DNA of 64,000 bases. Source: Cymbomonas tetramitiformis (taxonomy: Eukaryota; Chlorophyta; Pyramimonadophyceae; Pyramimonadales; Pyramimonadaceae). Location of the stretch: the NCBI GenBank assembly GCA_001247695.2, contig LGRX02033409.1, positions 62,001 to 126,000 of the forward strand, written 5' to 3'. A model generated the notes under the pieces. That model did no database searches and was not told where the DNA came from. It worked only from the letters and a program-made list of their open reading frames with translations. Position numbers and translations under genes: made by a program. The stretch's first letter is position 1, and each line of letters begins with the position of its first letter. This document shows positions 1 through 64,000 of this stretch, piece after piece.

Positions 1-224
1 GCCCCCCCATAAAATGGGGGTGACTGTCTCTTCCTGTGTCACCCCTCGCCGTGTAGTGTCACTTGCATCTTGCCTGCCGTCAGTTCCGTCCGATAATAAA
101 ACACCTAAGTTATTTTATTATCTCATCTTAGTCTCCGCCGTATGTCTCTGCGAGTGCCCGACTGTTCTTGGAGTGCAACCTGCGTATATATACATGTATG
201 ATATATATACTTCAGGTTCTCCAT
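1..224 (+). repeat. 5' LTR, partial (right part only)
   Basis: It matches 2972-3192 apart from a 3-base CCG difference and a few substitutions. It ends in CCA at 222-224; the interior begins TAAGGTTATGGTGCCC. Confidence 0.75.
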
Positions 225-530
225 AAGGTTATGGTGCCCTTACACGCTTATTTTTACGTACCTCGTTGACTCGTTGACAAGATCGCTTCACGCCCTGTGA
301 TTCTACCCGACATCTTTTTAGTACCGACATCAGCCGTGACGCGCTTTCGGCGCAAAGCAACCGACATCTTCCGACATCTAATTCCGACATCTGCTTCCGA
401 CGTGATTTTCCGACGGTTGCTTCCGACATCTACGCCTTCGCTTTTAGCACAGTCATCAGCTTTCAGCAACGCAGGCGTTCCGACACCAGCCGTATTGCAC
501 TACGCACAACAGCGGCAACACCGACGTCAC

Positions 531-572
531 TGTTGGATATACCCCTAGGACTCGGGATATATTCACTCAGTG
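531..572 (-). repeat. Truncated 3' LTR (42 bp)
   Basis: Identical to 1708-1749. Similarity stops at 572, where gag sequence and a short duplicated GCAAATAAAG.ATCCTGCGCC segment begin. Target duplication GTCAC is at 526-530. Confidence 0.8.
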
Positions 573-1317
573 CAAATAAAGTATCCTGCGCCTCGAATAA
601 TAAATCGGCGCAAATAAAGCATCCTGCGCCTCGAATGCCTCCTGGAGAGCAGGCACCAGCTTGGAGAGAAGCACCTGCGCGTTGGATTCCGTTCCCGTGA
701 AACGGTCATGCTTCTCACGGAAACACTTCCGGATCACGTGCTTCGCCACGCTCTCGTCGAAGCGCTCACGGGTCAGTGAGCGAACACCCGCCAAGAAGAC
801 TGCCTGGGCGGAGTTCGCAGCCGGAACACCAGCAGGCGCCGGCGTAGCCGGCGTGACGGAATTACGGGCAGCAGCGGAGTCGAAAATCGTACAGTAAATA
901 CTCAGTAATAAGAAAACCCGCCAATAAGAAAGTAGCCAGCTTTTTTGGGGGGGGTACTCGATTTGATGAAATTTGCTGGCTGGTTTTTTTGAGCTATGAA
1001 ATATGAGGGTGATAAGAAATATGGGCGCTGGCGCCGTATTTCTTATTGGTGTGCCGCAGGCGGAATTTATTAAAAAATATCGCATTTTCATGGGTTTATC
1101 ACTGAATTTTTAAGAAAATTGCTGGCTGATTGAAACAAAATGACCCACTATTCTTAGCGATTTTCATAGGACGCTGGCGCTGGCGGGGGGGGGGTACCAG
1201 ATTTGGTGAAAATTGTTGGCTGGCCCCAAATCTCCGGTTTTCTTAACACTGGGTATTTACTGTAGCTAAAGAGCGTCGGCGAGACGCCATACTTGAGGTC
1301 AATCTAGTCGCAACCAT
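567..1317 (-). pseudogene. Gag-like pseudogene interrupted by a MITE
   Basis: The reading frame starts at ATG 1317 (MVATRLTSSMASRRR), is broken by the MITE at 892-1262, and continues from 890 with TIFDSAAARNS to a stop at 567. Removing the MITE plus one TA (373 bases) puts the two halves in the same frame. The segment KHDRFTGTES...LLSKLVPALQEAF matches KKHHFRGTDD...LLSDLVVQLRTEF in the gag of the 32754-36281 element. The downstream zinc-knuckle part is lost by the deletion into the 3' LTR. It cannot be functional. The relation to the intact gag is read from aligned residues by eye. Confidence 0.8.
892..1262. mobile_element. MITE with TA target duplication (Tc1/mariner-like ends)
   Basis: The 371-bp segment has terminal inverted repeats CAGTAAATACTCAGTAATAA (left) and CAGTAAATACCCAGTGTTAA (right, read inward), each flanked by TA (890-891 and 1263-1264). 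The interior has G-runs, two related GGGGTAC..GATTTG.TGAAA blocks (about 948 and 1190) and a GGCGCTGGCGCC palindrome, with no transposase. TA duplication and CAGT ends fit a Tc1/mariner-mobilised MITE. It sits inside gag, so it is younger than the host element. Confidence 0.85.
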
Positions 1318-1707
1318 GGTGAAAGAGACTGTAGAGACGAAGTGAGGGAAAATGGGACGAGGTGCGGAAGGAGCGGCGGCCAAAAGTCGTAATGCGGTTG
1401 TCGAGGAAAACAAGGGAAAGCTGTGGCGTAAAAATCTCCCCACGTGCATGTGGATGCAGAGCGACGCGGCCAAGGAAAGTGGTGTCGGATCCGACCAAAA
1501 TTTCCAACGTCAACCAACGCGAAGCGAGGAAAATGAAGTCCGCCTCGTGCACAAGCCTCCCGTAAATCCAATCAACCAGGCATCGGCTAGGCCATACCGC
1601 TCCGCCGCGCCTCTAGTGGAGCCCCTCACTCCATCTCAAGCGTCGCTGTTTAGCCAGACATGGCCAAAATTTGCAGTGTCTGAATAAAGAGTGCGTGGGG
1701 CCAAACC

Positions 1708-1890
1708 TGTTGGATATACCCCTAGGACTCGGGATATATTCACTCAGTGATAGGTTTTCTCAGAAAAGTAATAAAGTTGATCAGTTAACCCGATATAACG
1801 GGCATAAACAGTTAGGGTTCGGGTTCGGGTGACAGTCATACACACTACTATAGGAAGAGTCACAAAGCAAGCGGTGTGACTGTTCCAGCA
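1708..1890 (-). repeat. 5' LTR of the deleted element (183 bp)
   Basis: Bounded inside by the conserved leader at 1690-1707 and outside by target duplication GTCAC at 1891-1895. Both this LTR and the 255-bp LTRs at 32754 and 36027 end in TTCCAGCA on the plus strand. Confidence 0.8.
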
Positions 1891-2212
1891 GTCACGGCAT
1901 CTTTTATTTCCGACATCTTCAGCCGTTTTCTTATTGCACACCTTCTGGCTTCGTGCTCTGGAAACGACCGTTTTTTTTAATACCCAACCTCTTATACCGA
2001 CATCTACGCCTTCAACACTCTGGCCAGCAACACCTCTGCTGCCGGAAAATTGGCTTACCGCACGACGTTTTTGACCTCACCGCCGTGTTCCTCGTCGAAA
2101 TCTACCCCGGATTGCCTTTTTCATCGTTCGATTTGGTTATTTTTGGCGAAAGTTACGTTTTCGTTTGGGAACCCTAAGTATTGGGCTCCAGATTTTCCAG
2201 CTTACAACGGCC

Positions 2213-2593
2213 ATGGCTTCGTATCGTCAGCGTTCGCGCATTTCTGCAGTTGCCTCCGCGCTGCAGGTGATTCGACGACGAGGACTTACCCTTGGCTACG
2301 ATCTGGTGGTGTCTGGTGGTGCTTATGCACCAGACACCAAAATCGAGTCCATCAAACCCATCGTCGACATGAGCTTTGACCACTACGAGCTCACCCCGCA
2401 GCATCCTCCACTCTTCCCTCCACCCTGCGTGCCCCTTGGCCACTGCCTGGTGGTGTTTGGTGGTGTTGCAGCCCTCATCCCGCCGCTTTTCCTCTCTGCT
2501 TTCGCACTTGTGTGCGGCAGAGTGGAGCCACACCGCATTTTCCACATTCGCCCCCCCGGGGTGTCCACGTCCCCGCACTCGCTCTGTTGGTGA
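2213..2593 (+). CDS. Short ORF of the LARD-like element, possible gag remnant
   Basis: An ATG-initiated ORF of 126 residues inside the LARD-like element. Residues around VVSGGAYAP correspond to VVSGGACAP in the homologous partial element near 38900, so this stretch is shared by two copies. No domain is recognised; it has no CCHC knuckle and no hydrophobic signal. It may be a short gag-like product, or the conserved block may be a nucleic-acid element rather than protein. The family likeness is seen; the coding role is a guess. Confidence 0.3.
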   Translation: MASYRQRSRISAVASALQVIRRRGLTLGYDLVVSGGAYAPDTKIESIKPIVDMSFDHYELTPQHPPLFPPPCVPLGHCLVVFGGVAALIPPLFLSAFALVCGRVEPHRIFHIRPPGVSTSPHSLCW

Positions 2594-2725
2594 CAGCCAC
2601 GCATCGTCGCACCGCATCGCGTGGGCGTTGGATGACAACGTCTTGGCGGCGCTCGACTTCGTTCACCATCGAGAGCTACGCCGCCGTCCACCCTCGATTG
2701 CTGGGGCTAGATTCGCCGGCTGGCC

Positions 2726-3192
2726 TGTGGGAGTAGTCATCCCCACAGCACATGCATGGGCGTAAGCCCCTAGAGCACGCATCTAGAGACCAACGCAGGC
2801 TGAGCCACACTAGTTGGGTTGAAAAAGACCCCTTTGGGTCTCACAAGATGTATGTTTCCTTAGGGTTTCGCCTTTGTGCTTGCCGTAGGATCTTAGGCCT
2901 GGCCTGGCAAGTTGGCATCGTGGCACCTCACACCTTCAGGGTGAGGTGGTGTCATGGGGAGACAGACTTTCGCCCCCCCCATAAAATGGGGGTGACTGTC
3001 TCTTCCTGTGTCACCCCTCGCCGTGTAGTGTCACTTGCATCTTGCCTGCCGTCAGTTCCGTCCGATAATAAAACACCTAAGTTATTTTATTATCTCATCT
3101 TAGTCTCCGTATGTCTCTGCGAGTGCCCGACTGTTCTTGGAGTGCAACCTGCGTATATATACGTGTATGCTATATATACTTCAGGTTCTCCA
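2726..3192 (+). repeat. 3' LTR, about 467 bp
   Basis: The right half matches 1-224. The left boundary is placed at TGTGGGAGTAG because the related copy at 39334 begins TGTGAGGGCAG at the corresponding point. The LTR has short hairpins (for example CTCACACCTTCAGGGTGAG) and ends in CCA. Confidence 0.65.
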
Positions 3193-3599
3193 TAACCCCC
3201 TCCGGACTTCTGTGAATCATCCGCCCCAGAAATTCTGCAAAACGTTTGCAGGTTACGTTCTCGCCCCCCTCGTATCCCCACGGCGTACAAATTATCCCAA
3301 GGGACCTACTCGACCCCTGTGCACCGAGATATGGCCACTAGCCTGCTTTGCAGGGATACCGCACTCTCAGGACTTTGTCCCCTTTGCTAGCGTAAATGTT
3401 TTATTATTATTATTTATGGCCACGGGCCCTACGCCACAGCTCGCACAATGCAGCTGGATCACTGCCCCTCGCCTGGGGTTCCCTCCAGATTTGGAGGGCA
3501 AACCGTCATAGGGATACAAAAGCATGCGATGGCATGGGGTTCCCTCCGAGAATTGGAGGGCGTGGAGAGGGGAAATCGAAATGAAATCGTCATGGAGCT
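3193..3599. other. Intergenic spacer between LARD-like element and DIRS element
   Basis: No coding region is recognised. Two short repeats TGGGGTTCCCTCC...TTGGAGGGC occur at about 3474 and 3536, each forming a small stem. This spacer and 12567 onward would have been contiguous before the DIRS insertion. Confidence 0.6.
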
Positions 3600-3844
3600 A
3601 CTGTTGATCGCCGACTTTCCTTCCGTCATCAGTGATGACCGTCATTCAGGAGACGGATCGTCCGATCTCACTCCTCGGATCGCGGAAATGAAGAATCGCG
3701 AAGTGGCGGTTCACCTCCAGCTTCGTAGTCCAAGTGTCGCAGAGTGTCGCTCTTAAGTCGGAAATTGGTGAAAATACTTCACTTTTCCTACCTGCTGACG
3801 ATTGCTGCGTCTTTCTTCTCCGTTTCCTAACGCAAGTTTTCTTC
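3600..3844 (+). repeat. Split direct repeat A1
   Basis: A 245-bp copy of 12129-12373 with about two substitutions. It begins with core ACTGTTGA and ends just before the first ATG of the element, so it probably carries the promoter and 5' leader. Confidence 0.92.
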
Positions 3845-3852
3845 TTACAATC

Positions 3853-4872
3853 ATGGTTTCCGCAGCAATCGCTACTAGTTCTGATTTGCGGAGGGCGACC
3901 CGCGCCTCCCGCAGCGCACGGCCCCGTCTGCTTGATGAGAATTCCGTGCCCAACGTTATGTCGTCCGCGTTTAATGCAGCGACCTCGGCTCTGCGGGTCT
4001 CCCCTCCGCGGGAGGAGCCCGCAATCTTTCGCTCGTTGGGTCTTAATGAATCTGAAGACGGTGACGAGGTGGTCGACGCGGGGGAAAGGTGGTCCCGAGA
4101 GAATGTTGAAACGCCGGAGTCGCCGTCCGGACCGTCCTTGTTGCAGGAATTGTCGTTTGGCGACCAAGCTGCCCCTGGACGCGCTGACTCTCCTCCTCCG
4201 GCAAGAAATGTGCTGCAGAGAACGTCCTTGGCGGAGGATGTTGCGGGGGGGGCCAGCCTCCCTCTCCGTCCGCAGGCGTCCCGCGATGAAGTCCACCACG
4301 CGACGGAGGAAAGGCTGACTATTCCCGACCTGACGGTGAACGCCTTTACTGGACTTAACTTCTTCGTGCTGCCTAGCAAGGAATTACTTTTGAACCCCTC
4401 AATCTTTAAGACCGAGCACCTTCGGAAGATCTGTGCCAAGGTCCCTGGTCTGGAGGTGTCGAACAACCAGTCCAGAGCAACTATGGTTCGGAATTTGGAG
4501 AGCTTCCGCGAGGTGCTGGAGAGGTCACGTACGCCCCCGACGGGGGATATGGCTACACCTGTGACTTTGACCCCGCGTACTGATCTGAACGCGGGGGGGC
4601 CGGTCCCCCCGCCAATGGGGGACGTCCCGACTGACTTGGTGTCCCGGGAATCGGGACACCAAACGCCTCCAGTTGTCCCGGTCACCGAGGGCACGGGCCC
4701 CCGACGGCCCCCGTCCCCGTTGTACGTCCGGCCGGGAGCCGCGCAGAACCCCGACGTACCCGCCGGGGTTCGGCCCGCACACGGACCCGAATGCGGAGCA
4801 AGGTCTTTTCTCTGGCCTCGACCCCCCCGCAAGCCAAGCACAAGAACCTCTGCAACCAGCCCAGGTAGCTAG
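3853..4872 (+). CDS. DIRS ORF1: gag-like protein with SAP-like segment
   Basis: The first ATG after repeat A1 opens a frame of 339 residues. The N-terminal half is acidic, Ser/Pro-rich and disordered. Residues about 190-225 (FKTEHLRKICAKV...SRATMVRNL) look like a SAP-type helix-loop-helix that would bind nucleic acid. The tail is Pro/Arg-rich. It is the expected position for gag in DIRS elements. A CAG|GTAGCT sequence at 4862-4870 could be a splice donor that carries the frame past the stop, but the phase does not fit the acceptor at 5470, so splicing is unresolved. The ORF is clear; the gag role is by position. Confidence 0.7.
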   Translation: MVSAAIATSSDLRRATRASRSARPRLLDENSVPNVMSSAFNAATSALRVSPPREEPAIFRSLGLNESEDGDEVVDAGERWSRENVETPESPSGPSLLQELSFGDQAAPGRADSPPPARNVLQRTSLAEDVAGGASLPLRPQASRDEVHHATEERLTIPDLTVNAFTGLNFFVLPSKELLLNPSIFKTEHLRKICAKVPGLEVSNNQSRATMVRNLESFREVLERSRTPPTGDMATPVTLTPRTDLNAGGPVPPPMGDVPTDLVSRESGHQTPPVVPVTEGTGPRRPPSPLYVRPGAAQNPDVPAGVRPAHGPECGARSFLWPRPPRKPSTRTSATSPGS

Positions 4873-5434
4873 CCCGAGCGCTCCTGCTTGCCCTCTCCTT
4901 TTCCTTTAGAAATTTGAATTCGTTTCGGTTTAATTTGCTAGGGCCTTCTCCTTCCCTGTAGTTTGATACAAACTTAATCAGCCTGTTCAACCCGTTTCAC
5001 TAGTTAGGAATTTCTTCCCCTCTTTTAGAATAGTCCGGTCCCCGTCCTCGTGTCACAAAGAGTAATTAGTTAGGGCCCTTGCAGTAATCTAGGAGCGCAG
5101 TGCCTGGGCTTGTGGGCGCTTCCTAGGTGGTGAAATTTGGTTCTTGTAAACTTTTATGCTGCTGTTTGTAGCCTGCCAATTTAAAAAGTTTTGACTTGCT
5201 TTAAAAAGTTTGAATTTAAAATGCTGCTTGTGTCCCGTGGGGACAACAAGAACTTGGTTATCCTCACACTGAGTGAGGCTCTTCTTGGAAGAGTATGTAC
5301 CCCGTGGGGGTTTTTTGTTGTTTGAAATCCTCAATCTGTGAGGTGTCTCCTCTTGGAGGGACATTGTACCCCGTGGGGGTTGTTTATGTGGACAATTGGT
5401 TCCAAAATATCTGGTCGGATGTAAGCTCCTGGTT

Positions 5435-5788
5435 ATGGGCCTTCTTGACAAAAGTTGGTTGATATTGCAGGCTCGGGAGGCTGATGATGAAGTGGTGCTC
5501 ACAAGAACTCTGACTGCCCCAACGGTGGGAGATGATTGTGCCATTTGCCTAGCCAGCCTGCTAGGAGAGATGCCGTGTGTGTCAACTGCATGCAATCACC
5601 ACTATCATGTAGCCTGTTTCGATGGCCTGAATGAAATGTACCATTTGACCAGCTTGGTCCAGCCAGCAGCAATACATGTTGTTTTCACCATGACCTATAG
5701 AAAAGTAGTCAGATGTCCATTGTGTAGATCTGTGCTGATTGTGGATGAACTCCCATATGGGGAGGACAGATTCACATATCTGTGGTAG
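5435..5788 (+). CDS. RING-H2 finger protein carried by the DIRS element
   Basis: The frame from ATG 5435 encodes 117 residues with a complete C3H2C3 RING: CAIC, then C-N-H-H-Y-H-V-A-C, a long loop, and CPLC. RING-H2 domains typically bind E2 enzymes in ubiquitin transfer. A 3' splice-like TGATATTGCAG precedes residue A at 5471, so it may be a terminal exon joined to upstream sequence. It lies between ORF1 and the zinc-knuckle ORF, inside the repeats that bound the element. Three GTACCCCGTGGGG-like motifs spaced about 70 bases apart (5230-5380) lie just upstream. A ubiquitin ligase is not a standard DIRS component, so this may be a captured host exon. RING identity is confident; function in the element is unknown. 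Confidence 0.7.
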   Translation: MGLLDKSWLILQAREADDEVVLTRTLTAPTVGDDCAICLASLLGEMPCVSTACNHHYHVACFDGLNEMYHLTSLVQPAAIHVVFTMTYRKVVRCPLCRSVLIVDELPYGEDRFTYLW

Positions 5789-6396
5789 ATATAGTTGTAT
5801 TATTTTTCTGAGGGCAGTCTTGCATGAGAGTTGTAATTTCCTGATTGTTGCATTGTTTCAAAAATTTGGCATTAATTGTTGTGATTAGGATCAAAATTGT
5901 TTGCTGTTGTTATGATGATAAATAATTGCTGCAATTGAGATGAATGCTATTTGAAAATATGAATTTGTTTATATTGAAAATATGAATTTGTTATATTACA
6001 ACTTGAATTGCTGTGAGGATTGCTGAAAATAGGATTGAAATTATTGCTGTTATCATGATGATGAAGTTGCTCTAATTATGACGAAATAGTTCCTGTAATG
6101 TTGGACAATAAGTACTGCATTTATGATGACTATGATTGCTTTGTTCGATGTGAGGATAGGTATGAAAATTTCTTTGATCCGATCGATGAAAAAATTGCAT
6201 GCTCGTGACAAGCTGATGCTGGAATTAATGATTAGGGAGGGTGATGTGATTGCCTCAGATTATGACCCCTTATGATTATTGCATTACGTGCATTGTCAGA
6301 GTGGGGGCGAGAAGATGTTACTGTTGTAACACATTATTATGCATGTTTGTATCGAGGCAAAGGACGATATGTGAGTGTTTCCTCAACCTCAAGTAA
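5789..6396 (+). other. AT-rich non-coding stretch in the DIRS element
   Basis: About 600 bases of T/A-rich sequence with short internal duplications such as GAAAATATGAATTTGTT (about 5955 and 5979) and many TGATGA/ATTGCTG words. No ORF is recognised. It could be an intron or the 5' leader of the next ORF. Confidence 0.5.
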
Positions 6397-7113
6397 ATGA
6401 AGATGGATGGTGGCATGAGGGAGCAGGCTCCTTTGGGATTGGCATCATCGATGACGCCGGGATTCGACATTCAGGCGTACGTGGACTCGGTGCTCCAAAG
6501 ATCCATGCAAGAGGAGACCAAGGGGGTCTCCAACTGGTTGAAAGCACACCGATTGAGAAGCGAGCTGTTGGACTGGTGCCTGACCCCGGGGAAATCGGTG
6601 CCGGAGATACCGAAGCTGATGCGAAAGGTGGCAGCTGCTTTTGGTTTGCCGGGAGCTAGTTCGAGGGAGCCGGAGACTCCTCAGTCCTTGTATTCCCTTG
6701 CCACTCTCATCGAGAGGGAGTTGGCAGGAGGTACTAGGGATGCGTCCTTGCCGGACAATCACATTGCCCTGTTTGCACATCAACAAATAAGGGCTACAGT
6801 TCCAGAGTGTGAGAAGGATGATGCGCACGAGTCAGAATTGCAGATGTTCATTAAAACCCAATCCAAGAAGGCCTCGTTATCAGGAGCCACTAAGCATGTT
6901 ACTGCAAAACCGGGAGCCCCTGCAGATGGTAATGCCAAATGTCCAAAATGCCAGGGGTCACATATGCTGCGGGACTGCAAGTCCCCTTATGCGTTGAACA
7001 AGGATGGATCCATCAATGTGACTTGGGTGGACAAACGAAATAAGAATGACAATAGGAATAACCAAAACCAGTTGCCTCAGTTGCCACCACCTCCTCAGAG
7101 GGAGCCTGTTTAG
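6397..7113 (+). CDS. DIRS gag: zinc-knuckle protein
   Basis: 238 residues from ATG 6397. The central part is helical, and a zinc knuckle CPKCQGSHMLRDC (C-x2-C-x3-H-x4-C) lies at about residues 187-199. The tail is Asn/Gln/Pro-rich. Such knuckles bind RNA in retrotransposon nucleocapsids. Position just before pol and the knuckle make it the element's nucleocapsid-type gag, with the SAP-like ORF1 as a second structural protein. No membrane segment is seen. The frame is open and undamaged. Confidence 0.8.
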   Translation: MKMDGGMREQAPLGLASSMTPGFDIQAYVDSVLQRSMQEETKGVSNWLKAHRLRSELLDWCLTPGKSVPEIPKLMRKVAAAFGLPGASSREPETPQSLYSLATLIERELAGGTRDASLPDNHIALFAHQQIRATVPECEKDDAHESELQMFIKTQSKKASLSGATKHVTAKPGAPADGNAKCPKCQGSHMLRDCKSPYALNKDGSINVTWVDKRNKNDNRNNQNQLPQLPPPPQREPV

Positions 7114-7299
7114 AAATCGTCAAAAGTTGCCAGAATGCTGGTCTGTATAATATGTATATAGTGTATCAATATTTGGGAGCGGGCCAGGATGCCTGTCTTA
7201 CCTTGTAACATCAGATTCCAGGTTTAAATACCAAATTGAAATGCATTGTTGTATGTGATATGGATTTGCTTGATAAGTTAATTTTGCATTTTTGTGAAT

Positions 7300-7660
7300 T
7301 TGCTCTACGTTAGATTTTCGAAATGTCGATTTGGCTGATTTTGCTCTACGTTAGATTTTCAGATTTCAAATTCGGGATGCTGGATTTTTCGAATTTTGGA
7401 TTTGGTATTTTTGCTCTACGTTGGATTTCGAAATTTCGATTTGGCTGATTTTGCTCTACGTTAGATTTTCAGTCTTCAGTCTTCGGGATGCTGGATTTTC
7501 GAATTTTGGATTTGTTTTTTTGCTCTACGTTAGATTTTCGAAATTTCGATTTCGCTGATTTTGCTCTACGTTAAATTTTCAGATTTCAGCCTTCGGGATC
7601 CTGGATTTCGATAATTGGATTTGCTTTTTTTGCTCTACGTTAGATTTCGGGATCAGCTTC
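7300..7660 (+). repeat. Two-part tandem repeat of about 110 bp, three copies
   Basis: The phrase TGCTCTACGTTAGATTT recurs at about 7302, 7344, 7412, 7452, 7522, 7562 and 7632. Alternate spacers of about 41 and 69 bases make a roughly 110-bp higher-order unit. It lies between gag and pol in the DIRS element. The rest of 7114-7958 shows no ORF; inverted CGAAAATCG / CGATTTTCG words flank 7874-7940. Confidence 0.8.
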
Positions 7661-7958
7661 GGAACACTGGGTTTCGGACTTTGGGATGCATATCTCAAGT
7701 TGGAGTGCTTCGCGGATACAGGCAATTAATGCCAATTACCTTGCCTGCACGGACCACCTGGTCCCGTCCGTCATAGAAGCCTCCCTTTAACATGGGGATG
7801 CTGGACGGTTAGAGTACTGACCACAACGGGTGGGTTACTCTCACGAGTAGCACACCGGAAGTGGCCAGGCTCGAAAATCGTCCATCCCTTTCCACAAGAT
7901 TGGGGCCCGGTAGAGACCGGGGTGCGATTTTCGAGGAGCATTTCTCCTGAAAGGAAGA

Positions 7959-10646
7959 GTGCTCTGGTGTGGTTGTTGTCTCGAACAGGGACACGAGCCA
8001 AACTCAGCCCCACGGAAGGGATTGCTTTTCTTCGATGGTGCATGCCGCTTTAACGCATCGCCGGATTTGAGGCAAGCCTCGTTCGGGGTGGCACTCTGCT
8101 CAGAACAAGGTCAACAGTGGACCCGGGACTACGGACGCCTTGGATCCAAGACGAATAATTATGCAGAATTCGTGGGGGCCGTGATTGCAATCCAAAGAGC
8201 AATAGAATGGAACTTGACCACAGCAACAATTGTTGGGGACTCGGAGCTGGTGGTGTCAGCATTCTCGGGCTCCCGTAACGTTATCGCAAAAGACTTGGAG
8301 AGACTACTTATCGTTGGGAAAGCTCACATGGCCTTGCGCCCGGATTGTGTTTTCAATTTCAAGCATGTGGCACGGGACCACAATAAACTGGCTGACAGCC
8401 TGGCCAACTTCGCACTGGATTCTGGCATGCCGGCTACGACAAGTGTGAGAGACCCGCTTGCATTTATTACCATGGCAGTAAAAGGATTCGGCAGTGCCCG
8501 GGAAGTGATGGACAGGCAACAGTCCTTAGGGCCATGTGAAGCCCAAGGGCGGGACACCTTGGCCCCTTCAGTAATTGATGCCCTCAGTGGTAATTTGGTC
8601 CCGGACCCCCTTTCCGCACCAGCTAGGGATCCGGGGGAGTTCCGGGTGGGAACTATCCATGAGTGTACCCAGTTCTGGGACACGGTGGTAACATCATCAG
8701 AGATGGGATTGCTGGTCAAAGAATGGGCAAAGAATGGAGTCTCCATCTTGGATTTCTTCCAACACTTTTCAGGCACTTACGAAGGGGCTCGTTTCGACTC
8801 AAGAACACCCCCGAGGATGCAGTTCAAGAATCATGCGATCCCAGATCATTTGATCCCCTGGATCTCTGGGAAGATACAGGACGAGCTCAGGTGGGGAGCG
8901 ATAAGAGTCTGGGGCAAAGAAGGGGAATGCTCTCCCCCGCATCTTGTTATGCCGGTAGGAGTGGAGCCAGCCAAACCAAGAAAGATCAACGATGCAAGAT
9001 TCCTTAACCTTTGGTGTAAGGATATTCCGTTTACCTACGAGTCGGTGACAATGCTTCCACAAATCCTAGAGGTGGGGGATCCGGCATTTATTATGGACCA
9101 AGCGAACGGATTCTTCCATGTGATGCTTACAGAGGAGTCGCAACAGTACATGGGTTTCCTGTGGGATGGCGTTTATTACGTCTATACAGTTCTCAATTTT
9201 GGATGGAAGCTAGCGCCGGTCATTTATAGCGCCTTCGCGGGAGAATTCGCGGGATTCATCCGGCGGCTGGGGATACCATATTTATACTACATTGATGATA
9301 ATGCCGGGGGGCCGGCCCCAGTGGGAGCTTCAACTCTTACGAAACATGAAAGAGCCAAAATCTCGGCGTTCGTTGTCTCGTCATGCATGACGGCGGCAGG
9401 ATATTTTATTCATCTGGAGAAGACGGAGTTCATTCCGTCCTTGACCATCACCTGGCTAGGCATTGGTATTGACCTTGCGAAGCAGGAATTCTTCATCCCG
9501 CAGAAAAAATGGGATAAGTTCTTGAGCCTGGCAACGGACCTGCGAGCTTCGTCAAGTATTTCGGCCAGGGACCTGGAAAGAGTGGCAGGAAAGTTGGTTT
9601 CAATGTCAATCGCAGCCCCGGGCATCCTTATTGCATGCAGGAGGCTGTATGCCTTCCTGGCAAAGAGGCACGAATTCTGCAGAAAAAGTTTTTTCCTGAA
9701 CAGTAAGCAGATGAGGCATTTCAAACTCTACTTGGGTCAACTCTTCCAGCCGTCGCTGATTAAGGTGTCCGCATTCAGGAAGCAGGCCCACTGCTCGATA
9801 CTCGTGGATACAAACGTCGATGGTACAAAAGTCACGGCATCAATCAGAGCAGGGGAATTCCAAGATGAAATTTCGTGCTATCGAGATTTGAGAACCTGCT
9901 CGTCGGTGGATCAGTCAATTTTGATTTCTGAAGCCTTGTTCAAAATCCCAGTAGAACGGGTCCCGCAACGCTGGGACATAATCTTGGACAATAATATCTG
10001 GGATTCATCGAGAATCCTCTCGTCTAACCTGGGCGCGAAAGCATGCAAGGACTTGGCAGAAAAGCTCTATAGATTTGTCGCGGATAACAACTTGGAGCTG
10101 AAGGTGGTTTCCTTTTCAAGGGGACCTGATGGAACTATTGTAGTCCCGGATGAAGAGTCTCATTATTCATTAATGCCACGGTTCTCTCCTCTGTTGAACA
10201 TGATGTTTGGACGGCACAACATCGACTGCTTCGCAACAACGGCTAATGTTCGGGGATGTCCCAAAATGCGATTTTGCTCAAGGCTGCCAGAGAAAGAAGC
10301 TTGTGGCACCAATGTCTTTGCCTATCCACTAGCTGGACTGAACTGTTATGCTAATCCGCCTTTTGCATTAATGGGACCGTTCCTGATGTATCTTAGAGAA
10401 CAGAAAGCGTCAGCCTCTGTGGTTGCTCCACAGTGGGATGGTTTCTCTCCAGATGGGTTCTGGTGGACTACGTACAATAAGCTGTGCAAACAAAAGTTCA
10501 GAATCGCTGAAGTAGGAGAGGTCTGTTTCCAACAACTTAGAAATGGAAGATGGTCAGAAGCAGGCCCACTCCCGTGGGCAGTCTGGATTTTGAGATTCGA
10601 TTTTCTTAGAAACACTTCGTATTCCAAAAACACAAAATTCATGTGA
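7959..10646 (+). CDS. DIRS pol: RNase H - RT - RNase H - methyltransferase-like
   Basis: An uninterrupted frame of 895 residues without an early ATG, so translation probably enters by splicing or frameshift. In order: an N-terminal RNase H (LLFFDGACR, NYAEF, GDSELV, HNKLADSLANF) at about 23-158; RT at about 310-560 with MDQANGFFH and the catalytic YIDDN; a second, weaker RNase H at about 605-710 (LVDTNVDG, ISEALF, ILDNN); and a C-terminal domain with CFATTANVRG...NPPF, the DIRS-type Dam-like adenine methyltransferase region, at about 725-880. RT copies the element RNA. The early RNase H resembles the plant/archaeal-like type and looks like an acquired extra copy. No frameshift was found. Confidence 0.88.
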   Translation: MLWCGCCLEQGHEPNSAPRKGLLFFDGACRFNASPDLRQASFGVALCSEQGQQWTRDYGRLGSKTNNYAEFVGAVIAIQRAIEWNLTTATIVGDSELVVSAFSGSRNVIAKDLERLLIVGKAHMALRPDCVFNFKHVARDHNKLADSLANFALDSGMPATTSVRDPLAFITMAVKGFGSAREVMDRQQSLGPCEAQGRDTLAPSVIDALSGNLVPDPLSAPARDPGEFRVGTIHECTQFWDTVVTSSEMGLLVKEWAKNGVSILDFFQHFSGTYEGARFDSRTPPRMQFKNHAIPDHLIPWISGKIQDELRWGAIRVWGKEGECSPPHLVMPVGVEPAKPRKINDARFLNLWCKDIPFTYESVTMLPQILEVGDPAFIMDQANGFFHVMLTEESQQYMGFLWDGVYYVYTVLNFGWKLAPVIYSAFAGEFAGFIRRLGIPYLYYIDDNAGGPAPVGASTLTKHERAKISAFVVSSCMTAAGYFIHLEKTEFIPSLTITWLGIGIDLAKQEFFIPQKKWDKFLSLATDLRASSSISARDLERVAGKLVSMSIAAPGILIACRRLYAFLAKRHEFCRKSFFLNSKQMRHFKLYLGQLFQPSLIKVSAFRKQAHCSILVDTNVDGTKVTASIRAGEFQDEISCYRDLRTCSSVDQSILISEALFKIPVERVPQRWDIILDNNIWDSSRILSSNLGAKACKDLAEKLYRFVADNNLELKVVSFSRGPDGTIVVPDEESHYSLMPRFSPLLNMMFGRHNIDCFATTANVRGCPKMRFCSRLPEKEACGTNVFAYPLAGLNCYANPPFALMGPFLMYLREQKASASVVAPQWDGFSPDGFWWTTYNKLCKQKFRIAEVGEVCFQQLRNGRWSEAGPLPWAVWILRFDFLRNTSYSKNTKFM

Positions 10647-10713
10647 TATATTAATAAGCCTCCCATAGTAATCCGTTTACCCTGGAAAATAAATTGTTGA
10701 ACGCCTGTAACTT

Positions 10714-11900
10714 TTGGGGAAGGGGAAAATTTTGAGGATACAGGGTGGTGGCAAGAGCCTGTTGAGAAAATCCCCTGACTGGGCCGCCATACATCTAAGA
10801 ACGAAGGAGCTTCAGGAAGCAAGGGCCAGGGATGTGTACCAATCGGCCAAACTCCGAAATTTGCGGGCCCTCGGGGAATTCCTGGCTTGCATGACCCCAC
10901 CAGAATCATTGGATTCGTGTACAGCGCAACACATCTTATGGTATCTTATTTACTTGGAACAGTTCGGTAAGACTAACGTTCATTCGGCCACGTGCCCTCA
11001 ACTGGGAAGATGTAGTTGCCCAGTCAGGCAAGCCGCAAGTTCGGTGAATTCCCTTATCGGCAGACTCTCTAGTGCCTTCCAGGATTTCGGAAGGGGCGGG
11101 TCGGACAACCCGTGCACAGGTAGGGTGGTTAAGGTCTATGAAACGATGACCAGGAATGAACAGTTGCAAGCAAGAATCACCCCAAATCAGGCAACACCAC
11201 TTTTCAGTTGTACGATCGACAAGCTAGTGATTCACATGAACGCAGAGGCAGCTGGTTTTGCCTCGACACAAGATTGGATACTTTTGTTCATCACTCTTAG
11301 ATGTAAGGCAATGATCCTGATGGACTTATACGCTCTGAAGAGACCGGCGGAGCTGGGCGCCACAAGGGTGGAAGGGATCATAAGATTTCCCGATAACTCC
11401 GGTTTTCTCTTCAACTACCAGTGGGGGAAGACACTCCGTTCGGGCGATGAACACGTTTTCGGAATCAAAAGACTCCCTGATAAATCTAAATGCCCCATCT
11501 CAGCGTTGGAGGACTACCTCCAAGTGATGAAAAATTTGGGTTGAACCTTGCACAAGGATTCTTGTTCAGACCAGTCAGGTCTGGCAAAGTGGAAAATAGT
11601 CCGATTTCCAGGAAGCAGATGAATTCAGACCTCAAATGCTGGTTGCAAAAAGCGGGGCTGTTCAATGGGGAAACATTCTTCAGCATTCGGACAGCGGGAG
11701 CAATTGAACTTTTCCTTGAAGGAGCCGACCTGCAGCAGGTTATGGGACAGGCGTATTGGAAAACAGAGAGGATTGCTAGACATTATATGAAAGTGTGGCA
11801 AGTCTTGGGAATGTCATCCTCAAGGCAGGTAGAGAAAGTCTCGACGAAAGAATACATGGAGCTGAATGCGGCACAATCATTCGTGCGGGTATTTGTATGA
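10714..11900 (+). CDS. DIRS tyrosine recombinase, two overlapping frames
   Basis: The first frame (10714-11544) has no ATG near its start; a stop lies at 10708, and TTTTGAGGATACAG|GGT at about 10743 could be a splice acceptor. It contains box I LYALKRPAELGAT with the first catalytic Arg. The frame stops at 11542-11544. The -1 frame (through 11898-11900) continues with box II FSIRTAG, GQAYW and ARHYMKVW, giving the second Arg, a Trp in the place of the second His, and the nucleophile Tyr. The His of the usual HxxR is Phe here. It would integrate the circular DNA at the ACTGTTGA core. Either a -1 frameshift at 11532-11538 is programmed, or the copy is mutated. Confidence 0.8.
11532..11538 (+). 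promoter_or_regulatory. Candidate -1 ribosomal frameshift heptamer in recombinase
   Basis: The sequence A AAT TTG lies in the correct zero-frame phase (X XXY YYZ) two codons before the TGA. A -1 slip here joins the box I and box II halves of the recombinase. An indel in the A5 run at 11530-11534 explains the same pattern. Confidence 0.35.
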
Positions 11901-11992
11901 GTAATTTGATTATTAATTTCTGTTGGCTCGAGTTTGAGAGTTGGGGTGAAAAGGCGTCAAGAGGCGGGGGTTGTGAGTGTTGGCGGAGAGGC

Positions 11993-12136
11993 GACGCTGG
12001 AGTGGTGCCTTGTTGCTTCGCCTTACTTTCCGCTCTTTTTCTCGCCATTCCTACCCAACGGGAGCGGATCGGACAAGGTGACTGGGCGGTCATCCGATTT
12101 ACGGGGAATCCGCAGGATCAACAGTATCACTGTTGA
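11993..12136 (+). repeat. Split direct repeat B1
   Basis: A 144-bp copy of 12423-12566 with about two substitutions. It ends with core ACTGTTGA, which it shares with the start of A2. Confidence 0.9.
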
Positions 12137-12373
12137 TCGCCGACTTTCCTTCCGTCATCAGTGATGACCGTCATTCAGGAGACGGATCGTCCGATCTCAC
12201 TCCTCGGATCGCGGAAATGAAGAATCGCGAAGTGGCGGTTCACCTCCAGCTTCGTAGTCCAAGTGTCGCAGAGTGTCGCTCTTAAGTCGGAAATTGGTGA
12301 AAATACTTCACTTTTCCTACCTGCTGACGATTGCTGCGTCTTTCTTCTTCGTTTCCTAACGCAATTTTTCTTC
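12129..12373 (+). repeat. Split direct repeat A2
   Basis: Duplicate of A1, abutting B1 through the shared octamer core. The B1-A2 junction is the sequence a circle junction would have, which in DIRS-group models templates completion of the element ends. Confidence 0.92.
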
Positions 12374-12422
12374 CCTGCCCGCCCACCCTTAAAAATGGGT
12401 TCTCCAACTCAGGCTCCGATCT

Positions 12423-12566
12423 GACGCTGGAGTGCTGCCTTGCTGCTTCGCCTTACTTTCCGCTCTTTTTCTCGCCATTCCTACCCAACGGGAGCGGATC
12501 GGACAAGGTGACTGGGCGGTCATCCGATTTACGGGGAATCCGCAGGATCAACAGTATCACTGTTGA
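12423..12566 (+). repeat. Split direct repeat B2 (right end of DIRS element)
   Basis: Duplicate of B1 ending in ACTGTTGA, followed by host sequence ACTGTGACACTGG. It lies 268 bases upstream of the AP-4 mu start codon. Confidence 0.9.
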
Positions 12567-12834
12567 ACTGTGACACTGGTTGAACTCTCAACTCAGAACT
12601 GTTGAAACGTTGAAACGACTGCACTGGCATGGCATGGCATGTGCGATGGCATGCGATGGCACTCGACTCGACTGACTGGACTGCGACTACAGTACGACTC
12701 TCGACTCTCGACTCACGACTGTCGCTGTCGCTGTCGTGTGGATTGTTCATGTTCGGTGTTGCTGTTGTTCCCTGTTCGGAAGTGAGAAGGTTGCGCATCG
12801 TGCCGGTGGATCAGGGTTTTGTTCAAGATCAAAT
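12567..12834 (+). promoter_or_regulatory. Promoter/5' leader region of the AP-4 mu gene
   Basis: 268 bases between the DIRS right end and the AP-4 mu ATG. It contains ACTG/CATGG-rich simple sequence (GGCATGGCATGGCATG at 12630) and CGACTCTCGACTC runs. No clear TATA element. The original upstream promoter has been displaced 9 kb by the DIRS insertion. Confidence 0.4.
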
Positions 12835-15800
12835 ATGATATCTCAGGTCGTAGTGCTCTCCTTAAGAGGGGACACTATAATCTCAAGAAATTATCGTGAC
12901 GATGTTCCGAAGAATACAGCTGAAACGTTCTTCCGAAAGGTCAGGTTTTGGGGAGCCGAGACTGAAGGGCGCTCCGGAGAAAGTGCACCTCCTGTTTTCA
13001 ACAGCGACGGGGTCAACTACTATCATATCAAGGTGAGCAATATATTCTGTTGGTGTTGATCTGGTTTGTGCCAATGACGAGGGCACACCTGTTTTCTCCG
13101 TCGTCTTCTTCTTTCCATTACAAAGTAACTGATAGGCTGCTGCAAGTTTTCAGACCGCAGGATTGTTTTTTGTCGCCATGGCCAAGACAAATGCTCCGCC
13201 TTCGCTTATCCTTGAGCTTATACAGAGAGTAGCTGCCGTAATTAAGGTACCAGTTTCACCAACCTCAACTGTCGTCCGCAGGCTTCATGTTGCTTTTGGG
13301 TCCTGGGTTCTAAGAGAGATCGGTGGATGCAATAGGATTATTGCGGCACCTTAAGCGAAGATGTTATACGCAAGAATTTCATTCTCGTGTATGAGCTGCT
13401 GGATGAACTTATCGATTTCGGGTACATCACCATATGCCATCCTCTGTCGCGAGATCGTTCTTGCTCTGTTCCCTGCGAGCAAGTTCCTTACTCGCACACA
13501 TCGTTTGCCAGAACGTGTATTTCTGCATAATAGATTTGTATGACTTAGATGCGCCTCCACTTATTTTTATTGACCCTTACTACTTTCACTGCACAGCACT
13601 CTGCATGAAGCAACCTAATGGTACGCGCGTGCATAATCAGTGGCACGGTTCAAAATGCAAAGTGTAACTGGAAAGCTTTTTGGGTTGCGCAAGCAGATAT
13701 GGGCAAAATACTTCCACGGAGTATCTGAAGTCATATATTTTCAACGAACCGCTTACCGTCACAACTGTCGGTGGGTATTGTGGGGATTATCTTGCGTTTC
13801 AACTTAAAAACCTGATATTTGTTTTCGCTTCTCGTCACTCTTTTCGAAGCCATCAGGAACGTAGGCGCTTCTGATAGCCACTTTGCTGTATTGCGGACGG
13901 TTTGAGTATGAGGGCGACTCTCGTCTCGCAGCTGCGCCGGGTAAAAGCGCATCCATCTTCGCACCTAACACACGGAGTGCCGCCGCTGCAACGTCGAAAT
14001 CGGTAACTTCTTCGGTCCCCACCAGATCTTCACAAATAAATCTGCACATGTTATTTTGCGCTACCTTTGCCTCGCGTCCACATCCATATCAAACCGTGGA
14101 CTTCACGAGCAAGGGGGCGTCTACTTTGCTTCTCGCATAAAACGTTGTGGGTGGCGCATACCAAGGCAAAGTATTCCCACGCTTGATACTTGCTATCTAT
14201 GAATAGTTCACATCGCAATAGCAGTGCACAGACGATCGGGCAGTTAAGATCACGTTTCCCAAAAGCTGACAAAGGCACAAACTGTTATGGGAGGTCTTGA
14301 TCGCGGGCACGTTCTAAACACCTTGAAGGAACAGATAATCTCTCTTCGTCTGGCATTCCCGTGGGTCGTCGGTGATGGCAAGTGCGGTCAAGTCAGTTAA
14401 GGAGGCTCCTGAAACGCGAGCGCCACAGCAGCTTAATGTTTTCCCAGACGGCCGTTGTCACAGGTGGTCGAGAAACCAAAGAAGGGTGTCACGCGCGACG
14501 AGATTTTCGTGGACATCGTGGAAAAAGTGTCAGGTTTGTTTCCTCACGTCCGACGTTACTTTCCACCCCACGTACGTTGTGATAGGTGTGATAGCTCTTT
14601 GGTTTTCTCGCCATAATCCGGAGTTTCTCGCCATATTCAGACGGGACGGAAGCACGGAGCTTACCCCTTTCCGAACATGTGCTGATAAAAAGGGGGCGTG
14701 TTTTCGTAATAATATGCAACAGTCACCTTTAACGCAAGCGGCTATCTGCTTACATCGGCAATAGACGGTTCCATCAAGGTAAGGCGCAAGCTCCCACTCC
14801 AAGCATGCACCGCTCGAGGTCAGGCCCGTCCAGCTGCAGGCGCCTCGTGTCGTCGAAGCGTGCAGGCTGGAGGCACTTTTCAAGGGCAAAGTTTGTGAGC
14901 CTCGCTGTCTTTAGGTGTGTGCTGGAATTTTGCTGTGCGAGGGGGAACGTGAGACCTTCCGCGCTATTGCCGCCGGCTAGGTTGCGATGTACCCGCGTGT
15001 ATCATCATGACTTGTCGTTCGACTTTCATCTGCAACGGCTTCGATATCCCAACTGTGATGCTTTGATCACCGATGGTTTTCAGATCCCTTAACCTTCGTT
15101 TTCGTTTTCATTCAGATGAAAAGCTACTTGTCCGGCAACCCGGATATTCGGGTGGCGCTTAATGAGGACTTGGCTGTCGGGAGCACTGAGAACTCGCCCT
15201 TTGCCGGCGATTACGGTAAAGGCGGTGGTGAGCTTCTGAACTTTCCCTTGCATATGACAGAACCCTGCAGCGCGTCACCATTTAAATAAGCGTACTCTCG
15301 ACATGGATCGGTGCGGCGCGACTTTGTTCGGCAGCTATCGATGGAACAGGGCACGAAGCATTGACGCCTCTTTTGAAGGAACAAGTAAACCTCCTGAACA
15401 CGAATAGCGTGCAGTGCCATCTTGTAGCTTGTGTGTGACGAGTGGACAGCTTGACCCTACTGCCTCGTCCAGAAACTTATGGATGGCGTGCTGAAAGAGA
15501 AATCAACTTCGCAGGGGTGAGCCTCCTCCTTGATGACTGCAACTTCCACTCGTGCGCCCGCCTGAAGGACTTCGATGCCGACCGCACCATCACTCTGGTG
15601 AGCGACCCTCGCACCTCCGGCCCTTCGCGTCGCCGCCACGCAGAAGATGCAGCGCACGGTTGATAGTCACACTTGCTCGCCGCGGCCGCAAACACTTCTT
15701 CGGTGAGGCCTTGTCCCCGTGACGGTCATGCTCACCTTTGTGCCTCATGCAACAGACGCCGCCTGATGGAGAGTTCGTGCTCATGAACTATAGAACTACG

Positions 15801-16914
15801 CACGAGTTCAAGCCTCCTTTCAAGATTTACACCGCCGTTGAGGAGGTGGCCCCATACGTGGTAAGGCTGAATTCTCAATCCCTAAAGGTCGTATGACGCT
15901 GACGCTGTCGCTTCATCTTTGCAGTTCCGTGTAGCTCCCGGTCCAGGGGATGCACAGGTGCTTGTATGCCTGAAGTGGATGGCTGGAGTCGAAAGTGCTG
16001 TGGGGTACAAGACGTTACGGAAATTAAAGTTGCCCCACGTTGTTAGCGTATTCCAGTATCTTTAGATCGGGGATGTTTGTAGATTTGGCGAGACTCTGGG
16101 AGCCTGGATGGAATTTGTGGTGAAATTATCATTTGCAGCACACTGGTAGATTCATAGGTTGGGAATCTGTGTAGGACGTGACCCGAAGACAGGCAGACCT
16201 CGCATACGGAAGCCAAGCAACTGTGTGTTTTTGGTATAGCATCATCAGCACACATTCTGTGGTGCCACCGACAGCTTCAGTCACCTAGGTTCAAGTCCTG
16301 TCCTGCGATGCCAGCTTCCAAGCTAAGTCCCGCTCGACTTTGCCGGCAGGCGGAGCTGGTCATCAAGGTGAGAGCCGAGTTCCCGGCCTCCAAAAACGGG
16401 TCAAACGTTGTTCTCAAAATGCCGTTGCCGAAAGCCACCACCCGAGCAAGCTGCCACATCGGCCCTGGGCAAACTGGGCAGACTACGGAGTGGAAAGAGT
16501 CTACAAAGGAAATTCAGTGGTCTTTCAAAAAGATCAGCGGAGGGTCCGATCATGCGTTGCGCGTCAAGCTGACTCTCTCTGAGGAACGCGTTCCCAACAT
16601 CAAACGAGAAATGGGTCCAGTGAGCTTATCCTTTACAATTGCCATGTACAACGTTTCCAGGCTTGTGGTGAGTGCAGCCACGGCTTCTTTGTTGTTTTCA
16701 TTTTGTGCCTCTTCGGAATTCCCTGACAATTTAACTTTAGACCTGATTCACCACAGTTTTATACCTCTGAACACTGACTTATGCTCATACTTAGAATGAA
16801 CCTTTGCTTTTACAGGTGAGGTATTTGCAGATTTTGAATAAGGAAAAGGGATACAATCCCTATCGGTGGGTTCGGTATGTCACACAGTCATCATCATACA
16901 TCTCCCGCATATAA
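12835..16914 (+). CDS. AP4M1: AP-4 complex subunit mu (medium adaptin), 12 exons
   Basis: Medium chain of the AP-4 adaptor, which selects cargo with tyrosine-type signals at the trans-Golgi network. Exons: 12835-13032, 13154-13246, 13336-13421, 13697-13770, 13932-14002, 14464-14533, 14723-14778, 15116-15215, 15515-15597, 15756-15860, 16350-16667, 16816-16914. All introns are GT-AG, phases match, and the joined frame is 1,353 bases (450 aa), close to the plant protein length. The N-terminal longin-like half starts [12 protein letters not shown] and includes [16 protein letters not shown] and [13 protein letters not shown]. The mu-homology half includes [30 protein letters not shown] and ends [19 protein letters not shown]. 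It starts 268 bases after a recent DIRS insertion, so its promoter may be altered. Family assignment is from recalled sequence likeness and is strong. Confidence 0.93.
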
Positions 16915-17676
16915 TGGAGGTCTACACAAGTGTGACACTGTGCTGCCACAAATGTCCTTTGCTTGTGCTCATGGATTGTTGTGCTAGTCCGTTGACTTAT
17001 TTTAGCCGTGCTAAATTTTGTGTAGACAATTCAGTACACAGAAGCAATTTGTGAAGCAGCCTTGCTATTTTAAGATGTGGTCATGATCAAGCTGTGTCTC
17101 CTGGTCAGTTTGTGTTGGTATCCCATTCTCATGCAACTCAATATTTTCGGGTATCTAGTGTAGATGTCCCCTTAGTACTGGAAAACCTGTTGCTGTCAGC
17201 AGCTCAGTAGCCGCCAGTGGTGAATCGCTCATATATGAACAACTCAGATCAACCGGTTTCATTGTATTTATGTATCATTATGTTGGCATGCATTTTCTCA
17301 AGGAAAAAGGAGCTGTGCCGTCTCTGTGATAATACCAGCGGCGGTAGAGTCAGCATGTATCACTCCAGATGGTGTCGATATTATTCGGAAAGTAAGTATG
17401 TATCGAGTCAACGGGTAGTGCTTTCAAACTGTGACTCTAAAAAATTGAGGAACGTTTCGTATCGTCTGCACAAATTACGATTAATTGATGAGATCCAACA
17501 CTGTCACAAAAATATACAATTAGGGGCACCCGTCATTATTAGTTAATAACTTTGTAACTAATAATAAGAAATCGTGTAGGCCCCCATAACTAATCATCAG
17601 AAATTGTGCCTAGTAGATAGTTTGGAATATGTGCGAATGCAGCCGCGTACACATTGATGGTTAGGCGTAAAAGTCC
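16915..17676 (+). other. 3' untranslated and downstream region of AP-4 mu
   Basis: No further coding region. The sequence becomes T/A-rich. TGTAA, a polyadenylation word used in green algae, occurs at about 17552 (CTTTGTAACTAA). ACTAATAATAAG and ACTAATCATCAG form a short repeated pair (17557-17600). Confidence 0.45.
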
Positions 17677-17686
17677 AGTGATATAT

Positions 17687-18663
17687 ATATATATAAAGAG
17701 GGACCACAAACTTTATTATATTGTAAGGTTGAGATGGAAAGGTCAAAGGCACAGCAAACAAACAAACTCATCCAAATGCCAAAACTACCACCTATAAAAA
17801 CATCATGCAGATTCCCAGCGTTCACCCATGCTGATAATCATTACGAGCCCTGCAAGCAATTCCGTAGCCCTGCGAGCCGTGCAAGGCAACCACTATCCGC
17901 TGCAACCAATAGGTCGAAAAGCTCCGTGTGCTCCATGTTGCATCATCCTGAAACAATCGGTCTTGCCTGCGCTGTACACAACTGTCGAAGAACTTCCGCG
18001 CCGATTTCCCCAAACCTCCAAAAGACTCCAACGCAAAAGGCACACGCGTGTGCGGCCAGCTTGGCCCGTAAAATGCCCTCTTGGCTCGCTAATGTACCGC
18101 CGCAACCCGCAGCGGCTCCCGAGCAGCCCGGTCCACATACGAGGCACACCATGGGAATTCAAGGCTCGCGCCAATCACGATATGTCTGCCTCGTCCATCG
18201 TGGTTGAGCACTGTGATGTCAGGCTTCATATCAGGCGAATAACCGTGATGCTTGCGATCCTCCACGATGCCAAAGCGGGCTGGATCAAAGACTTGCTTCA
18301 GCATAGATGCCCACACATCACGAGCGGCATGATGTGCCATGATAGCCCATCCACGCCGGTTACAGACAAAGAATTGGTAGCCAAAGGGATCAATAGAAGC
18401 ACCACATACACATGTATGCACACCAGCTAGAATAGGCATCGGGGCACCCAATTGCAAAGCCAAGGCGACAACTGCCTGAGTGGGTGGAAGCCGAAAAGAA
18501 GGCGACGCGGGGATGGCTGCCAAGTGAGCAGTGGTGCCACATTGGAAAAGGGAAACCAACCGAGCTCGAGAGGCAGGCGCAGCTTGGTCAAATAAATCAA
18601 GCCAATCGGATCCGTTCAAGACCGCAGAAAGGTCCTTCTGCAACTTAATTTTGGGCTGCGCAT
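17687..18663 (-). mobile_element. 5'-truncated non-LTR retrotransposon (LINE-like)
   Basis: The target duplication AGTGATATAT occurs at 17677-17686 and 18664-18673. On the minus strand the segment starts inside an ORF and ends with AATAAAGTTTGTGG followed by a TA-rich tail, as expected for target-primed reverse transcription with 5' truncation. About 977 bp; the RT itself is absent. Confidence 0.8.
17822..18648 (-). pseudogene. C-terminal fragment of a non-LTR RT protein
   Basis: The minus-strand frame from about 18648 contains a Cys/His motif CVCGASIDPFGYQFFVC followed by HHAARDVWASML and MKPDITV. I recognise this as the C-terminal zinc-finger/nuclease-like tail found after RT in many protist non-LTR elements (CxCG..DPxGxH..C). 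The frame shifts near 18060; the other frame then carries ALESFGGLGKSARKFF. It lacks RT and is dead. Identity rests on motif memory, so moderate confidence. Confidence 0.65.
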
Positions 18664-18673
18664 AGTGATATAT

Positions 18674-19569
18674 GTGTTTAATGCATACAACTATATATAT
18701 GCCAAGTTTGATAAGGAAACGATATCCATATTCAAGCACATATAGCAAACTATTTAATTCAATGCACATTGATGACATTTGTTATCAAGTTATCAACTTT
18801 TCAGAAAAAAAACTCGCCACGACCCGTCTAGACATGGCAAGTTTCTGTAATTGAAAACACGAAAAAAAACATGATGAAAAATAAGTACAAATGTTCACTT
18901 ATAATCTTAGCCCCAAGGCCCCGTAAAAGCTCTAACGTTTTATCAGCATCTTCTACAGTTGCTGGTGTGCGGCTAGCCGTAGGCACTATTGTACTCTGCC
19001 GGGCAGCACCCGAAATGTCAGCTACGAACTCGGCAACAATCATGTTCGTTCCGCTACTATAGTCTCGGGTGACTGCTCTGGAACGATGACAGGTGACGAT
19101 GACGACAGTGCTGGGCTGGTCAGGGTGACACTCCCAGAATTTCTGAGGCATTATCAACAAAACCAGGTGATTCATAGGTCATACACATGTTCACCAGGCG
19201 GTGAGGTGAAATCAATTATGACTACTGCCTCCGGCACCTCCGCCTCCTCGGTCACGTTTGTGGCATCTGTCATCTCACCTTGACCCTCTTTGGCTGCTGC
19301 CATCTGCTCTGCCTGGACGTCGAGAGAAATACCGACCGTCCTTGGGCAAGCTATTCCTAGCTTCAGTGTTCAGTCATTTGATCTCACTAGACGTCTTCTT
19401 CATCCGACAGGCCAGATGCCTCGAAAAGCATCTGAGCGATGTCGTCTGACCGATGTCGGTCACTCGCGGAGTTGACGATTCGGTTGTTGACATCTGCACA
19501 TGAAAACGAGATAACCAGCGATTAAGAAATTTAAAAAGAAAAGTCGACGACAAAAATTCATATCGCAGG
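18674..19569. other. Intergenic region, mostly unassigned
   Basis: A minus-strand frame at 18828-19175 (115 aa, including EDADKTLELLRGLGAK) looks protein-like but matches nothing I know. The rest has TA-rich tracts (18690-18760) and no recognised gene. Confidence 0.35.
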
Positions 19570-20270
19570 ATGATGACGTGTCATGTCATGCCATGTCATC
19601 ACGTGTGTTGTTCGGTTGTGAGGACTGAACCAGTCTCACAGGTATGCAAGCAAACACTTACAAGTAATATGGTGCTGGGACCATAGGGTGATATCGGATG
19701 ACTTTGTATAATATTGGATATTTCGTATATTTTGGGTGAACTTTCACTGTTTGAGGTTACAAGACACCAGAGGTTGGTGCCAATGTGTAACTAATTCTGT
19801 CAAAAACTGACATGAGAGCTTGTTCAGCTCTTCAAGTAGTAACATGTCGACTCGAATTCCCTCAGATCTCTCCGAATTCGACAGTCACAGTGCTCAGTCA
19901 CTTCATGTTCACATATCCTATGACCTGTCTTGTCATTTAGCCCTTGGGCTGCAGCTGCCAGTCATACAATGATCTCTGCTCTGATTTGCTGAATAATCAT
20001 AGATCTGATGATGTGGCAAGAACTGAGGCTCTCCTGGTTTCCCTCCAGTTATGTTTGGCTGTTTGGATATAAAATGGTTCCCCCCATTTCTGGAATGGTT
20101 TCCCACCAATTCTCTGAACCTGATCTGCTGTGGTTGCAGATGTTCAAAAGTCACATGCTGTCAGTCACCCTCGTCATACCTCTCGGTCATACTGGTGACT
20201 GTCATCGGTGCTGTCACTCGTCATTCTGACACGTCTGTCTCTCGTCTGACTCGCGATACACCCTAGTACA
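19570..20270 (-). repeat. Candidate 3' LTR of the gypsy element, with adjacent polypurine tract
   Basis: On the minus strand a polypurine tract AAAAGGGGGGGAGAGT (20271-20286) is followed directly by TGTACTAGGG (20270 downward), the classic start of a 3' LTR. The far end is uncertain; I place it near the palindromic GATGACGTGTCATG at about 19570. The matching 5' LTR is not in the window. Confidence 0.5.
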
Positions 20271-20387
20271 ACTCTCCCCCCCTTTTCGGCGCGCCTACGT
20301 CCTCGCTAGGCTGTCCTGCGTGCCCTTATGTACATAGTCAGGGGGGTTAGCATGCACTTTGTGACAAGATCGGGCTGCTAAGCCCTC

Positions 20388-20480
20388 GGTTCTTGGGTCC
20401 GTGCCCCCCAGTCCTCGGGTCCGGGTCCCCCTCTACGGTTCTTGGGTCCGTGCCCCCCAGTCCTTGGGTCTGGGTCCCCT
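20388..20480. repeat. 45-bp direct duplication
   Basis: GGTTCTTGGGTCCGTGCCCC CCAGTCC..GGGTC.GGGTCCCC occurs twice in tandem, in the 3' untranslated part of the gypsy element. Confidence 0.8.
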
Positions 20481-20565
20481 TCCGCAATCCGGGTTCGCCG
20501 AAGGCGCCTCACCGTCTCACGCTGCCAACGCTCATCAGGTTTGGCAACCCCGGCACTTCCCCAGA

Positions 20566-21705
20566 TCACGGGTCTTCCGCGGCCATTGCGCCCCGTGGCT
20601 GACCAGCCCCGGTATCTTGAAACTCGAACGTGTCAGTCCTCGCTGTCAGCGTCGAAATGAGGTTCATTACCGCGAGCGCGCTCTCCTCCTTCATGCGCTC
20701 GTTCAGCTTCAGCTCGCAAAACAGGTGGTGCAGCAACGCACGAGGTATCGCATATACCGCCTGGGCTGAACCCATACCGCGGGTGTTGGCCGAGGAGATG
20801 CCCCCCTGGGCAGTGTTCTCGTGCCTCCCTAGCATCGCTCGCGCAGGGCAGGGAGTCGTGTGGGTGCACAGCAACAAGGGTACCGAAGGCGCTGCATTTG
20901 TCCATATGTGAGTTGGCTTCATGTACGGTGTGCCATACTTACAATAGGTGGTCAACAGCGGCTCTGGCAGACCTTTCATTACGGCGCGCGTGTGCAACCC
21001 TCGCAGCGCGTCGCCAGCGGGGTTTTCTATGAAGAAATACGCAGGGTCGTAGAACTCGATGATCTCCCTGGTACGCCGCACGCGCCTGTCCGCCAGCTTC
21101 AGATCTGGAGCCCCCAGTGTCTTCGCCTTGCTGTACTCCTTGCAGGGGGGGCTGGCCCAGATGACGTCGAAATGATGTCGTGGGTAGAGCTTGTAGTTCC
21201 AGTGAAGGATGTCCTCCGTGCACGTGGCTTGCCACTTTGGCAGGATGTCCACTGTTACTACCTCGCAGTCCCTGAACTGACGTTGGAACTGCTGCTCCAC
21301 TGAGCCGGTACCGCAGAACAGCACCAAAATTCTAACTGGGTGCTGCACTCTCGAGAGGTGAGGCTGGTAAGCTCGGCTCTGGCTACTGCTGTGGACTGTC
21401 GGGGTTGGAGGTCTCATTGCCATCAACTGTGCCCTCTGCTCCTCCTGACCCTTGTGAGTCTCCCTTCGCCTTTTCTCTGGAGCCTTCTTCAACCTTTCCT
21501 CCTCAGCTTCGAAGACTCGCAGTGGTTCCAGCCTGCCCCCTCGCCCTTCCAAGTCCTCTCTGGTTCGCCACTGGCTGTGACTATGCGGCAGCCCTTTCCA
21601 TTTAGTTAGCCACTCCTGCACTGTCCCGCCAGCCTTCCCACCTAGCTTCCTGAAGCGAGTGCTGATGATGCGTTCCACCTCACGCTCCCTCTGACCCTCT
21701 ACCAA
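20566..21705 (-). CDS. Gypsy C-terminus: chromodomain plus cytosine-5 DNA methyltransferase
   Basis: An open 379-residue frame. Residues about 10-55 (VERIISTRFRKLGGK...QEWLTKWKGLPHSHSQWR) form a chromodomain as in chromovirus integrase tails. Residues about 125-340 are a C5-MTase: motif I LVLFCGTGSVEQQF, motif II-like TVDIL, motif IV WASPPCKEYSKAKT with the catalytic Cys after Pro-Pro, motif VI FFIENP, motif VIII-like YCKYGTPYMKPTHIWTN, and VYAIPRALLHHLF near the end. The wording of motif IV resembles phage and large-DNA-virus C5 enzymes. It would methylate cytosine in DNA. The frame is complete, unlike the rest of the element. It probably begins as a continuation of integrase at 21699-22811, in a different frame. 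Confidence 0.88.
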   Translation of the reverse strand: MVEGQREREVERIISTRFRKLGGKAGGTVQEWLTKWKGLPHSHSQWRTREDLEGRGGRLEPLRVFEAEEERLKKAPEKRRRETHKGQEEQRAQLMAMRPPTPTVHSSSQSRAYQPHLSRVQHPVRILVLFCGTGSVEQQFQRQFRDCEVVTVDILPKWQATCTEDILHWNYKLYPRHHFDVIWASPPCKEYSKAKTLGAPDLKLADRRVRRTREIIEFYDPAYFFIENPAGDALRGLHTRAVMKGLPEPLLTTYCKYGTPYMKPTHIWTNAAPSVPLLLCTHTTPCPARAMLGRHENTAQGGISSANTRGMGSAQAVYAIPRALLHHLFCELKLNERMKEESALAVMNLISTLTARTDTFEFQDTGAGQPRGAMAAEDP

Positions 21706-22960
21706 GACCGGTGGCGGTGCATTTCCTCTTGCCTGCTCACGAAGTGCTTAGCTCCCGACTGAACTGGGGTGAGCCGATCCGCTGTGAACACGTCGTGCAC
21801 CTTCCAATGCACGGGTAGCTCTAACCTGTACGCTGACGGAGCTCCACGGTCCTGCTCTGGCAGCTCTTGCTGCCTGTCGCTGTACAGACATTCTATTACA
21901 CGTAGGGGGCCGTGCCTGAGCTTGCGCAGTTTCGGCTTCAACCCCCGATCTCCAGGCAGAGTCAGGTGCTGGCCATCCACCCATACCTGATCATTCACCT
22001 TAATGTGCTGCAGCCGGTGTCGCGCGTCGAACTGCTCCACCATGCGCTGCTGGGCCATCTGCAGGTTCACCCGCGCTGCCTGTAGTTGCCGCGCAAACTG
22101 CTTGGCCAGCTCGTGCGCAGTCCCTCTCTTGTCCGCAGCTACTCGCCCACCTTTTCTTCGTCTTGACCCGCCTTCCAAAGCTGCGTCCATGAAGAAGTCC
22201 AGCTGCGTTGCTGGAGCGTGTCCGTACACCAACTCAAAGGGAGAGAATCCAGTCGCCGCTGACGTGGAGTCATTGATCGCGTACTCCACAGGTGTCACCC
22301 AGAGGTCCCAGTCCTCTTGGTTATCAGCAACATAGCAGCGCAGCATGCGCTCCACGGTGTGGTTGCTGCGTTCCGCTTGCCCGTCGCTCTGAGGGTGATA
22401 GGGAGTGGTGCTAGCTACCTTGACGCCCATCAGTCGCATGAACTCCTGAGTCATGGCGTCGCGAAAGTGGGGGTCTCGGTCACACACTATCTTCATTGGA
22501 GCTCCGTGCAATCGCCATACTGCGTCCATGAACAATCTTACCACCACTTCTGCAGAGCTGTCGTTGTAGGTCATTGGCACCACATGTACCATTTTGCTCA
22601 GCTTACAGGTGAAGGTAGTGAAGGCGTTCACTCCTCGCTGGGTCATCGGAAGCCCGGTACGAAGTCGATGCTGACAACCTCCCAGAGTCTGCTTGGCACT
22701 CGATGCGGTTGCAACAGTCCCATGGGATACCCCTGCCGCGGCTGGGTCTGCTGACACGTCACGCACGTCTTTACCCATTCCGCTATATCTAGGTCCATTC
22801 GCGGCCACCATAAACGTCTTCGGACCCGCTCCAGCGTCTTGTCCCTGCCGGTGTGGCCTGCGAACGGTGCCTCGTGAGCTTCTCTCAACACTAGCTCCCG
22901 CAAGGGCGAGTCCGGCGCCAGTACCACCTGATAGCGCCCTTCAGCCACTCTCCAAATGAT
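21699..22960 (-). pseudogene. Gypsy integrase, frameshifted
   Basis: Zinc-binding HHCC part at about 22700-22900 (REAHEAPFAGHTGRDKT..., CVTCQQ). The core has VVSIDF for the first Asp in one frame and then, after a frameshift near 22645, AFTTFTCKLSKMVHVVPM, IVCDRDPHF (second Asp) and GQAERSNHTVERML (Glu). The C-terminal part has GDRGLKPKLRKLRHGPLRV. It would insert element DNA into chromatin guided by the following chromodomain. The frameshift disables this copy. Confidence 0.88.
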
Positions 22961-23189
22961 GTCGCTTACCAGCCGGAAATGCTTTGTGCGATGATGCTGG
23001 GTGTTTAGCAGCTCCTGCTTCAGGGTTCTGAGATATTCGCTGCGTCTGTGCTCAGCTCTCAGCGCCCGCAAGAACACCCCTGGCTCCACTGTCCCCGACT
23101 TATCTCTGATCTTCGCTGCTGCTCCGGAGAGCGTGACTGCTGGTTGCGCTGTGGGTCTCTCGCGTGGGGCCAGCTTGCTGGGTGACTTC

Positions 23190-23695
23190 TGTGGCCTGGC
23201 TATCACTACTAGCACTGGCCATGGGACTGGCAGTTCCTGCAGAGCCGAGCGGTGACCGCTCTCCTCTCCAGGTGAGGTAAACAGTCTGTTGGGCTCACCA
23301 TGCTCGTTCACCCTTGGAATGACCTCCACGATCTCCAGGCCAAACTCGCGTAGCAACGGTCGCCAATTCGCCTGAGGGAAATCGGGCAATAAGAACAAGG
23401 CGGCTGTGTGACACGGGTCCTGCTTCGCCTCAGATGCGCAGTGTCGCAGAATGTCCTCAATGCTCACGTTGGGGTCTGAGAAGGGGGGGTTGCACCAGAC
23501 GATACGGCCCCTTCACTGCTCGTTCAAGCAATCAGTCCAGAATGTGCTCACCTGTCGATTCTGGCCCATAGCGTCACAGCACGCATCCACCTGGAACGGT
23601 CCTCCCAGTGCTCGAGAGTACTTGCTCTGCAGCCTAGCGAACTCCGAGGCGATCAACTTCCAATCCTGCTTGTCCACCAGCGGTCCTCCGGGTCG
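23190..23695 (-). pseudogene. Dam-like adenine methyltransferase domain between RNase H and integrase
   Basis: On the minus strand: DWKLIASEFARLQ, then FQVDACCDAMGQN...STFW, an in-frame TGA at about 23497, RGRIVWCNPPFSDPNVSIEDIL, and a hydrophobic FLLPDFPQANWRPLL strand. The order VDxx...F/W...VWCNPPF...LLP..W is that of the phage-type Dam N6-adenine methyltransferase family, with NPPF as motif IV. It lies where the polyprotein passes from RNase H to integrase. The TGA may be a mutated Trp codon. The domain is visible; enzyme activity is not shown. Confidence 0.75.
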
Positions 23696-24660
23696 GATCA
23701 TTGGACTTGATTGCTGCCGCTCTGCTACTGTCGCTGGCGGTTGTGCTGCTGGTTGCTGCGCTGCTGCTGATGGCTGCTGCTGCTGCTCTGCTGCTGGCTT
23801 CTGAGCTACTGTTGCGGGCGGCTGTGTTGGGGGTGTCTCTGACAGAACGGCTTCTGCATCCAAGGGAGACGCTGGGTCATCACCTGTTGCTGGTTGCTCT
23901 GCTGCTACCGCTCTAGTGGTTACGCCCGCGAAGACAGAGGCTGCCGCCATCGTGGCTACTGTGTCCATAGCGTCGCGCCACAGGTCGGGGGTCTCCGCCC
24001 ACCACAGTCCATTGAGCTGCATCAGCTTCCCTGTCACCACTGGAGGGCTCACTGGTGGGTGTTCCTCGTCCTCCTCATCTGATGAGCTGAACCCCGCATC
24101 CAAGGGAGAGCTAGGGTCCTCCTTCTCCACCTTCTTCTCTTCCACCGCTGCATTCACCTCAGCCTTGGCCTTGGGTACTTCCGCTGGTTTCCCCTTGGCA
24201 CCTGCTGCTCGCCTTCCGTCCTCAGCTGACACTGGCTGGTCGGTACTCAGGTCCACGTATCCTGCCTCCTTGAGCCCCTCTCTTGCTGAGGTTTGCACAT
24301 AGTCTGGTCGGCGAGAGGCCGCGTCCGGCACCACCAGCGTGCGCCCTGGCACGTGCTCCATCGCATGCACGCCCACCTCCACCAGGTCCTCGTACCACCT
24401 CGCTTGTCGCCTGCTGAGTTCCCGGCCTGGAGCGAAGAGCCACTTCAGCGGCGCGTGGTCTCCCATGAGTCGGAACTCCGTGAAGATAAGGTAATGCCTC
24501 CATTCATGTTTGAGTCGTGCAGTGATGAATCGCTGCTAACTCCCGTTCCCATGCATCTTGGTAATTTGGTTCCGCTGATGAGAACTGCTTGCTCTCGAAG
24601 GCGGTTGGCTGCAGGCCCTTCCCCAGGTCCTACATCAGTACCCCAGCCAGTGCCACCGCA
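23696..24660 (-). pseudogene. Gypsy RNase H and low-complexity linker
   Basis: RNase H begins in the RT frame (FVVQTDASAVALAGVLM), crosses a TAG at about 24640, continues AFESKQFSSAEPNYQ, shifts frame near 24510, and ends with MGDHAPLKWLF and VPDAASRRPDY. Then comes a 200-residue acidic, Pro/Gln/Ala-rich linker before the adenine-MTase domain. One stop and one frameshift inactivate it. Confidence 0.8.
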
Positions 24661-26813
24661 CTAGCGTCCGTCTGTACGACAAATGGGCTGGTGTCATCAT
24701 GAGCTGCCTTCTGATCTGGAAGGATCAACGTACTAGGGGCTGTGGTCAGCACGGTCTTCAACCGTTCGAACGCCCGCTCCTGCTCTGGGCCCCACTCCCA
24801 GGGTACTAAGTTCTTCGTCAGCTTGGTCAATGGGTGAGATAGATCGGAGAACCCCTGGATGTACCGGCGGTAGAAACCAGCCAGACCCAGGAACTGTCGC
24901 ACATGTTTGACAGTTTCCAGCTTGGGCCAATCCCTCACTGCTGCGACCTTGTCCTGCCGGGGTCGGCATCGTTCACGATCAATGACATGCCCGAGGAACC
25001 GTACAGAGCGCTTGAAGCACCGCAGCTTCGATTCCTTCAGCCGGACTTTGTTCTGACGACAGACCTCCAGCACCTGCTTCAAATGACCGAGGTGTTCAGT
25101 TGGATTCTTACTGAAGATCATGATGTCGTCCACGAACACCCTCACGAATGGGAGGTGTCCTAGGTAGCTCTGCATCATACGCTGCCAGCAAGAAGGACTG
25201 TTCGACAACCCCATGGGCATAACCAGCCACTCATAAGCTCCAAACGGCGTGGTCATTGCAGTCTTCTCGATTGCGTCCTCCTCCATGGGCACCTGCCAGA
25301 ATCCCCACAGAGCGTCCGCGGTGGAGAAGATAGTCGCCCCCTGTAGATCATCAATGAGAGACTGCACATCGGGAAGAGGATAACGGTCCTTTACGGTGAT
25401 TTCATTGATCTGGCGGTAATCAATCACTAGCCGTAGCTCCTTAGGATTCGAGGGCTTGGGTACCATCAAGCCTGGACTGCCCCAAGGTGAGGATGAGGGG
25501 CGGATGTAACCCTTCGCCAAGAGCTCGTCCAGTTGTCCACGAAGTTGTCGCAACTCCTCCATGGACAGCTTGTAGCACCTCTTATGTCGTGCGCCATCAC
25601 GGTACTCGGGGTCCACGCGCAGCGGCGATTTGTGGTCGCGGTCCACGACGCCCTTGGGGAGCTCCATGCCCACCACGTCCACATATGCCTTCTTTAGCTC
25701 CGCCAGCTCGTCCCATATCCATTGTGGGACCTCCTCAGCGTCTTCCTCATCAGGAGGGGTCGGCTGTGCTGGGGTCTGCTTGAGCTCGGCCTCACCGCTG
25801 CTCCGCTGCTTGGCCTCATCGTCCTCACCACGGCTCCGCTGCTCGGCCTTGTTGTCCTCACCACTGCTCCGCATCTGCTCAGCCGCCGTTACCACTGGAG
25901 CTGCAGTTGCTGGCGCGCGCCGTCTACGCCCTTTTCTCCTCGATGGAGCACTGCTATGCTCCCGCAACGCCTGCGCTGTCCTCCACAGTTGGTGAGCCTC
26001 ACTCTCCCGATCAGGCTCCAACCCGTCTGCGTGATCTTGCGCAGCATTTTCCCTGCGCTCTCGGGGTAACATCTGAAAAGCCTCCCATCGAGCTCGTACG
26101 GGGTATGGTCCCCAGTCCAGCACTGTCGGAGTGACAGAAGTGGGGCACGTCACCGGGCGCACCGCGCAGACTAGCTCCTGAGCTGCGTCGTCTGCGTCGA
26201 GATCCTCCGAGTCTGAGGAGCTGGTGTCCGAAGCTAGAGTTGTCATGCTTGCTGCCGTGCCATCGCTGTCCCCGTATTCCTCGCGTGAGGTCTCCTCCCC
26301 CCCCCTCAGGCTGGCGACGTCACACTCCGATGATGAAGAGGAGGAGGTCTCTGACAAAGCAGCAGCTGCTTCCAAGGGAGAGTTGGGGTCGTCGGAGGCT
26401 TCCGGCTTGAAGGTCCCGTCAGGCGCCAAGTACATGATGTAGGCCTCCTGCCCGCTGTTCTTCAGTGCTCGCAAGTCCTTCCTAGCTTGCTTGGTGCTGA
26501 TTAGCTGAGCCTCCACTAGGCTCATAGCCTGGCCCCTCTCCGAGTTCGAGGACCCCGGATTGCACCCCGCAATGACTACCTTCTGTGACCCATGGCCAAA
26601 CCGCACACTCCCATACTGTGCATAGTCAAAGGTGATCCGCCGCTGTGCTCGTAACCAGTCACCCCCCAGCACCACGTCCACACCCAGGGATAGAGGCATC
26701 ACTCGCAGAGTCACCTGTTTGGCATAACTTCCTTTCCGCGTCTCCGCTGTGAGCTTGGGCCGAATACAAGAGTTGGCGTCGCAGACTGTGCCATCTGCAA
26801 CCTGCACTCGCAT
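24630..26813 (-). CDS. Gypsy protease end and reverse transcriptase
   Basis: A 727-residue frame. The first ~70 residues complete the aspartic protease (LRVMPLSLGVDVVLGGDWL, the usual second flap/GxDxxLGxDWL strand). A long Ser/Asp/Glu-rich linker follows, with a basic KGRRRRAP patch. RT occupies about residues 415-650: RPSSSPWGSPGLMVPKPS, LRLVIDYRQIN, FSTADALWGFWQV, AYEWLVMPMGLSNSPS, catalytic FVDDIMIFSK, and thumb region VRQFLGLAGFYRRYI. This frame itself is intact. Start and end lie within the original Gag-Pol polyprotein, so the ATG at 26813 is probably not a real start. Confidence 0.9.
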   Translation of the reverse strand: MRVQVADGTVCDANSCIRPKLTAETRKGSYAKQVTLRVMPLSLGVDVVLGGDWLRAQRRITFDYAQYGSVRFGHGSQKVVIAGCNPGSSNSERGQAMSLVEAQLISTKQARKDLRALKNSGQEAYIMYLAPDGTFKPEASDDPNSPLEAAAALSETSSSSSSECDVASLRGGEETSREEYGDSDGTAASMTTLASDTSSSDSEDLDADDAAQELVCAVRPVTCPTSVTPTVLDWGPYPVRARWEAFQMLPRERRENAAQDHADGLEPDRESEAHQLWRTAQALREHSSAPSRRKGRRRRAPATAAPVVTAAEQMRSSGEDNKAEQRSRGEDDEAKQRSSGEAELKQTPAQPTPPDEEDAEEVPQWIWDELAELKKAYVDVVGMELPKGVVDRDHKSPLRVDPEYRDGARHKRCYKLSMEELRQLRGQLDELLAKGYIRPSSSPWGSPGLMVPKPSNPKELRLVIDYRQINEITVKDRYPLPDVQSLIDDLQGATIFSTADALWGFWQVPMEEDAIEKTAMTTPFGAYEWLVMPMGLSNSPSCWQRMMQSYLGHLPFVRVFVDDIMIFSKNPTEHLGHLKQVLEVCRQNKVRLKESKLRCFKRSVRFLGHVIDRERCRPRQDKVAAVRDWPKLETVKHVRQFLGLAGFYRRYIQGFSDLSHPLTKLTKNLVPWEWGPEQERAFERLKTVLTTAPSTLILPDQKAAHDDTSPFVVQTDASAVALAGVLM

Positions 26814-27061
26814 TGGTTTCTCATGGACTGATGGTTGAAGCTTGAGCTTTCTCGCAGTCTCTAAGGATGTGAAACTGGAGGAGGCGCCCCAGTATCGATG
26901 AGAACCTTCACTCGCACCTTACCAATCCATGCCCAGAAAATCATGAGTGTGGGCCCTGACGCGTCCATAGCGGCTAGCACGTGCTCGTCCAGCCATTCTC
27001 CCCAGCGTCCCGCCCCCGCGTCTATCGTCCGTAGCCTCATCCCATCGATGTCGTGCTGCAC
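26814..27061 (-). pseudogene. Gypsy aspartic protease, N-terminal part
   Basis: Contains VRVKVLIDTGA with the catalytic Asp-Thr-Gly. The frame is lost at about 26880 in GGGGCGCCTCCTCC; shifted by one base it continues SSSFTSLETARKLKL into the RT frame. A single indel therefore splits protease from RT. Confidence 0.8.
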
Positions 27062-27640
27062 GTCTCCTTACACGACGAACTTCATCCTCTGGCAATCTCA
27101 CGCTGCCATTGGACTTCAACCATCTGAGGCACCATGCATCGTCATGCACATCTCGATGCTTGTCACGGTCGGCCTGCTGTTCAGCCACACTGGCCATCAA
27201 GTCCGCGAATCTGGTGGTACACGCCAACCTGGGGAGTCTCATCTCCGCATCTTTGCCAGGCGGACTCCATGCAGGCACGTCAGCGCGCGCTGCTGGAGTT
27301 GCGCCCTCCTTCACGAAGTGGCTCTCGTGCCTCTGGCGATACTGCTCGATGGCGTAGAGCTGCCACTCCTTCTTCTTCTTCTTCTTGGTTCCAGCCTTCT
27401 GCCGCTGGGCCCCAATTGCCAATTCCTTCTGCACCTTTCTGCCCTTGTGAGCACATTATCTGCAGCTTCTCTTCCCACTCACGGTGGCTCATGGTCTTCG
27501 CCACCTGCTGAGTATATGCGTTCGAATTCTCAACCCATTCCGCCAGCAAAGCTTGTCTCTGCTGAAGGTCCGACCTCGCGTGGTCTGCCCAGTTGTTGTC
27601 TACAGCGATCGGCTGTCCTGGGGAATTCTCCGCCACTGGG
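27062..27640 (-). pseudogene. Gypsy gag-like remnant
   Basis: Two overlapping minus-strand frames: one contains SHREWEEKLQIMCSQGQ, the other a KKKKKK tract, QYRQRHESHFVKEGA and WCLRWLKSNGSVRL. The frames exchange near 27400. This fills the place of gag before protease, but no zinc knuckle is seen. It could equally be the tail of the upstream Dnmt-like polyprotein; the junction of the two gypsy pieces lies somewhere here. Confidence 0.45.
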
Positions 27641-28700
27641 GACTCCTCGCTGTGAGGAAGCCCCTTCCTGCTTGCTTCTGCGACTGCCATCAGCAGTTCC
27701 ATAGCCCTGCGATCCATGGCCAGGCCCAGAATGCTCGCCAATTCTACGTCATTCAGGCCATCGGCCATGCGTAGCTCACTTGCGCTGTAGCCCATGGCTC
27801 GCGCCTTCTCGTCGAGGTTCACTTCTCGGGATTCTTCCTCGGTGTCCTCATCGTCATGGTTGCGCACCACGGTGCCCATCCTTGCTCTTCTGAATGCTCT
27901 AGACCCTTGCGTCGCCATGATGGTGGGAAGAGCCCTTAGCGGTTCTCCCACAACGTTCACCACGTAGTGAGGCGCGCGGTCTGTTCTTATTACTGGTCTG
28001 GGCTGCCAGCCCTTGCATAGGATTGACGATACAACTCGTCCTTCTGGTCTCGCTACCTTGCTCATCACGGAGCGAAACTGATGGATCTGGAACAGGTTGC
28101 TTCAGTACGGTCGCAATCGATGTGCGTAAGCGCCTGCTTGTGCTGCATCAAAGGACACTGGTCGGCCAATGACGCTGGCAATGTACGGGAACACCTCGTC
28201 CCTGATCTTGGTCCGGGGTCTGTGCGACAATGGGGACACGTTCTCCAGGATGTATCCTGGGGGCCTCTGCTGCTGTAGCTGCTGCAGCGTGGACAGAAGC
28301 CGAACCACTTCATAAAATAATTTGCTGTGCCTGCCATCCAGGCCTGTAAGCGTTCCAGCAGGGGAGAGATCCTGGCATGGAAACCCACACACCATGACCC
28401 ACTGGCGTCCTTGAAGAGCTCCTGCCCGTATGAAATCGGCGCTCGTCGTGTCGTGCAGATCTTGGGGTAAGGCCCCAAATTCTATTGCACTGGGTGAGAT
28501 GAGGTCAGGATATCGTCGCAGCAACGCCGTGCACCTGGCTCTGGCCACTGTCTGACTGCTCGGTGATATGTCCTGATACAGGTACCGATCCACCTTCATG
28601 CCATTGCGGAGCAACATCTCCAGGCCAGCACAGAGGCCTCCACATGGCTCATAGCACACCACGCCTTCCTCTCGAGCTTGCGAGAAGAACTGCCTGCCCA
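27640..28700 (-). pseudogene. Dnmt-like cytosine-5 methyltransferase in gypsy polyprotein
   Basis: Motif I region VVCYEPCGGLCAGLEMLL, RYLYQDISPSS, motif IV WVMVCGFPCQDLSPAG with the catalytic Cys, GLDGRHSKLFYEVVRLL, motif VI YILENVSPL, HRLRPY, then an in-frame TGA at about 28110 and a target-recognition-like part (RPVIRTDRAPHYVV, ALPTIMATQGSRAFR). It ends with EKARAMGY...ILGLAMDRRAMELL, the motif IX/X type ending. It follows RNase H directly, where integrase is expected. The PCQ and ENV motifs are distinct from the viral-like C5 enzyme at 20566-21705, so the two were acquired separately. The TGA suggests a TGG-to-TGA change. Confidence 0.85.
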
Positions 28701-29149
28701 GCACCCTGGTGTCCACCTTCTCGGGCTTCAAGATGCGTTCGCCTTCAAAGTACTCATTGCTGTATACAGCGGGGCTTCCTTCGCCATGCGTGCCTCGTGT
28801 AGGTCGCACCAGGCTCAGCGCTTTCCAAGCCGCCCTCGCTAGCCTCCCAGAGTCGGTCACCAGCTCGGGTAGGTCTGTGTCGAACATGTCCCCATGATTG
28901 CACTCCAATTCCTCCTGGTGGTGCAAATCGAATAAACGATGCACTGGTCCCGTGCCCAGCTGCTCCACGGCAGCCCTCTTGCAGTAGTTGGCAACCTGCA
29001 CCTCTGGCGTGGCCTCTTCCCCTGGGGAAACATCCCCAGCCAGCATAAAGCACAGGTAGTCGCAGAAGTCCTTCGTGCAAACTTCCCCCACGCCTGCGTG
29101 AAGCGCAGTCACCTTTTCCCTCTCATGCCTTGCCCCAGTCTCGTCTGTC

Positions 29150-29958
29150 GTAGACGGTAGCGGGTAACGAGACGGCACGTCAGCGTTGCTGTTCTTGGCT
29201 CCTGGGCGATACTGCACCGTGAAGTCGAACTCCTGCAAGCTGATTGCCCAGCGCAGGTGCTGTCCCTGAAGATCAGCCTTCTCCATCAAGGTAGTGAGCG
29301 GTGAGTGGTCAGTAACCAGCGTGAAGTGAACGCCATGTAAGTACTACCTCAGCGTGCGCACTGGCCACACCACTGCAAGCATCTCACCTTTGAAGCTGGC
29401 GTACTGCCTCTCTGTCTTGCTCAAGGATCGACTGATTGCCATGCAGATGTACTCCTTCCCATCGTCATCCTTCTGGCCCAGCACTGCGTCAATGCCATAG
29501 GTGCTCCAATCGGTGTACAATATGAGGGGTCTGTCGTAATCGATAGGCCTCAGACATCTCCCAGAGCAGAGCGAGTCCTTCAGGTCCTGAAGCGCTTGAT
29601 CTTGGTCCTTCCCCCAAGCTCCCTTGATATCGGTAATCTCTTTCTTGAGCAGGTCGTTGAGAGGGCGGGCCATCTCAGAGTAATTCGGCCCCCCTGGCTC
29701 ACCCACCAAGCCCTTATAGTAATTCATCATGCCCAAGATGGAACGAAGCCCAGTCTTGTCCTGCGGCCTCGGAAGCTCCTGGATGGCCTTACAATTCGCT
29801 TCCTGTGCGCCAATGGAGTTATGCCCAATGCGGTAACCCAGAAAGTCCACCGTAGCTGCACCAAAGGTGCTCTTGCCTGCGTGCAGTCTTATGCCAGCGT
29901 CCCCCAACGTGCGCAACACGTCCTCAACGTCCTTCAGATGTTGCTCAGGCGTCAGCTT
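29150..29958 (-). pseudogene. Gypsy RT thumb and RNase H, truncated
   Basis: RT end (FGAATVDFLGYRIG, LRSILGMMNYYKGLV) then RNase H: ILYTDWSTYGIDAVLGQ, ICMAISRSLSKTERQYASFKGEMLAVVW, a TAG at 29344-29346, HGVHFTLVTDHSPLTTLM and the ADVPSRYP that closes gypsy RNase H. The TAG stands where this family usually has a residue such as His or Gln before YL.G. The RT palm with the catalytic Asps is absent, lost beyond 29958. Confidence 0.85.
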
Positions 29959-30310
29959 TCAAAACTGACGAGGTTACGAGGTTACGAGGACCCGAGTTTT
30001 TCAAAACTATACGTAGTTTAATATTGCCACCACTGTGAAGGACCCATGAATACAATCAGTTAAAACGGCCTTAAATTTTGTATGATTTTATTGTATACGT
30101 TTCTCGAAAAAAGTATTTTGTGACACACCCTTGATATTTTTTTTCAGTTTGAGTATTTTATGACTTTCCTAGGTGAAAGGTACCACTTGTTTAAGGCAAA
30201 CCGATGCCTGCACCATCAAGACTCTTAGTTACAACATACTAACAATGGACAAACCAAGTTTGGTAATTTCTGCACCTCAATACTAACGCAGCAAAGCTGC
30301 CCCTTTGGTA
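29959..30310. other. Spacer between gypsy fragment and satellite block
   Basis: AT-rich sequence with a GGTTACGAGGTTACGAGGA duplication at 29972-29990. No gene is seen. Confidence 0.5.
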
Positions 30311-30989
30311 GTGAGTTTCAGGTAGAAATATTTGTTTATGAAATAGTGAGTAAAAACCATGTAGTAATAATTGTTCATAAAATAGGGAGTAAAAATTAGG
30401 CAGAAATAATTGTTTGCAAAATAGTGAGTAAAAAAGTTGCTCTTCTTTCCGCTCTACAAATCGTTGAGAGACTTAGAAAAAATAGCGAGTTTGAAGAGCG
30501 AAAAGAAGAGCAACCTTTTTACTCGCTATTTTATAAACAAATATATCTGCATGAATCGGGGAGAAATAATTGTTTATAAATGGTGAGTTTCAGGTAGGAA
30601 TATTTGTTTATAAAATAGTGAGTAAAAATCATGTAGTAATAATTGTTCATAAAATAGGGAGTAAAAATTAGGTAGAAATAATTGTTTACAAAACAGTGAG
30701 TAAAAAAGTTGCTCTTCTTTCCGCTCTACAAATCGTTGAGAGACTTAGAAAAAATAGCGAGTTTGAAGAGCGAAAAGAAGAGCAACCTTTTTACTCGCTA
30801 TTTTATAAACAAATATTTCTACATGAATCGGGGAGAAATAATTGTTTATAAATGGTGAGTTTCAGGTAGGAATATTTGTTTATAAAATAGTGAGTAAAAA
30901 TCATGTAGTAATAATTGTTCATAAAATAGGAGTAAAAATTAGGTAGAAATAATTGTTTACAAAACAGTGAGTAAAAAAGTTGCTCTTCT
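30311..30989. repeat. 272-bp tandem repeat, 2.5 copies, each with a long hairpin
   Basis: Units start with GTGAGTTTCAGGTAG at 30311, 30583 and 30855 (exact 272-base spacing); the third is cut at about 30989. Each complete unit contains an inverted repeat with arms of about 37 bases: AGTAAAAAAGTTGCTCTTCT in the left arm (about 30427) pairs with AGAAGAGCAACCTTTTTACT in the right arm (about 30506). The loop is about 40 bases. The structure suggests a foldback element amplified in tandem. Confidence 0.9.
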
Positions 30990-31056
30990 TAAGTCTCTCA
31001 ACTGCAAAGGCAAAGAAGTGCTTATTCTCGAGGAAAGCACGCATACTTTTTTGTGT

Positions 31057-31790
31057 CTGGCATTAATGTCAAAACTCAGCAAAAGCAGCGATCATTCTAG
31101 GAAAAAGAGTTGATCCCGCCTGTTTTGACATTAATGTCAAAACTCAGCAAAAGCAGCAATAATGCTAGGAAAAAGAGTTGATCCGGCCTGTTTTGACATT
31201 AATGTCAAAACTCAGCAAAAGCAGCAATAATGCTAGGAAAAAGAGTTGATCCGGCCCGTTTTGACATTAATGTCAAAACTCAGCAAAAGCAGCAATAATG
31301 CTAGGAAAAAGAGTTGATCCGGCCCGTTTTGACATTAATGTCAAAACTCAGCAAAAGCAGCAATAATGCTAGGAAAAAGAGTTGATCCCGCCTGTTTTGA
31401 CATTAATGTCAAAACTCCGACGCAGAATCAGCAAAAATGCTAGGAATAAGAGTTGATCCCGCCTGTTTTGACATTAATGTCATATGTCAAAACTCAGCAA
31501 AAGCAGCAATAATGCTAGGAAAAAGAGTTGATCCGGCCTGTTTTGACATTAATGTCAAAACTCAGCAAAAGCAGCAATAATGCTAGGAAAAAGAGTTGAT
31601 CCCGCCTGTTTTGACATTAATGTCAAAACTCAGCAAAAACAGCAATAATAAGAGGAAAAAGAGTTGATCCCGCCTGTTTTGACATTAATGTCAAAACTCA
31701 GCAAAAGCAGCAATAATGCTAGGAAAAAGAGATGATCCCGCCTGTTTTGACATTAATGTCAAAACTCAGACTTCTGACATTAATGTTAAA
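31057..31790. repeat. 68-bp satellite built on a 20-bp perfect palindrome
   Basis: About 11 copies of a unit containing TTTTGACATTAATGTCAAAA (self-complementary) followed by CTCAGCAAAAGCAGCAATAA and GCTAGGAAAAAGAGTTGATC. Copies begin at about 31122, 31191, 31259, 31327, 31395 and on to 31744. Occasional units have small indels. Confidence 0.93.
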
Positions 31791-31794
31791 ACAT

Positions 31795-32748
31795 TCGCTC
31801 CAAAGATCTTTGCGAAAGCTTTGTCTTCTTTTCAATGCTTTCAGAGTTTGCATTTGCGCAAAGATCTCTGCTTCAAAGATCTTCGCGCAAGCTCAACCCC
31901 TCTTTAATTTGTAAAGAAATATTTGCGCAAAGTCGAGTTAGCTCCAAAGATCTTTGCGCAAGCATGTCTGCTTTTCAACGTTTGAGTTGGCAAATTTGCG
32001 CAAAGATCTTTGCTTCAGAGATCTTAGCGCAAGCTCGAACACTCTTTAATTTGTAAAGAAATATTTGCGCAAAGTCGAGTTAGCTCCAAAGATCTTTGCG
32101 CAAGCTTCGTCTGCTTTTCAACGTTTGAGTTAGCAAATTTGCGCAAAGATCTTTGCTTCAAAGATCTTAGCGCAAGCTCTGAGAACTACTCTTTAATTTG
32201 TAAAGAAAACTTTGCGCAAGCTCCGTGTACTCATTAATTGCTAAAGTAAACTTTGCGCAAAGTCGAGTTAGCTTCAAGATCTTTGCGCCAGCTTCAAATG
32301 CTTTTTAATAATGTTTAAGGTAATATTTGCGCAAAGATCTTTGCTTCAAAGATCTTTGCGCAAGCTCGAACTACTCTTTAATTTGTAAAGAAATCTTTGC
32401 GTAAGCTCCGTGTACTCATTAATTGCTAAAGTAAACTTTGCGCAAAGTCTAGTTAGCTTCAAGATCTTTGCGCCAGCTTCAAATGCTTTTTAATAATGTT
32501 TAAGGTAATATTTGCGCAAAGATCTTTGCTTCAAAGATCTTAGCGCAAGCTCGAACTACTCTTTAAGATGTAAAGAAATCTTTGCGCAAGCTCCGTGTAC
32601 TCATTAATTGCTAAAGTAAACTTTGCGCAAAGTCGAGTTACTAGCTTCAAGATCTTTGCGCCAGCTTCAAATGCTTTTTAATGTTTAAGGTTATATTTGC
32701 GCAAAGATCTTTGGACCAAGATCTGTGCTTCAAAGATCTTTACGTAAA
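31795..32748. repeat. GATCTTTGCGC satellite, palindrome-rich, about 190-bp higher-order unit
   Basis: Built of TTGCGCAAAGATCTTTGC (self-complementary core GCAAAGATCTTTGC) and TTTAATTTGTAAAGAAAT blocks. The longer phrase from GCTCCGTGTACTCATTAATT to TTAAGGTAATATTTGCGCAA recurs near 32220, 32405 and 32590. The intact LTR element is inserted at the right edge. Confidence 0.9.
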
Positions 32749-32753
32749 AACAT

Positions 32754-33008
32754 TACCGGAATATCCTAGTTCACTAGATATCAGAGGGTCCCGAACTGTG
32801 TGGATAAACTCTCATAAGATAATAAACCCTAAGCTAGATATACCCGGAACGGTCTCACAACGGTCTCGGATACTAGCCTACCTGTGACACAGCGTGTGTC
32901 ACAGCACGAACCTATAGATCAGTCAGCGGTCCAGTGTTGGTCCTAGGGGTCTGTCATAGGGGCCTGCACCGGGACTCCCAGTCAGGGCTGCCTATACAGA
33001 TTCCAGCA
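32754..33008 (-). repeat. 3' LTR (255 bp)
   Basis: Identical to 36027-36281 except for one base. Preceded on the plus strand by target duplication AACAT (32749-32753). Confidence 0.95.
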
Positions 33009-33327
33009 CACCACCCCAGCACTGTGGGTGGTGACTGTCTAGGAGAGTCAGAATGTTAAGATAAGTTAGGGTAGGAGCTAGGGTGACAAACCTAACTGCT
33101 AATTCAACTGTGCAATTCTGATACACAAATTGAAACCCTCTAGCCGGCACAAGTGCAGAAACACACAGGCATAAGGTCCTGCTAAACTACTGAAAGGCAC
33201 GGCGCCAGCAAGTCAGATTAACGGATATAAGGAGTCAAAGTAAAAGCCAATTGAAGACCATGTTGAGGTCAAAGCACATCTCAGCACACCACCAGAAGGT
33301 GGTGCACTGCCAGAACCAGGAATAAAA

Positions 33328-35874
33328 CTACTCGGGGTCAAAGATCAGAGGAGCACCGTCACCACATTGATCACCGCAGCAGCCCGCAGCACTGCCCTCC
33401 AGCGGGTCAGGCGGCAGTAGCACTGCCGCAGCACCCAGGGAGTGCAGCACCGCATCCAGTGTGACGGGGTCCAGCTCGGAGATACCAGAGTAGATGCACA
33501 AGTCCCCCCTGCACAGCACAGGCTGCGGAGCAGCCTGACCCGATACCTGCACAGATCCGACGTCATTGGCCGCCGTGTAGGCGGCGGTCCCCACTCCCAT
33601 GATAGAAATCAAGAGAATAAAGGAGAGCATAAAAGGCATTCCCCACAAGCCAGCGTGGGCAGGGAATCCCCACGGAGGCCTTCCACAGCCGTAGCTGCGG
33701 GGAGCACCGGCATGCCAGTCACCCAGAGCACCACCAGAGCTAGGTGCCTGGGTCGCAGGTGTAGATGAGAGATTTGCCGAGACGTCTGAAGCCCGTGGCT
33801 TTACCGTGAATGTGCCGTCGGCAAGGTCTTCATAGTCGTCGGTGTTGTAACCCGTGAGATCAACCGTTTCGACGGCGGCGTGGTTCACGGTCTGAACGAA
33901 CCCAGCGAACTCACCGTCCGCGTCCGCTGTGGTGGTCACCCGCGCCGATTGAAGTGGCGCGGGCTTCACATCTTCTCCCTGCGAGACAGGCATAGCAGGG
34001 GCCGGCACGGCGGATGCCGATGCCGCCGCACCACCTGCCGGAACCTGCTCCTCCGGTGTGGCCACCGCTGCGGCGGGTACCGCACACCAGAGCCGAAGCC
34101 TCCTGCCGATGCCGGCAGGAGGCGGGAAAGATGCGTGAGTGTAATGCACCTGCGGGTTGGCCGCGGAGTGAACCTCCGCGGCAAGATCGTCGAGACGGCG
34201 GAGAATGTCATCTCCCTCGGAAGCCGGCTGCTGCTCCACGGTGAAGCCGTAGGCGGACACGTCGATGCCGCCCACCGCTCCCGCACAAAGCACCGCGGGT
34301 GGCCCGTACTCGGCCGCCGCACGTGCAAAGGACTCCGCCCCGTCGTCTGCCGCCTGCTGGAACAATGCACACATGGCGAGCGCGTGCACCCCCTCTGCGT
34401 CCTCCTCGTCGATGGGAACGCAGAATGCCGCGGCAGAGGTGGGCGGGTGTTGGCGCCCGCCCAACGGGCAGTCGCGGTAGAAGTGATACGCCTCACCTTT
34501 GCCCGCCTTCTTGCACCTACCGCAGAACGGCTTCGCCCGCTGATCGTCGCGGTCGAATCCCACCGGTGGGGCCTTGTGGGTCCCCACACGGAATCCTCGC
34601 GGCTGCTGCCCCCGCTGCTGTTGCTGCCGCTGCTGCACCCGCTCCCGCTGTTGACGCACAACCGGAGCGGCTTCACCTTGCTGCCGCTGAACGAGCTCCT
34701 TGAGCTCCGTGATCTTCTGGAGAAGGGCGTCGTACTCGCTGCTGGAAAGGTGTGCGGAGACGCCATCCGCGCCCGAAGCCACCTTCCCCCCGCCCGTCTG
34801 TGCCCAAGCCTGGTAAATTTCCACAACCATGGAACGGAGCGAAACCAGTGACACATGAGCCAAGTCAGCGGTCATGGGATAGCGGACCTTCACCGCAGCG
34901 TAGAAGGTCGGGTCGAGTCGGGTGTAGAGGCTCAATTTCCTCGTGGCCTCGGTCGGCGTCCAGTCGGAAGCTCGGTTATCCCGCACCAAACGTTGTTCCT
35001 TAGCCAAGATCGGCTGCGGGTCAACGTTTGCGGGATAACGCAACGCGGCGTGCTCCTCCTGCTGCGACTCTCGTAGCGCCACCGGAACACAACCCTTGAT
35101 GATGTCGACAAGGGCTCGCCTTCCATCTCGGTCAGTCGAAGAATCGGTACCAGTGAGCCAGACGTAGGCGTTGCTGTGCTTCTCCACCACGAGAGCCAGA
35201 ACGTCGTACAAGAGGCCATTCACTTTGTTGACCACTGGAGCCAGAGGGTCGTCGAGGTCAAAGGCACACAGTTCCAGCCCGGCCGACTGAAACTCCGTAC
35301 GCAGCTGCACCACCAGGTCGGACAGAAGGCCAGCGTCGTCCGTACCGCGAAAATGATGTTTCTTGTCACCAAGAATATCCTCACGGATACTCTTGGCCCA
35401 AGCCCGATGGAGTCGCGCTTTGTAGATCTCGTCGACGAGCTTGGACTGCTCCTGCAGGTAACGCCTGACGGCCACGTCCTCGTCTACGTTTGATGCAGGG
35501 TTGGGGGTAGGAACAAAAGGCGTAGCCGCTGTCGGTGTGTTCCGCACCCCGTCGATCAACCTCAAAGAGGCATCGATGTCACTGTCCCTCGTGAGGGACT
35601 TCTTGGATCTTGTCGTCATTCCCATCTCTAGAAACGCCTGAGGGGAGGCGGTACGCTGTAACACGTTTGGGTAGGGTCGCGGAGAAAATGTGACGTCACA
35701 GACACGGAAAGAGCGGTCGGGCCATGCTAGCGAGGGGCGAAGGAAGATGTCGTCGAAGTCAAAGGTGCCAAGGTCACCAGCCCAAAATACGGCAGCAGGC
35801 AGGATCAGAGCGAGCAGAAAACCGTGAATAATGAACATTGCGACGACGAAACCCAATCCAAGCCGGCACCCCAT
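33328..35874 (-). CDS. Gag-like protein with zinc knuckle and two hydrophobic segments
   Basis: 848 residues from ATG 35874. The N-terminus is hydrophobic (LGFVVAMFIIHGFLLALILP, about residues 7-26), a probable membrane or signal segment. MTTRSKKSLTRD at about residue 86 resembles the start of the gag at 1317, so translation may begin there instead. A capsid-like helical region follows (about 130-400), then an Arg/Gln-rich patch and a Cys/His motif CGRCKKAGKGEAYHFYRDC at about 460. Near the C-terminus a second hydrophobic helix (MLSFILLISIMGVGTAAYTA) precedes a Cys-rich tail (CRGDLCIYSG, GCCGDQCGDG). No protease DTG and no RT are seen. Terminal membrane segments recall an envelope-like layout, but no envelope family is recognised. 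A 323-residue antisense frame at 33880-34851 is a composition shadow. Confidence 0.85.
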   Translation of the reverse strand: MGCRLGLGFVVAMFIIHGFLLALILPAAVFWAGDLGTFDFDDIFLRPSLAWPDRSFRVCDVTFSPRPYPNVLQRTASPQAFLEMGMTTRSKKSLTRDSDIDASLRLIDGVRNTPTAATPFVPTPNPASNVDEDVAVRRYLQEQSKLVDEIYKARLHRAWAKSIREDILGDKKHHFRGTDDAGLLSDLVVQLRTEFQSAGLELCAFDLDDPLAPVVNKVNGLLYDVLALVVEKHSNAYVWLTGTDSSTDRDGRRALVDIIKGCVPVALRESQQEEHAALRYPANVDPQPILAKEQRLVRDNRASDWTPTEATRKLSLYTRLDPTFYAAVKVRYPMTADLAHVSLVSLRSMVVEIYQAWAQTGGGKVASGADGVSAHLSSSEYDALLQKITELKELVQRQQGEAAPVVRQQRERVQQRQQQQRGQQPRGFRVGTHKAPPVGFDRDDQRAKPFCGRCKKAGKGEAYHFYRDCPLGGRQHPPTSAAAFCVPIDEEDAEGVHALAMCALFQQAADDGAESFARAAAEYGPPAVLCAGAVGGIDVSAYGFTVEQQPASEGDDILRRLDDLAAEVHSAANPQVHYTHASFPPPAGIGRRLRLWCAVPAAAVATPEEQVPAGGAAASASAVPAPAMPVSQGEDVKPAPLQSARVTTTADADGEFAGFVQTVNHAAVETVDLTGYNTDDYEDLADGTFTVKPRASDVSANLSSTPATQAPSSGGALGDWHAGAPRSYGCGRPPWGFPAHAGLWGMPFMLSFILLISIMGVGTAAYTAANDVGSVQVSGQAAPQPVLCRGDLCIYSGISELDPVTLDAVLHSLGAAAVLLPPDPLEGSAAGCCGDQCGDGAPLIFDPE

Positions 35875-36026
35875 AGCTGCGGCTCAAAGTCGCTCACCGC
35901 AAGCCGCTCATCTCATAATTCCCACAAATGCCCAAACGCGCAAACGCGCACCACCTCTCCGAGCGGCCGTTTAGCCAATCATGGCCAAACTAGCAAGTGG
36001 AATAAAGCGTGGATGGGGCCACGACC

Positions 36027-36281
36027 TACCGGAATATCCTAGTTCACTAGATATCAGAGGGTCCCGAACTGTGTGGATAAACTCTCATAAGATAATAAAC
36101 CCTAAGCTAGATATACCCGGAACGGTCTCGCAACGGTCTCGGATACTAGCCTACCTGTGACACAGCGTGTGTCACAGCACGAACCTATAGATCAGTCAGC
36201 GGTCCAGTGTTGGTCCTAGGGGTCTGTCATAGGGGCCTGCACCGGGACTCCCAGTCAGGGCTGCCTATACAGATTCCAGCA
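36027..36281 (-). repeat. 5' LTR (255 bp)
   Basis: Followed on the plus strand by AACAT (36282-36286). On the element strand it leads into GGTCGTGGCCCCATCCACGC, a candidate primer-binding region similar to that beside the LTR at 1708. Confidence 0.95.
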
Positions 36282-36373
36282 AACATCATACGAAAAAATA
36301 CCGTTGTATTTTACCGACACTCAAACTCTCAAAGCGCGTGTTTTTAACGCGTGTTTTTTAAAACACGGTGGAC

Positions 36374-38475
36374 ATGGCGGTGAAAGGTCGCACACACGTG
36401 GATTTGATGAAGGGCATCCGTGTAACCCTGCAAGAGAAGTACGGCGTTCTCTACCAGCTGTACAAGTATTCTCTGGTGCAGGAGTTCATTGACATCAAAC
36501 CGGGTACCGACGAGACGCACGGTCACTGGTTGGCGACGGGACTCGTTGCCAACATGTCAAAGTACGAGGGACATCTTGGCTTCACAATGCCGGACGTCAC
36601 CAAGTTTCCTCGCCGGTTCTCCGTTCACGACGAGGAGAAGGATGAGGACATCCTGAACGAGAAAGCAATCGCCGACCACATGCGGGATGTAGAAGATTGG
36701 TGGCCTGTCATGGAGCATCTTGATGCTAAAGCCCAGCTGGCGGTGAAGACCAAGGCCTTCTCGAAGCACCAAGTCACCTCGGAATTCCACAACAAGTACG
36801 CTTCGCAGTGGCACATTGCGAACTTCAGACAAAAAACGTTTGACCTGTGCGTTAAAGTCATGAACGCGTACTCGAACTCGGAGCTGAAAGGCATGGTCAA
36901 GATCACGGAGACCAAGTCCAAAAAGCGCAAATCCACCAGCTCCACAGCCGAAGCCGGACCTGCCAAGAAGAAGGGCTACAAAGGCGTGTCAAACCGTCAG
37001 GTGGACACGGAGATGGTGGATCGAAGCAAGGCGGTGGCGGTGGACAAAGCGGGGGCCGGCATTCTTCAGGAGGAGATGGCAGCCCGACAAGCCCCCCATG
37101 GCGATGACTCTGGATTGCCCTTCAAGGCTTTGCTGGGGACCTGGAGTACAACAAGGTCGACCAGTTCCTGAACGAGATCTTGAACAAAGAGATGACGCTC
37201 AATGAGGGTCAAGCCGTCATCTCCCAGTTCAAGAAGGAGCGGCAGGTGCAGAAGTTCTTGGTGTCGGCGACTGGGGTGGAAACTTGGGAGGAGGTGAAGA
37301 CTGCGCTCACTCCGTACTGGACCTCGCAGGAGAAAATCGAAGGACTTATCGGTTGCTTGTCGGTTCAGAAAGGAGGCGCACGTCGCGGTGCAGTGGCGGT
37401 CCCGTTGCAGATCATTCGATACGTCGAAAACGCCAAAGAGCACATCAATCAGTCGAACCAGCCGGACAACCTGAGCCGATTGAACCTGCAGTCGGTCACC
37501 GTGAAGGTGGACAAAAAGCTGTCGTTGCCGGTACCGGTCGCGGGCGAGGAGGGGGCCCTTTCGCAAAAAAATCTCGCGGAGGACGAGCCCACTCACGAGT
37601 CGGTCACCATCAAGCCGCAGTGGAAGGTGATGCAGGGTGACATCCTGAAGGGCAGCCTGAAGGGCATCCCCAAACTCAACTACACCGGTTGCATCCTGGA
37701 TTGCGTGTACGGCATGGACAAGGAGAAGAGTCCAAAGGCGTTCACGAAGGAGGGGTTGCAGAGGATCCTCGAAGACTTCAACTCCAAGACCACCGCCCCT
37801 GCGTGGACTATCTCCATTTTTTGTGGATTTGCCCAGCAAAACGATTTCTTGGAGGTCATCGATGGCTTCTGTTCGGGGCGTGCTGAGCGCTTCTTCTGGA
37901 AGAAGGAGAACTGCCACATGAATCCCAACAAGAAGGTTCGCTACAACAACGTCGAGGTGGGGGTGACTGGCTTCCACATGCAGGCCAAGGAGGCGGATCC
38001 GGAGATCGAGGCAGTGAACCGCCCCGACTGGATGTGCGCCTTCGACCTCAGCAGTAAACAGGCGGAGAAGGTCACCCGGGCGAACTTGCTCCAGGGCTTC
38101 CCCGTTGTGCTGCAGATTTTCAAGCGCGACGGGAAAACGGTGAACCCGCACCAAAAGCCCCAGGCGCTCCTGCAGGAGTTGATCTAGACCCACATGATGG
38201 GAGAGGACCTCACGGCGTGCGGTGACGACCTGCACCCAAAAAACTGGATCCTGGATGCTTGCTGCGGTTCGGGGTCCACAGCCATGGCGGCTTTGCGTTC
38301 TGGCATGAACGTGATCGCCTTCGACAACGACGCGTACATGGTCTCCAGCACCAACATGCGCCTGAATAACTTCGAGCAGGAGCATGCTGGCGCCACCGAG
38401 ACGATCACCAACACGCAGGCCGCGAAAGCGGATGAAGAGCCTGATAGCTCGGAATCCGCACCCGTAGCAGAATAA
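36374..38475 (+). pseudogene. Beta-class-like N6-adenine/N4-cytosine DNA methyltransferase, broken
   Basis: Three plus-strand pieces in one line: from ATG 36374 (MAVKGRTHVDLMKGIR) to about 37133, a -1 shift at the GGGG run (37131-37134), then LEYNKVDQFLNEIL to a TAG at 38185-38187, then in the same frame THMMGEDL...NWILDACCGSGSTAMAAL to 38475. The final part is the FxGxG SAM-binding motif followed by acidic FDND, placed C-terminal to the catalytic region as in beta-class amino-MTases. The catalytic position reads ILDCVYG where active enzymes have DPPY. A basic, nuclear-signal-like KKRKSTSS and AKKKGYKG occur at about residues 180-205. No element ends were found around it; the young LTR element sits 88 bases upstream. 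It may be a host or element gene; it looks inactive. Confidence 0.65.
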
Positions 38476-38839
38476 ACATCGTGACATGTGTGCCTCAAAA
38501 CAGCGATAGTGATCAATATACCTGTACTAGATTTGACTTTTAGCTAGGTTTGAACCGAAATGGTGTTGTATGCCGCAATAAGAAGCTTCAATAGAGGCAT
38601 TTGTCGACCGCCATGACTATTAATAACAGTTATGCCTCGACCAACTTACATGTACACTGCTCGCGTAAAAAGTGCAATAATGAATAGTTCATACGCGTAT
38701 GCATATTATGGTGTTTTTTTCGACGCACAATGTACTTGTCAAATGTGTCGCCTATATATATGCCTTATATCATCTTAAAACTCACCAAATCCGGATTTTT
38801 TTGAAATTCCCAAATTCAAAAAAATGATACGTGATAATG
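38476..38839. other. Intergenic, AT-rich
   Basis: No gene is seen. It contains TATATATA near 38752 and a TTCCCAAATTCAAAAAAATG stretch just before the LARD-family fragment. Confidence 0.5.
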
Positions 38840-39730
38840 TCATTTTCTGCGAATAGTGTGTTACTGGCTGCAGTCTGGTGGTGTCTGGTGGTGTCTGGTG
38901 GTGCTTGTGCACCAGTCACCAACAAGTCGTTTGCCAACTTCGCAGCCAGCAGCAAGAATTTTGACCTCAACAAGATCATCTCGCCATCTATCGCAACTTC
39001 CCCCCTTGCACCACTCCGCCAACGCTTGTTGGTGCATGGTGGTGCCACGCCTTTTACTCTGCTGGCACCTATTGCGCGCAGAGGCGCGTCTTGCCGCCTC
39101 CCCTCTCCGCGAATTCCGCATCTCGCCTCCCGCCTTGCCTACATCACCGCCTGGGACGCATTCGCTCTGGTGGTGCCAGGCCGTTTTTGGCTATGGCACC
39201 GCAAGGGCATTGGTTGACACCCCGCACCATTGTCGTTGGCGTTGGTCCTACACCATCGAGAGCAACGCCGCCGTCGGTCCGGATTGGCAAGACATTAGAA
39301 TCTTGCAGCCTGCCGGCCTGTTAGCTATTAGAATGTGAGGGCAGCGCCCTGTACACAATTGTGCTGCTAATTGGGCTGGAAAAGGCCCCTTAGGCCTTCA
39401 CAATCTATTAACTTTGGGTTAGGTTTAGGGAGCATGCATCTTGACATGGCCACTCACACCTTCGGGGTGAGGTGGTGTCATGGGGATTGGACTTTCCCCA
39501 CTGTATGGGGGAGTCCAGGTATCCCCTAGTTCACCCCCTGCCCTGAGTCACCCTGCCATTCTGCATTCTTCATCCTCTCATCTGTCACCGCTCCGACCGT
39601 TCCACACAGCATCCCATAAAACACCTTAGTATTCTATTTTATGCAGTCTTAGTTCGACCGGACCTCCGCGAGGTTTTCTGTGTTTCAGAGTTTAGCAATA
39701 CATTACTATCATATATATATTGCTGTTCTC
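38840..39730 (+). mobile_element. Partial LARD-like element with one LTR
   Basis: Related to 1-3192: CTGGTGGTGTCTGGTGGTG and GTGCACCAG... match near 2305, and CTCACACCTTCGGGGTGAGG in the LTR matches CTCACACCTTCAGGGTGAGG near 2930. The LTR starts TGTGAGGGCAGCGCCCTG at 39334 and runs to about 39730, where the Q-rich pseudogene begins. The left part and other LTR are missing. The two copies are well diverged. Confidence 0.65.
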
Positions 39731-39739
39731 GTCAAGCTC

Positions 39740-39905
39740 AGCCTTGCGCTTCTCAATCTCGGCCTTCACGACCTGTGTCTGCACTTCTAGTGCAGACAAC
39801 TTGGCCTCCCCCTGGAGCTGCACAGACGCCTCCTGCGTGGGTTGCTCTAAGCGCATCCCCTGAGGTTCCTGGGGGATGAGCGGCTGCTGCTGCGGGATCA
39901 GGAAT

Positions 39906-39956
<51 letters not shown>

Positions 39957-40996
39957 GGCGGCGGCGGCTCCTGCTCTTGCAAATGCCGCGGCTGTTGCTG
40001 CTGCATGTGCTGCTGTCGCTGCTGGGGCGCCTGCTGCGAAAAGTGGCTCGCCATGAACGATATTGGCGTCGTCCCACCTGTCACGAACTGGCCCAATTCT
40101 TGCAAGCCAGCCGCCGCTGACATGATTTGCGACCCCTGCAAGGGGGTTGGCTCCATATTAGCGAACAGGGCCTGAGGCAAAGGGGACCCTGAGGTTCCCC
40201 CGCTGGAGAATGAAGGCAGCCTGCAGGTCATCGAACTGCATGTCAATCTCCTCAGCGCCCTCCTCCTCCCTGTCCGCTGACGGCTCCTCCCCACCTCGAC
40301 TAACCCCGCTTCGGAGTTGATTGGGGAAGTGGGAAGGCGGAGGAGAAGCCTTCCTCTTCATCGGCCCCCCGCTCTTCCCCTTGCCCGCCTTCCCCTTGCC
40401 CGCTGCGGCATTCGCCTTCTGTTGCACAGAATTTCCCCCCGCTGGTTTTCGCACTGGGCCGCGTGCTTGGGGCAGCAGCAGCAGCAGACTTAGCCTGTCT
40501 TCCACCACGAGTGTTGGGAGCGGTGGAAGGGGCTGCGGCTGGGGCGGCTGGGGCGGCTGGGGCGGCTGGGGCGGATGTGGCGGAGGCAACGTAGAACAAG
40601 GCCTTGAGCCCCCCTTCAAAGAAGTCCCCCACGCCCCACCTTCCGGATCGCGCTGTGACTCGTCAGCTTGTCGATCCTTCCCGCCCGTGCCGCCACCTTG
40701 AAGGCCTCCTCCAGCCAGCTGGGTAGCTCGAGCCGCCTTTCGTACTCGGCGGTCTTGGCGGAGTCGTTCAGCTTGGCCCTGGCGTTCAACTTGCTGAGGG
40801 TGAACAAAGTCACCCTCCGCGCCGATGCCTGCCCCGCCGGCACGTCCCCCACGATTGGCCAAGGCCCGTAGACCCACATCACCAGACCGGGTCCGGGAAA
40901 GATCGGGCTACACTCCACCACCCTCTCCCCCTTGGTCTGCCTCGGACGAAGAGGAGTTCGGCCCCCCCTGCAGACGGTGGCCCTATGTGGACCCAC
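39740..40996 (-). pseudogene. Unrecognised protein, frameshifted, Gln-rich C-terminus
   Basis: Protein-like text moves between minus-strand frames: LVMWVYGPWPIVGDVP...LPSWLEEAFKVAARAGRIDKL (about 40640-40910), FFEGGLKALFYVASAT with Ala/Pro repeats (about 40500-40620), DMQFDDLQAAFILQRG (about 40200-40245), then QALFANMEPTPLQGSQIM and a Gln tract near 39910-39960, ending in a coiled-coil-like Glu/Lys segment. At least two frameshifts break it. I do not recognise the family. Length and layout suggest a regulatory or element-associated protein, but nothing decides. Confidence 0.4.
39911..39955. repeat. (CTG)15 microsatellite
   Basis: Fifteen uninterrupted CTG triplets followed by CGG repeats. 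On the minus strand this reads CAG and encodes the Gln tract of the pseudogene. Confidence 0.95.
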
Positions 40997-41580
40997 CCTA
41001 GCCTCCTTCCTCAGAACCCTCCACCGGTTGACACCACACCTGCAGCCCCAGGACCCTATCCACCCCAGCAGCTGCCACCACCCCCAAACCAGCAGCTGCC
41101 ACCGTTCTCAGCTCAGATGCCACAGCCTTCACAGCAACAGCCCACGGAGCCCCAGCAGCTATGAGAGATCCCCCCTTCTCACCAGCAGCTGTTCGAGACA
41201 CTCCTCTCACTTACACCTCAGCAGCCACCTCAGCTTTTACCTCCGGTTCCACCTCAGCAGTTCCAACAGTTACCTCCAGTGCCATCTCAGCACCCATTCC
41301 GACACTTACCTCCAGAGCCATTTCAGCAACCGTTCCAACAGCCACAGGAACTACTGCGGGCAGACCTGCAGCAATGCCCCCCCCCCTACCGTCTCAGAAC
41401 CCCTCCACAATAGACACACAGCCAGAACCTGCGTGTGTCTTAAGCTTAGGGATCACCTCCACAACACACGGAACTGCCACCACCATCACCACCATCACCA
41501 CCACACTCTCCTCACCAATCCCAACAGCACCCAGAGGACACCTCACAGTCTAACCCTTCCAGAGGTACCCACTCCCTACG
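40997..41580 (+). other. Pro/Gln/Ser/Thr-rich low-complexity region
   Basis: All plus-strand frames are low-complexity. One reads PPQQLPPPPNQQLPP and another LLPPVPPQQFQQLPPVPSQ. A CACCATCACCACCATCACC run lies at 41475-41510. Proline-rich coding is possible, but no start, splice sites or domain support a gene. Confidence 0.4.
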
Positions 41581-41589
41581 GTCCTGGAA

Positions 41590-42050
41590 AACGTTAGCAT
41601 GCTGCTAACGACATACTAAAGACATGCTAAAGACATGCTACGACATGCTAACGCCAGATATGTGTTAGCATGTGTGTTAACGGCATGCTAAAGCCCCACA
41701 GGCCTGTTAGCATGTCCATGCTAAAGACATGCTAACGCCACTGAGCCTTAAGTATGTGTTCGCGCCAACTGGAGGGGGAGTGAGTGGTGAGGCTTGTGGG
41801 GGTGCGTAGATCACCAGGAACATGGTATATGGTGATTAGAAGGGCAGGGGAAGGATATGCCACGGAGTATGATGCGATTCGGGTCAGTTGGTAAGCGAGA
41901 GTAATTCCTCGGAAAGGTAGGAACGCGTTAGCATGTGATTAGTATGTCGTTAGCATGCCGATAGCACGTATGCGTTAGCATGTGTTTATCACACATTTAG
42001 CATGCTACAGACATGCTAACGCCACTGAGCCTTAAGTATGTGTTGTAGGG
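41590..42050. repeat. Cluster of GACATGCTAA / GTTAGCATG direct and inverted short repeats
   Basis: GCATGCTAA and its complement TTAGCATGC recur about 15 times in 41593-41740 and 41925-42020. A longer phrase GACATGCTAACGCCACTGAG CCTTAAGTATGTGTT occurs at 41727-41761 and 42010-42044. Confidence 0.85.
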
Positions 42051-42773
42051 ATGGCGCGCTCATCCTAATTGCCGCGTTGGCACAGGCTAGCTAATGCAAA
42101 ACAATCGGCTGGCATATGCCAGCGCGCGGCAAGCTGGTGCCATGAGGGGACCTTGTTAGTTGGCACTGCCTAGCCTGTGCCAAAATCGGCTGGCATATGC
42201 CAGCGGCTCGCTGGTGCCGTACCATATATACGTATCACCTGTCATGTCATCGCAGGTGCATGCTCGACTTCAGTGACCGAACATATTGCTGCACCCATGT
42301 GACATCACTGTTAAGGTAGTGTAAGCTTAGCCAGCTCTCATCACCATCCGTCTTCGTACGGTAACGGGATACGGTTTCGTGGGCCTCTGCGTGGTTATAC
42401 AGTCGGTGATGGTTATACTGTAGCATACGCGTTTCTCAGTGTAGGTGGATGGGCCCGCCTACTCGCTTCCACTGTGAGCGACTATTGCCAAGTGACGACT
42501 GCTACCACGTGGTTCTTCTCAAATTATTTGAAGCCCTTCACGGTAAGTACTTATTCGAGAAACCCCATACCATCAATGATATTAAATGGGACGTACCACA
42601 TCAAGACTGGCCCACCAATTGCCAATGCCACCAGTGATGAATATTTTTCCCAGACCCGCCAGGCAAACCCAGAAGATGCCTATGTATAGCCATTCGATCA
42701 GAACACGATGGATAACGTGCCAGTTCATCAAGATGGCTCCGCACGAAGTACTTTCACGTGGTGGTAACTAGGC
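42051..42773. other. Intergenic, no gene recognised
   Basis: A palindromic pair GGCTGGCATATGCCAGC occurs twice (about 42108 and 42190), with GGTGCCATGAGG and GTGCCGTACC nearby. Short plus-strand frames at 42449-42771 have no known domain. Confidence 0.45.
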
Positions 42774-42784
42774 AAGCGTTTTCA

Positions 42785-45700
42785 AAGAAAAAAGAAAAAA
42801 GAAAAAGAGACACCCTTGGACAGGGTGTGGGGCTTTGTGAGTCCCCTTGACTCTTACTTCTTTTTTCCTTAGTCTGGTTCCTTGTCTACTTTTTTCCTAT
42901 ATAGTCTGTTGAGGCTTACTGCATATCCTGTAGCTAGGTCGTGTATTTTCTTGAGTAGGTGTAGGGCTTCCTGTTTATCAAATCCTAAATGTTTGGTCAG
43001 TATTTTCTCCGTGTGCTCATATATCGTTCCCGTGTTGCCGAATACCATCACGTGTAGCGTCACTTTGTACCCATATAGTTCCAGTAGCTTTACCAGCGGT
43101 GTGTATTTTGTGTACTTTGTCTTTAGTGCTTCTTCCCAGCTCATTTCGTCTGTGTACGTTACCTCTATCAGGTGTATGTGACCCGCTTCTGCCATTGCCT
43201 TTTGGTGTGTGTACCCAGGCTGCTCGTTCCCCTTCTCAGTTCCCTCCAGCATCACTATGTCCACATAGTGTGGTATGGTGTCCTTTCCGTGCTCTGGTGC
43301 TGGTGTGTTTCGTCCGTCCAGTCTGCATTGCCCCCTTGTGAGCAGGAAGTCTTCTATTGGTCTCCCATTGTTCATTCCCTTCCCTTTTTTCCCCGCATGT
43401 GTTCTTATTACACATCCTCCTTTCCTGCCTTTGCTAATTGCCTTTGCTATCATTTTGGTGGTCTCATCCGACCTGCTTATTACCATGTTCTTTATTTCCC
43501 TTTCTGTGCATCCTCCTAGCACATGAGCTGTGCGTATGAAGCCTCCCGCGTTTACTTGCCTGGGCATCCCGCAGCATTTGCATTTTTGCGCCCTTCCCCC
43601 TCCTTGCTGTTTCTTGTACGGTCCTGCCGGTAGCTTGTTTGCCCGGCATCTTAGCAGGACTGTCACATCATGCTCGTTTAGGTATTCTGTTCCTTTTTTC
43701 CAGTATTCATTAGAGAGCTTGTGCATGGCTTTATCACCTTTCAGGTGCTGCATGTACTTTTCTGGCTTTTCTCTTGTTGCTGTCAGTATTTTTTCTATCG
43801 AGTTCCTCCTCCATTCCCTCTCTTGGTATGCTTCCTTTTGCGCTGCTTCCTGCTGTTGTACCATTTCTTGGAGTGCTCTCCATTCTTCCTGTGCTTCCTC
43901 CTGTTGTTGGGCCATTTCGCTGAGCTCGGCTGCAGTGTCCTGCTGTGTTGTCATGCCCTTGTTCTGTGCTTCCGGTAGCTTTAGTTCCTGTGTTGGCCCT
44001 CTTGCAGCTTCTCCTTGAACTTCTCTTTGCCCTTCAACTTCCCGTAGGGCTGGTTGGTCGGGTTCTGTCTGGCTTCGGGTTCTTCTTCGTTTTTGTCTTT
44101 TTCCTTGTCCTAATGCCTCCTCCTTCAGTATTGTTCTTGTCTCCTCTGCCTCGTCCTTACTCAATCCTACTTCTCGTGTGTTCTCTTGCCCGTGCCCCCT
44201 CTTTTGTTTGGCTTGTTGCACTGTTTGCACTTGCTGCTCCTGTATTAGTGCCTCCTCCCCTTGCCGTTCCATCCACTGGAGTTCCAGTTCCTCTTCCTGC
44301 TCCTGTTGCCATTCTGGTTCGTCTGGCCAGGTGTCTGCCCATGCTTCTACTATTTCTATTTCTGTAGGCTCCCGACTTTTCTGTGCATACTCTGCCTCCA
44401 TCCTCTCAATGCGTTGTCTTTTGGTCTCCCATTTTTCGGGCCCAGTTTCTAGTTTCCTTTTTAGTCTTTGTATTATGTTTGTTTCTCCCGTCATTTTTGC
44501 CTCCCTTACCTTTTTTGTTACATGGTTGAGTATTGCTTGGTGTCCTTCCAGTTGTCTACCTGTGGCCTCACATATTGCCAGTAGCATCATTGTATCTGTG
44601 TTGTCGTGGTTAAGGCTGTATTCCCCCTCTTCACAGGCCTTTTTTGCCACCTCGTCCGCCATTTCATTCCCATGTATTCCAACATGCGCTTTAACCTTGT
44701 ATAGGGCCACCTTTGTTCCCTCCAAGTTTAGCATTTGTATCTGCTTCAGTGTTTTCCACAGTATGTCCCTGTGTACATGCCTTTCCAGCATGTGCGGCCT
44801 TCTCTTCATGTTTTGTATTTGGTATAGTGAGGTTAGACTGTCCGTACATATGCTGACTTTTTCCTTTCCCGAGTTTGAGTCTAGTGTTAGTGCCATATAT
44901 ATGGCAGTGAGCTCCGCCCTGTTAACAGTTTGGCAGCGTCTTGTCCATCTCTGCATGTGGCTCGCCGCCCGTCCCCCTCTTGGGTCCCAGACTCCTGCCG
45001 CCGTTACTTCCTCGACTTCCCCGTTTTCCTTTTTGACTTTCCTTTGGCTGCCATCTGTGTAGACCATATCGTTTTTGTTATGCCTCCTGTGGGGCTCTGG
45101 GTATCCCTTTCCGTGGTTGTCCCACCTGCTTTCTGGTGGTAATTCGGCTTTCTCTATTTCACCCCTTTCCCATTGTAGCCATTGGTCCCTGTTTATATCT
45201 TCTTCTGTTGTGTCTGGGCCCGTAAACTGTAGTGCCCACCTTCTTAGGGCGTCCCTGTTTATTTCCTCTCTGCTCCATGTGGTGTTGGCTCTTAGTACGT
45301 CCATAGTCGTTGGCCTCGGCCCCCTGTCCCCTCCTCTGTGTTCCCCTTCTTTTTTCCTATCTTCCATCCAGCGGTCAATTATTTCCTCTGTGTGGTTTTC
45401 CAGGTGTTCGCTTGGCATTGCTTGCATGACCGGTAGTTCATGGTTTGTCCATGGCGCTGGGTCTATGACGCAATCCTTCTCCCATTCTGTAATTGACGTG
45501 GGTCGCCTGTCTGCATCTCTGAGGGTAAGAGGCCTGTGCATGTAGCATGCTCTGCCTATCGTCCTGACTTTGCTTTGCGGGCATTTGAGAAGGGCCTTGC
45601 TGAATATGTCGTGGGTTTTAAGTGCGTCCGGGCAGTATTTCCTCCATCCTGCCGCGTTCGCTACTATCAGTATTCTCATGTTCCAGTTGCATTGTTTGGG

Positions 45701-46018
45701 TTTTTGTAGGTTTCCTTGCATCCAGTGGTCAGGTGGCAGGAAGGTGAACTGCCCTTCCTTTATCTCAAGCAGCTCGTGTACCCTGTATCCCATGTGCTTG
45801 TTCAGCAGTTTTCTATACGGGCTTTTGGCATATGTGGGGTATATCCCTACCCCCAGGACGGGTTCTGCTGTTTTTGTGGAGTTAATTGCCTTTTTCAGTG
45901 CCTTATAGAGGTCCCCTGCTGTATACTCCGGGTTAAATTGGTATGACCCCAGTTTTTCCCATTGCTCCTCCCATGCCGATCCTACAGCCCCAAATACCGA
46001 GTCTCGTGGGTGGGAATA
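42785..46018 (-). mobile_element. 5'-truncated non-LTR retrotransposon with RNase H and restriction-like endonuclease
   Basis: The target duplication AAGCGTTTTCA occurs at 42774-42784 and 46019-46029. The minus-strand body is one open frame ending at 42869, followed by a short 3' tail with stem ACACCCTGTCCAAGGGTGT and a T/C-rich (TTTTTC)n terminus. The missing 5' side would have held the RT. Domains fit the RLE-bearing clade with RNase H (Dualen/RandI-like), as an inference. Confidence 0.85.
42869..46018 (-). CDS. Non-LTR ORF2 C-terminal part: RNase H, coiled coil, CCHC, PD-(D/E)xK nuclease
   Basis: About 1,049 residues open to the truncation point; the frame has no true start because the element is cut. 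RNase H at about 325-470: YTDGSQRK, NRAELTAIYMAL, CTDSLTSL, VKAHVGIHGNEMADEVAKKA. Then about 250 residues of Glu/Gln-rich coiled coil with a KRQKRRRTRS basic patch. A Cys/His cluster CKCCGMP...HVLGGC (about 830) is followed by VDIVMLEGTE...HLIEVTYTDEMSW...KYTKYTPL near 930-985, which fits the restriction-like endonuclease seen in R2-type elements. The enzyme would nick target DNA to prime reverse transcription. RT is absent, so this copy is dead although the frame is unbroken. Confidence 0.8.
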   Translation of the reverse strand, partial: YSHPRDSVFGAVGSAWEEQWEKLGSYQFNPEYTAGDLYKALKKAINSTKTAEPVLGVGIYPTYAKSPYRKLLNKHMGYRVHELLEIKEGQFTFLPPDHWMQGNLQKPKQCNWNMRILIVANAAGWRKYCPDALKTHDIFSKALLKCPQSKVRTIGRACYMHRPLTLRDADRRPTSITEWEKDCVIDPAPWTNHELPVMQAMPSEHLENHTEEIIDRWMEDRKKEGEHRGGDRGPRPTTMDVLRANTTWSREEINRDALRRWALQFTGPDTTEEDINRDQWLQWERGEIEKAELPPESRWDNHGKGYPEPHRRHNKNDMVYTDGSQRKVKKENGEVEEVTAAGVWDPRGGRAASHMQRWTRRCQTVNRAELTAIYMALTLDSNSGKEKVSICTDSLTSLYQIQNMKRRPHMLERHVHRDILWKTLKQIQMLNLEGTKVALYKVKAHVGIHGNEMADEVAKKACEEGEYSLNHDNTDTMMLLAICEATGRQLEGHQAILNHVTKKVREAKMTGETNIIQRLKRKLETGPEKWETKRQRIERMEAEYAQKSREPTEIEIVEAWADTWPDEPEWQQEQEEELELQWMERQGEEALIQEQQVQTVQQAKQKRGHGQENTREVGLSKDEAEETRTILKEEALGQGKRQKRRRTRSQTEPDQPALREVEGQREVQGEAARGPTQELKLPEAQNKGMTTQQDTAAELSEMAQQQEEAQEEWRALQEMVQQQEAAQKEAYQEREWRRNSIEKILTATREKPEKYMQHLKGDKAMHKLSNEYWKKGTEYLNEHDVTVLLRCRANKLPAGPYKKQQGGGRAQKCKCCGMPRQVNAGGFIRTAHVLGGCTEREIKNMVISRSDETTKMIAKAISKGRKGGCVIRTHAGKKGKGMNNGRPIEDFLLTRGQCRLDGRNTPAPEHGKDTIPHYVDIVMLEGTEKGNEQPGYTHQKAMAEAGHIHLIEVTYTDEMSWEEALKTKYTKYTPLVKLLELYGYKVTLHVMVFGNTGTIYEHTEKILTKHLGFDKQEALHLLKKIHDLATGYAVSLNRLYRKKVDKEPD

Positions 46019-46029
46019 AAGCGTTTTCA

Positions 46030-46440
46030 CCTCGGTAGACTTTATTGAATCATACTTTTGGAAAACATTCTGCTGTTATTTGATCTTCCGAACCCCGTGT
46101 AAGGCTCCAGTCAGGCCACCGTTCGTTAAAAGTAGCTGCATCACTGCAATTTGAGCGATTTTGCAATGAAAAACTACCCAACAATACTTACTTAGCGGGG
46201 TTAAGACCGAATGTGCGTGGTCGTAGTAGATTGTGTGGGCGACTACAGTTTGCAACAGGGCAAGCATGCTCGGATACAAGTTGCACGGGACAAGCTCGGA
46301 TCCGCACGTTTCAATGCATGCGGCTTGTTATGCCGGGGGCGCATCAAGCAGACCTATCTTTACAATGAATTGATACTCGTGACTTTACACTTACCAAACC
46401 AGTATATCCGGACGCACAAAGGCTAAACCTGAGCCCCCGG
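46030..46440. other. Spacer between non-LTR element and giant gene
   Basis: Probably the 3' untranslated region of the minus-strand giant gene. CTAAACCTGAGCC is duplicated at 46424 and 46441. No gene is seen. Confidence 0.45.
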
Positions 46441-49400
46441 CTAAACCTGAGCCACTCCTGTCAGCTTCTTTCTTAAAATGGTATTCATCGACGAAAGTTG
46501 CTCCTTATAGTCTTCAGAAATGATGTATGCGGTTCTTGCTATTAGCACCGCTTGATATACGCCCAAATAGATTCCCAACGGGTTGAAGACGTCATCACTG
46601 CCAGAAAACCCCTGCTTTGCTGCCATGACGAGCAAGGATTGCAGCTGAGCCAGCTGTATTCCCTCCCAAGCAATATCCCTCGGTATCCCCCGAATATGTC
46701 CAATGCGTATGCAACATTCTGAAAATCGCTTCTTATCATTATCGTGACTCGGTTGGCGAAAAGGCACAACATCTACTTTTACAGCAAACATTTGAGACTG
46801 CTGCCCAAAATCGCCCTTGAGCAACTCCCCAGAAGTCAACTCACTCCGAGTCGGGTAAGGCCTACGAATCAACGCTCCTTCTCAAGCATTGCACTGAAAA
46901 TGTTGGCTATCGTTGATATCTGTAATCCCGCGGCAAATCAACGCTCCTTCTCAAGCATTGCACTGCAAATGTTGGCTATCGTTGATATCTGTAATCCCGC
47001 GGCCAATTGCGGTTTCAACATCTTCAACAGCTTCAAGGCGCGTGGGAGGATACATTAATCCGAAAGCTCTGCCATTTGAGCAGGATCAGAATCTGCGTGT
47101 TCTTTTCTCAGCAGGGAATTGCAGCTCCGTCAATCACAATGCTGTGGATCATGAAGCTCTCCGTGCCACTCCGGCAGAGAAGATTCGCATTGCGCGGCGA
47201 ATGAGACAGCGCTCATGCTCGTCTGTAAACAGAAGATTCACACTGCGCTGTGAATACACGACCGGGGACGCCAACCTACCAAGAAGAAAATCTGGTAAAG
47301 GTTCGCAGTCTCGTCGATGAAGGGCTTGATGTAAGCGTTGATGCATATGACGTTGGCGGTGACAAGGATGGCGTAGAGCACAGGGATCGCCGGATCAATT
47401 TGCGACAAGGGCACAACCATCGATGTTTGAAACAATTTGAACAACATTTGGTACCCGGCAAATGCGCCGAGTCCTGGCCGATATATTTTGAGGTAAAGCC
47501 CTATTGTGCTCTGGACCCTTGGATGCATCATCATGGAATCCACCCCCATCTCGCCATTCTCGTCGATCTCAATCACCGGCGTCACAGTACGCTCCATGCC
47601 TCGGTGTATGACCACAATGTCCGGAGCGATCTCCTGCAACCACAGCAACCAGCACAGCGCCAGTCACCCATTCCCCATTGCCCCGCGACGCATCAGTGCT
47701 TCGGCGAGCAGGTGTCAACATGTGCTGCATGATTCAGGCGGCACCTGGGAAATACTTCAACCCGCTAGAAGCGCATATCGGCTTCCGGCTTCTGTCATGC
47801 CTCGAGATGACAGAAGGATGGCAAATCAGCTCAAAGATGATCTTCGAATGCAAGGCGAGGGTAAGGGCGAGGGTCTGGATAGGTTCAAGGTTGGGGATCC
47901 GCCTGGGGTTACGTTCAAAGGTCCATGTTTGATACCGCTTCCACCGAGGGACGTGGAATCACTGAGGGTTAGGCCGAAAACGTGTCGATATCTAACACAT
48001 AACAAAATCGCATCCTGAATATGGAAAGCGTAATCAAAATGCATGGTTTTGGCTTAACAATTGGTGATTCCAGACCCCTCTCTGCCATATTTGCGTTATT
48101 CGGAGAGAGCGGTACCTTTTGGTCTTCACCGCATTCGTACGCGGTGAATGACCGCTTCGTCGACTTTCTCTCAAGCGTGCGCTGTTCCTGCACTGAGCTG
48201 GGATCCTGGTAGCGATAGAGCTTCTCTTCATGAATATAAAGAAACTCGCCGGTGGTGCTGCACTTCACCTTCCTGTATCTGCTCAGCACAAACCATCCCC
48301 AACGAAATCTCACCGGGTACTGTCCAGAAGTGTGCTGGAAGATCACCGGAAGAGCTCCGAAGCTCGGATAGCGTCGACAAAAGGAGGATGCGTCTGCGCA
48401 GAGCGCTCTATATATAAACAACGACACCACCAGGCAGTCTGCACGACCGGAGAAGAGTGGCAGAAGCGCCCATCCATCCTCATGTGTTACCCAACGCATC
48501 GGCCCGAGGGGCGGGATCGGCGCGAAGCCGGGTTGCAGCCAGTACCGGCGTAAAAACTCTGGGAGGAAGATGAGAATGGCAGGGAACCCAATGGTGTACA
48601 ATACGATGACGCAGACGGATATGCAGGCATGGATGTACCACTTATACGTGAAGCACTCCACCGTCAGATCTGGGGCCTGCACAACGGAAAGGGGCCCGAT
48701 GCAAGCCATTCAGTGTGAAGAGCTAAACCCTAAACCTCAACGCTAAACGCTGAACCCTATTTTACATGCCGTGCCTGGAAGCCATTCAGTGTGAAGAGCT
48801 AAACCCTAAACCTCAACGCTAAACGCTGAACCCTATTTTATGCCGTGCCTGGAAGCCATTCAGTGTGAAGAGCTAAACCCTAAACCTCAACGCTAAACGC
48901 TGAACCCTATCTTACATGCCGTGCCTGGAAGCCATTCAGTGTGAAGAGCTAAACCCTAAACCTCAACGCTAAACGCTGAACCCTATTGTACATGCCGTGC
49001 CTGGCAGCCGCCTGAAAGCAGGTGGGTGAGAAAACGTAGGGTGGGACAGGGCGGTATGCCAGAGATTGCTCATACAAACAAGGCCTGCGACGCCGCGCTC
49101 CTCTAAGGCCCTTTTATATACGGCCCCCCTCGTTACAACATGGACCGAAGGCCTTATCCGTATACAGAATGCTAGAAAGAGAACTGGTGTGAAGGGGGTC
49201 TGAGGGGCACCAGCCACGATGTGGAATGCTCGGTGTAGTAGATCGTTCTGCAGTTGAACAGCTGAAAGCAGGTCGTGCCGCACGATGTGTGCAGTAGCAT
49301 CATCAAGTTGCTCAGCACGATGGCAATCATTTTGCTTGACGAATGGGCAACGTCCTCGTGACCGGGCTCCGTCTGACCGCACTGCGTACGAGGGGTGCCA

Positions 49401-52400
49401 GTGCGAGGGGTGCTCAGCGGGGTCATGTTTGGTGACTGCGGAGTGCTGGGGCTGTTTAGTCGAGCCGTGTCACCGCATTCGCCGTCAAACATAGCGCATA
49501 CACCGGATGAAGTGTCATCCCAATCGAAGAGAGCGTCTTGTGTTTTGTAACCATCACAATGTGGGCCCCATCCCAGGTCCCCGCTCATCATGCCGCCCTC
49601 AAACTCGAACACCTCGACGGAGACGCCCCCGACTCCTCTCCCGCGCCCCTCGACTGAAACCCCCCCGAGCTCCACCTCACGCCCCTCGAGTATGTCCCCC
49701 CGGGGTGTGAACCCCCCGGAGTTGTCGAACGCAAACTTCTCGACTGTCGTATCCGGCGGTAGGGCTCCCAAACTTGGACTATCAAACGTTGGGTTGAGAA
49801 TGACTCCGCCGCCCTTCAATGTCGCACGCGCCGCCCGATTTTTCGCGGAGGCTCTCCTCAATTTTGTTGAGAAGCTCAAGTGCTCGGATATGAATTGGCG
49901 CATGTCGTTAAAGAAAAAGAAATTGATCAGCCCTGCGGTGACACATGTGAACGTGTGGGTCGTGTAGAACCCCTGCTCCTCGGCGTTTCCCATCCCGAGC
50001 GCGTGGAAGAGACATGATATCGGTAACCAAGAGATCAACGAGAACGACACCACGGCCGTCGGTCCTAGCAGCTGCTGATACGTCTTTGGCACGGTGTTCA
50101 CGGGGTACAGCAGCGTGGTTTGCGACACCACTTGTAGATGCCCGAGGAGCACATTCAACAAGGACTTCCCGCGCACATTCTCAACTCTCGACACGCCCGA
50201 ATCGTCCATGATGAGGGCGACGATGCGCTTGCGGTAGTACAGCGCCACCCTGATTGCGGCAGCGAACAAGAGGGCCAATCCTATCACTTGCACCCAGAGC
50301 TGGCTGCTATCCTCGGGACACAAGATGCACGTAGCTCCGTCGAGGCTGGAGTGGTAGCCGTAGGCGCAGCTGGCGCACAACACCGTGCGCGTAGCCGACG
50401 ACGATCCGCAGAGGAGATCCTCTTCAATGTGCATCTGACCGTCCACATTACCTCGCTCGGCGCCGCTCGAACTCATGCAGTCGCTCTTCAGGCTGTCGCA
50501 ATAATACACCACCCCGAGGAGGCAGGGCGGATCGTCCTCCTCGCACATCGACTGCACCCAAAGTGAAGGTATCCAATAGCCGTCCTCCATATAGTACTGT
50601 CATTCACCGCAACCCAGCTTTCAACTCCTCCAAGTCATCCACAAGGCGCTGCTATTCATGTGTCACTGAGTTCTGCTCCCAGTTCAGCCAGACACCTGCG
50701 GCGCGAATGGTGAGGGGTGGATCAGACAGCGCTGGGCTGAGAGGGATGAGGTGGGAGCATGCCTCATTTCCGCCTTTACAGACCAATCCCGGGACATCGC
50801 AAACAGTACCTGTAACACCCTTCCTAATTCGAACACCATCCTCGACGTCTAGAAGAGCTTCAGCATGGCACCCATACGCATATAACTGCGCTACGGGGAT
50901 CGTATGTGACAGGAAGGAGAGGAAGTACATCGATGATGCAAGTTAGCATTAGGGAGCACCGCAAACAAGCGACCTTGATGATGTCGGCCGGGTTCCCAAA
51001 GGAATGCATCTTAGATACAGCAGAGGCCGACAAGATTGTTTCAGCCTGCGCGCTCAAATGGACTGTGGAGGCATGCAAGACGTGGAGGGCCGAAGGATTG
51101 GCGTGATAGCGTGCACGGACCCAGCAAGCGTGCGATAGCAACACCGCACTCGCTGCAGCGCGGCCAATCAAAGCGCCCGCATCCGAAGTGTGCCTCGGAT
51201 GGGGATGAGGGCTCTGATGGATTTGGAACGGGGCGGGGGAGCCGGGAGACGCAGGGGGGTATCATGCGCACATGCTTTACTCGAATTTGAAAACTTGATC
51301 TCTCCCGCCGGGCAGTGTGTGCACTGGAGAGCTGGCGCGTTGTACCACTCACCTGGGGGAGGGGGGGAGGAAGGGGCACCACAACGAAACGTCAAGTGTA
51401 GAATTGACAGCCCTTCCAGGGTTCTAGGCTACAAGATGAGCCGATCGTGTTGAGATTGCCCATGCTGCAGCCCAATTGGCAAGCTATCTTTTGACAAGAT
51501 CTCTTTTGATATCAATTGGCACGGTGCCTTACCCCGCGGTGAAGCATCACATTCTGCGGTGTGCGACAAGCGTGCCAGATCGGTCAGTTCATGAGACTGC
51601 GCGGAGCAGGGCGGTCCTCTGGAAGTCACCGCGGTGACGATGAGCTTGATGGCACATCTCGGGAAGGGCTGGGTGGGCGCACACCGGGACGACAAAGGCT
51701 GATGCTGACGAGGAGAGCGGCCGGTCTCCAGAGCGTGACATCTTTGGTCGGCACGAAGCTGACCGAGCACTGCGCTCCGGGCTGGCCGGTGAACGTGAGG
51801 GATTGGAAATAGCTGTTGTAGAGCGAGAACAAAGACCCTGAGACGACGAATCCGTCGCATGAGTAGGTGACGTCCACGATGAAGGACTCTGTGATGACCG
51901 TCAGCTCGGAGTAAAAGTCGTATGCGACATATCTAAGCCGTCGCTCCAGCTCCTCGTTCGAGTGCGCGGAGAGATCTGACAGGAGCTCATCGGAGAATTC
52001 CTCCTGGAGCGTGAAGGTCATTGGGTTGGTTCCCAAATGCTCTTGGAGGCCAGTGCAGTTACTGCAGGTCGGGGGAATGGCAGCGGTTATGTTTCCCAGG
52101 TTAACCATCTGCGGGATGACAAGAACACACCAAAGATCTCTCAGCCTGGAACCTGTTGTCATAGTTCGATGTCATTCATCAACTCTAGATTGTCATCGTT
52201 CAACATTTTGGCCTAACAGACCATCGAAAGTGACATTGCGAGTGCGACAAGGTCCTGAGAGTATACGACACAATGATAACCCCGGCGCGGCTTCGAGCCT
52301 CACAAAACAGCGCGAGAGTGCTGCTAGTTTGCGGAGACGACGCTCGGCGGTGGTGTGCTACGCAGTGTCGAGCTCGGCGCGCCAGAGACGAGGATGGAGC

Positions 52401-55400
52401 TCACTGAAAGACCGTTCTAAGGTTCCAATGTGACGCACGACGCCGCGCTTTACCGGCGGAAAAGGAGGAGGACCGAGCTCGCAGCAACAGTGTGGTTCTC
52501 TCTGAACAAGCCCCAAGGCCCAAAGAGCGCACCCAGAAGAGCGAGGCCCCCGTCTCAGCAACATGGTTTTCCCCGAACGAGAGGTTCCGCATTTGCAGCG
52601 GCATCCTGCCGTCACCCGCCAGAAAGCACGCGCCGCCTTTGCTTGCGTTATTGTTGGTGAATTGCACGTCTGACAGCGTGCTGTTCGCCACTGTCCGCTC
52701 CATGGCTACCGCCCCTCCGCCGAGATTCTCCCCTTCTGATACAGCCTGGTTCCCCTCCATCACTGCGTTGTGCAGGGAGAGCCCGGTGAGGTTGCCGACA
52801 TAGATCCCGCCGCCACTATACCCGGCATTGTCGTAAAAGGTACACCCCTCGATCGCCACCGAGGCGATGATGGTGGAATTGGTGTCCTCCGGGCCTTGAA
52901 GGTGGACACCTCCGCCGGTATCGGATGCGACATTGAAGCTGAGCGTGGAGCCGTGAATGCTGGCACTACTCATCATCAGGTACAAAGCGCCACCTCTACT
53001 CGCGGCATTCCCTTCGCAGACGCTGTCCTCCATCACGACCTGGGCCTCCTGCAGCGCGGCCACGGCGCCGCCGGTAGTTCTGGCCTCGTTGGTGAGCAGC
53101 ATTGCACGGCTGAGCAGCAGCGATGTGCCCAGATCAACCAAAAGGGCACCCCCCATGGAACCTGAAGCCCAGTTGCCTCGCAGCACGACTTCCTGGAGCG
53201 TCGCGTGGGACGTGAACTGCACGTACAACGCCCCCCCCTGTGCAATTTGTCCCCACAACCCGCACCCGTAAAGCTCCCCTCCTCGAATGGCGGTGAACCC
53301 CTGCTGTTTATGGACACAACCCTGGACAAGTTACACCATTCGCAGCACGGCATGATGACTAAATGGCTGCATGCCATGCAACGATGCCATCACCAGGGTG
53401 AGCAAAACGAATCGTCGACGCGATGCACAAACAGCCGCAAGTGAACACCGAGCAGCACCGCGAGTGTCTACTTTACGGTAGCATGGATACGTCACCCAAT
53501 GGGAGACATCCATCGGAAGTTGAGAGCACGCTTGCACAATAGGAACTCGCCACGGGAAAAAAACGCCGCCACGAAACGCCACGAAAAATCAGAAATCTCA
53601 CGATTACAAATTGGTTCGCAGATCGCGAGAAGATCCACGGATTCTCTTTTGGTTGCGCGAGATTTCGGATTTTTTTTCGTGGCGGCGGTTTTTTTTGTCG
53701 CGTTGAGCGCTTGGCGTTCGCGTTTCGAACTCCTGCCTGTGCGTGCGTCTCTGGTGCTGCGGCCTGGGTGTGTGGTGGCGCGTGGGGTCTCGCAGGCAGA
53801 TCTCGTGTGGGATCCAGTGTTTCAGCAACTAGTCTTCGCAATAGTCAGGTCCGATTGTGTGTCGTGCTCTGTTAGGCCCTAGCTAGCTGCATGCAGGTCT
53901 CTCAGACCTCACAGCGCGGCCGGAGAATCGAACACTACTGGTTCGCGGACAATTCCGACCCTTCGCGGCGGAAGCGCTGGCGAACGTTTCGAGAATTGCC
54001 GGCGGATCGTTTGCAAGCTAGGGGTTGGCGATTTCTCTCCGTCGAGGCTTGGGCATGCGAGCGGAGGACCCTCCTCACTCGCTTGGGATCGCCGCGCCTT
54101 CCTGGCCGGTTTAGTCACGCGAGCTCGAGCAGCCATGGCGGCTTCCAGGCCGGTTTAGTCACGCGAGCTCGAGCTGCCGTGGCGACTTCCTGGCCGGTTT
54201 AGTCACGCGAGCTCGAGCTGCCATGGCGACTTCCTGGCCGGTTTGGTCACGCGAGCTCGAGCTGCCGTGGCGGCTTCCAGGCCGGTTTAGCCACGCGAGC
54301 TCGAGCTGCCGTGGCGGCTTCCAGGCCGGTTTAGTCACGCGAGCTCGAGCTGCCGTGGCGGCTTCCAGGCCGGTTTAGCCACGCGAGCTCGAGCTGCCGT
54401 GGCGGCTTCCAGGCCGGTTTAGTCACGCGAGCTCGAGCTGCCGTGGCGACTTCCAGGCCGGTTTAGTCACGCGAGCTCGAGCTGCCATGGCGACTTCCTG
54501 GCCGGTTTAGCCACGCGAGCTCGAGCTGCCATGGCGGCTTCCTGGCCAGTTTAGTCACGCGAGCTCGAGCCGCCGTGGCGACTTCCTGGCCGGTTTAGTC
54601 ACGCGGGCTCGAGCTGCCGTGGCGATTTCCTATCGCACAGTTTGGCTCCCTTCTGGCCGCAGAATCAACTGGAAGATGCGGAATGCGCCATGCCACGAGA
54701 CAGGTCCATGAGCAGTGTCACTGCAGAGTCTTGCTTCGTTGTCAGGGAGCGTCAGCAGGCATGCACATCGGACATGACCAACGATGACCGATGGCCATAT
54801 GGCCCAGTGGAGATCTTGAGATCTGCCATGCTAGTTCTGGGTATGAGATCCGTAGAACCGAGCTCCGGAGGATCCGCATCGTGATTGGCGGTGGCAGACT
54901 GTAAACTGAGAGGAACATGCTGATGCATATTGTACCCCGCATACACCAAGAACTTACGAGGGAGCGGAACAGGCGGTCGTTTCAATCGGGACACGGCTAG
55001 ATGCCAGAAGGGGGCACTGCGAAGAACTAAGAAGGGGGCACCGAAAAGAAGTACGCGCATCGCACGTTGCTTCCCAAGGAAGGGCCTTCGGAGATGGCGG
55101 CAGGCACCTTCGATGCGGTGTTGAGTGTGAGGTTGGAGTCCGTCACTATGGCCTCGGAGAAGTATGAGGCGAGGATGCCGCCACCGTACCCAGAGGCCCT
55201 GTTGCCGGTGATCAAGGCACCGGTCACATTGATGATGCTTGATAGCAGGGTGACGCCGCCGCCATTGTCGTCAGCTAGGTTCTGGGACAGGATTACCTCC
55301 GTGAAAACGAGGGACGCTTGGTACCCGTACACCGTCCCACCATTCTGTATGGCATAATTCCTCTGTAGAGCGCTCAGTTCCACCTCCAGCTCGGCGCCTG

Positions 55401-58400
55401 ACCCAAAGAAGACCGCCCCACCGCTAGAAAACGCACGATTCTCCACCAGGGCCGAGCCCGAGATCCGGCCCTGGTACGCGCCGTCAGCATGAAGCACGCC
55501 TCCGCGATCCAACCCTGCGTTGTTTCCGAAGTAGCAGGCGTAGCCTTCCATCGTGCTGCTCCAACCGCTCAGGATCACCACACCGCCTGTGATGGCTGCG
55601 CGACACATCCGCCCCAAGCCCGGTCCTCTCCCCCCAACAGAGCTCGGGCGTGCTCCGCGGTGTGCAGGAACCCTGAGAACCCTTGGCGTCTCGGAGAACC
55701 CTGAGAACCCTTGGCGTCGATCGGAGCCGCCGATCGACGCGTCCAGGAGGATGCCCACGTGGACTCAACGCAAGTTGTAGAAACTGCTGAGATCTCGGTT
55801 GACTACAATGTGTCACGACGTGTCACTGCCACGACTGGGGCACGAGCGGCGTGGAGTGAGGTACACCTAGAGTTAGGCTGAATACACGCGGCCAGCATTT
55901 GCGAAGCGACCGAGATGGGGGCTGGGCGCTATGCGCTTACCTTCATGCCCGGTGAACAAGGAGTCGGTCAGCATGAGCTCTGAATCTTCCGCGGAGATGC
56001 ACCCGCCCGTGCTGCGCGCCGAATTGTCGGATAGCTGGCTGTGGGCAAGGCCTGAACGGGGGAGTGGAAGGTTTGAGGTGGCACCCAGGCGCACAGCTGA
56101 CGTCAGAGACCACCATCCGAACCGAGCACAACCGGAGCATCCAACGTGGGTACATCCGTGGTCGACATCAATCGCCAAATTACTGAAATAATGAGCGTGC
56201 ACCTCCGTATCTGATGTGACGGGCCTTTCATCAGCCATCATCTAATCACAGCAGGCATGCGTCCCGTTGGCATCTGACGCCACGTCGTATATCACATGAC
56301 TCTGATCGAAGGCGGGCTCGGCACGCAGGAAAGGACGCTGCGGCAAAGCAATGCCGGCAGTGTGCACATACCCCCTAGCACATACCATTTCTGTGACGAT
56401 GAATGGTAAACCCTAACAGTGCCCCAGGGCATACCCAGATAGCTCCGCGCCATGGCAACGACTCCGCCAGTTCTCGCCGAATTGTTCGCTATGGCACAGT
56501 CAGTGAATTCGAATCCAAGTGACACCACCGTCAACAGCAAAACACCTCCATCGCCCGGGTCTGCGGTGTTTTCCTCAAGCACTGAGGTATGCACACGCGC
56601 TGTGCAATACTCTCCTGTTCCGCATCGCATCCGAAACAACCAGTCTCAGCCGTTCCCCCCCGTATCAAAGACATTCAATGTGGGGGGAACGTGAAGCTTT
56701 CACGACAATTGCTCAATGCGCATCCCCCGATATGCATTGTATACCATTGGATCAAACAATGCGCACTGTGCTGGCCGCAAGATCGAACAATGCACACTGT
56801 GCTGGCCGCAAGATCGAACACGCACTGTGCTGGCCGCTAGATCGAACAATGCGCACTGTGCTGGCCGCAAGATCGATCAACGCGCACTGTGCTGGCCGCA
56901 AGATCAAACAATGCGCACTGTGCTGGCCGCTAGATCGATCAACGCGCACTGTGCTGGCCGCTAGATCGATCAACGCGCACTGTGCTGGCCGCTAGATCGA
57001 ACAAGGCGCACTGTGCTGGCCGCTAGATCGAACAAGGCGCACCGTGCTAGCTGCTAGATTGAACAATGCGCACTGTGCTGGCCGTTAGATTGAGATTTGG
57101 CATTCAGCTTCCGGGGTGACTCGTCCAAAAAACACACGAGGCAATACATCAGCAAGCTCGGAGACTCATCCAAACAACACATGGAATGCCTGCAGATCCG
57201 TCTTCGTCTCTCCTATACCGTCCGATCCCCCGCCGCTAGCACACGCCGGCTTACCTTCGAAGGCGATGGCGCCCCCGTATTTGGCGTTGTTACCCGTCAG
57301 CGAGCTGGCGGAGATGGTCAATGTCGTGCCCTGTGTCTTTATGCCGATGGCACCCCCTTGTCCGGAATCCGAGGAAATTGATGAGCTTGAGCCTGTGAGC
57401 ACATCGCCCCACGACATGAGGCTACTCCCACACATCACCAGCATGAACAATCGTTGTGACCGACCAGCAAGGCAAGCCTAAACGGACTTGCGAGACGGTG
57501 GATTCTCATTGGTGCAGGAACGCCAATGAGCAGCAGCCAGAGGTTTCCTGTTCGAGACAAGTCCCCCACCTCGCCTGCGACACAGAGGGCTGCCGCCTGC
57601 CGGAAGATGATTGGCCAGGCATAACAATGCAAAGAGGATTCGGCAAGGATGAAAGAACAAACTATGGGCGTTCGAGTAAATGAATCATGGCCCGACTCTG
57701 GGCCGAGGCAAGGATGAAATGCGCTTATTCCATCGAGGGAGCGAAATCGAGGCGCTTGAGTGAACCGTAGCATCGGAGCACCCAAAATTCGAGCTGCTCA
57801 GTGCTGCTTTCCGTAGGAGCAAAGTGAATTCTCATCGGACGGCAGGCTTCCGGTGAAGGGATCCAGAACGGGAGGGAAGTGCCTGTTGCAGAGCAGTTGG
57901 TCATAGTAGAGTTGAGGATGGTGACCGTGCTATACGATGCGCTCACGAACAAGCATCCACCCGAGATTGTCCCGAAACTGTCATCCATCACCGACTCGCT
58001 GATCGTGGCGGAGGACCATTGACCACCCAGGGCCACCCCTCCTCCGGCATCGTCTGCATGCGCCCGGTGAGCCCCCATAAGAACCTCGTAGGTGTCATCC
58101 ACTCTGACGCCTTTCGACCGTGTTTCCACGTTGCAATAGCACAGCAAAAGTACATCTAGCTGGCATCCGGCCCATCAGCCAGGTCATGGCCGGGCAGTGC
58201 CCATGCCACGACATTTGATCACAGTGCAATGCAGGATGACTTGGCTTCCGTCCAATGTAACTCCTCTTTTGGACACGCCGCCGGGGGACGCGGTGGCATC
58301 CTACAACAATTCGGGTATGGCGCGCGATTGCCTGGAGGTTGTTAGGGGTCAGGATTTGCGGGGGGGCGTCGGAGGGAGGACCTGCGGAGTTGGCGGAGAG

Positions 58401-61400
58401 GTAGACTTGGTGCAGAGTCAAGTTAGTGGCGTTCAAGCCGGAGATCCCACCCCCGATGTTTCCGCAAGAGTTGCCCCGCAGGACGCTGCCCTCGTCCAGT
58501 TGGATCCGGCAGCCGCTGGTACTTGCAACAGCGCCGCCTGCCCCGCCTGAGCACAAGAGAGGCAGAAGAAGAACGTCAGGAACCCCCATGAGCTTGGTTT
58601 AGCTTATAGCTTGCTTGCCCAATCCTCCAACACCGCGTGCCATATGAGCGAGGCCGACATCGATCGGCGAGAGTGCAAGCCGGAGCATGCTTCGACCTAC
58701 ATCTGCATACTACAACGAAGGTCGGTATCGAGAAATGATCGACGTCCCTATGCGAGCACTGGTTTCCCCAACAACGAGCCGCTCGTGAACTTGGGGCTGG
58801 CCCCGGCGCGAAGGATGCTGACGTGGCTTACAGAGCGCCCGAGTGGCCCTCCGAATCTGTCAGCTTCGGAGGCGCAGGCGGGGATGCGGCACTTACCGGC
58901 GGAGTTGTTCAGAACGCTGCTGGAGTGGATGCACAAATTTCCCCCATCGTTCAGGCTTATGCCCCCACCATCACCTTTGGCTATATTGTGCGAGATGTGG
59001 CACGTGTCGTTGATCAGGACGACACTGCCGTAGCCGGCATAGAGCCCCCCTCCAGAGCCGCCTGCAGCAGCCGCATCGGCAGGAGCGGGTGAGAAAGGGG
59101 GGACAGCGGTCATCAAAGCCAAGTTCCATCGATCAAGGATGCACTTCCACCGATCAAGGATGCACTTCCATCGATCAAGGATGCGCTTTTACCGATCAAG
59201 GATGCGCTTCGGCCGATCACGGATGCGCTTTCACCGATCAGGATGCGCTTCCACCGATCAAGGATGCACTTCCAACGATCAAGGATGCGCTCCATCGATC
59301 AAAGATGCGTCCACCGATCAAGGATGCACTTCCACCGATCAAGGATGCGCTTCCACCGATCAAGGATACACTTCTATCGATCACGGATGCGCTTCCACCG
59401 ATCAAGGATGCGCTTCCACCGATCACGGATGCGCCTCCACCGATCAAGAATGCGCTTCCATCGATCAAGGATGCGCTTCCACCGGGACTGCGCCGGCCTC
59501 AGGTGCAACCGGCCACATCAAATGCCGCAAATGCTGGGTCGGAATGCCATCCCACCCTCTAGGTCTGAGCCCACGCCGAGGTGGCAGATGACGCTGCTCA
59601 AGGGCTGTTGCCGCTTGGCAGCGCAATGTAAAAGGTGATGGGAGATCCAACGGCCTCGTACCGGCCAGGTTATATTCAATGGCGGTCGATGCTGTCACCA
59701 TGATCTCGTGCACGCCCTGATCCTCGTCCACGACGGCAACCCCTCCTCCGTTGCCGGAGGCGGAATTCCCCCTAAGAGCACTGCCTGAGGATAAATAGAT
59801 GCTGACCCCCGACAACGTGTAGATGCCTCCGCCGTCCTGCCACGTGTCCCCCGTCATCGATCCACCACACACCGGCCCCCGCAACCCAAAATTGTGAGCC
59901 AAACCGCTATTATTCACCCCTCCCCCTAGTGCTGCCAAGAGCTCCCCTCCCGGCGCTCCCCTCCCCGGTTCACTCGAGGGTAGCTTCACTTGCTGCTCTT
60001 GAATTGACCCAGGGGGGATGCGTACGGTCGCCGCTTCGGTTACAGAAGGAGGAAGCGCCTGTGCCATCAACGCGCTGGCGGCGCTATACCGGGTGACGGG
60101 ACAAACGCCACTCCCGAAAAATGTGCACACACTCTCCAATTCAAGCGGTTGAATCCCTCCACAAATGTGCAGACAAAATGACAGCAGTCGTCGGTGACTG
60201 CTGTGTGCTGACGTGGACATCACCTTGTGGGAAGGCTGCAACCACCTCGGTGAGCGCCGACCGCGACGCAACCGAGCAATGTTCTTGCGCAATGCACCTA
60301 TCGAGCGCGCATCTGACACGTTCACAAGCGTGCAACCACGGAGACACTCCGAGGGGGCGCTCGTGATAATCAGCGCCGAGGAAGCAATCACAGCCGTTTA
60401 GTCTTGAGACTGACAAAATCTGTGTGGCTATAAACAACACCAAGTATTTCAACATTTGGTGGGACCCCCCCCCACATACACAGTGTTTCAACATTTGGTG
60501 GGACCCCCCCCCACATACACAGGAGCCGTTGCACCGCGCGATCACCCACCTGACTCGCATAGTTCCCCTCGAGCACGCTGCCGTCGATGGAGAGCACAGT
60601 CCCAGCATCACCGTACACACCACCCCCGCTGGTGGCAGAGTTGTGGGAGATCGCACTGTCCTGCACAGTCAGCGTCCCTTCAGAATATAAAAAGATGCCT
60701 CCACCTTTTCCCATGAGCGTAGGGTCCGGGCCATCGGCTGTATTGTGCACCACTGCAGACCCAGGGCCAATCACCACGTGGGTGTTCACGTGTCCGTACA
60801 GCCCACCGCCATGCTCTTCTGCAGAGTTGTCCGCGACACTCGATCTCACCACCTCGATCTGGCAGGCCTGTATGCAATCGAGCCCACCACCCTGCACGCG
60901 CCCACCGCCGACGTGGCACCTCACACCAGGATGCTAGGAGGTGAGTCACAGTCCCGGCGCTCCGGTTCTGGGACTCGCCCTGCATTCGATGTTCACGGGG
61001 ATGAGGGTTGAAGTCGTAATGCAAGCTGAGCTCCTCTCGATGGGAAGTCATTGTGACAGGTGAAACGTCTGGTTTAACCTTCAAAACAGGGAACTTTCAC
61101 CTTCAAAACAGGGAACTTTCGCCTTCAAAACAGCGAAGTTTCGCCTTCAAAACAGGGAAGGCCAACACGCGTTGCCTCTCCTGTTTTCGAGAAGTGAAGC
61201 GAACGAAGGGACAATCCCACTGGGAAGGCACGCCAGAGGACGGGGAGCTTACGTTCTTGCCCGCACGGTTGTGCACGAGCTCAGCATCCTCGAAGAGCAC
61301 AGTGCTCCGATATAGGAACAAGCCGCCCCCATGCGACCCCGCGGAGTTGAGAGCCACCGTGGAGTTTGCCCTGGCCACGAACACGCTGTCTCCTTCGCAG

Positions 61401-63527
61401 ACGAGCGCACCCCCCATGCGTGCAGCCGAGTTGTTCACCATGTGGCTTTCCCAGACCTGGATCGAGGCGTGCGAGCCGGCATACACCGCGCCTCCCCCTC
61501 GGCGCCCGTACGTGGCGTGCGCCATGTTGCCTCGCAGGTGGCTGGACACAAGGGTGAGCGTGCTGTTCGCCGCCATGTAGACGCCGCCGCCACTCTCGGA
61601 GGCCTCGTTGCCCTCGAGGAGGCAGCCATGGAGTGCGGCGGTGGCGTTGGGTTGTAGGTACAGCGCACCCCCGTTTAAGACGCTGTACCCGAAGCGCAGC
61701 GCCAGCGTGCGCAGCACCAACGTGACGCCCTCCTCGACGTGGAGGATGTTCCGCACGCGGTTGGCGCTGATCTCGCACAACGCGGCCCCGCATTCCCCAA
61801 CGAGCTCCATGTCACGGGTAACGTTTGGAAGGGCAACCTCCTCGAGGGAAACGTTGCTGTAGAGGAAAACCACGGTGACATTCGGATCCGAGAGCGCTGC
61901 TGCGAGCTGCTCCCCCGCGTGCAGCACGAGCTCGCTCGACACGTTCGCGACAATCCCATCTGCCGAGACCTGCAGGGGAGGGACCGGCGGGAGGGGAGGG
62001 GGACTCGGTGTGGAAGGTGGAGGGGCCGAAAGAGGCGGAAGGGGTGGCGGTACGGGGGGAGGAGACTCCAGGACCTCGAGAGTGGTGACATCGCCACCGT
62101 CTGATCCGAATACAGTGGTGGAGACGTCCCGGGTATCGGGGCACGAGGCATAGCAGTTACACCACGGGAAATTCTTGAATAGATCAGTGTATTGGGTACT
62201 GGGATAATTTACGATGCACCACTCGGCGCACAGGTACGGGTCGTCGTTCACCCCCTGCAGCGCATAGTCTCCGTACAGGCGATCCTGGGTGACACATGTG
62301 GTGTCGGGGTCGAGAATTACAGAACAGCAATCGTTGTCACCGTCGGAGTCATGGAACAGGCGCCGCCACTGACGAATCGACGCCTTCGAGGCTTTCCCGC
62401 GCTCCACATCGTGGTCGGGCACCTCTGGCGCAACCTGCCCGCGCAGCACCTCTCTCCAGCTGTCTTGGGATTCCGCTCGAGCGTCTTCTGATCTGAGCGA
62501 GAGATGACTGCCAAAACAGGTTCCCGCCCCCGCCGACGTCCCCCTTCCCATCAGGGTCCTTGCGGTACATTGGCTCCCTATTCACAGTTACTTCGGGCGC
62601 CACATGGGCATTGCAGTCTTGTTTGTAGGTTAAACAATAATTAACTATTTCGCACAGTCAACTCGGACACCACTTGGGCGTTGCAGGCTTAGCAGTAATT
62701 TAAACAATAGTTAACTATTCCACACAGTCGAATCGGGCACCACCTGGGCGTTTTAGGCTTAGCAGTAGTTTAAATAATTTGCACAACTTGCACAACTTGC
62801 AGGTTGCACAACAAAGAGAGCCACATGTGAATGACTTGTCCTAGTTGAAAACCCAGCTATCAGGGCTCGGCAGTCGAGACCACCCACGCGTATGCTGACA
62901 GGTTTTGAGTTGACTCGCTCATATAAGCCCCCCAGTAGGCAAGCATGTCAAACCTATTGTCAAACGTACTGTGGGGTCCTCTAATAGGGGACCCCTAGAA
63001 GCCACGAGTCCATTTCAGAACGTACTGCGAGCTTGTTATCACACAAGGAAAGACTCCTGCTAACAAAGCTCGATGCTTGAGAAAACGGTTGTATCTGCTG
63101 AAGTCGAGTCGCCGGACAGAAAGCTGTCGCACCTGGTCGAATTTAGTCGACGTACTAAAGTTTGGTTCCTTAGAGGAGTCGACTGCGGGCTGGACAGCGT
63201 CTGCAGCGCATAGGGGAAAACATCCCGTGACTTTTGGATGAGAGCTTTCTCTGTGAACCACTGAGCTGAGAACTCAAGTTCAACGCTCGAAACCGTGCCA
63301 GCAGCTGGCGAGGGCGTTATTCGTGGGATCGAAGGCACGCTGCGAGCCTCATACTCCCGCCTGGTAATGAAGCCGTCGCCGTCGAGGTCGATATCGTCGA
63401 TAGACGCGTGCACAAGGTCAAAATTCTTGGGGTTTCCACTCTGCATTAAAGCATGGGCGAAGGCAAGTGATGCGCCGAACGTCAAAATTAGGGCGGCATG
63501 CCTCGACACCAAGCACGTTGAACGCAT
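46441..63527 (-). CDS. Giant signal-peptide, EF-hand, beta-helix, multi-pass membrane protein (at least 20 exons)
   Basis: Exons high to low: 63527-63133, 62507-61253, 60891-60550, 59836-59662, 59061-58897, 58546-58382, 58053-57883, 57392-57255, 56599-56435, 56051-55941, 55586-55108, 53237-52533, 52108-51685, 51352-51272, 51062-50974, 50885-50667, 50596-49211, 48676-48059, 47633-47280, 46800-46441. All phases agree; the joined frame is 7,797 bases (about 2,598 aa). Exon 1 has a signal peptide (AALILTFGASLAFAHA) and EF-hand DLDGDGFITRREYE. Exon 2 has a Pro-rich linker and the first GGALYL/GGGVYM repeats. Exons 3-12 are pectin-lyase-like beta-helix repeats. Exons 13-16 are Cys-rich. Exons 17-19 carry at least seven hydrophobic helices. 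Exons 14-16 and the last two joins are tentative. Probably a cell-surface protein; function unknown. Confidence 0.8.
46866..47001. repeat. 68-bp tandem duplication in the last intron of the giant gene
   Basis: AATCAACGCTCCTTCTCAAG ... TGTAATCCCGCGGC occurs twice in a row, differing at one base in GCACTGAAAATG/GCACTGCAAATG. The minus strand reads AAGLQISTIANI in both, so an exon cannot be excluded. Confidence 0.85.
48705..49008. repeat. 76-bp minisatellite, 4 copies, with CCCTAAA words, in intron 17
   Basis: Units start GCCATTCAGTGTGAAGAGC at 48705, 48781, 48855 and 48931. Each contains AAACCCTAAACC and GCTAAACGCTGAACCC, resembling degenerate plant-type telomere repeats. Intron 17 spans 48677-49210. 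Confidence 0.93.
53556..53695. repeat. Foldback sequence in intron 11
   Basis: Left arm AAAAAAACGCCGCCACGAAA (53560) pairs imperfectly with right arm TTCGTGGCGGCGGTTTTTTT (53677). AAATCTC at 53592 and GAGATTT at 53658 extend the stem. About 140 bp overall; likely a small MITE or foldback element, with no TSD defined. Confidence 0.65.
54096..54640. repeat. 44-bp minisatellite, 12 copies, in intron 11
   Basis: GGCCGGTTTAGTCACGCGAG followed by CTCGAGCTGCCGTGGCGACT TCCT recurs with exact 44-base spacing (54104, 54148, 54192 ... 54588). Variation is limited to a few fixed positions (CCTGG/CCAGG, GTCAC/GCCAC, CCATGG/CCGTGG). Intron 11 spans 53238-55107. Confidence 0.95.
56757..57095. repeat. 30-bp minisatellite, about 11 copies, in intron 8
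   Basis: Unit GCGCACTGTGCTGGCCGCAA GATCGAACAAT with GATCGATC and TAGATCG variants. The open frames across it (NAHCAGRK type) are by-products of the period. Intron 8 spans 56600-57254. Confidence 0.93.
59125..59485. repeat. 21-bp minisatellite, about 17 copies, in intron 4
   Basis: Unit CGATCAAGGATGCGCTTCCAC. A 21-base unit keeps several frames open on both strands, producing heptapeptide-repeat frames without coding meaning. Intron 4 spans 59062-59661. Confidence 0.95.
60446..60522. repeat. 39-bp direct duplication in intron 3
   Basis: TTTCAACATTTGGTGGGACC followed by a C-run and CACATACACAG occurs at 60447 and 60486. Intron 3 spans 59837-60549. Confidence 0.9.
61077..61165. repeat. 24-bp tandem repeat, about 4 copies, in intron 2
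   Basis: CCTTCAAAACAGGGAACTTT CGCC recurs four times. Intron 2 spans 60892-61252. Confidence 0.92.
62591..62790. repeat. 70-bp tandem repeat, three copies, in intron 1
   Basis: Copies begin at about 62591, 62661 and 62731 (CGGGC.CCAC.TGGGCGTT then TTTAAACAATA.TTAACTATT). The third is shortened. Intron 1 spans 62508-63132. Confidence 0.9.
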
Positions 63528-64000
63528 TAGGCGTTGTTATTTGAATAGCTTCCGATGTAATCATAGATATAGCATAAGGCAGCATGCAATGTCACCTGCC
63601 GAAATACAATCTCTCCCTTGTATGGGATCCCATAGCGCTAGCACATCTTGGTTCGTCAACGTTTGATAGGCACGTGGATAAGCATCGCAAACGGTACTTG
63701 TAAAGGCTTGTAAGTGTGGATAATTGAGAAATTTATTTCGCAATTATGCTGGAAGTACGGGGGAGGGAATTTCTGACCCTAAAAGTTGAGCCCGAGGCCA
63801 ACTGAGGGCCCGACGATTTTTTTCCTGAAAATTTTGTGGTTTTTGCCCACTGGGGGATTTTCCTCGGGACGGAGTTCCGATGAATCCGGCAGTACGACTT
63901 TCCTGAGTGTTGATTGGTCGCGTTGCGACAACCTGAACCGTGGGGGGAGAAGTTTGTGGTTGCTGGTAAATACAACTTTTATGCCATTCCTGGTATAAAT
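63528..64000. other. Upstream region of the giant gene
   Basis: Expected promoter and 5' leader for the minus-strand giant gene. No TATA element is obvious and no other gene is seen. CCCGAGGCCAACTGAGGGCC at 63790 is the only notable GC block. Confidence 0.4.

Follow-up and report, generated by a model that had tools for sequence, protein, structure and literature searches.

A chromodomain Ty3/gypsy retrotransposon of the alga Cymbomonas tetramitiformis with Dam-like and C5-type methyltransferase domains in its pol, and its inferred self-marking

Introduction

DNA methylation is usually done by hosts to transposons. Mobile elements with methylases of their own have also been described, and we summarise them here from the accessible portions of the papers cited. 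KnitGypsy-Dnmt3 of Klebsormidium nitens, like the element reported here, has a cytosine methylase in a Ty3/gypsy pol, several copies and an algal host; its enzyme clusters with eukaryotic Dnmt3, whereas the cytosine-5 (C5) domain studied here is nearest to viral-type enzymes (de Mendoza et al. 2018, PMC5890265). The present element has its C5 domain after a chromodomain, a word absent from the KnitGypsy-Dnmt3 paper, and carries a Dam-type domain in addition (PMC5890265). SymbioLINE-Dnmt and SymbioDIRS-Dnmt3 of Symbiodinium are also retroelements with cytosine methylases, but are LINE and DIRS rather than Ty3 elements, with one chemistry each as described there (PMC5890265). DIRS elements with a Dam-like domain share with ours a Dam-type domain in the polyprotein, but use a tyrosine recombinase where ours has a DDE integrase (PMC5890265, PMC6338049); in the former paper, as far as its accessible text goes, adenine methylases are given for DIRS only (PMC5890265). 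Algal DNA transposons with ParB and an N4C/N6A methylase are likewise algal mobile elements proposed to modify their own sequence, but these are Sola1 elements with one methylase in a separate gene, not two methylases within pol (PMC12477816). Finally, the C. tetramitiformis genome paper reports scaffolds covered >10,000x that show homology to chromodomain, RNase H and cytosine methylase sequences and were interpreted as retrotransposon-related; unlike the present element, these repeats are described, in the portion accessible, without element structure or adenine methylase (PMC5741210).

Each chemistry is already known separately in retroelements; our searches of an open-access library listed no single element that combines them, in agreement with an earlier sequence-only reading of this locus, which knew of no such description.

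Results and discussion

The locus lies in a 64,000-nt window of the C. tetramitiformis genome (contig LGRX02033409.1, positions 62,001 to 126,000) and is a 5'-truncated, frame-broken Ty3/gypsy copy on the minus strand, at about 19607-27022. The sequence-only reading had placed the element at 19570..27640: an element with the order and motifs it described is there on the minus strand, but 27022-27640 yielded no match to the intact family and falls outside it. Compared with the complete copy C261 of the same family, the window copy retains the 3' LTR and pol from the protease onward and lacks the 5' LTR and gag, with stops and frame changes disrupting what is left. Identity to C261 is 92.4% over 25751-20566 and 80.6% over 27022-25963, the 5'-most stretch (25963..27022, minus strand) that matches the intact family; the match stops at 27022.

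All features of the window copy are on the minus strand. Read in its coding direction, the copy begins with a degenerate aspartic protease (26649..26888; PF13975 and PF08284 below cut-off here, above it in C261), followed by reverse transcriptase (RT; 24981..25463; PF00078, RVT_1, 114.5 bits) and by RNase H in two pieces (24380..24794; PF17919 29.6, cut-off 29.8; PF17917 28.7, cut-off 24.8), the C-terminal part of which sits in the ORF piece 23513-24535, with RT and the rest of RNase H in 24630-26918 as judged by Pfam. The Dam-type domain comes next, an in-frame stop separating its first half (23516..23647, with VDACCD) from its second (23195..23512, with VWCNPPF). The integrase follows, as an H2C2 zinc-binding domain (22736..22912; PF17921, 82.3 bits; ORF piece 22643-23512) and an ORF piece with the rve core and an SH3-like domain (21699..22940; rve 30.1, cut-off 32.6; SH3 20.9, cut-off 30). 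The last ORF piece (20566..21747), in which two Pfam profiles exceed their cut-offs (Chromo at 34.2 over 25.1, DNA_methylase at 23.2 over 22), holds the chromodomain (21544..21681; PF00385, 34.2 bits; PDB matches to CHD1 and HP1) and the C5 cytosine-methylase domain (20719..21336; ORF residues 138-343), which has the motifs LFCGTGS, SPPCKEYS and FIENP, matches by model and fold, and phrog_757/363 matches. A polypurine tract (20272..20287; GAAAAGGGGGGGAGAG), similar to one in the same place in C261, directly precedes the 3' LTR (19607..20271; TTGTACTAGG ... ACCGAACAA), which is 88.3% identical to the 5' LTR of C261. The Ty3/gypsy character and the order given by the sequence-only reading, with Dam between RNase H and integrase, then the chromodomain, and C5 last, can thus be read in the sequence together with their motifs. 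An LTR search confined to the window returned no LTR pair because the copy is 5'-truncated.

As an observation on its surroundings, the window copy adjoins another methylase-bearing retroelement fragment. A DIRS-like ORF of the window had no match, at E 1, to the HMM that we built from Ty3 Dam domains. We rejected DIRS membership for the element itself: it has an H2C2 and rve integrase, whereas DIRS elements have a tyrosine recombinase and no DDE integrase.

The complete copy C261 measures 14,855 bp. It encodes a gag of CCHC type and a pol of 2488 aa in the order protease, RT, RNase H, Dam, H2C2-integrase, SH3, chromodomain, C5. Its 640-nt LTRs are 99.84% alike, differing at one site, and it has a 4-bp target duplication (AAAT/AAAT), a polypurine tract and a primer-binding-site-like stretch (TGGTATCAG) that we take to be initiator-Met-like. 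The Ty3/gypsy hallmarks are therefore present in C261: two LTRs, primer-binding site, polypurine tract, target duplication, CCHC gag and PR-RT-RH-IN order. A 5' LTR was located in one of the two intact copies that we extended further upstream, where it lay beyond the region first fetched. For the relative P0120, the integrase hits Ty3 Gag-Pol (7q5b) at E 4.5e-39. The element is a Ty3/gypsy LTR retrotransposon with a chromodomain, and its pol holds Dam-like (PF05869, NPPF) and C5-type methyltransferase domains. The chromodomain is C-terminal to the integrase in both the window copy and the complete copy, the mark of chromoviruses; we use that word by domain architecture, and among the core enzymes of pol our tree covers the integrase.

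Other copies have kept their frames. One open frame of 2485-2490 codons spans 23 of the 105 copies scored, intact copies being over-represented because the frames scored, in this and the other families, come from the best-scored of thousands of candidates; the ten copies fetched all have a single frame of 2488 or 2489 codons, having been chosen because such frames were already evident. In one copy (L207) all parts lie in one 2488-aa frame. Two further families of the genome, making three in total, have the same domain order, as does a distant marine element with an unbroken frame, 41% (Dam) and 48% (C5) identity, and contig ends that overlap by 106 nt at 98%; in the search for distant elements, four of five loci matched C5 only partially (query residues 771-885). 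The sequence-only reading had proposed looking for undamaged copies with the same order, and these were found in the same family, the two further families and the distant element. One methylase might have arrived by secondary insertion into a damaged copy, as the broken state of the window copy and the neighbouring methylase-bearing fragment could suggest, but unbroken two-methylase frames in other copies, three families and the distant element refute this for either domain, and we give such an artefact practically no credence.

The Dam domain is not listed by Pfam on the ORF pieces of the window, where the stop splits it in two. Both halves match the HMM built from intact relatives (E 6e-16 for the first and 1.4e-33 for the second, which also matches phrog_111 at E 0.0017). 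PF05869, whose match covers the first half of the profile only, exceeds its cut-off of 28.1 in seven of the eight intact Dam-bearing protein relatives (P0102, P0103, P0105, P0108, P0115, P0122 and P0155), stays at 24.5 in P0126, and lies slightly below cut-off in three elements read from DNA (C261 27.8, L161 27.4, L221 26.1). NPP[FY] is kept in eight of nine proteins listed by motif pattern and in four aligned elements; in P0126, SPPS replaces NPPY, which indicates at sequence level that Dam can decay or be lost. Four proteins (P0119, P0120, P0125 and P0127) stop short of the region upstream of the integrase, where Dam would lie. Confidence in the predicted Dam structure is low (pLDDT 57.7). 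The folds that it matches best are those of cap-specific adenosine methylases, two with E < 0.001; a profile search of PDB sequences with Dam returned no adenine DNA methylase among eight matches.

The C5 domain is short, about 205 residues. S-P-x-C and E-x-P, with the catalytic Cys of motif IV and the Glu of motif VI, are invariant across 62 aligned C5 proteins. The usual motif VIII of C5 methylases is QxRxR; here K-x-T stands instead (KPT in the window), with the K invariant and the T in at least 90% of rows. All 50 fold matches listed are C5 methylases, at 11-19% identity. The Pfam DNA_methylase score in C261 is 20.0, below the cut-off of 22, and the profile is not listed for L161, L221 and P0126; in these four the assignment rests on alignment, motifs and tree. 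The profile searches that the sequence-only reading had called for thus recover both domains, C5 in the window itself (23.2) and Dam through PF05869 in the intact relatives (seven of eight above cut-off), with the NPP[FYW] motif present.

Synonymous sites have reached saturation between two families (pS 0.84 for Dam, 0.81 for C5), with pN of 0.13 and 0.08, respectively. Among ten copies we counted 5 synonymous versus 1 nonsynonymous changes in Dam and 15 versus 9 in C5, and the polymorphism ratio is higher in C5 than in RT (0.19 vs 0.07), all on small counts. These comparisons suggest purifying selection on both methylase domains. One or both could nonetheless have lost catalysis by now and serve the polyprotein structurally or in binding DNA: motif VIII deviates, the Dam motif is degenerate in P0126, and between two families Dam is 79% identical vs 92% for the integrase. 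Against this, the invariance of S-P-x-C and E-x-P and the wide retention of NPP[FY] make loss of catalysis rather improbable.

Our preferred reading, to which we give a probability of roughly one half, is that the window holds a decayed copy of a two-methylase chromodomain element whose polyprotein methylates its own cDNA. The polyprotein would be packed with element RNA and cleaved by the element protease; RT and RNase H would produce double-stranded cDNA, on which the Dam part would methylate adenines, and the integrase-chromodomain-C5 part would methylate cytosines on the cDNA or at the insertion junction. The marks would make the new copy resemble host DNA or protect it from nucleases and other defences, so that the element might put two kinds of mark on its own DNA simultaneously. 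De novo CG methylation is ascribed to retrotransposon DNMTs in the accessible part of PMC5890265.

The methylases might instead modify the host chromatin into which the element inserts, brought there by integrase and chromodomain, so that new copies come to lie in silent or tolerant surroundings. The C5 domain comes after the chromodomain in the scanned members, and three aromatics occupy the cage-like columns (positions presumed from HP1) in 10 of 19 usable relatives, the pattern having matched 21 of 24 proteins, of which P0018 and P0117 were out of register. In the window's own family, however, these columns read R/W/L, one of three being aromatic, and Dam precedes the integrase, away from the chromodomain end; we consider the host-chromatin account unlikely. 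The same residues weaken the chromatin-directed integration suggested by the sequence-only reading, of which the presence of a chromodomain stands.

In a C5 tree of hand-picked rows, a reduced set that replaces a first tree with a bad outgroup, 23 of 24 Ty3 rows and the window fall in one clade (100/93), joined by three solo proteins. In a quick integrase tree, one set (SH-aLRT 95) takes in the window and P0155, which bears Dam, along with 14 of 15 C5-labelled rows and four others; P0007 and P0128 are labelled plain there though bearing C5 motifs. Together with the Dam tree, these two suggest a shared history of the Ty3 elements. In the Dam tree, which warns of long branches and in which the position of a DIRS row is meaningless (branch length 10), 30 viral-contig Dams separate from 10 Ty3 Dams (90/83); the viral-contig scans covered the best 80 of 548 and the best 80 of 85 loci, and the matches are methylase parts. 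The nearest non-element kin that we found are viral-type enzymes. Among viral structures, the C5 model matches best with a putative methylase of Tetraselmis virus 1, at 36% identity and a TM of 0.86 scaled to the target. A PDB profile search with C5 returned Dnmt2, Dnmt1, bacterial and a few other methylases, with no Dnmt3 among 42 matches; Foldseek ranked Dnmt3 structures first (11-16% identity), and C5 may have a Dnmt3 origin.

A role in conflict has been proposed generally for retroelement methylases, as the accessible text of PMC6338049 has it. Applied here, the methylases would be weapons or shields against giant viruses or other elements, to the profit of the host; the Tetraselmis virus match and the nesting of the three solo proteins within the Ty3 C5 clade fit this, but our results give no link between the element and resistance to viruses, and the similarity may just record a gene swap, so that we regard such a role as very improbable. 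A wider and tentative idea, which we hold at less than even odds, is that two-mark (6mA-type and 5mC-type) kits in pol are common to an entire clade of chromodomain LTR retrotransposons from marine microbial eukaryotes, that these kits came from viruses, perhaps with exchange between the elements and giant algal viruses, and that the elements owe very high copy number in their hosts to a double label of identity written on their cDNA. An element abundant in an algal genome, with two apparently constrained methylases, makes the benefit of self-methylation directly testable, as well as whether parasites partly write the 6mA and 5mC of algal genomes; it also links retroelement enzymes with those of phages and giant viruses.

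Returning to self-marking of the cDNA, we looked for sequence signatures of methylation. GATC occurs 26 times in pol versus 26.2 expected, and CpG observed/expected is 0.70 (raw value). C>T at CG weakly exceeds that at CHH in 12 of 17 copies, in unpolarised spectra in which A>G is often higher.

Unbroken copies carry both methylase domains in one frame

ORF finding and Pfam searches recovered a single Ty3/gypsy pol in pieces on the minus strand at 20566–26918: a weak protease, RT and the start of RNase H (24630–26918; Pfam), the C-terminal part of RNase H with the first half of Dam, the adenine-type methylase domain (23513–24535), the second half of Dam with H2C2 (22643–23512), the integrase core with SH3 (21699–22940; Pfam), and the chromodomain with C5, the cytosine-type domain (20566–21747; Pfam). 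The two Dam halves lie in a common frame with a stop between them. Although this copy is damaged, the domain order claimed by the sequence-only reading – Dam between RNase H and integrase, C5 after the chromodomain – is borne out by the ORF pieces.

We searched the genome (851.7 Mb, 25,745 contigs) with the window's C5 ORF and scored the best 105 of 9222 first-look candidates. These copies are 96–100% identical; five have an internal stop, and an open frame of 2485–2490 codons surrounds 23 (counted by eye). All ten copies that we fetched, picked from the long-frame copies, have a single frame of 2488 or 2489 codons and are 99.1–99.8% identical, over up to 9.8 kb, to C261, an unbroken complete copy of the family. 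C261 has a full length of 14,855 bp, is flanked by AAAT on either side, and has LTRs of 640 nt each (99.84% identical, found in the upstream part), a PBS-like sequence, TGGTATCAG, and the PPT CAAAGGGGGGGAGAG; its gag frame bears a CCHC and overlaps pol in a different frame. Disregarding ties between related models, the Pfam order in the 2488-aa pol is protease, RVT_1, RNase H, Dam, H2C2, rve, SH3, Chromo and DNA_methylase, with Dam (27.8 bits) slightly below its cut-off of 28.1 and rve (31.1, cut-off 32.6), SH3 and DNA_methylase (20.0, cut-off 22) also below theirs. The order first read from a damaged copy is present in other copies with undamaged frames, as judged by the ten fetched copies and the C261 Pfam matches.

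Related families and a marine element

Two further families of the C. tetramitiformis genome are represented by the proteins P0122 and P0105. The scored copies were best-scoring subsets, biased to intact copies (the best 46 of 20,033 candidates with query P0122 and the best 117 of 7393 with P0105, Dam only), of which 43/46 and 113/117, respectively, are stop-free. All 46 P0122-family copies span residues 1–993, Dam through C5, at 96–97% identity, and frames in the P0105 set reach 2577 codons. One P0105-family copy has an unbroken 1178-codon stretch, Dam-H2C2-rve-chromo-C5; Pfam DNA_methylase is absent from it at E 0.01, and C5 motifs are present, this C5 being 85% identical to that of C261.

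Five loci came from a scan of genome contigs. One lies on NHEN01000032.1, a contig assigned to a bacterial MAG of marine origin. The frame of this distant element, L161, runs unbroken for 1325 codons in the order RNase H-Dam-H2C2-rve-SH3-chromo-C5; in it, Dam (27.4), SH3 (29.2) and rve (22.2) all score below the Pfam cut-offs and C5, not among the Pfam matches, was recognised through alignment and tree. Elsewhere on the contig lie protease, RT and the end of a gag with a CCHC. Since the two contig ends overlap (106 nt, 98%), we infer that the contig is a circularly permuted complete element, probably from a eukaryote and mis-binned. Identity to the window family is 57% for RNase H, 41% for Dam, 43% for integrase, 40% for the chromodomain and 48% for C5; judging from these values, the parts have diverged to similar depth. 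At 4307–9862 L161 also has a gag-like frame of at least 1852 codons without a Pfam match, the continuation of which carries a CCHC knuckle.

Origin of the methylase domains

Relatives that carry a name are Cymbomonas tetramitiformis CYMTET proteins. One search returned 99 C5-related proteins and another 138 (120 listed), and S199, P200, C202, E241, P243, C269, K277, C294 and P335 are invariant in 62 aligned C5 proteins. Among the 50 PDB matches listed, structure matches of the predicted C5 model (pLDDT 82.7) are C5 methylases, and Tetraselmis virus 1 supplies its best viral-model match, a putative cytosine methylase (TM 0.86 by target, 36% identity); PHROG 757 and 363 match C5 as well. Our careful C5 tree comprised 58 hand-picked rows: 24 Ty3, 19 solo C5 proteins, 14 of 80 viral loci (methylase matches on viral contigs) and the window. 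One clade at 100/93 takes in 23 of the 24 Ty3 rows, the window and three solo proteins, and the AU test does not reject a grouping of those 23 rows with the window (p-AU 0.3). A quick integrase tree, its rows being hits from the second C5-relative search, groups the methylase-bearing elements (SH-aLRT 95). Dam matches PF05869 and phrog_111, and the Dam tree, which carries long-branch warnings, sets 30 viral-contig rows apart from 10 Ty3 rows at 90/83. The simplest reading, though not proof, would be a single origin of the methylase-bearing lineage, with P0133 outside. In P0133, a Ty3 protein, the C5 belongs to the window's family and the integrase is not in the clade, which may reflect a second acquisition. 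No C5 occurs in the 779 aa of P0155, a more divergent Dam-integrase-chromodomain protein whose 2475-nt contig may stop at that point.

Constraint and possible role

When C261, standing for the window family, is compared with the P0105 family, synonymous sites have reached saturation, and pN is 0.13 for Dam, 0.05 for integrase, 0.04 for the chromodomain and 0.08 for C5. Among ten near-identical copies the synonymous to nonsynonymous changes, in small counts, are 5:1 for Dam, 15:9 for C5, 12:3 for RT and 13:4 for integrase. These comparisons show signs of sequence constraint on the element's parts.

The element protein may be packed and then cut by its own protease, and the methylases would modify the cDNA before or at integration. 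With Dam next to RNase H and C5 placed at the end that bears integrase and chromodomain, the layout would fit enzymes meeting cDNA. Against cDNA methylation speak the unusual C5 motif VIII, a degenerate Dam motif in the relative protein P0126 and the low confidence of the predicted Dam model; the 8 PDB sequence matches of Dam include no adenine DNA methylase. The chromodomain cage columns, R/W/L in the window's family, likewise argue against the mechanism. We looked for GATC depletion and saw none; CpG o/e is 0.70, a figure standing without background for comparison, and C>T at CG exceeds CHH in 12 of 17 copies, a weak and unpolarised signal.

Relation to known elements

According to excerpts of PMC5890265, LINE, DIRS and gypsy retroelements include some with cytosine methylases, and DIRS some with Dam domains; those of PMC6338049 cover the same retroelement methylases and in one passage loosely mention DAM- and DCM-encoding elements from the Ty3/Gypsy and DIRS clades. 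Excerpts of PMC5741210 already note high-coverage C. tetramitiformis repeats in which chromodomain, RNase H and cytosine methylase occur. The text seen of PMC12477816 describes a ParB-methylase in Sola1 DNA transposons and chromodomain gypsy elements, none with both methylases, and such an element is likewise absent from excerpts of PMC12440569, PMC12220804 and PMC3350952. The separate methylases are in print, and no element with both chemistries appears among the titles and abstract openings listed from an open-access library, so what would be new is the combination in one element.

Neighbouring sequences

Adjoining the studied copy, a different Ty3-type fragment at 27280–29958 (minus strand) holds RT/RNase H and then a classic PCQ/ENV C5 methylase (PF00145, 40.8 bits; PDB matches HaeIII and DNMT3A); at the DNA level it matches none of the studied family's fetched copies. 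The stretch 7914–11544 (plus strand) has a DIRS-like ORF that encodes RT and RNase H, and after it an ORF containing an ALOG domain; a YANPPF motif spotted by eye in the DIRS-like ORF has no profile support. A low G+C stretch at 30311–31907 has direct and inverted repeats with periods of 68 nt and 272 nt, and a 1068-codon frame at 42869–46075 (minus strand) contains an RNase H domain. ORFs at 52401–53330 and 61103–62581 (both minus strand) carry Chlamydia Pmp-like repeats, the latter being also beta-helix-like.
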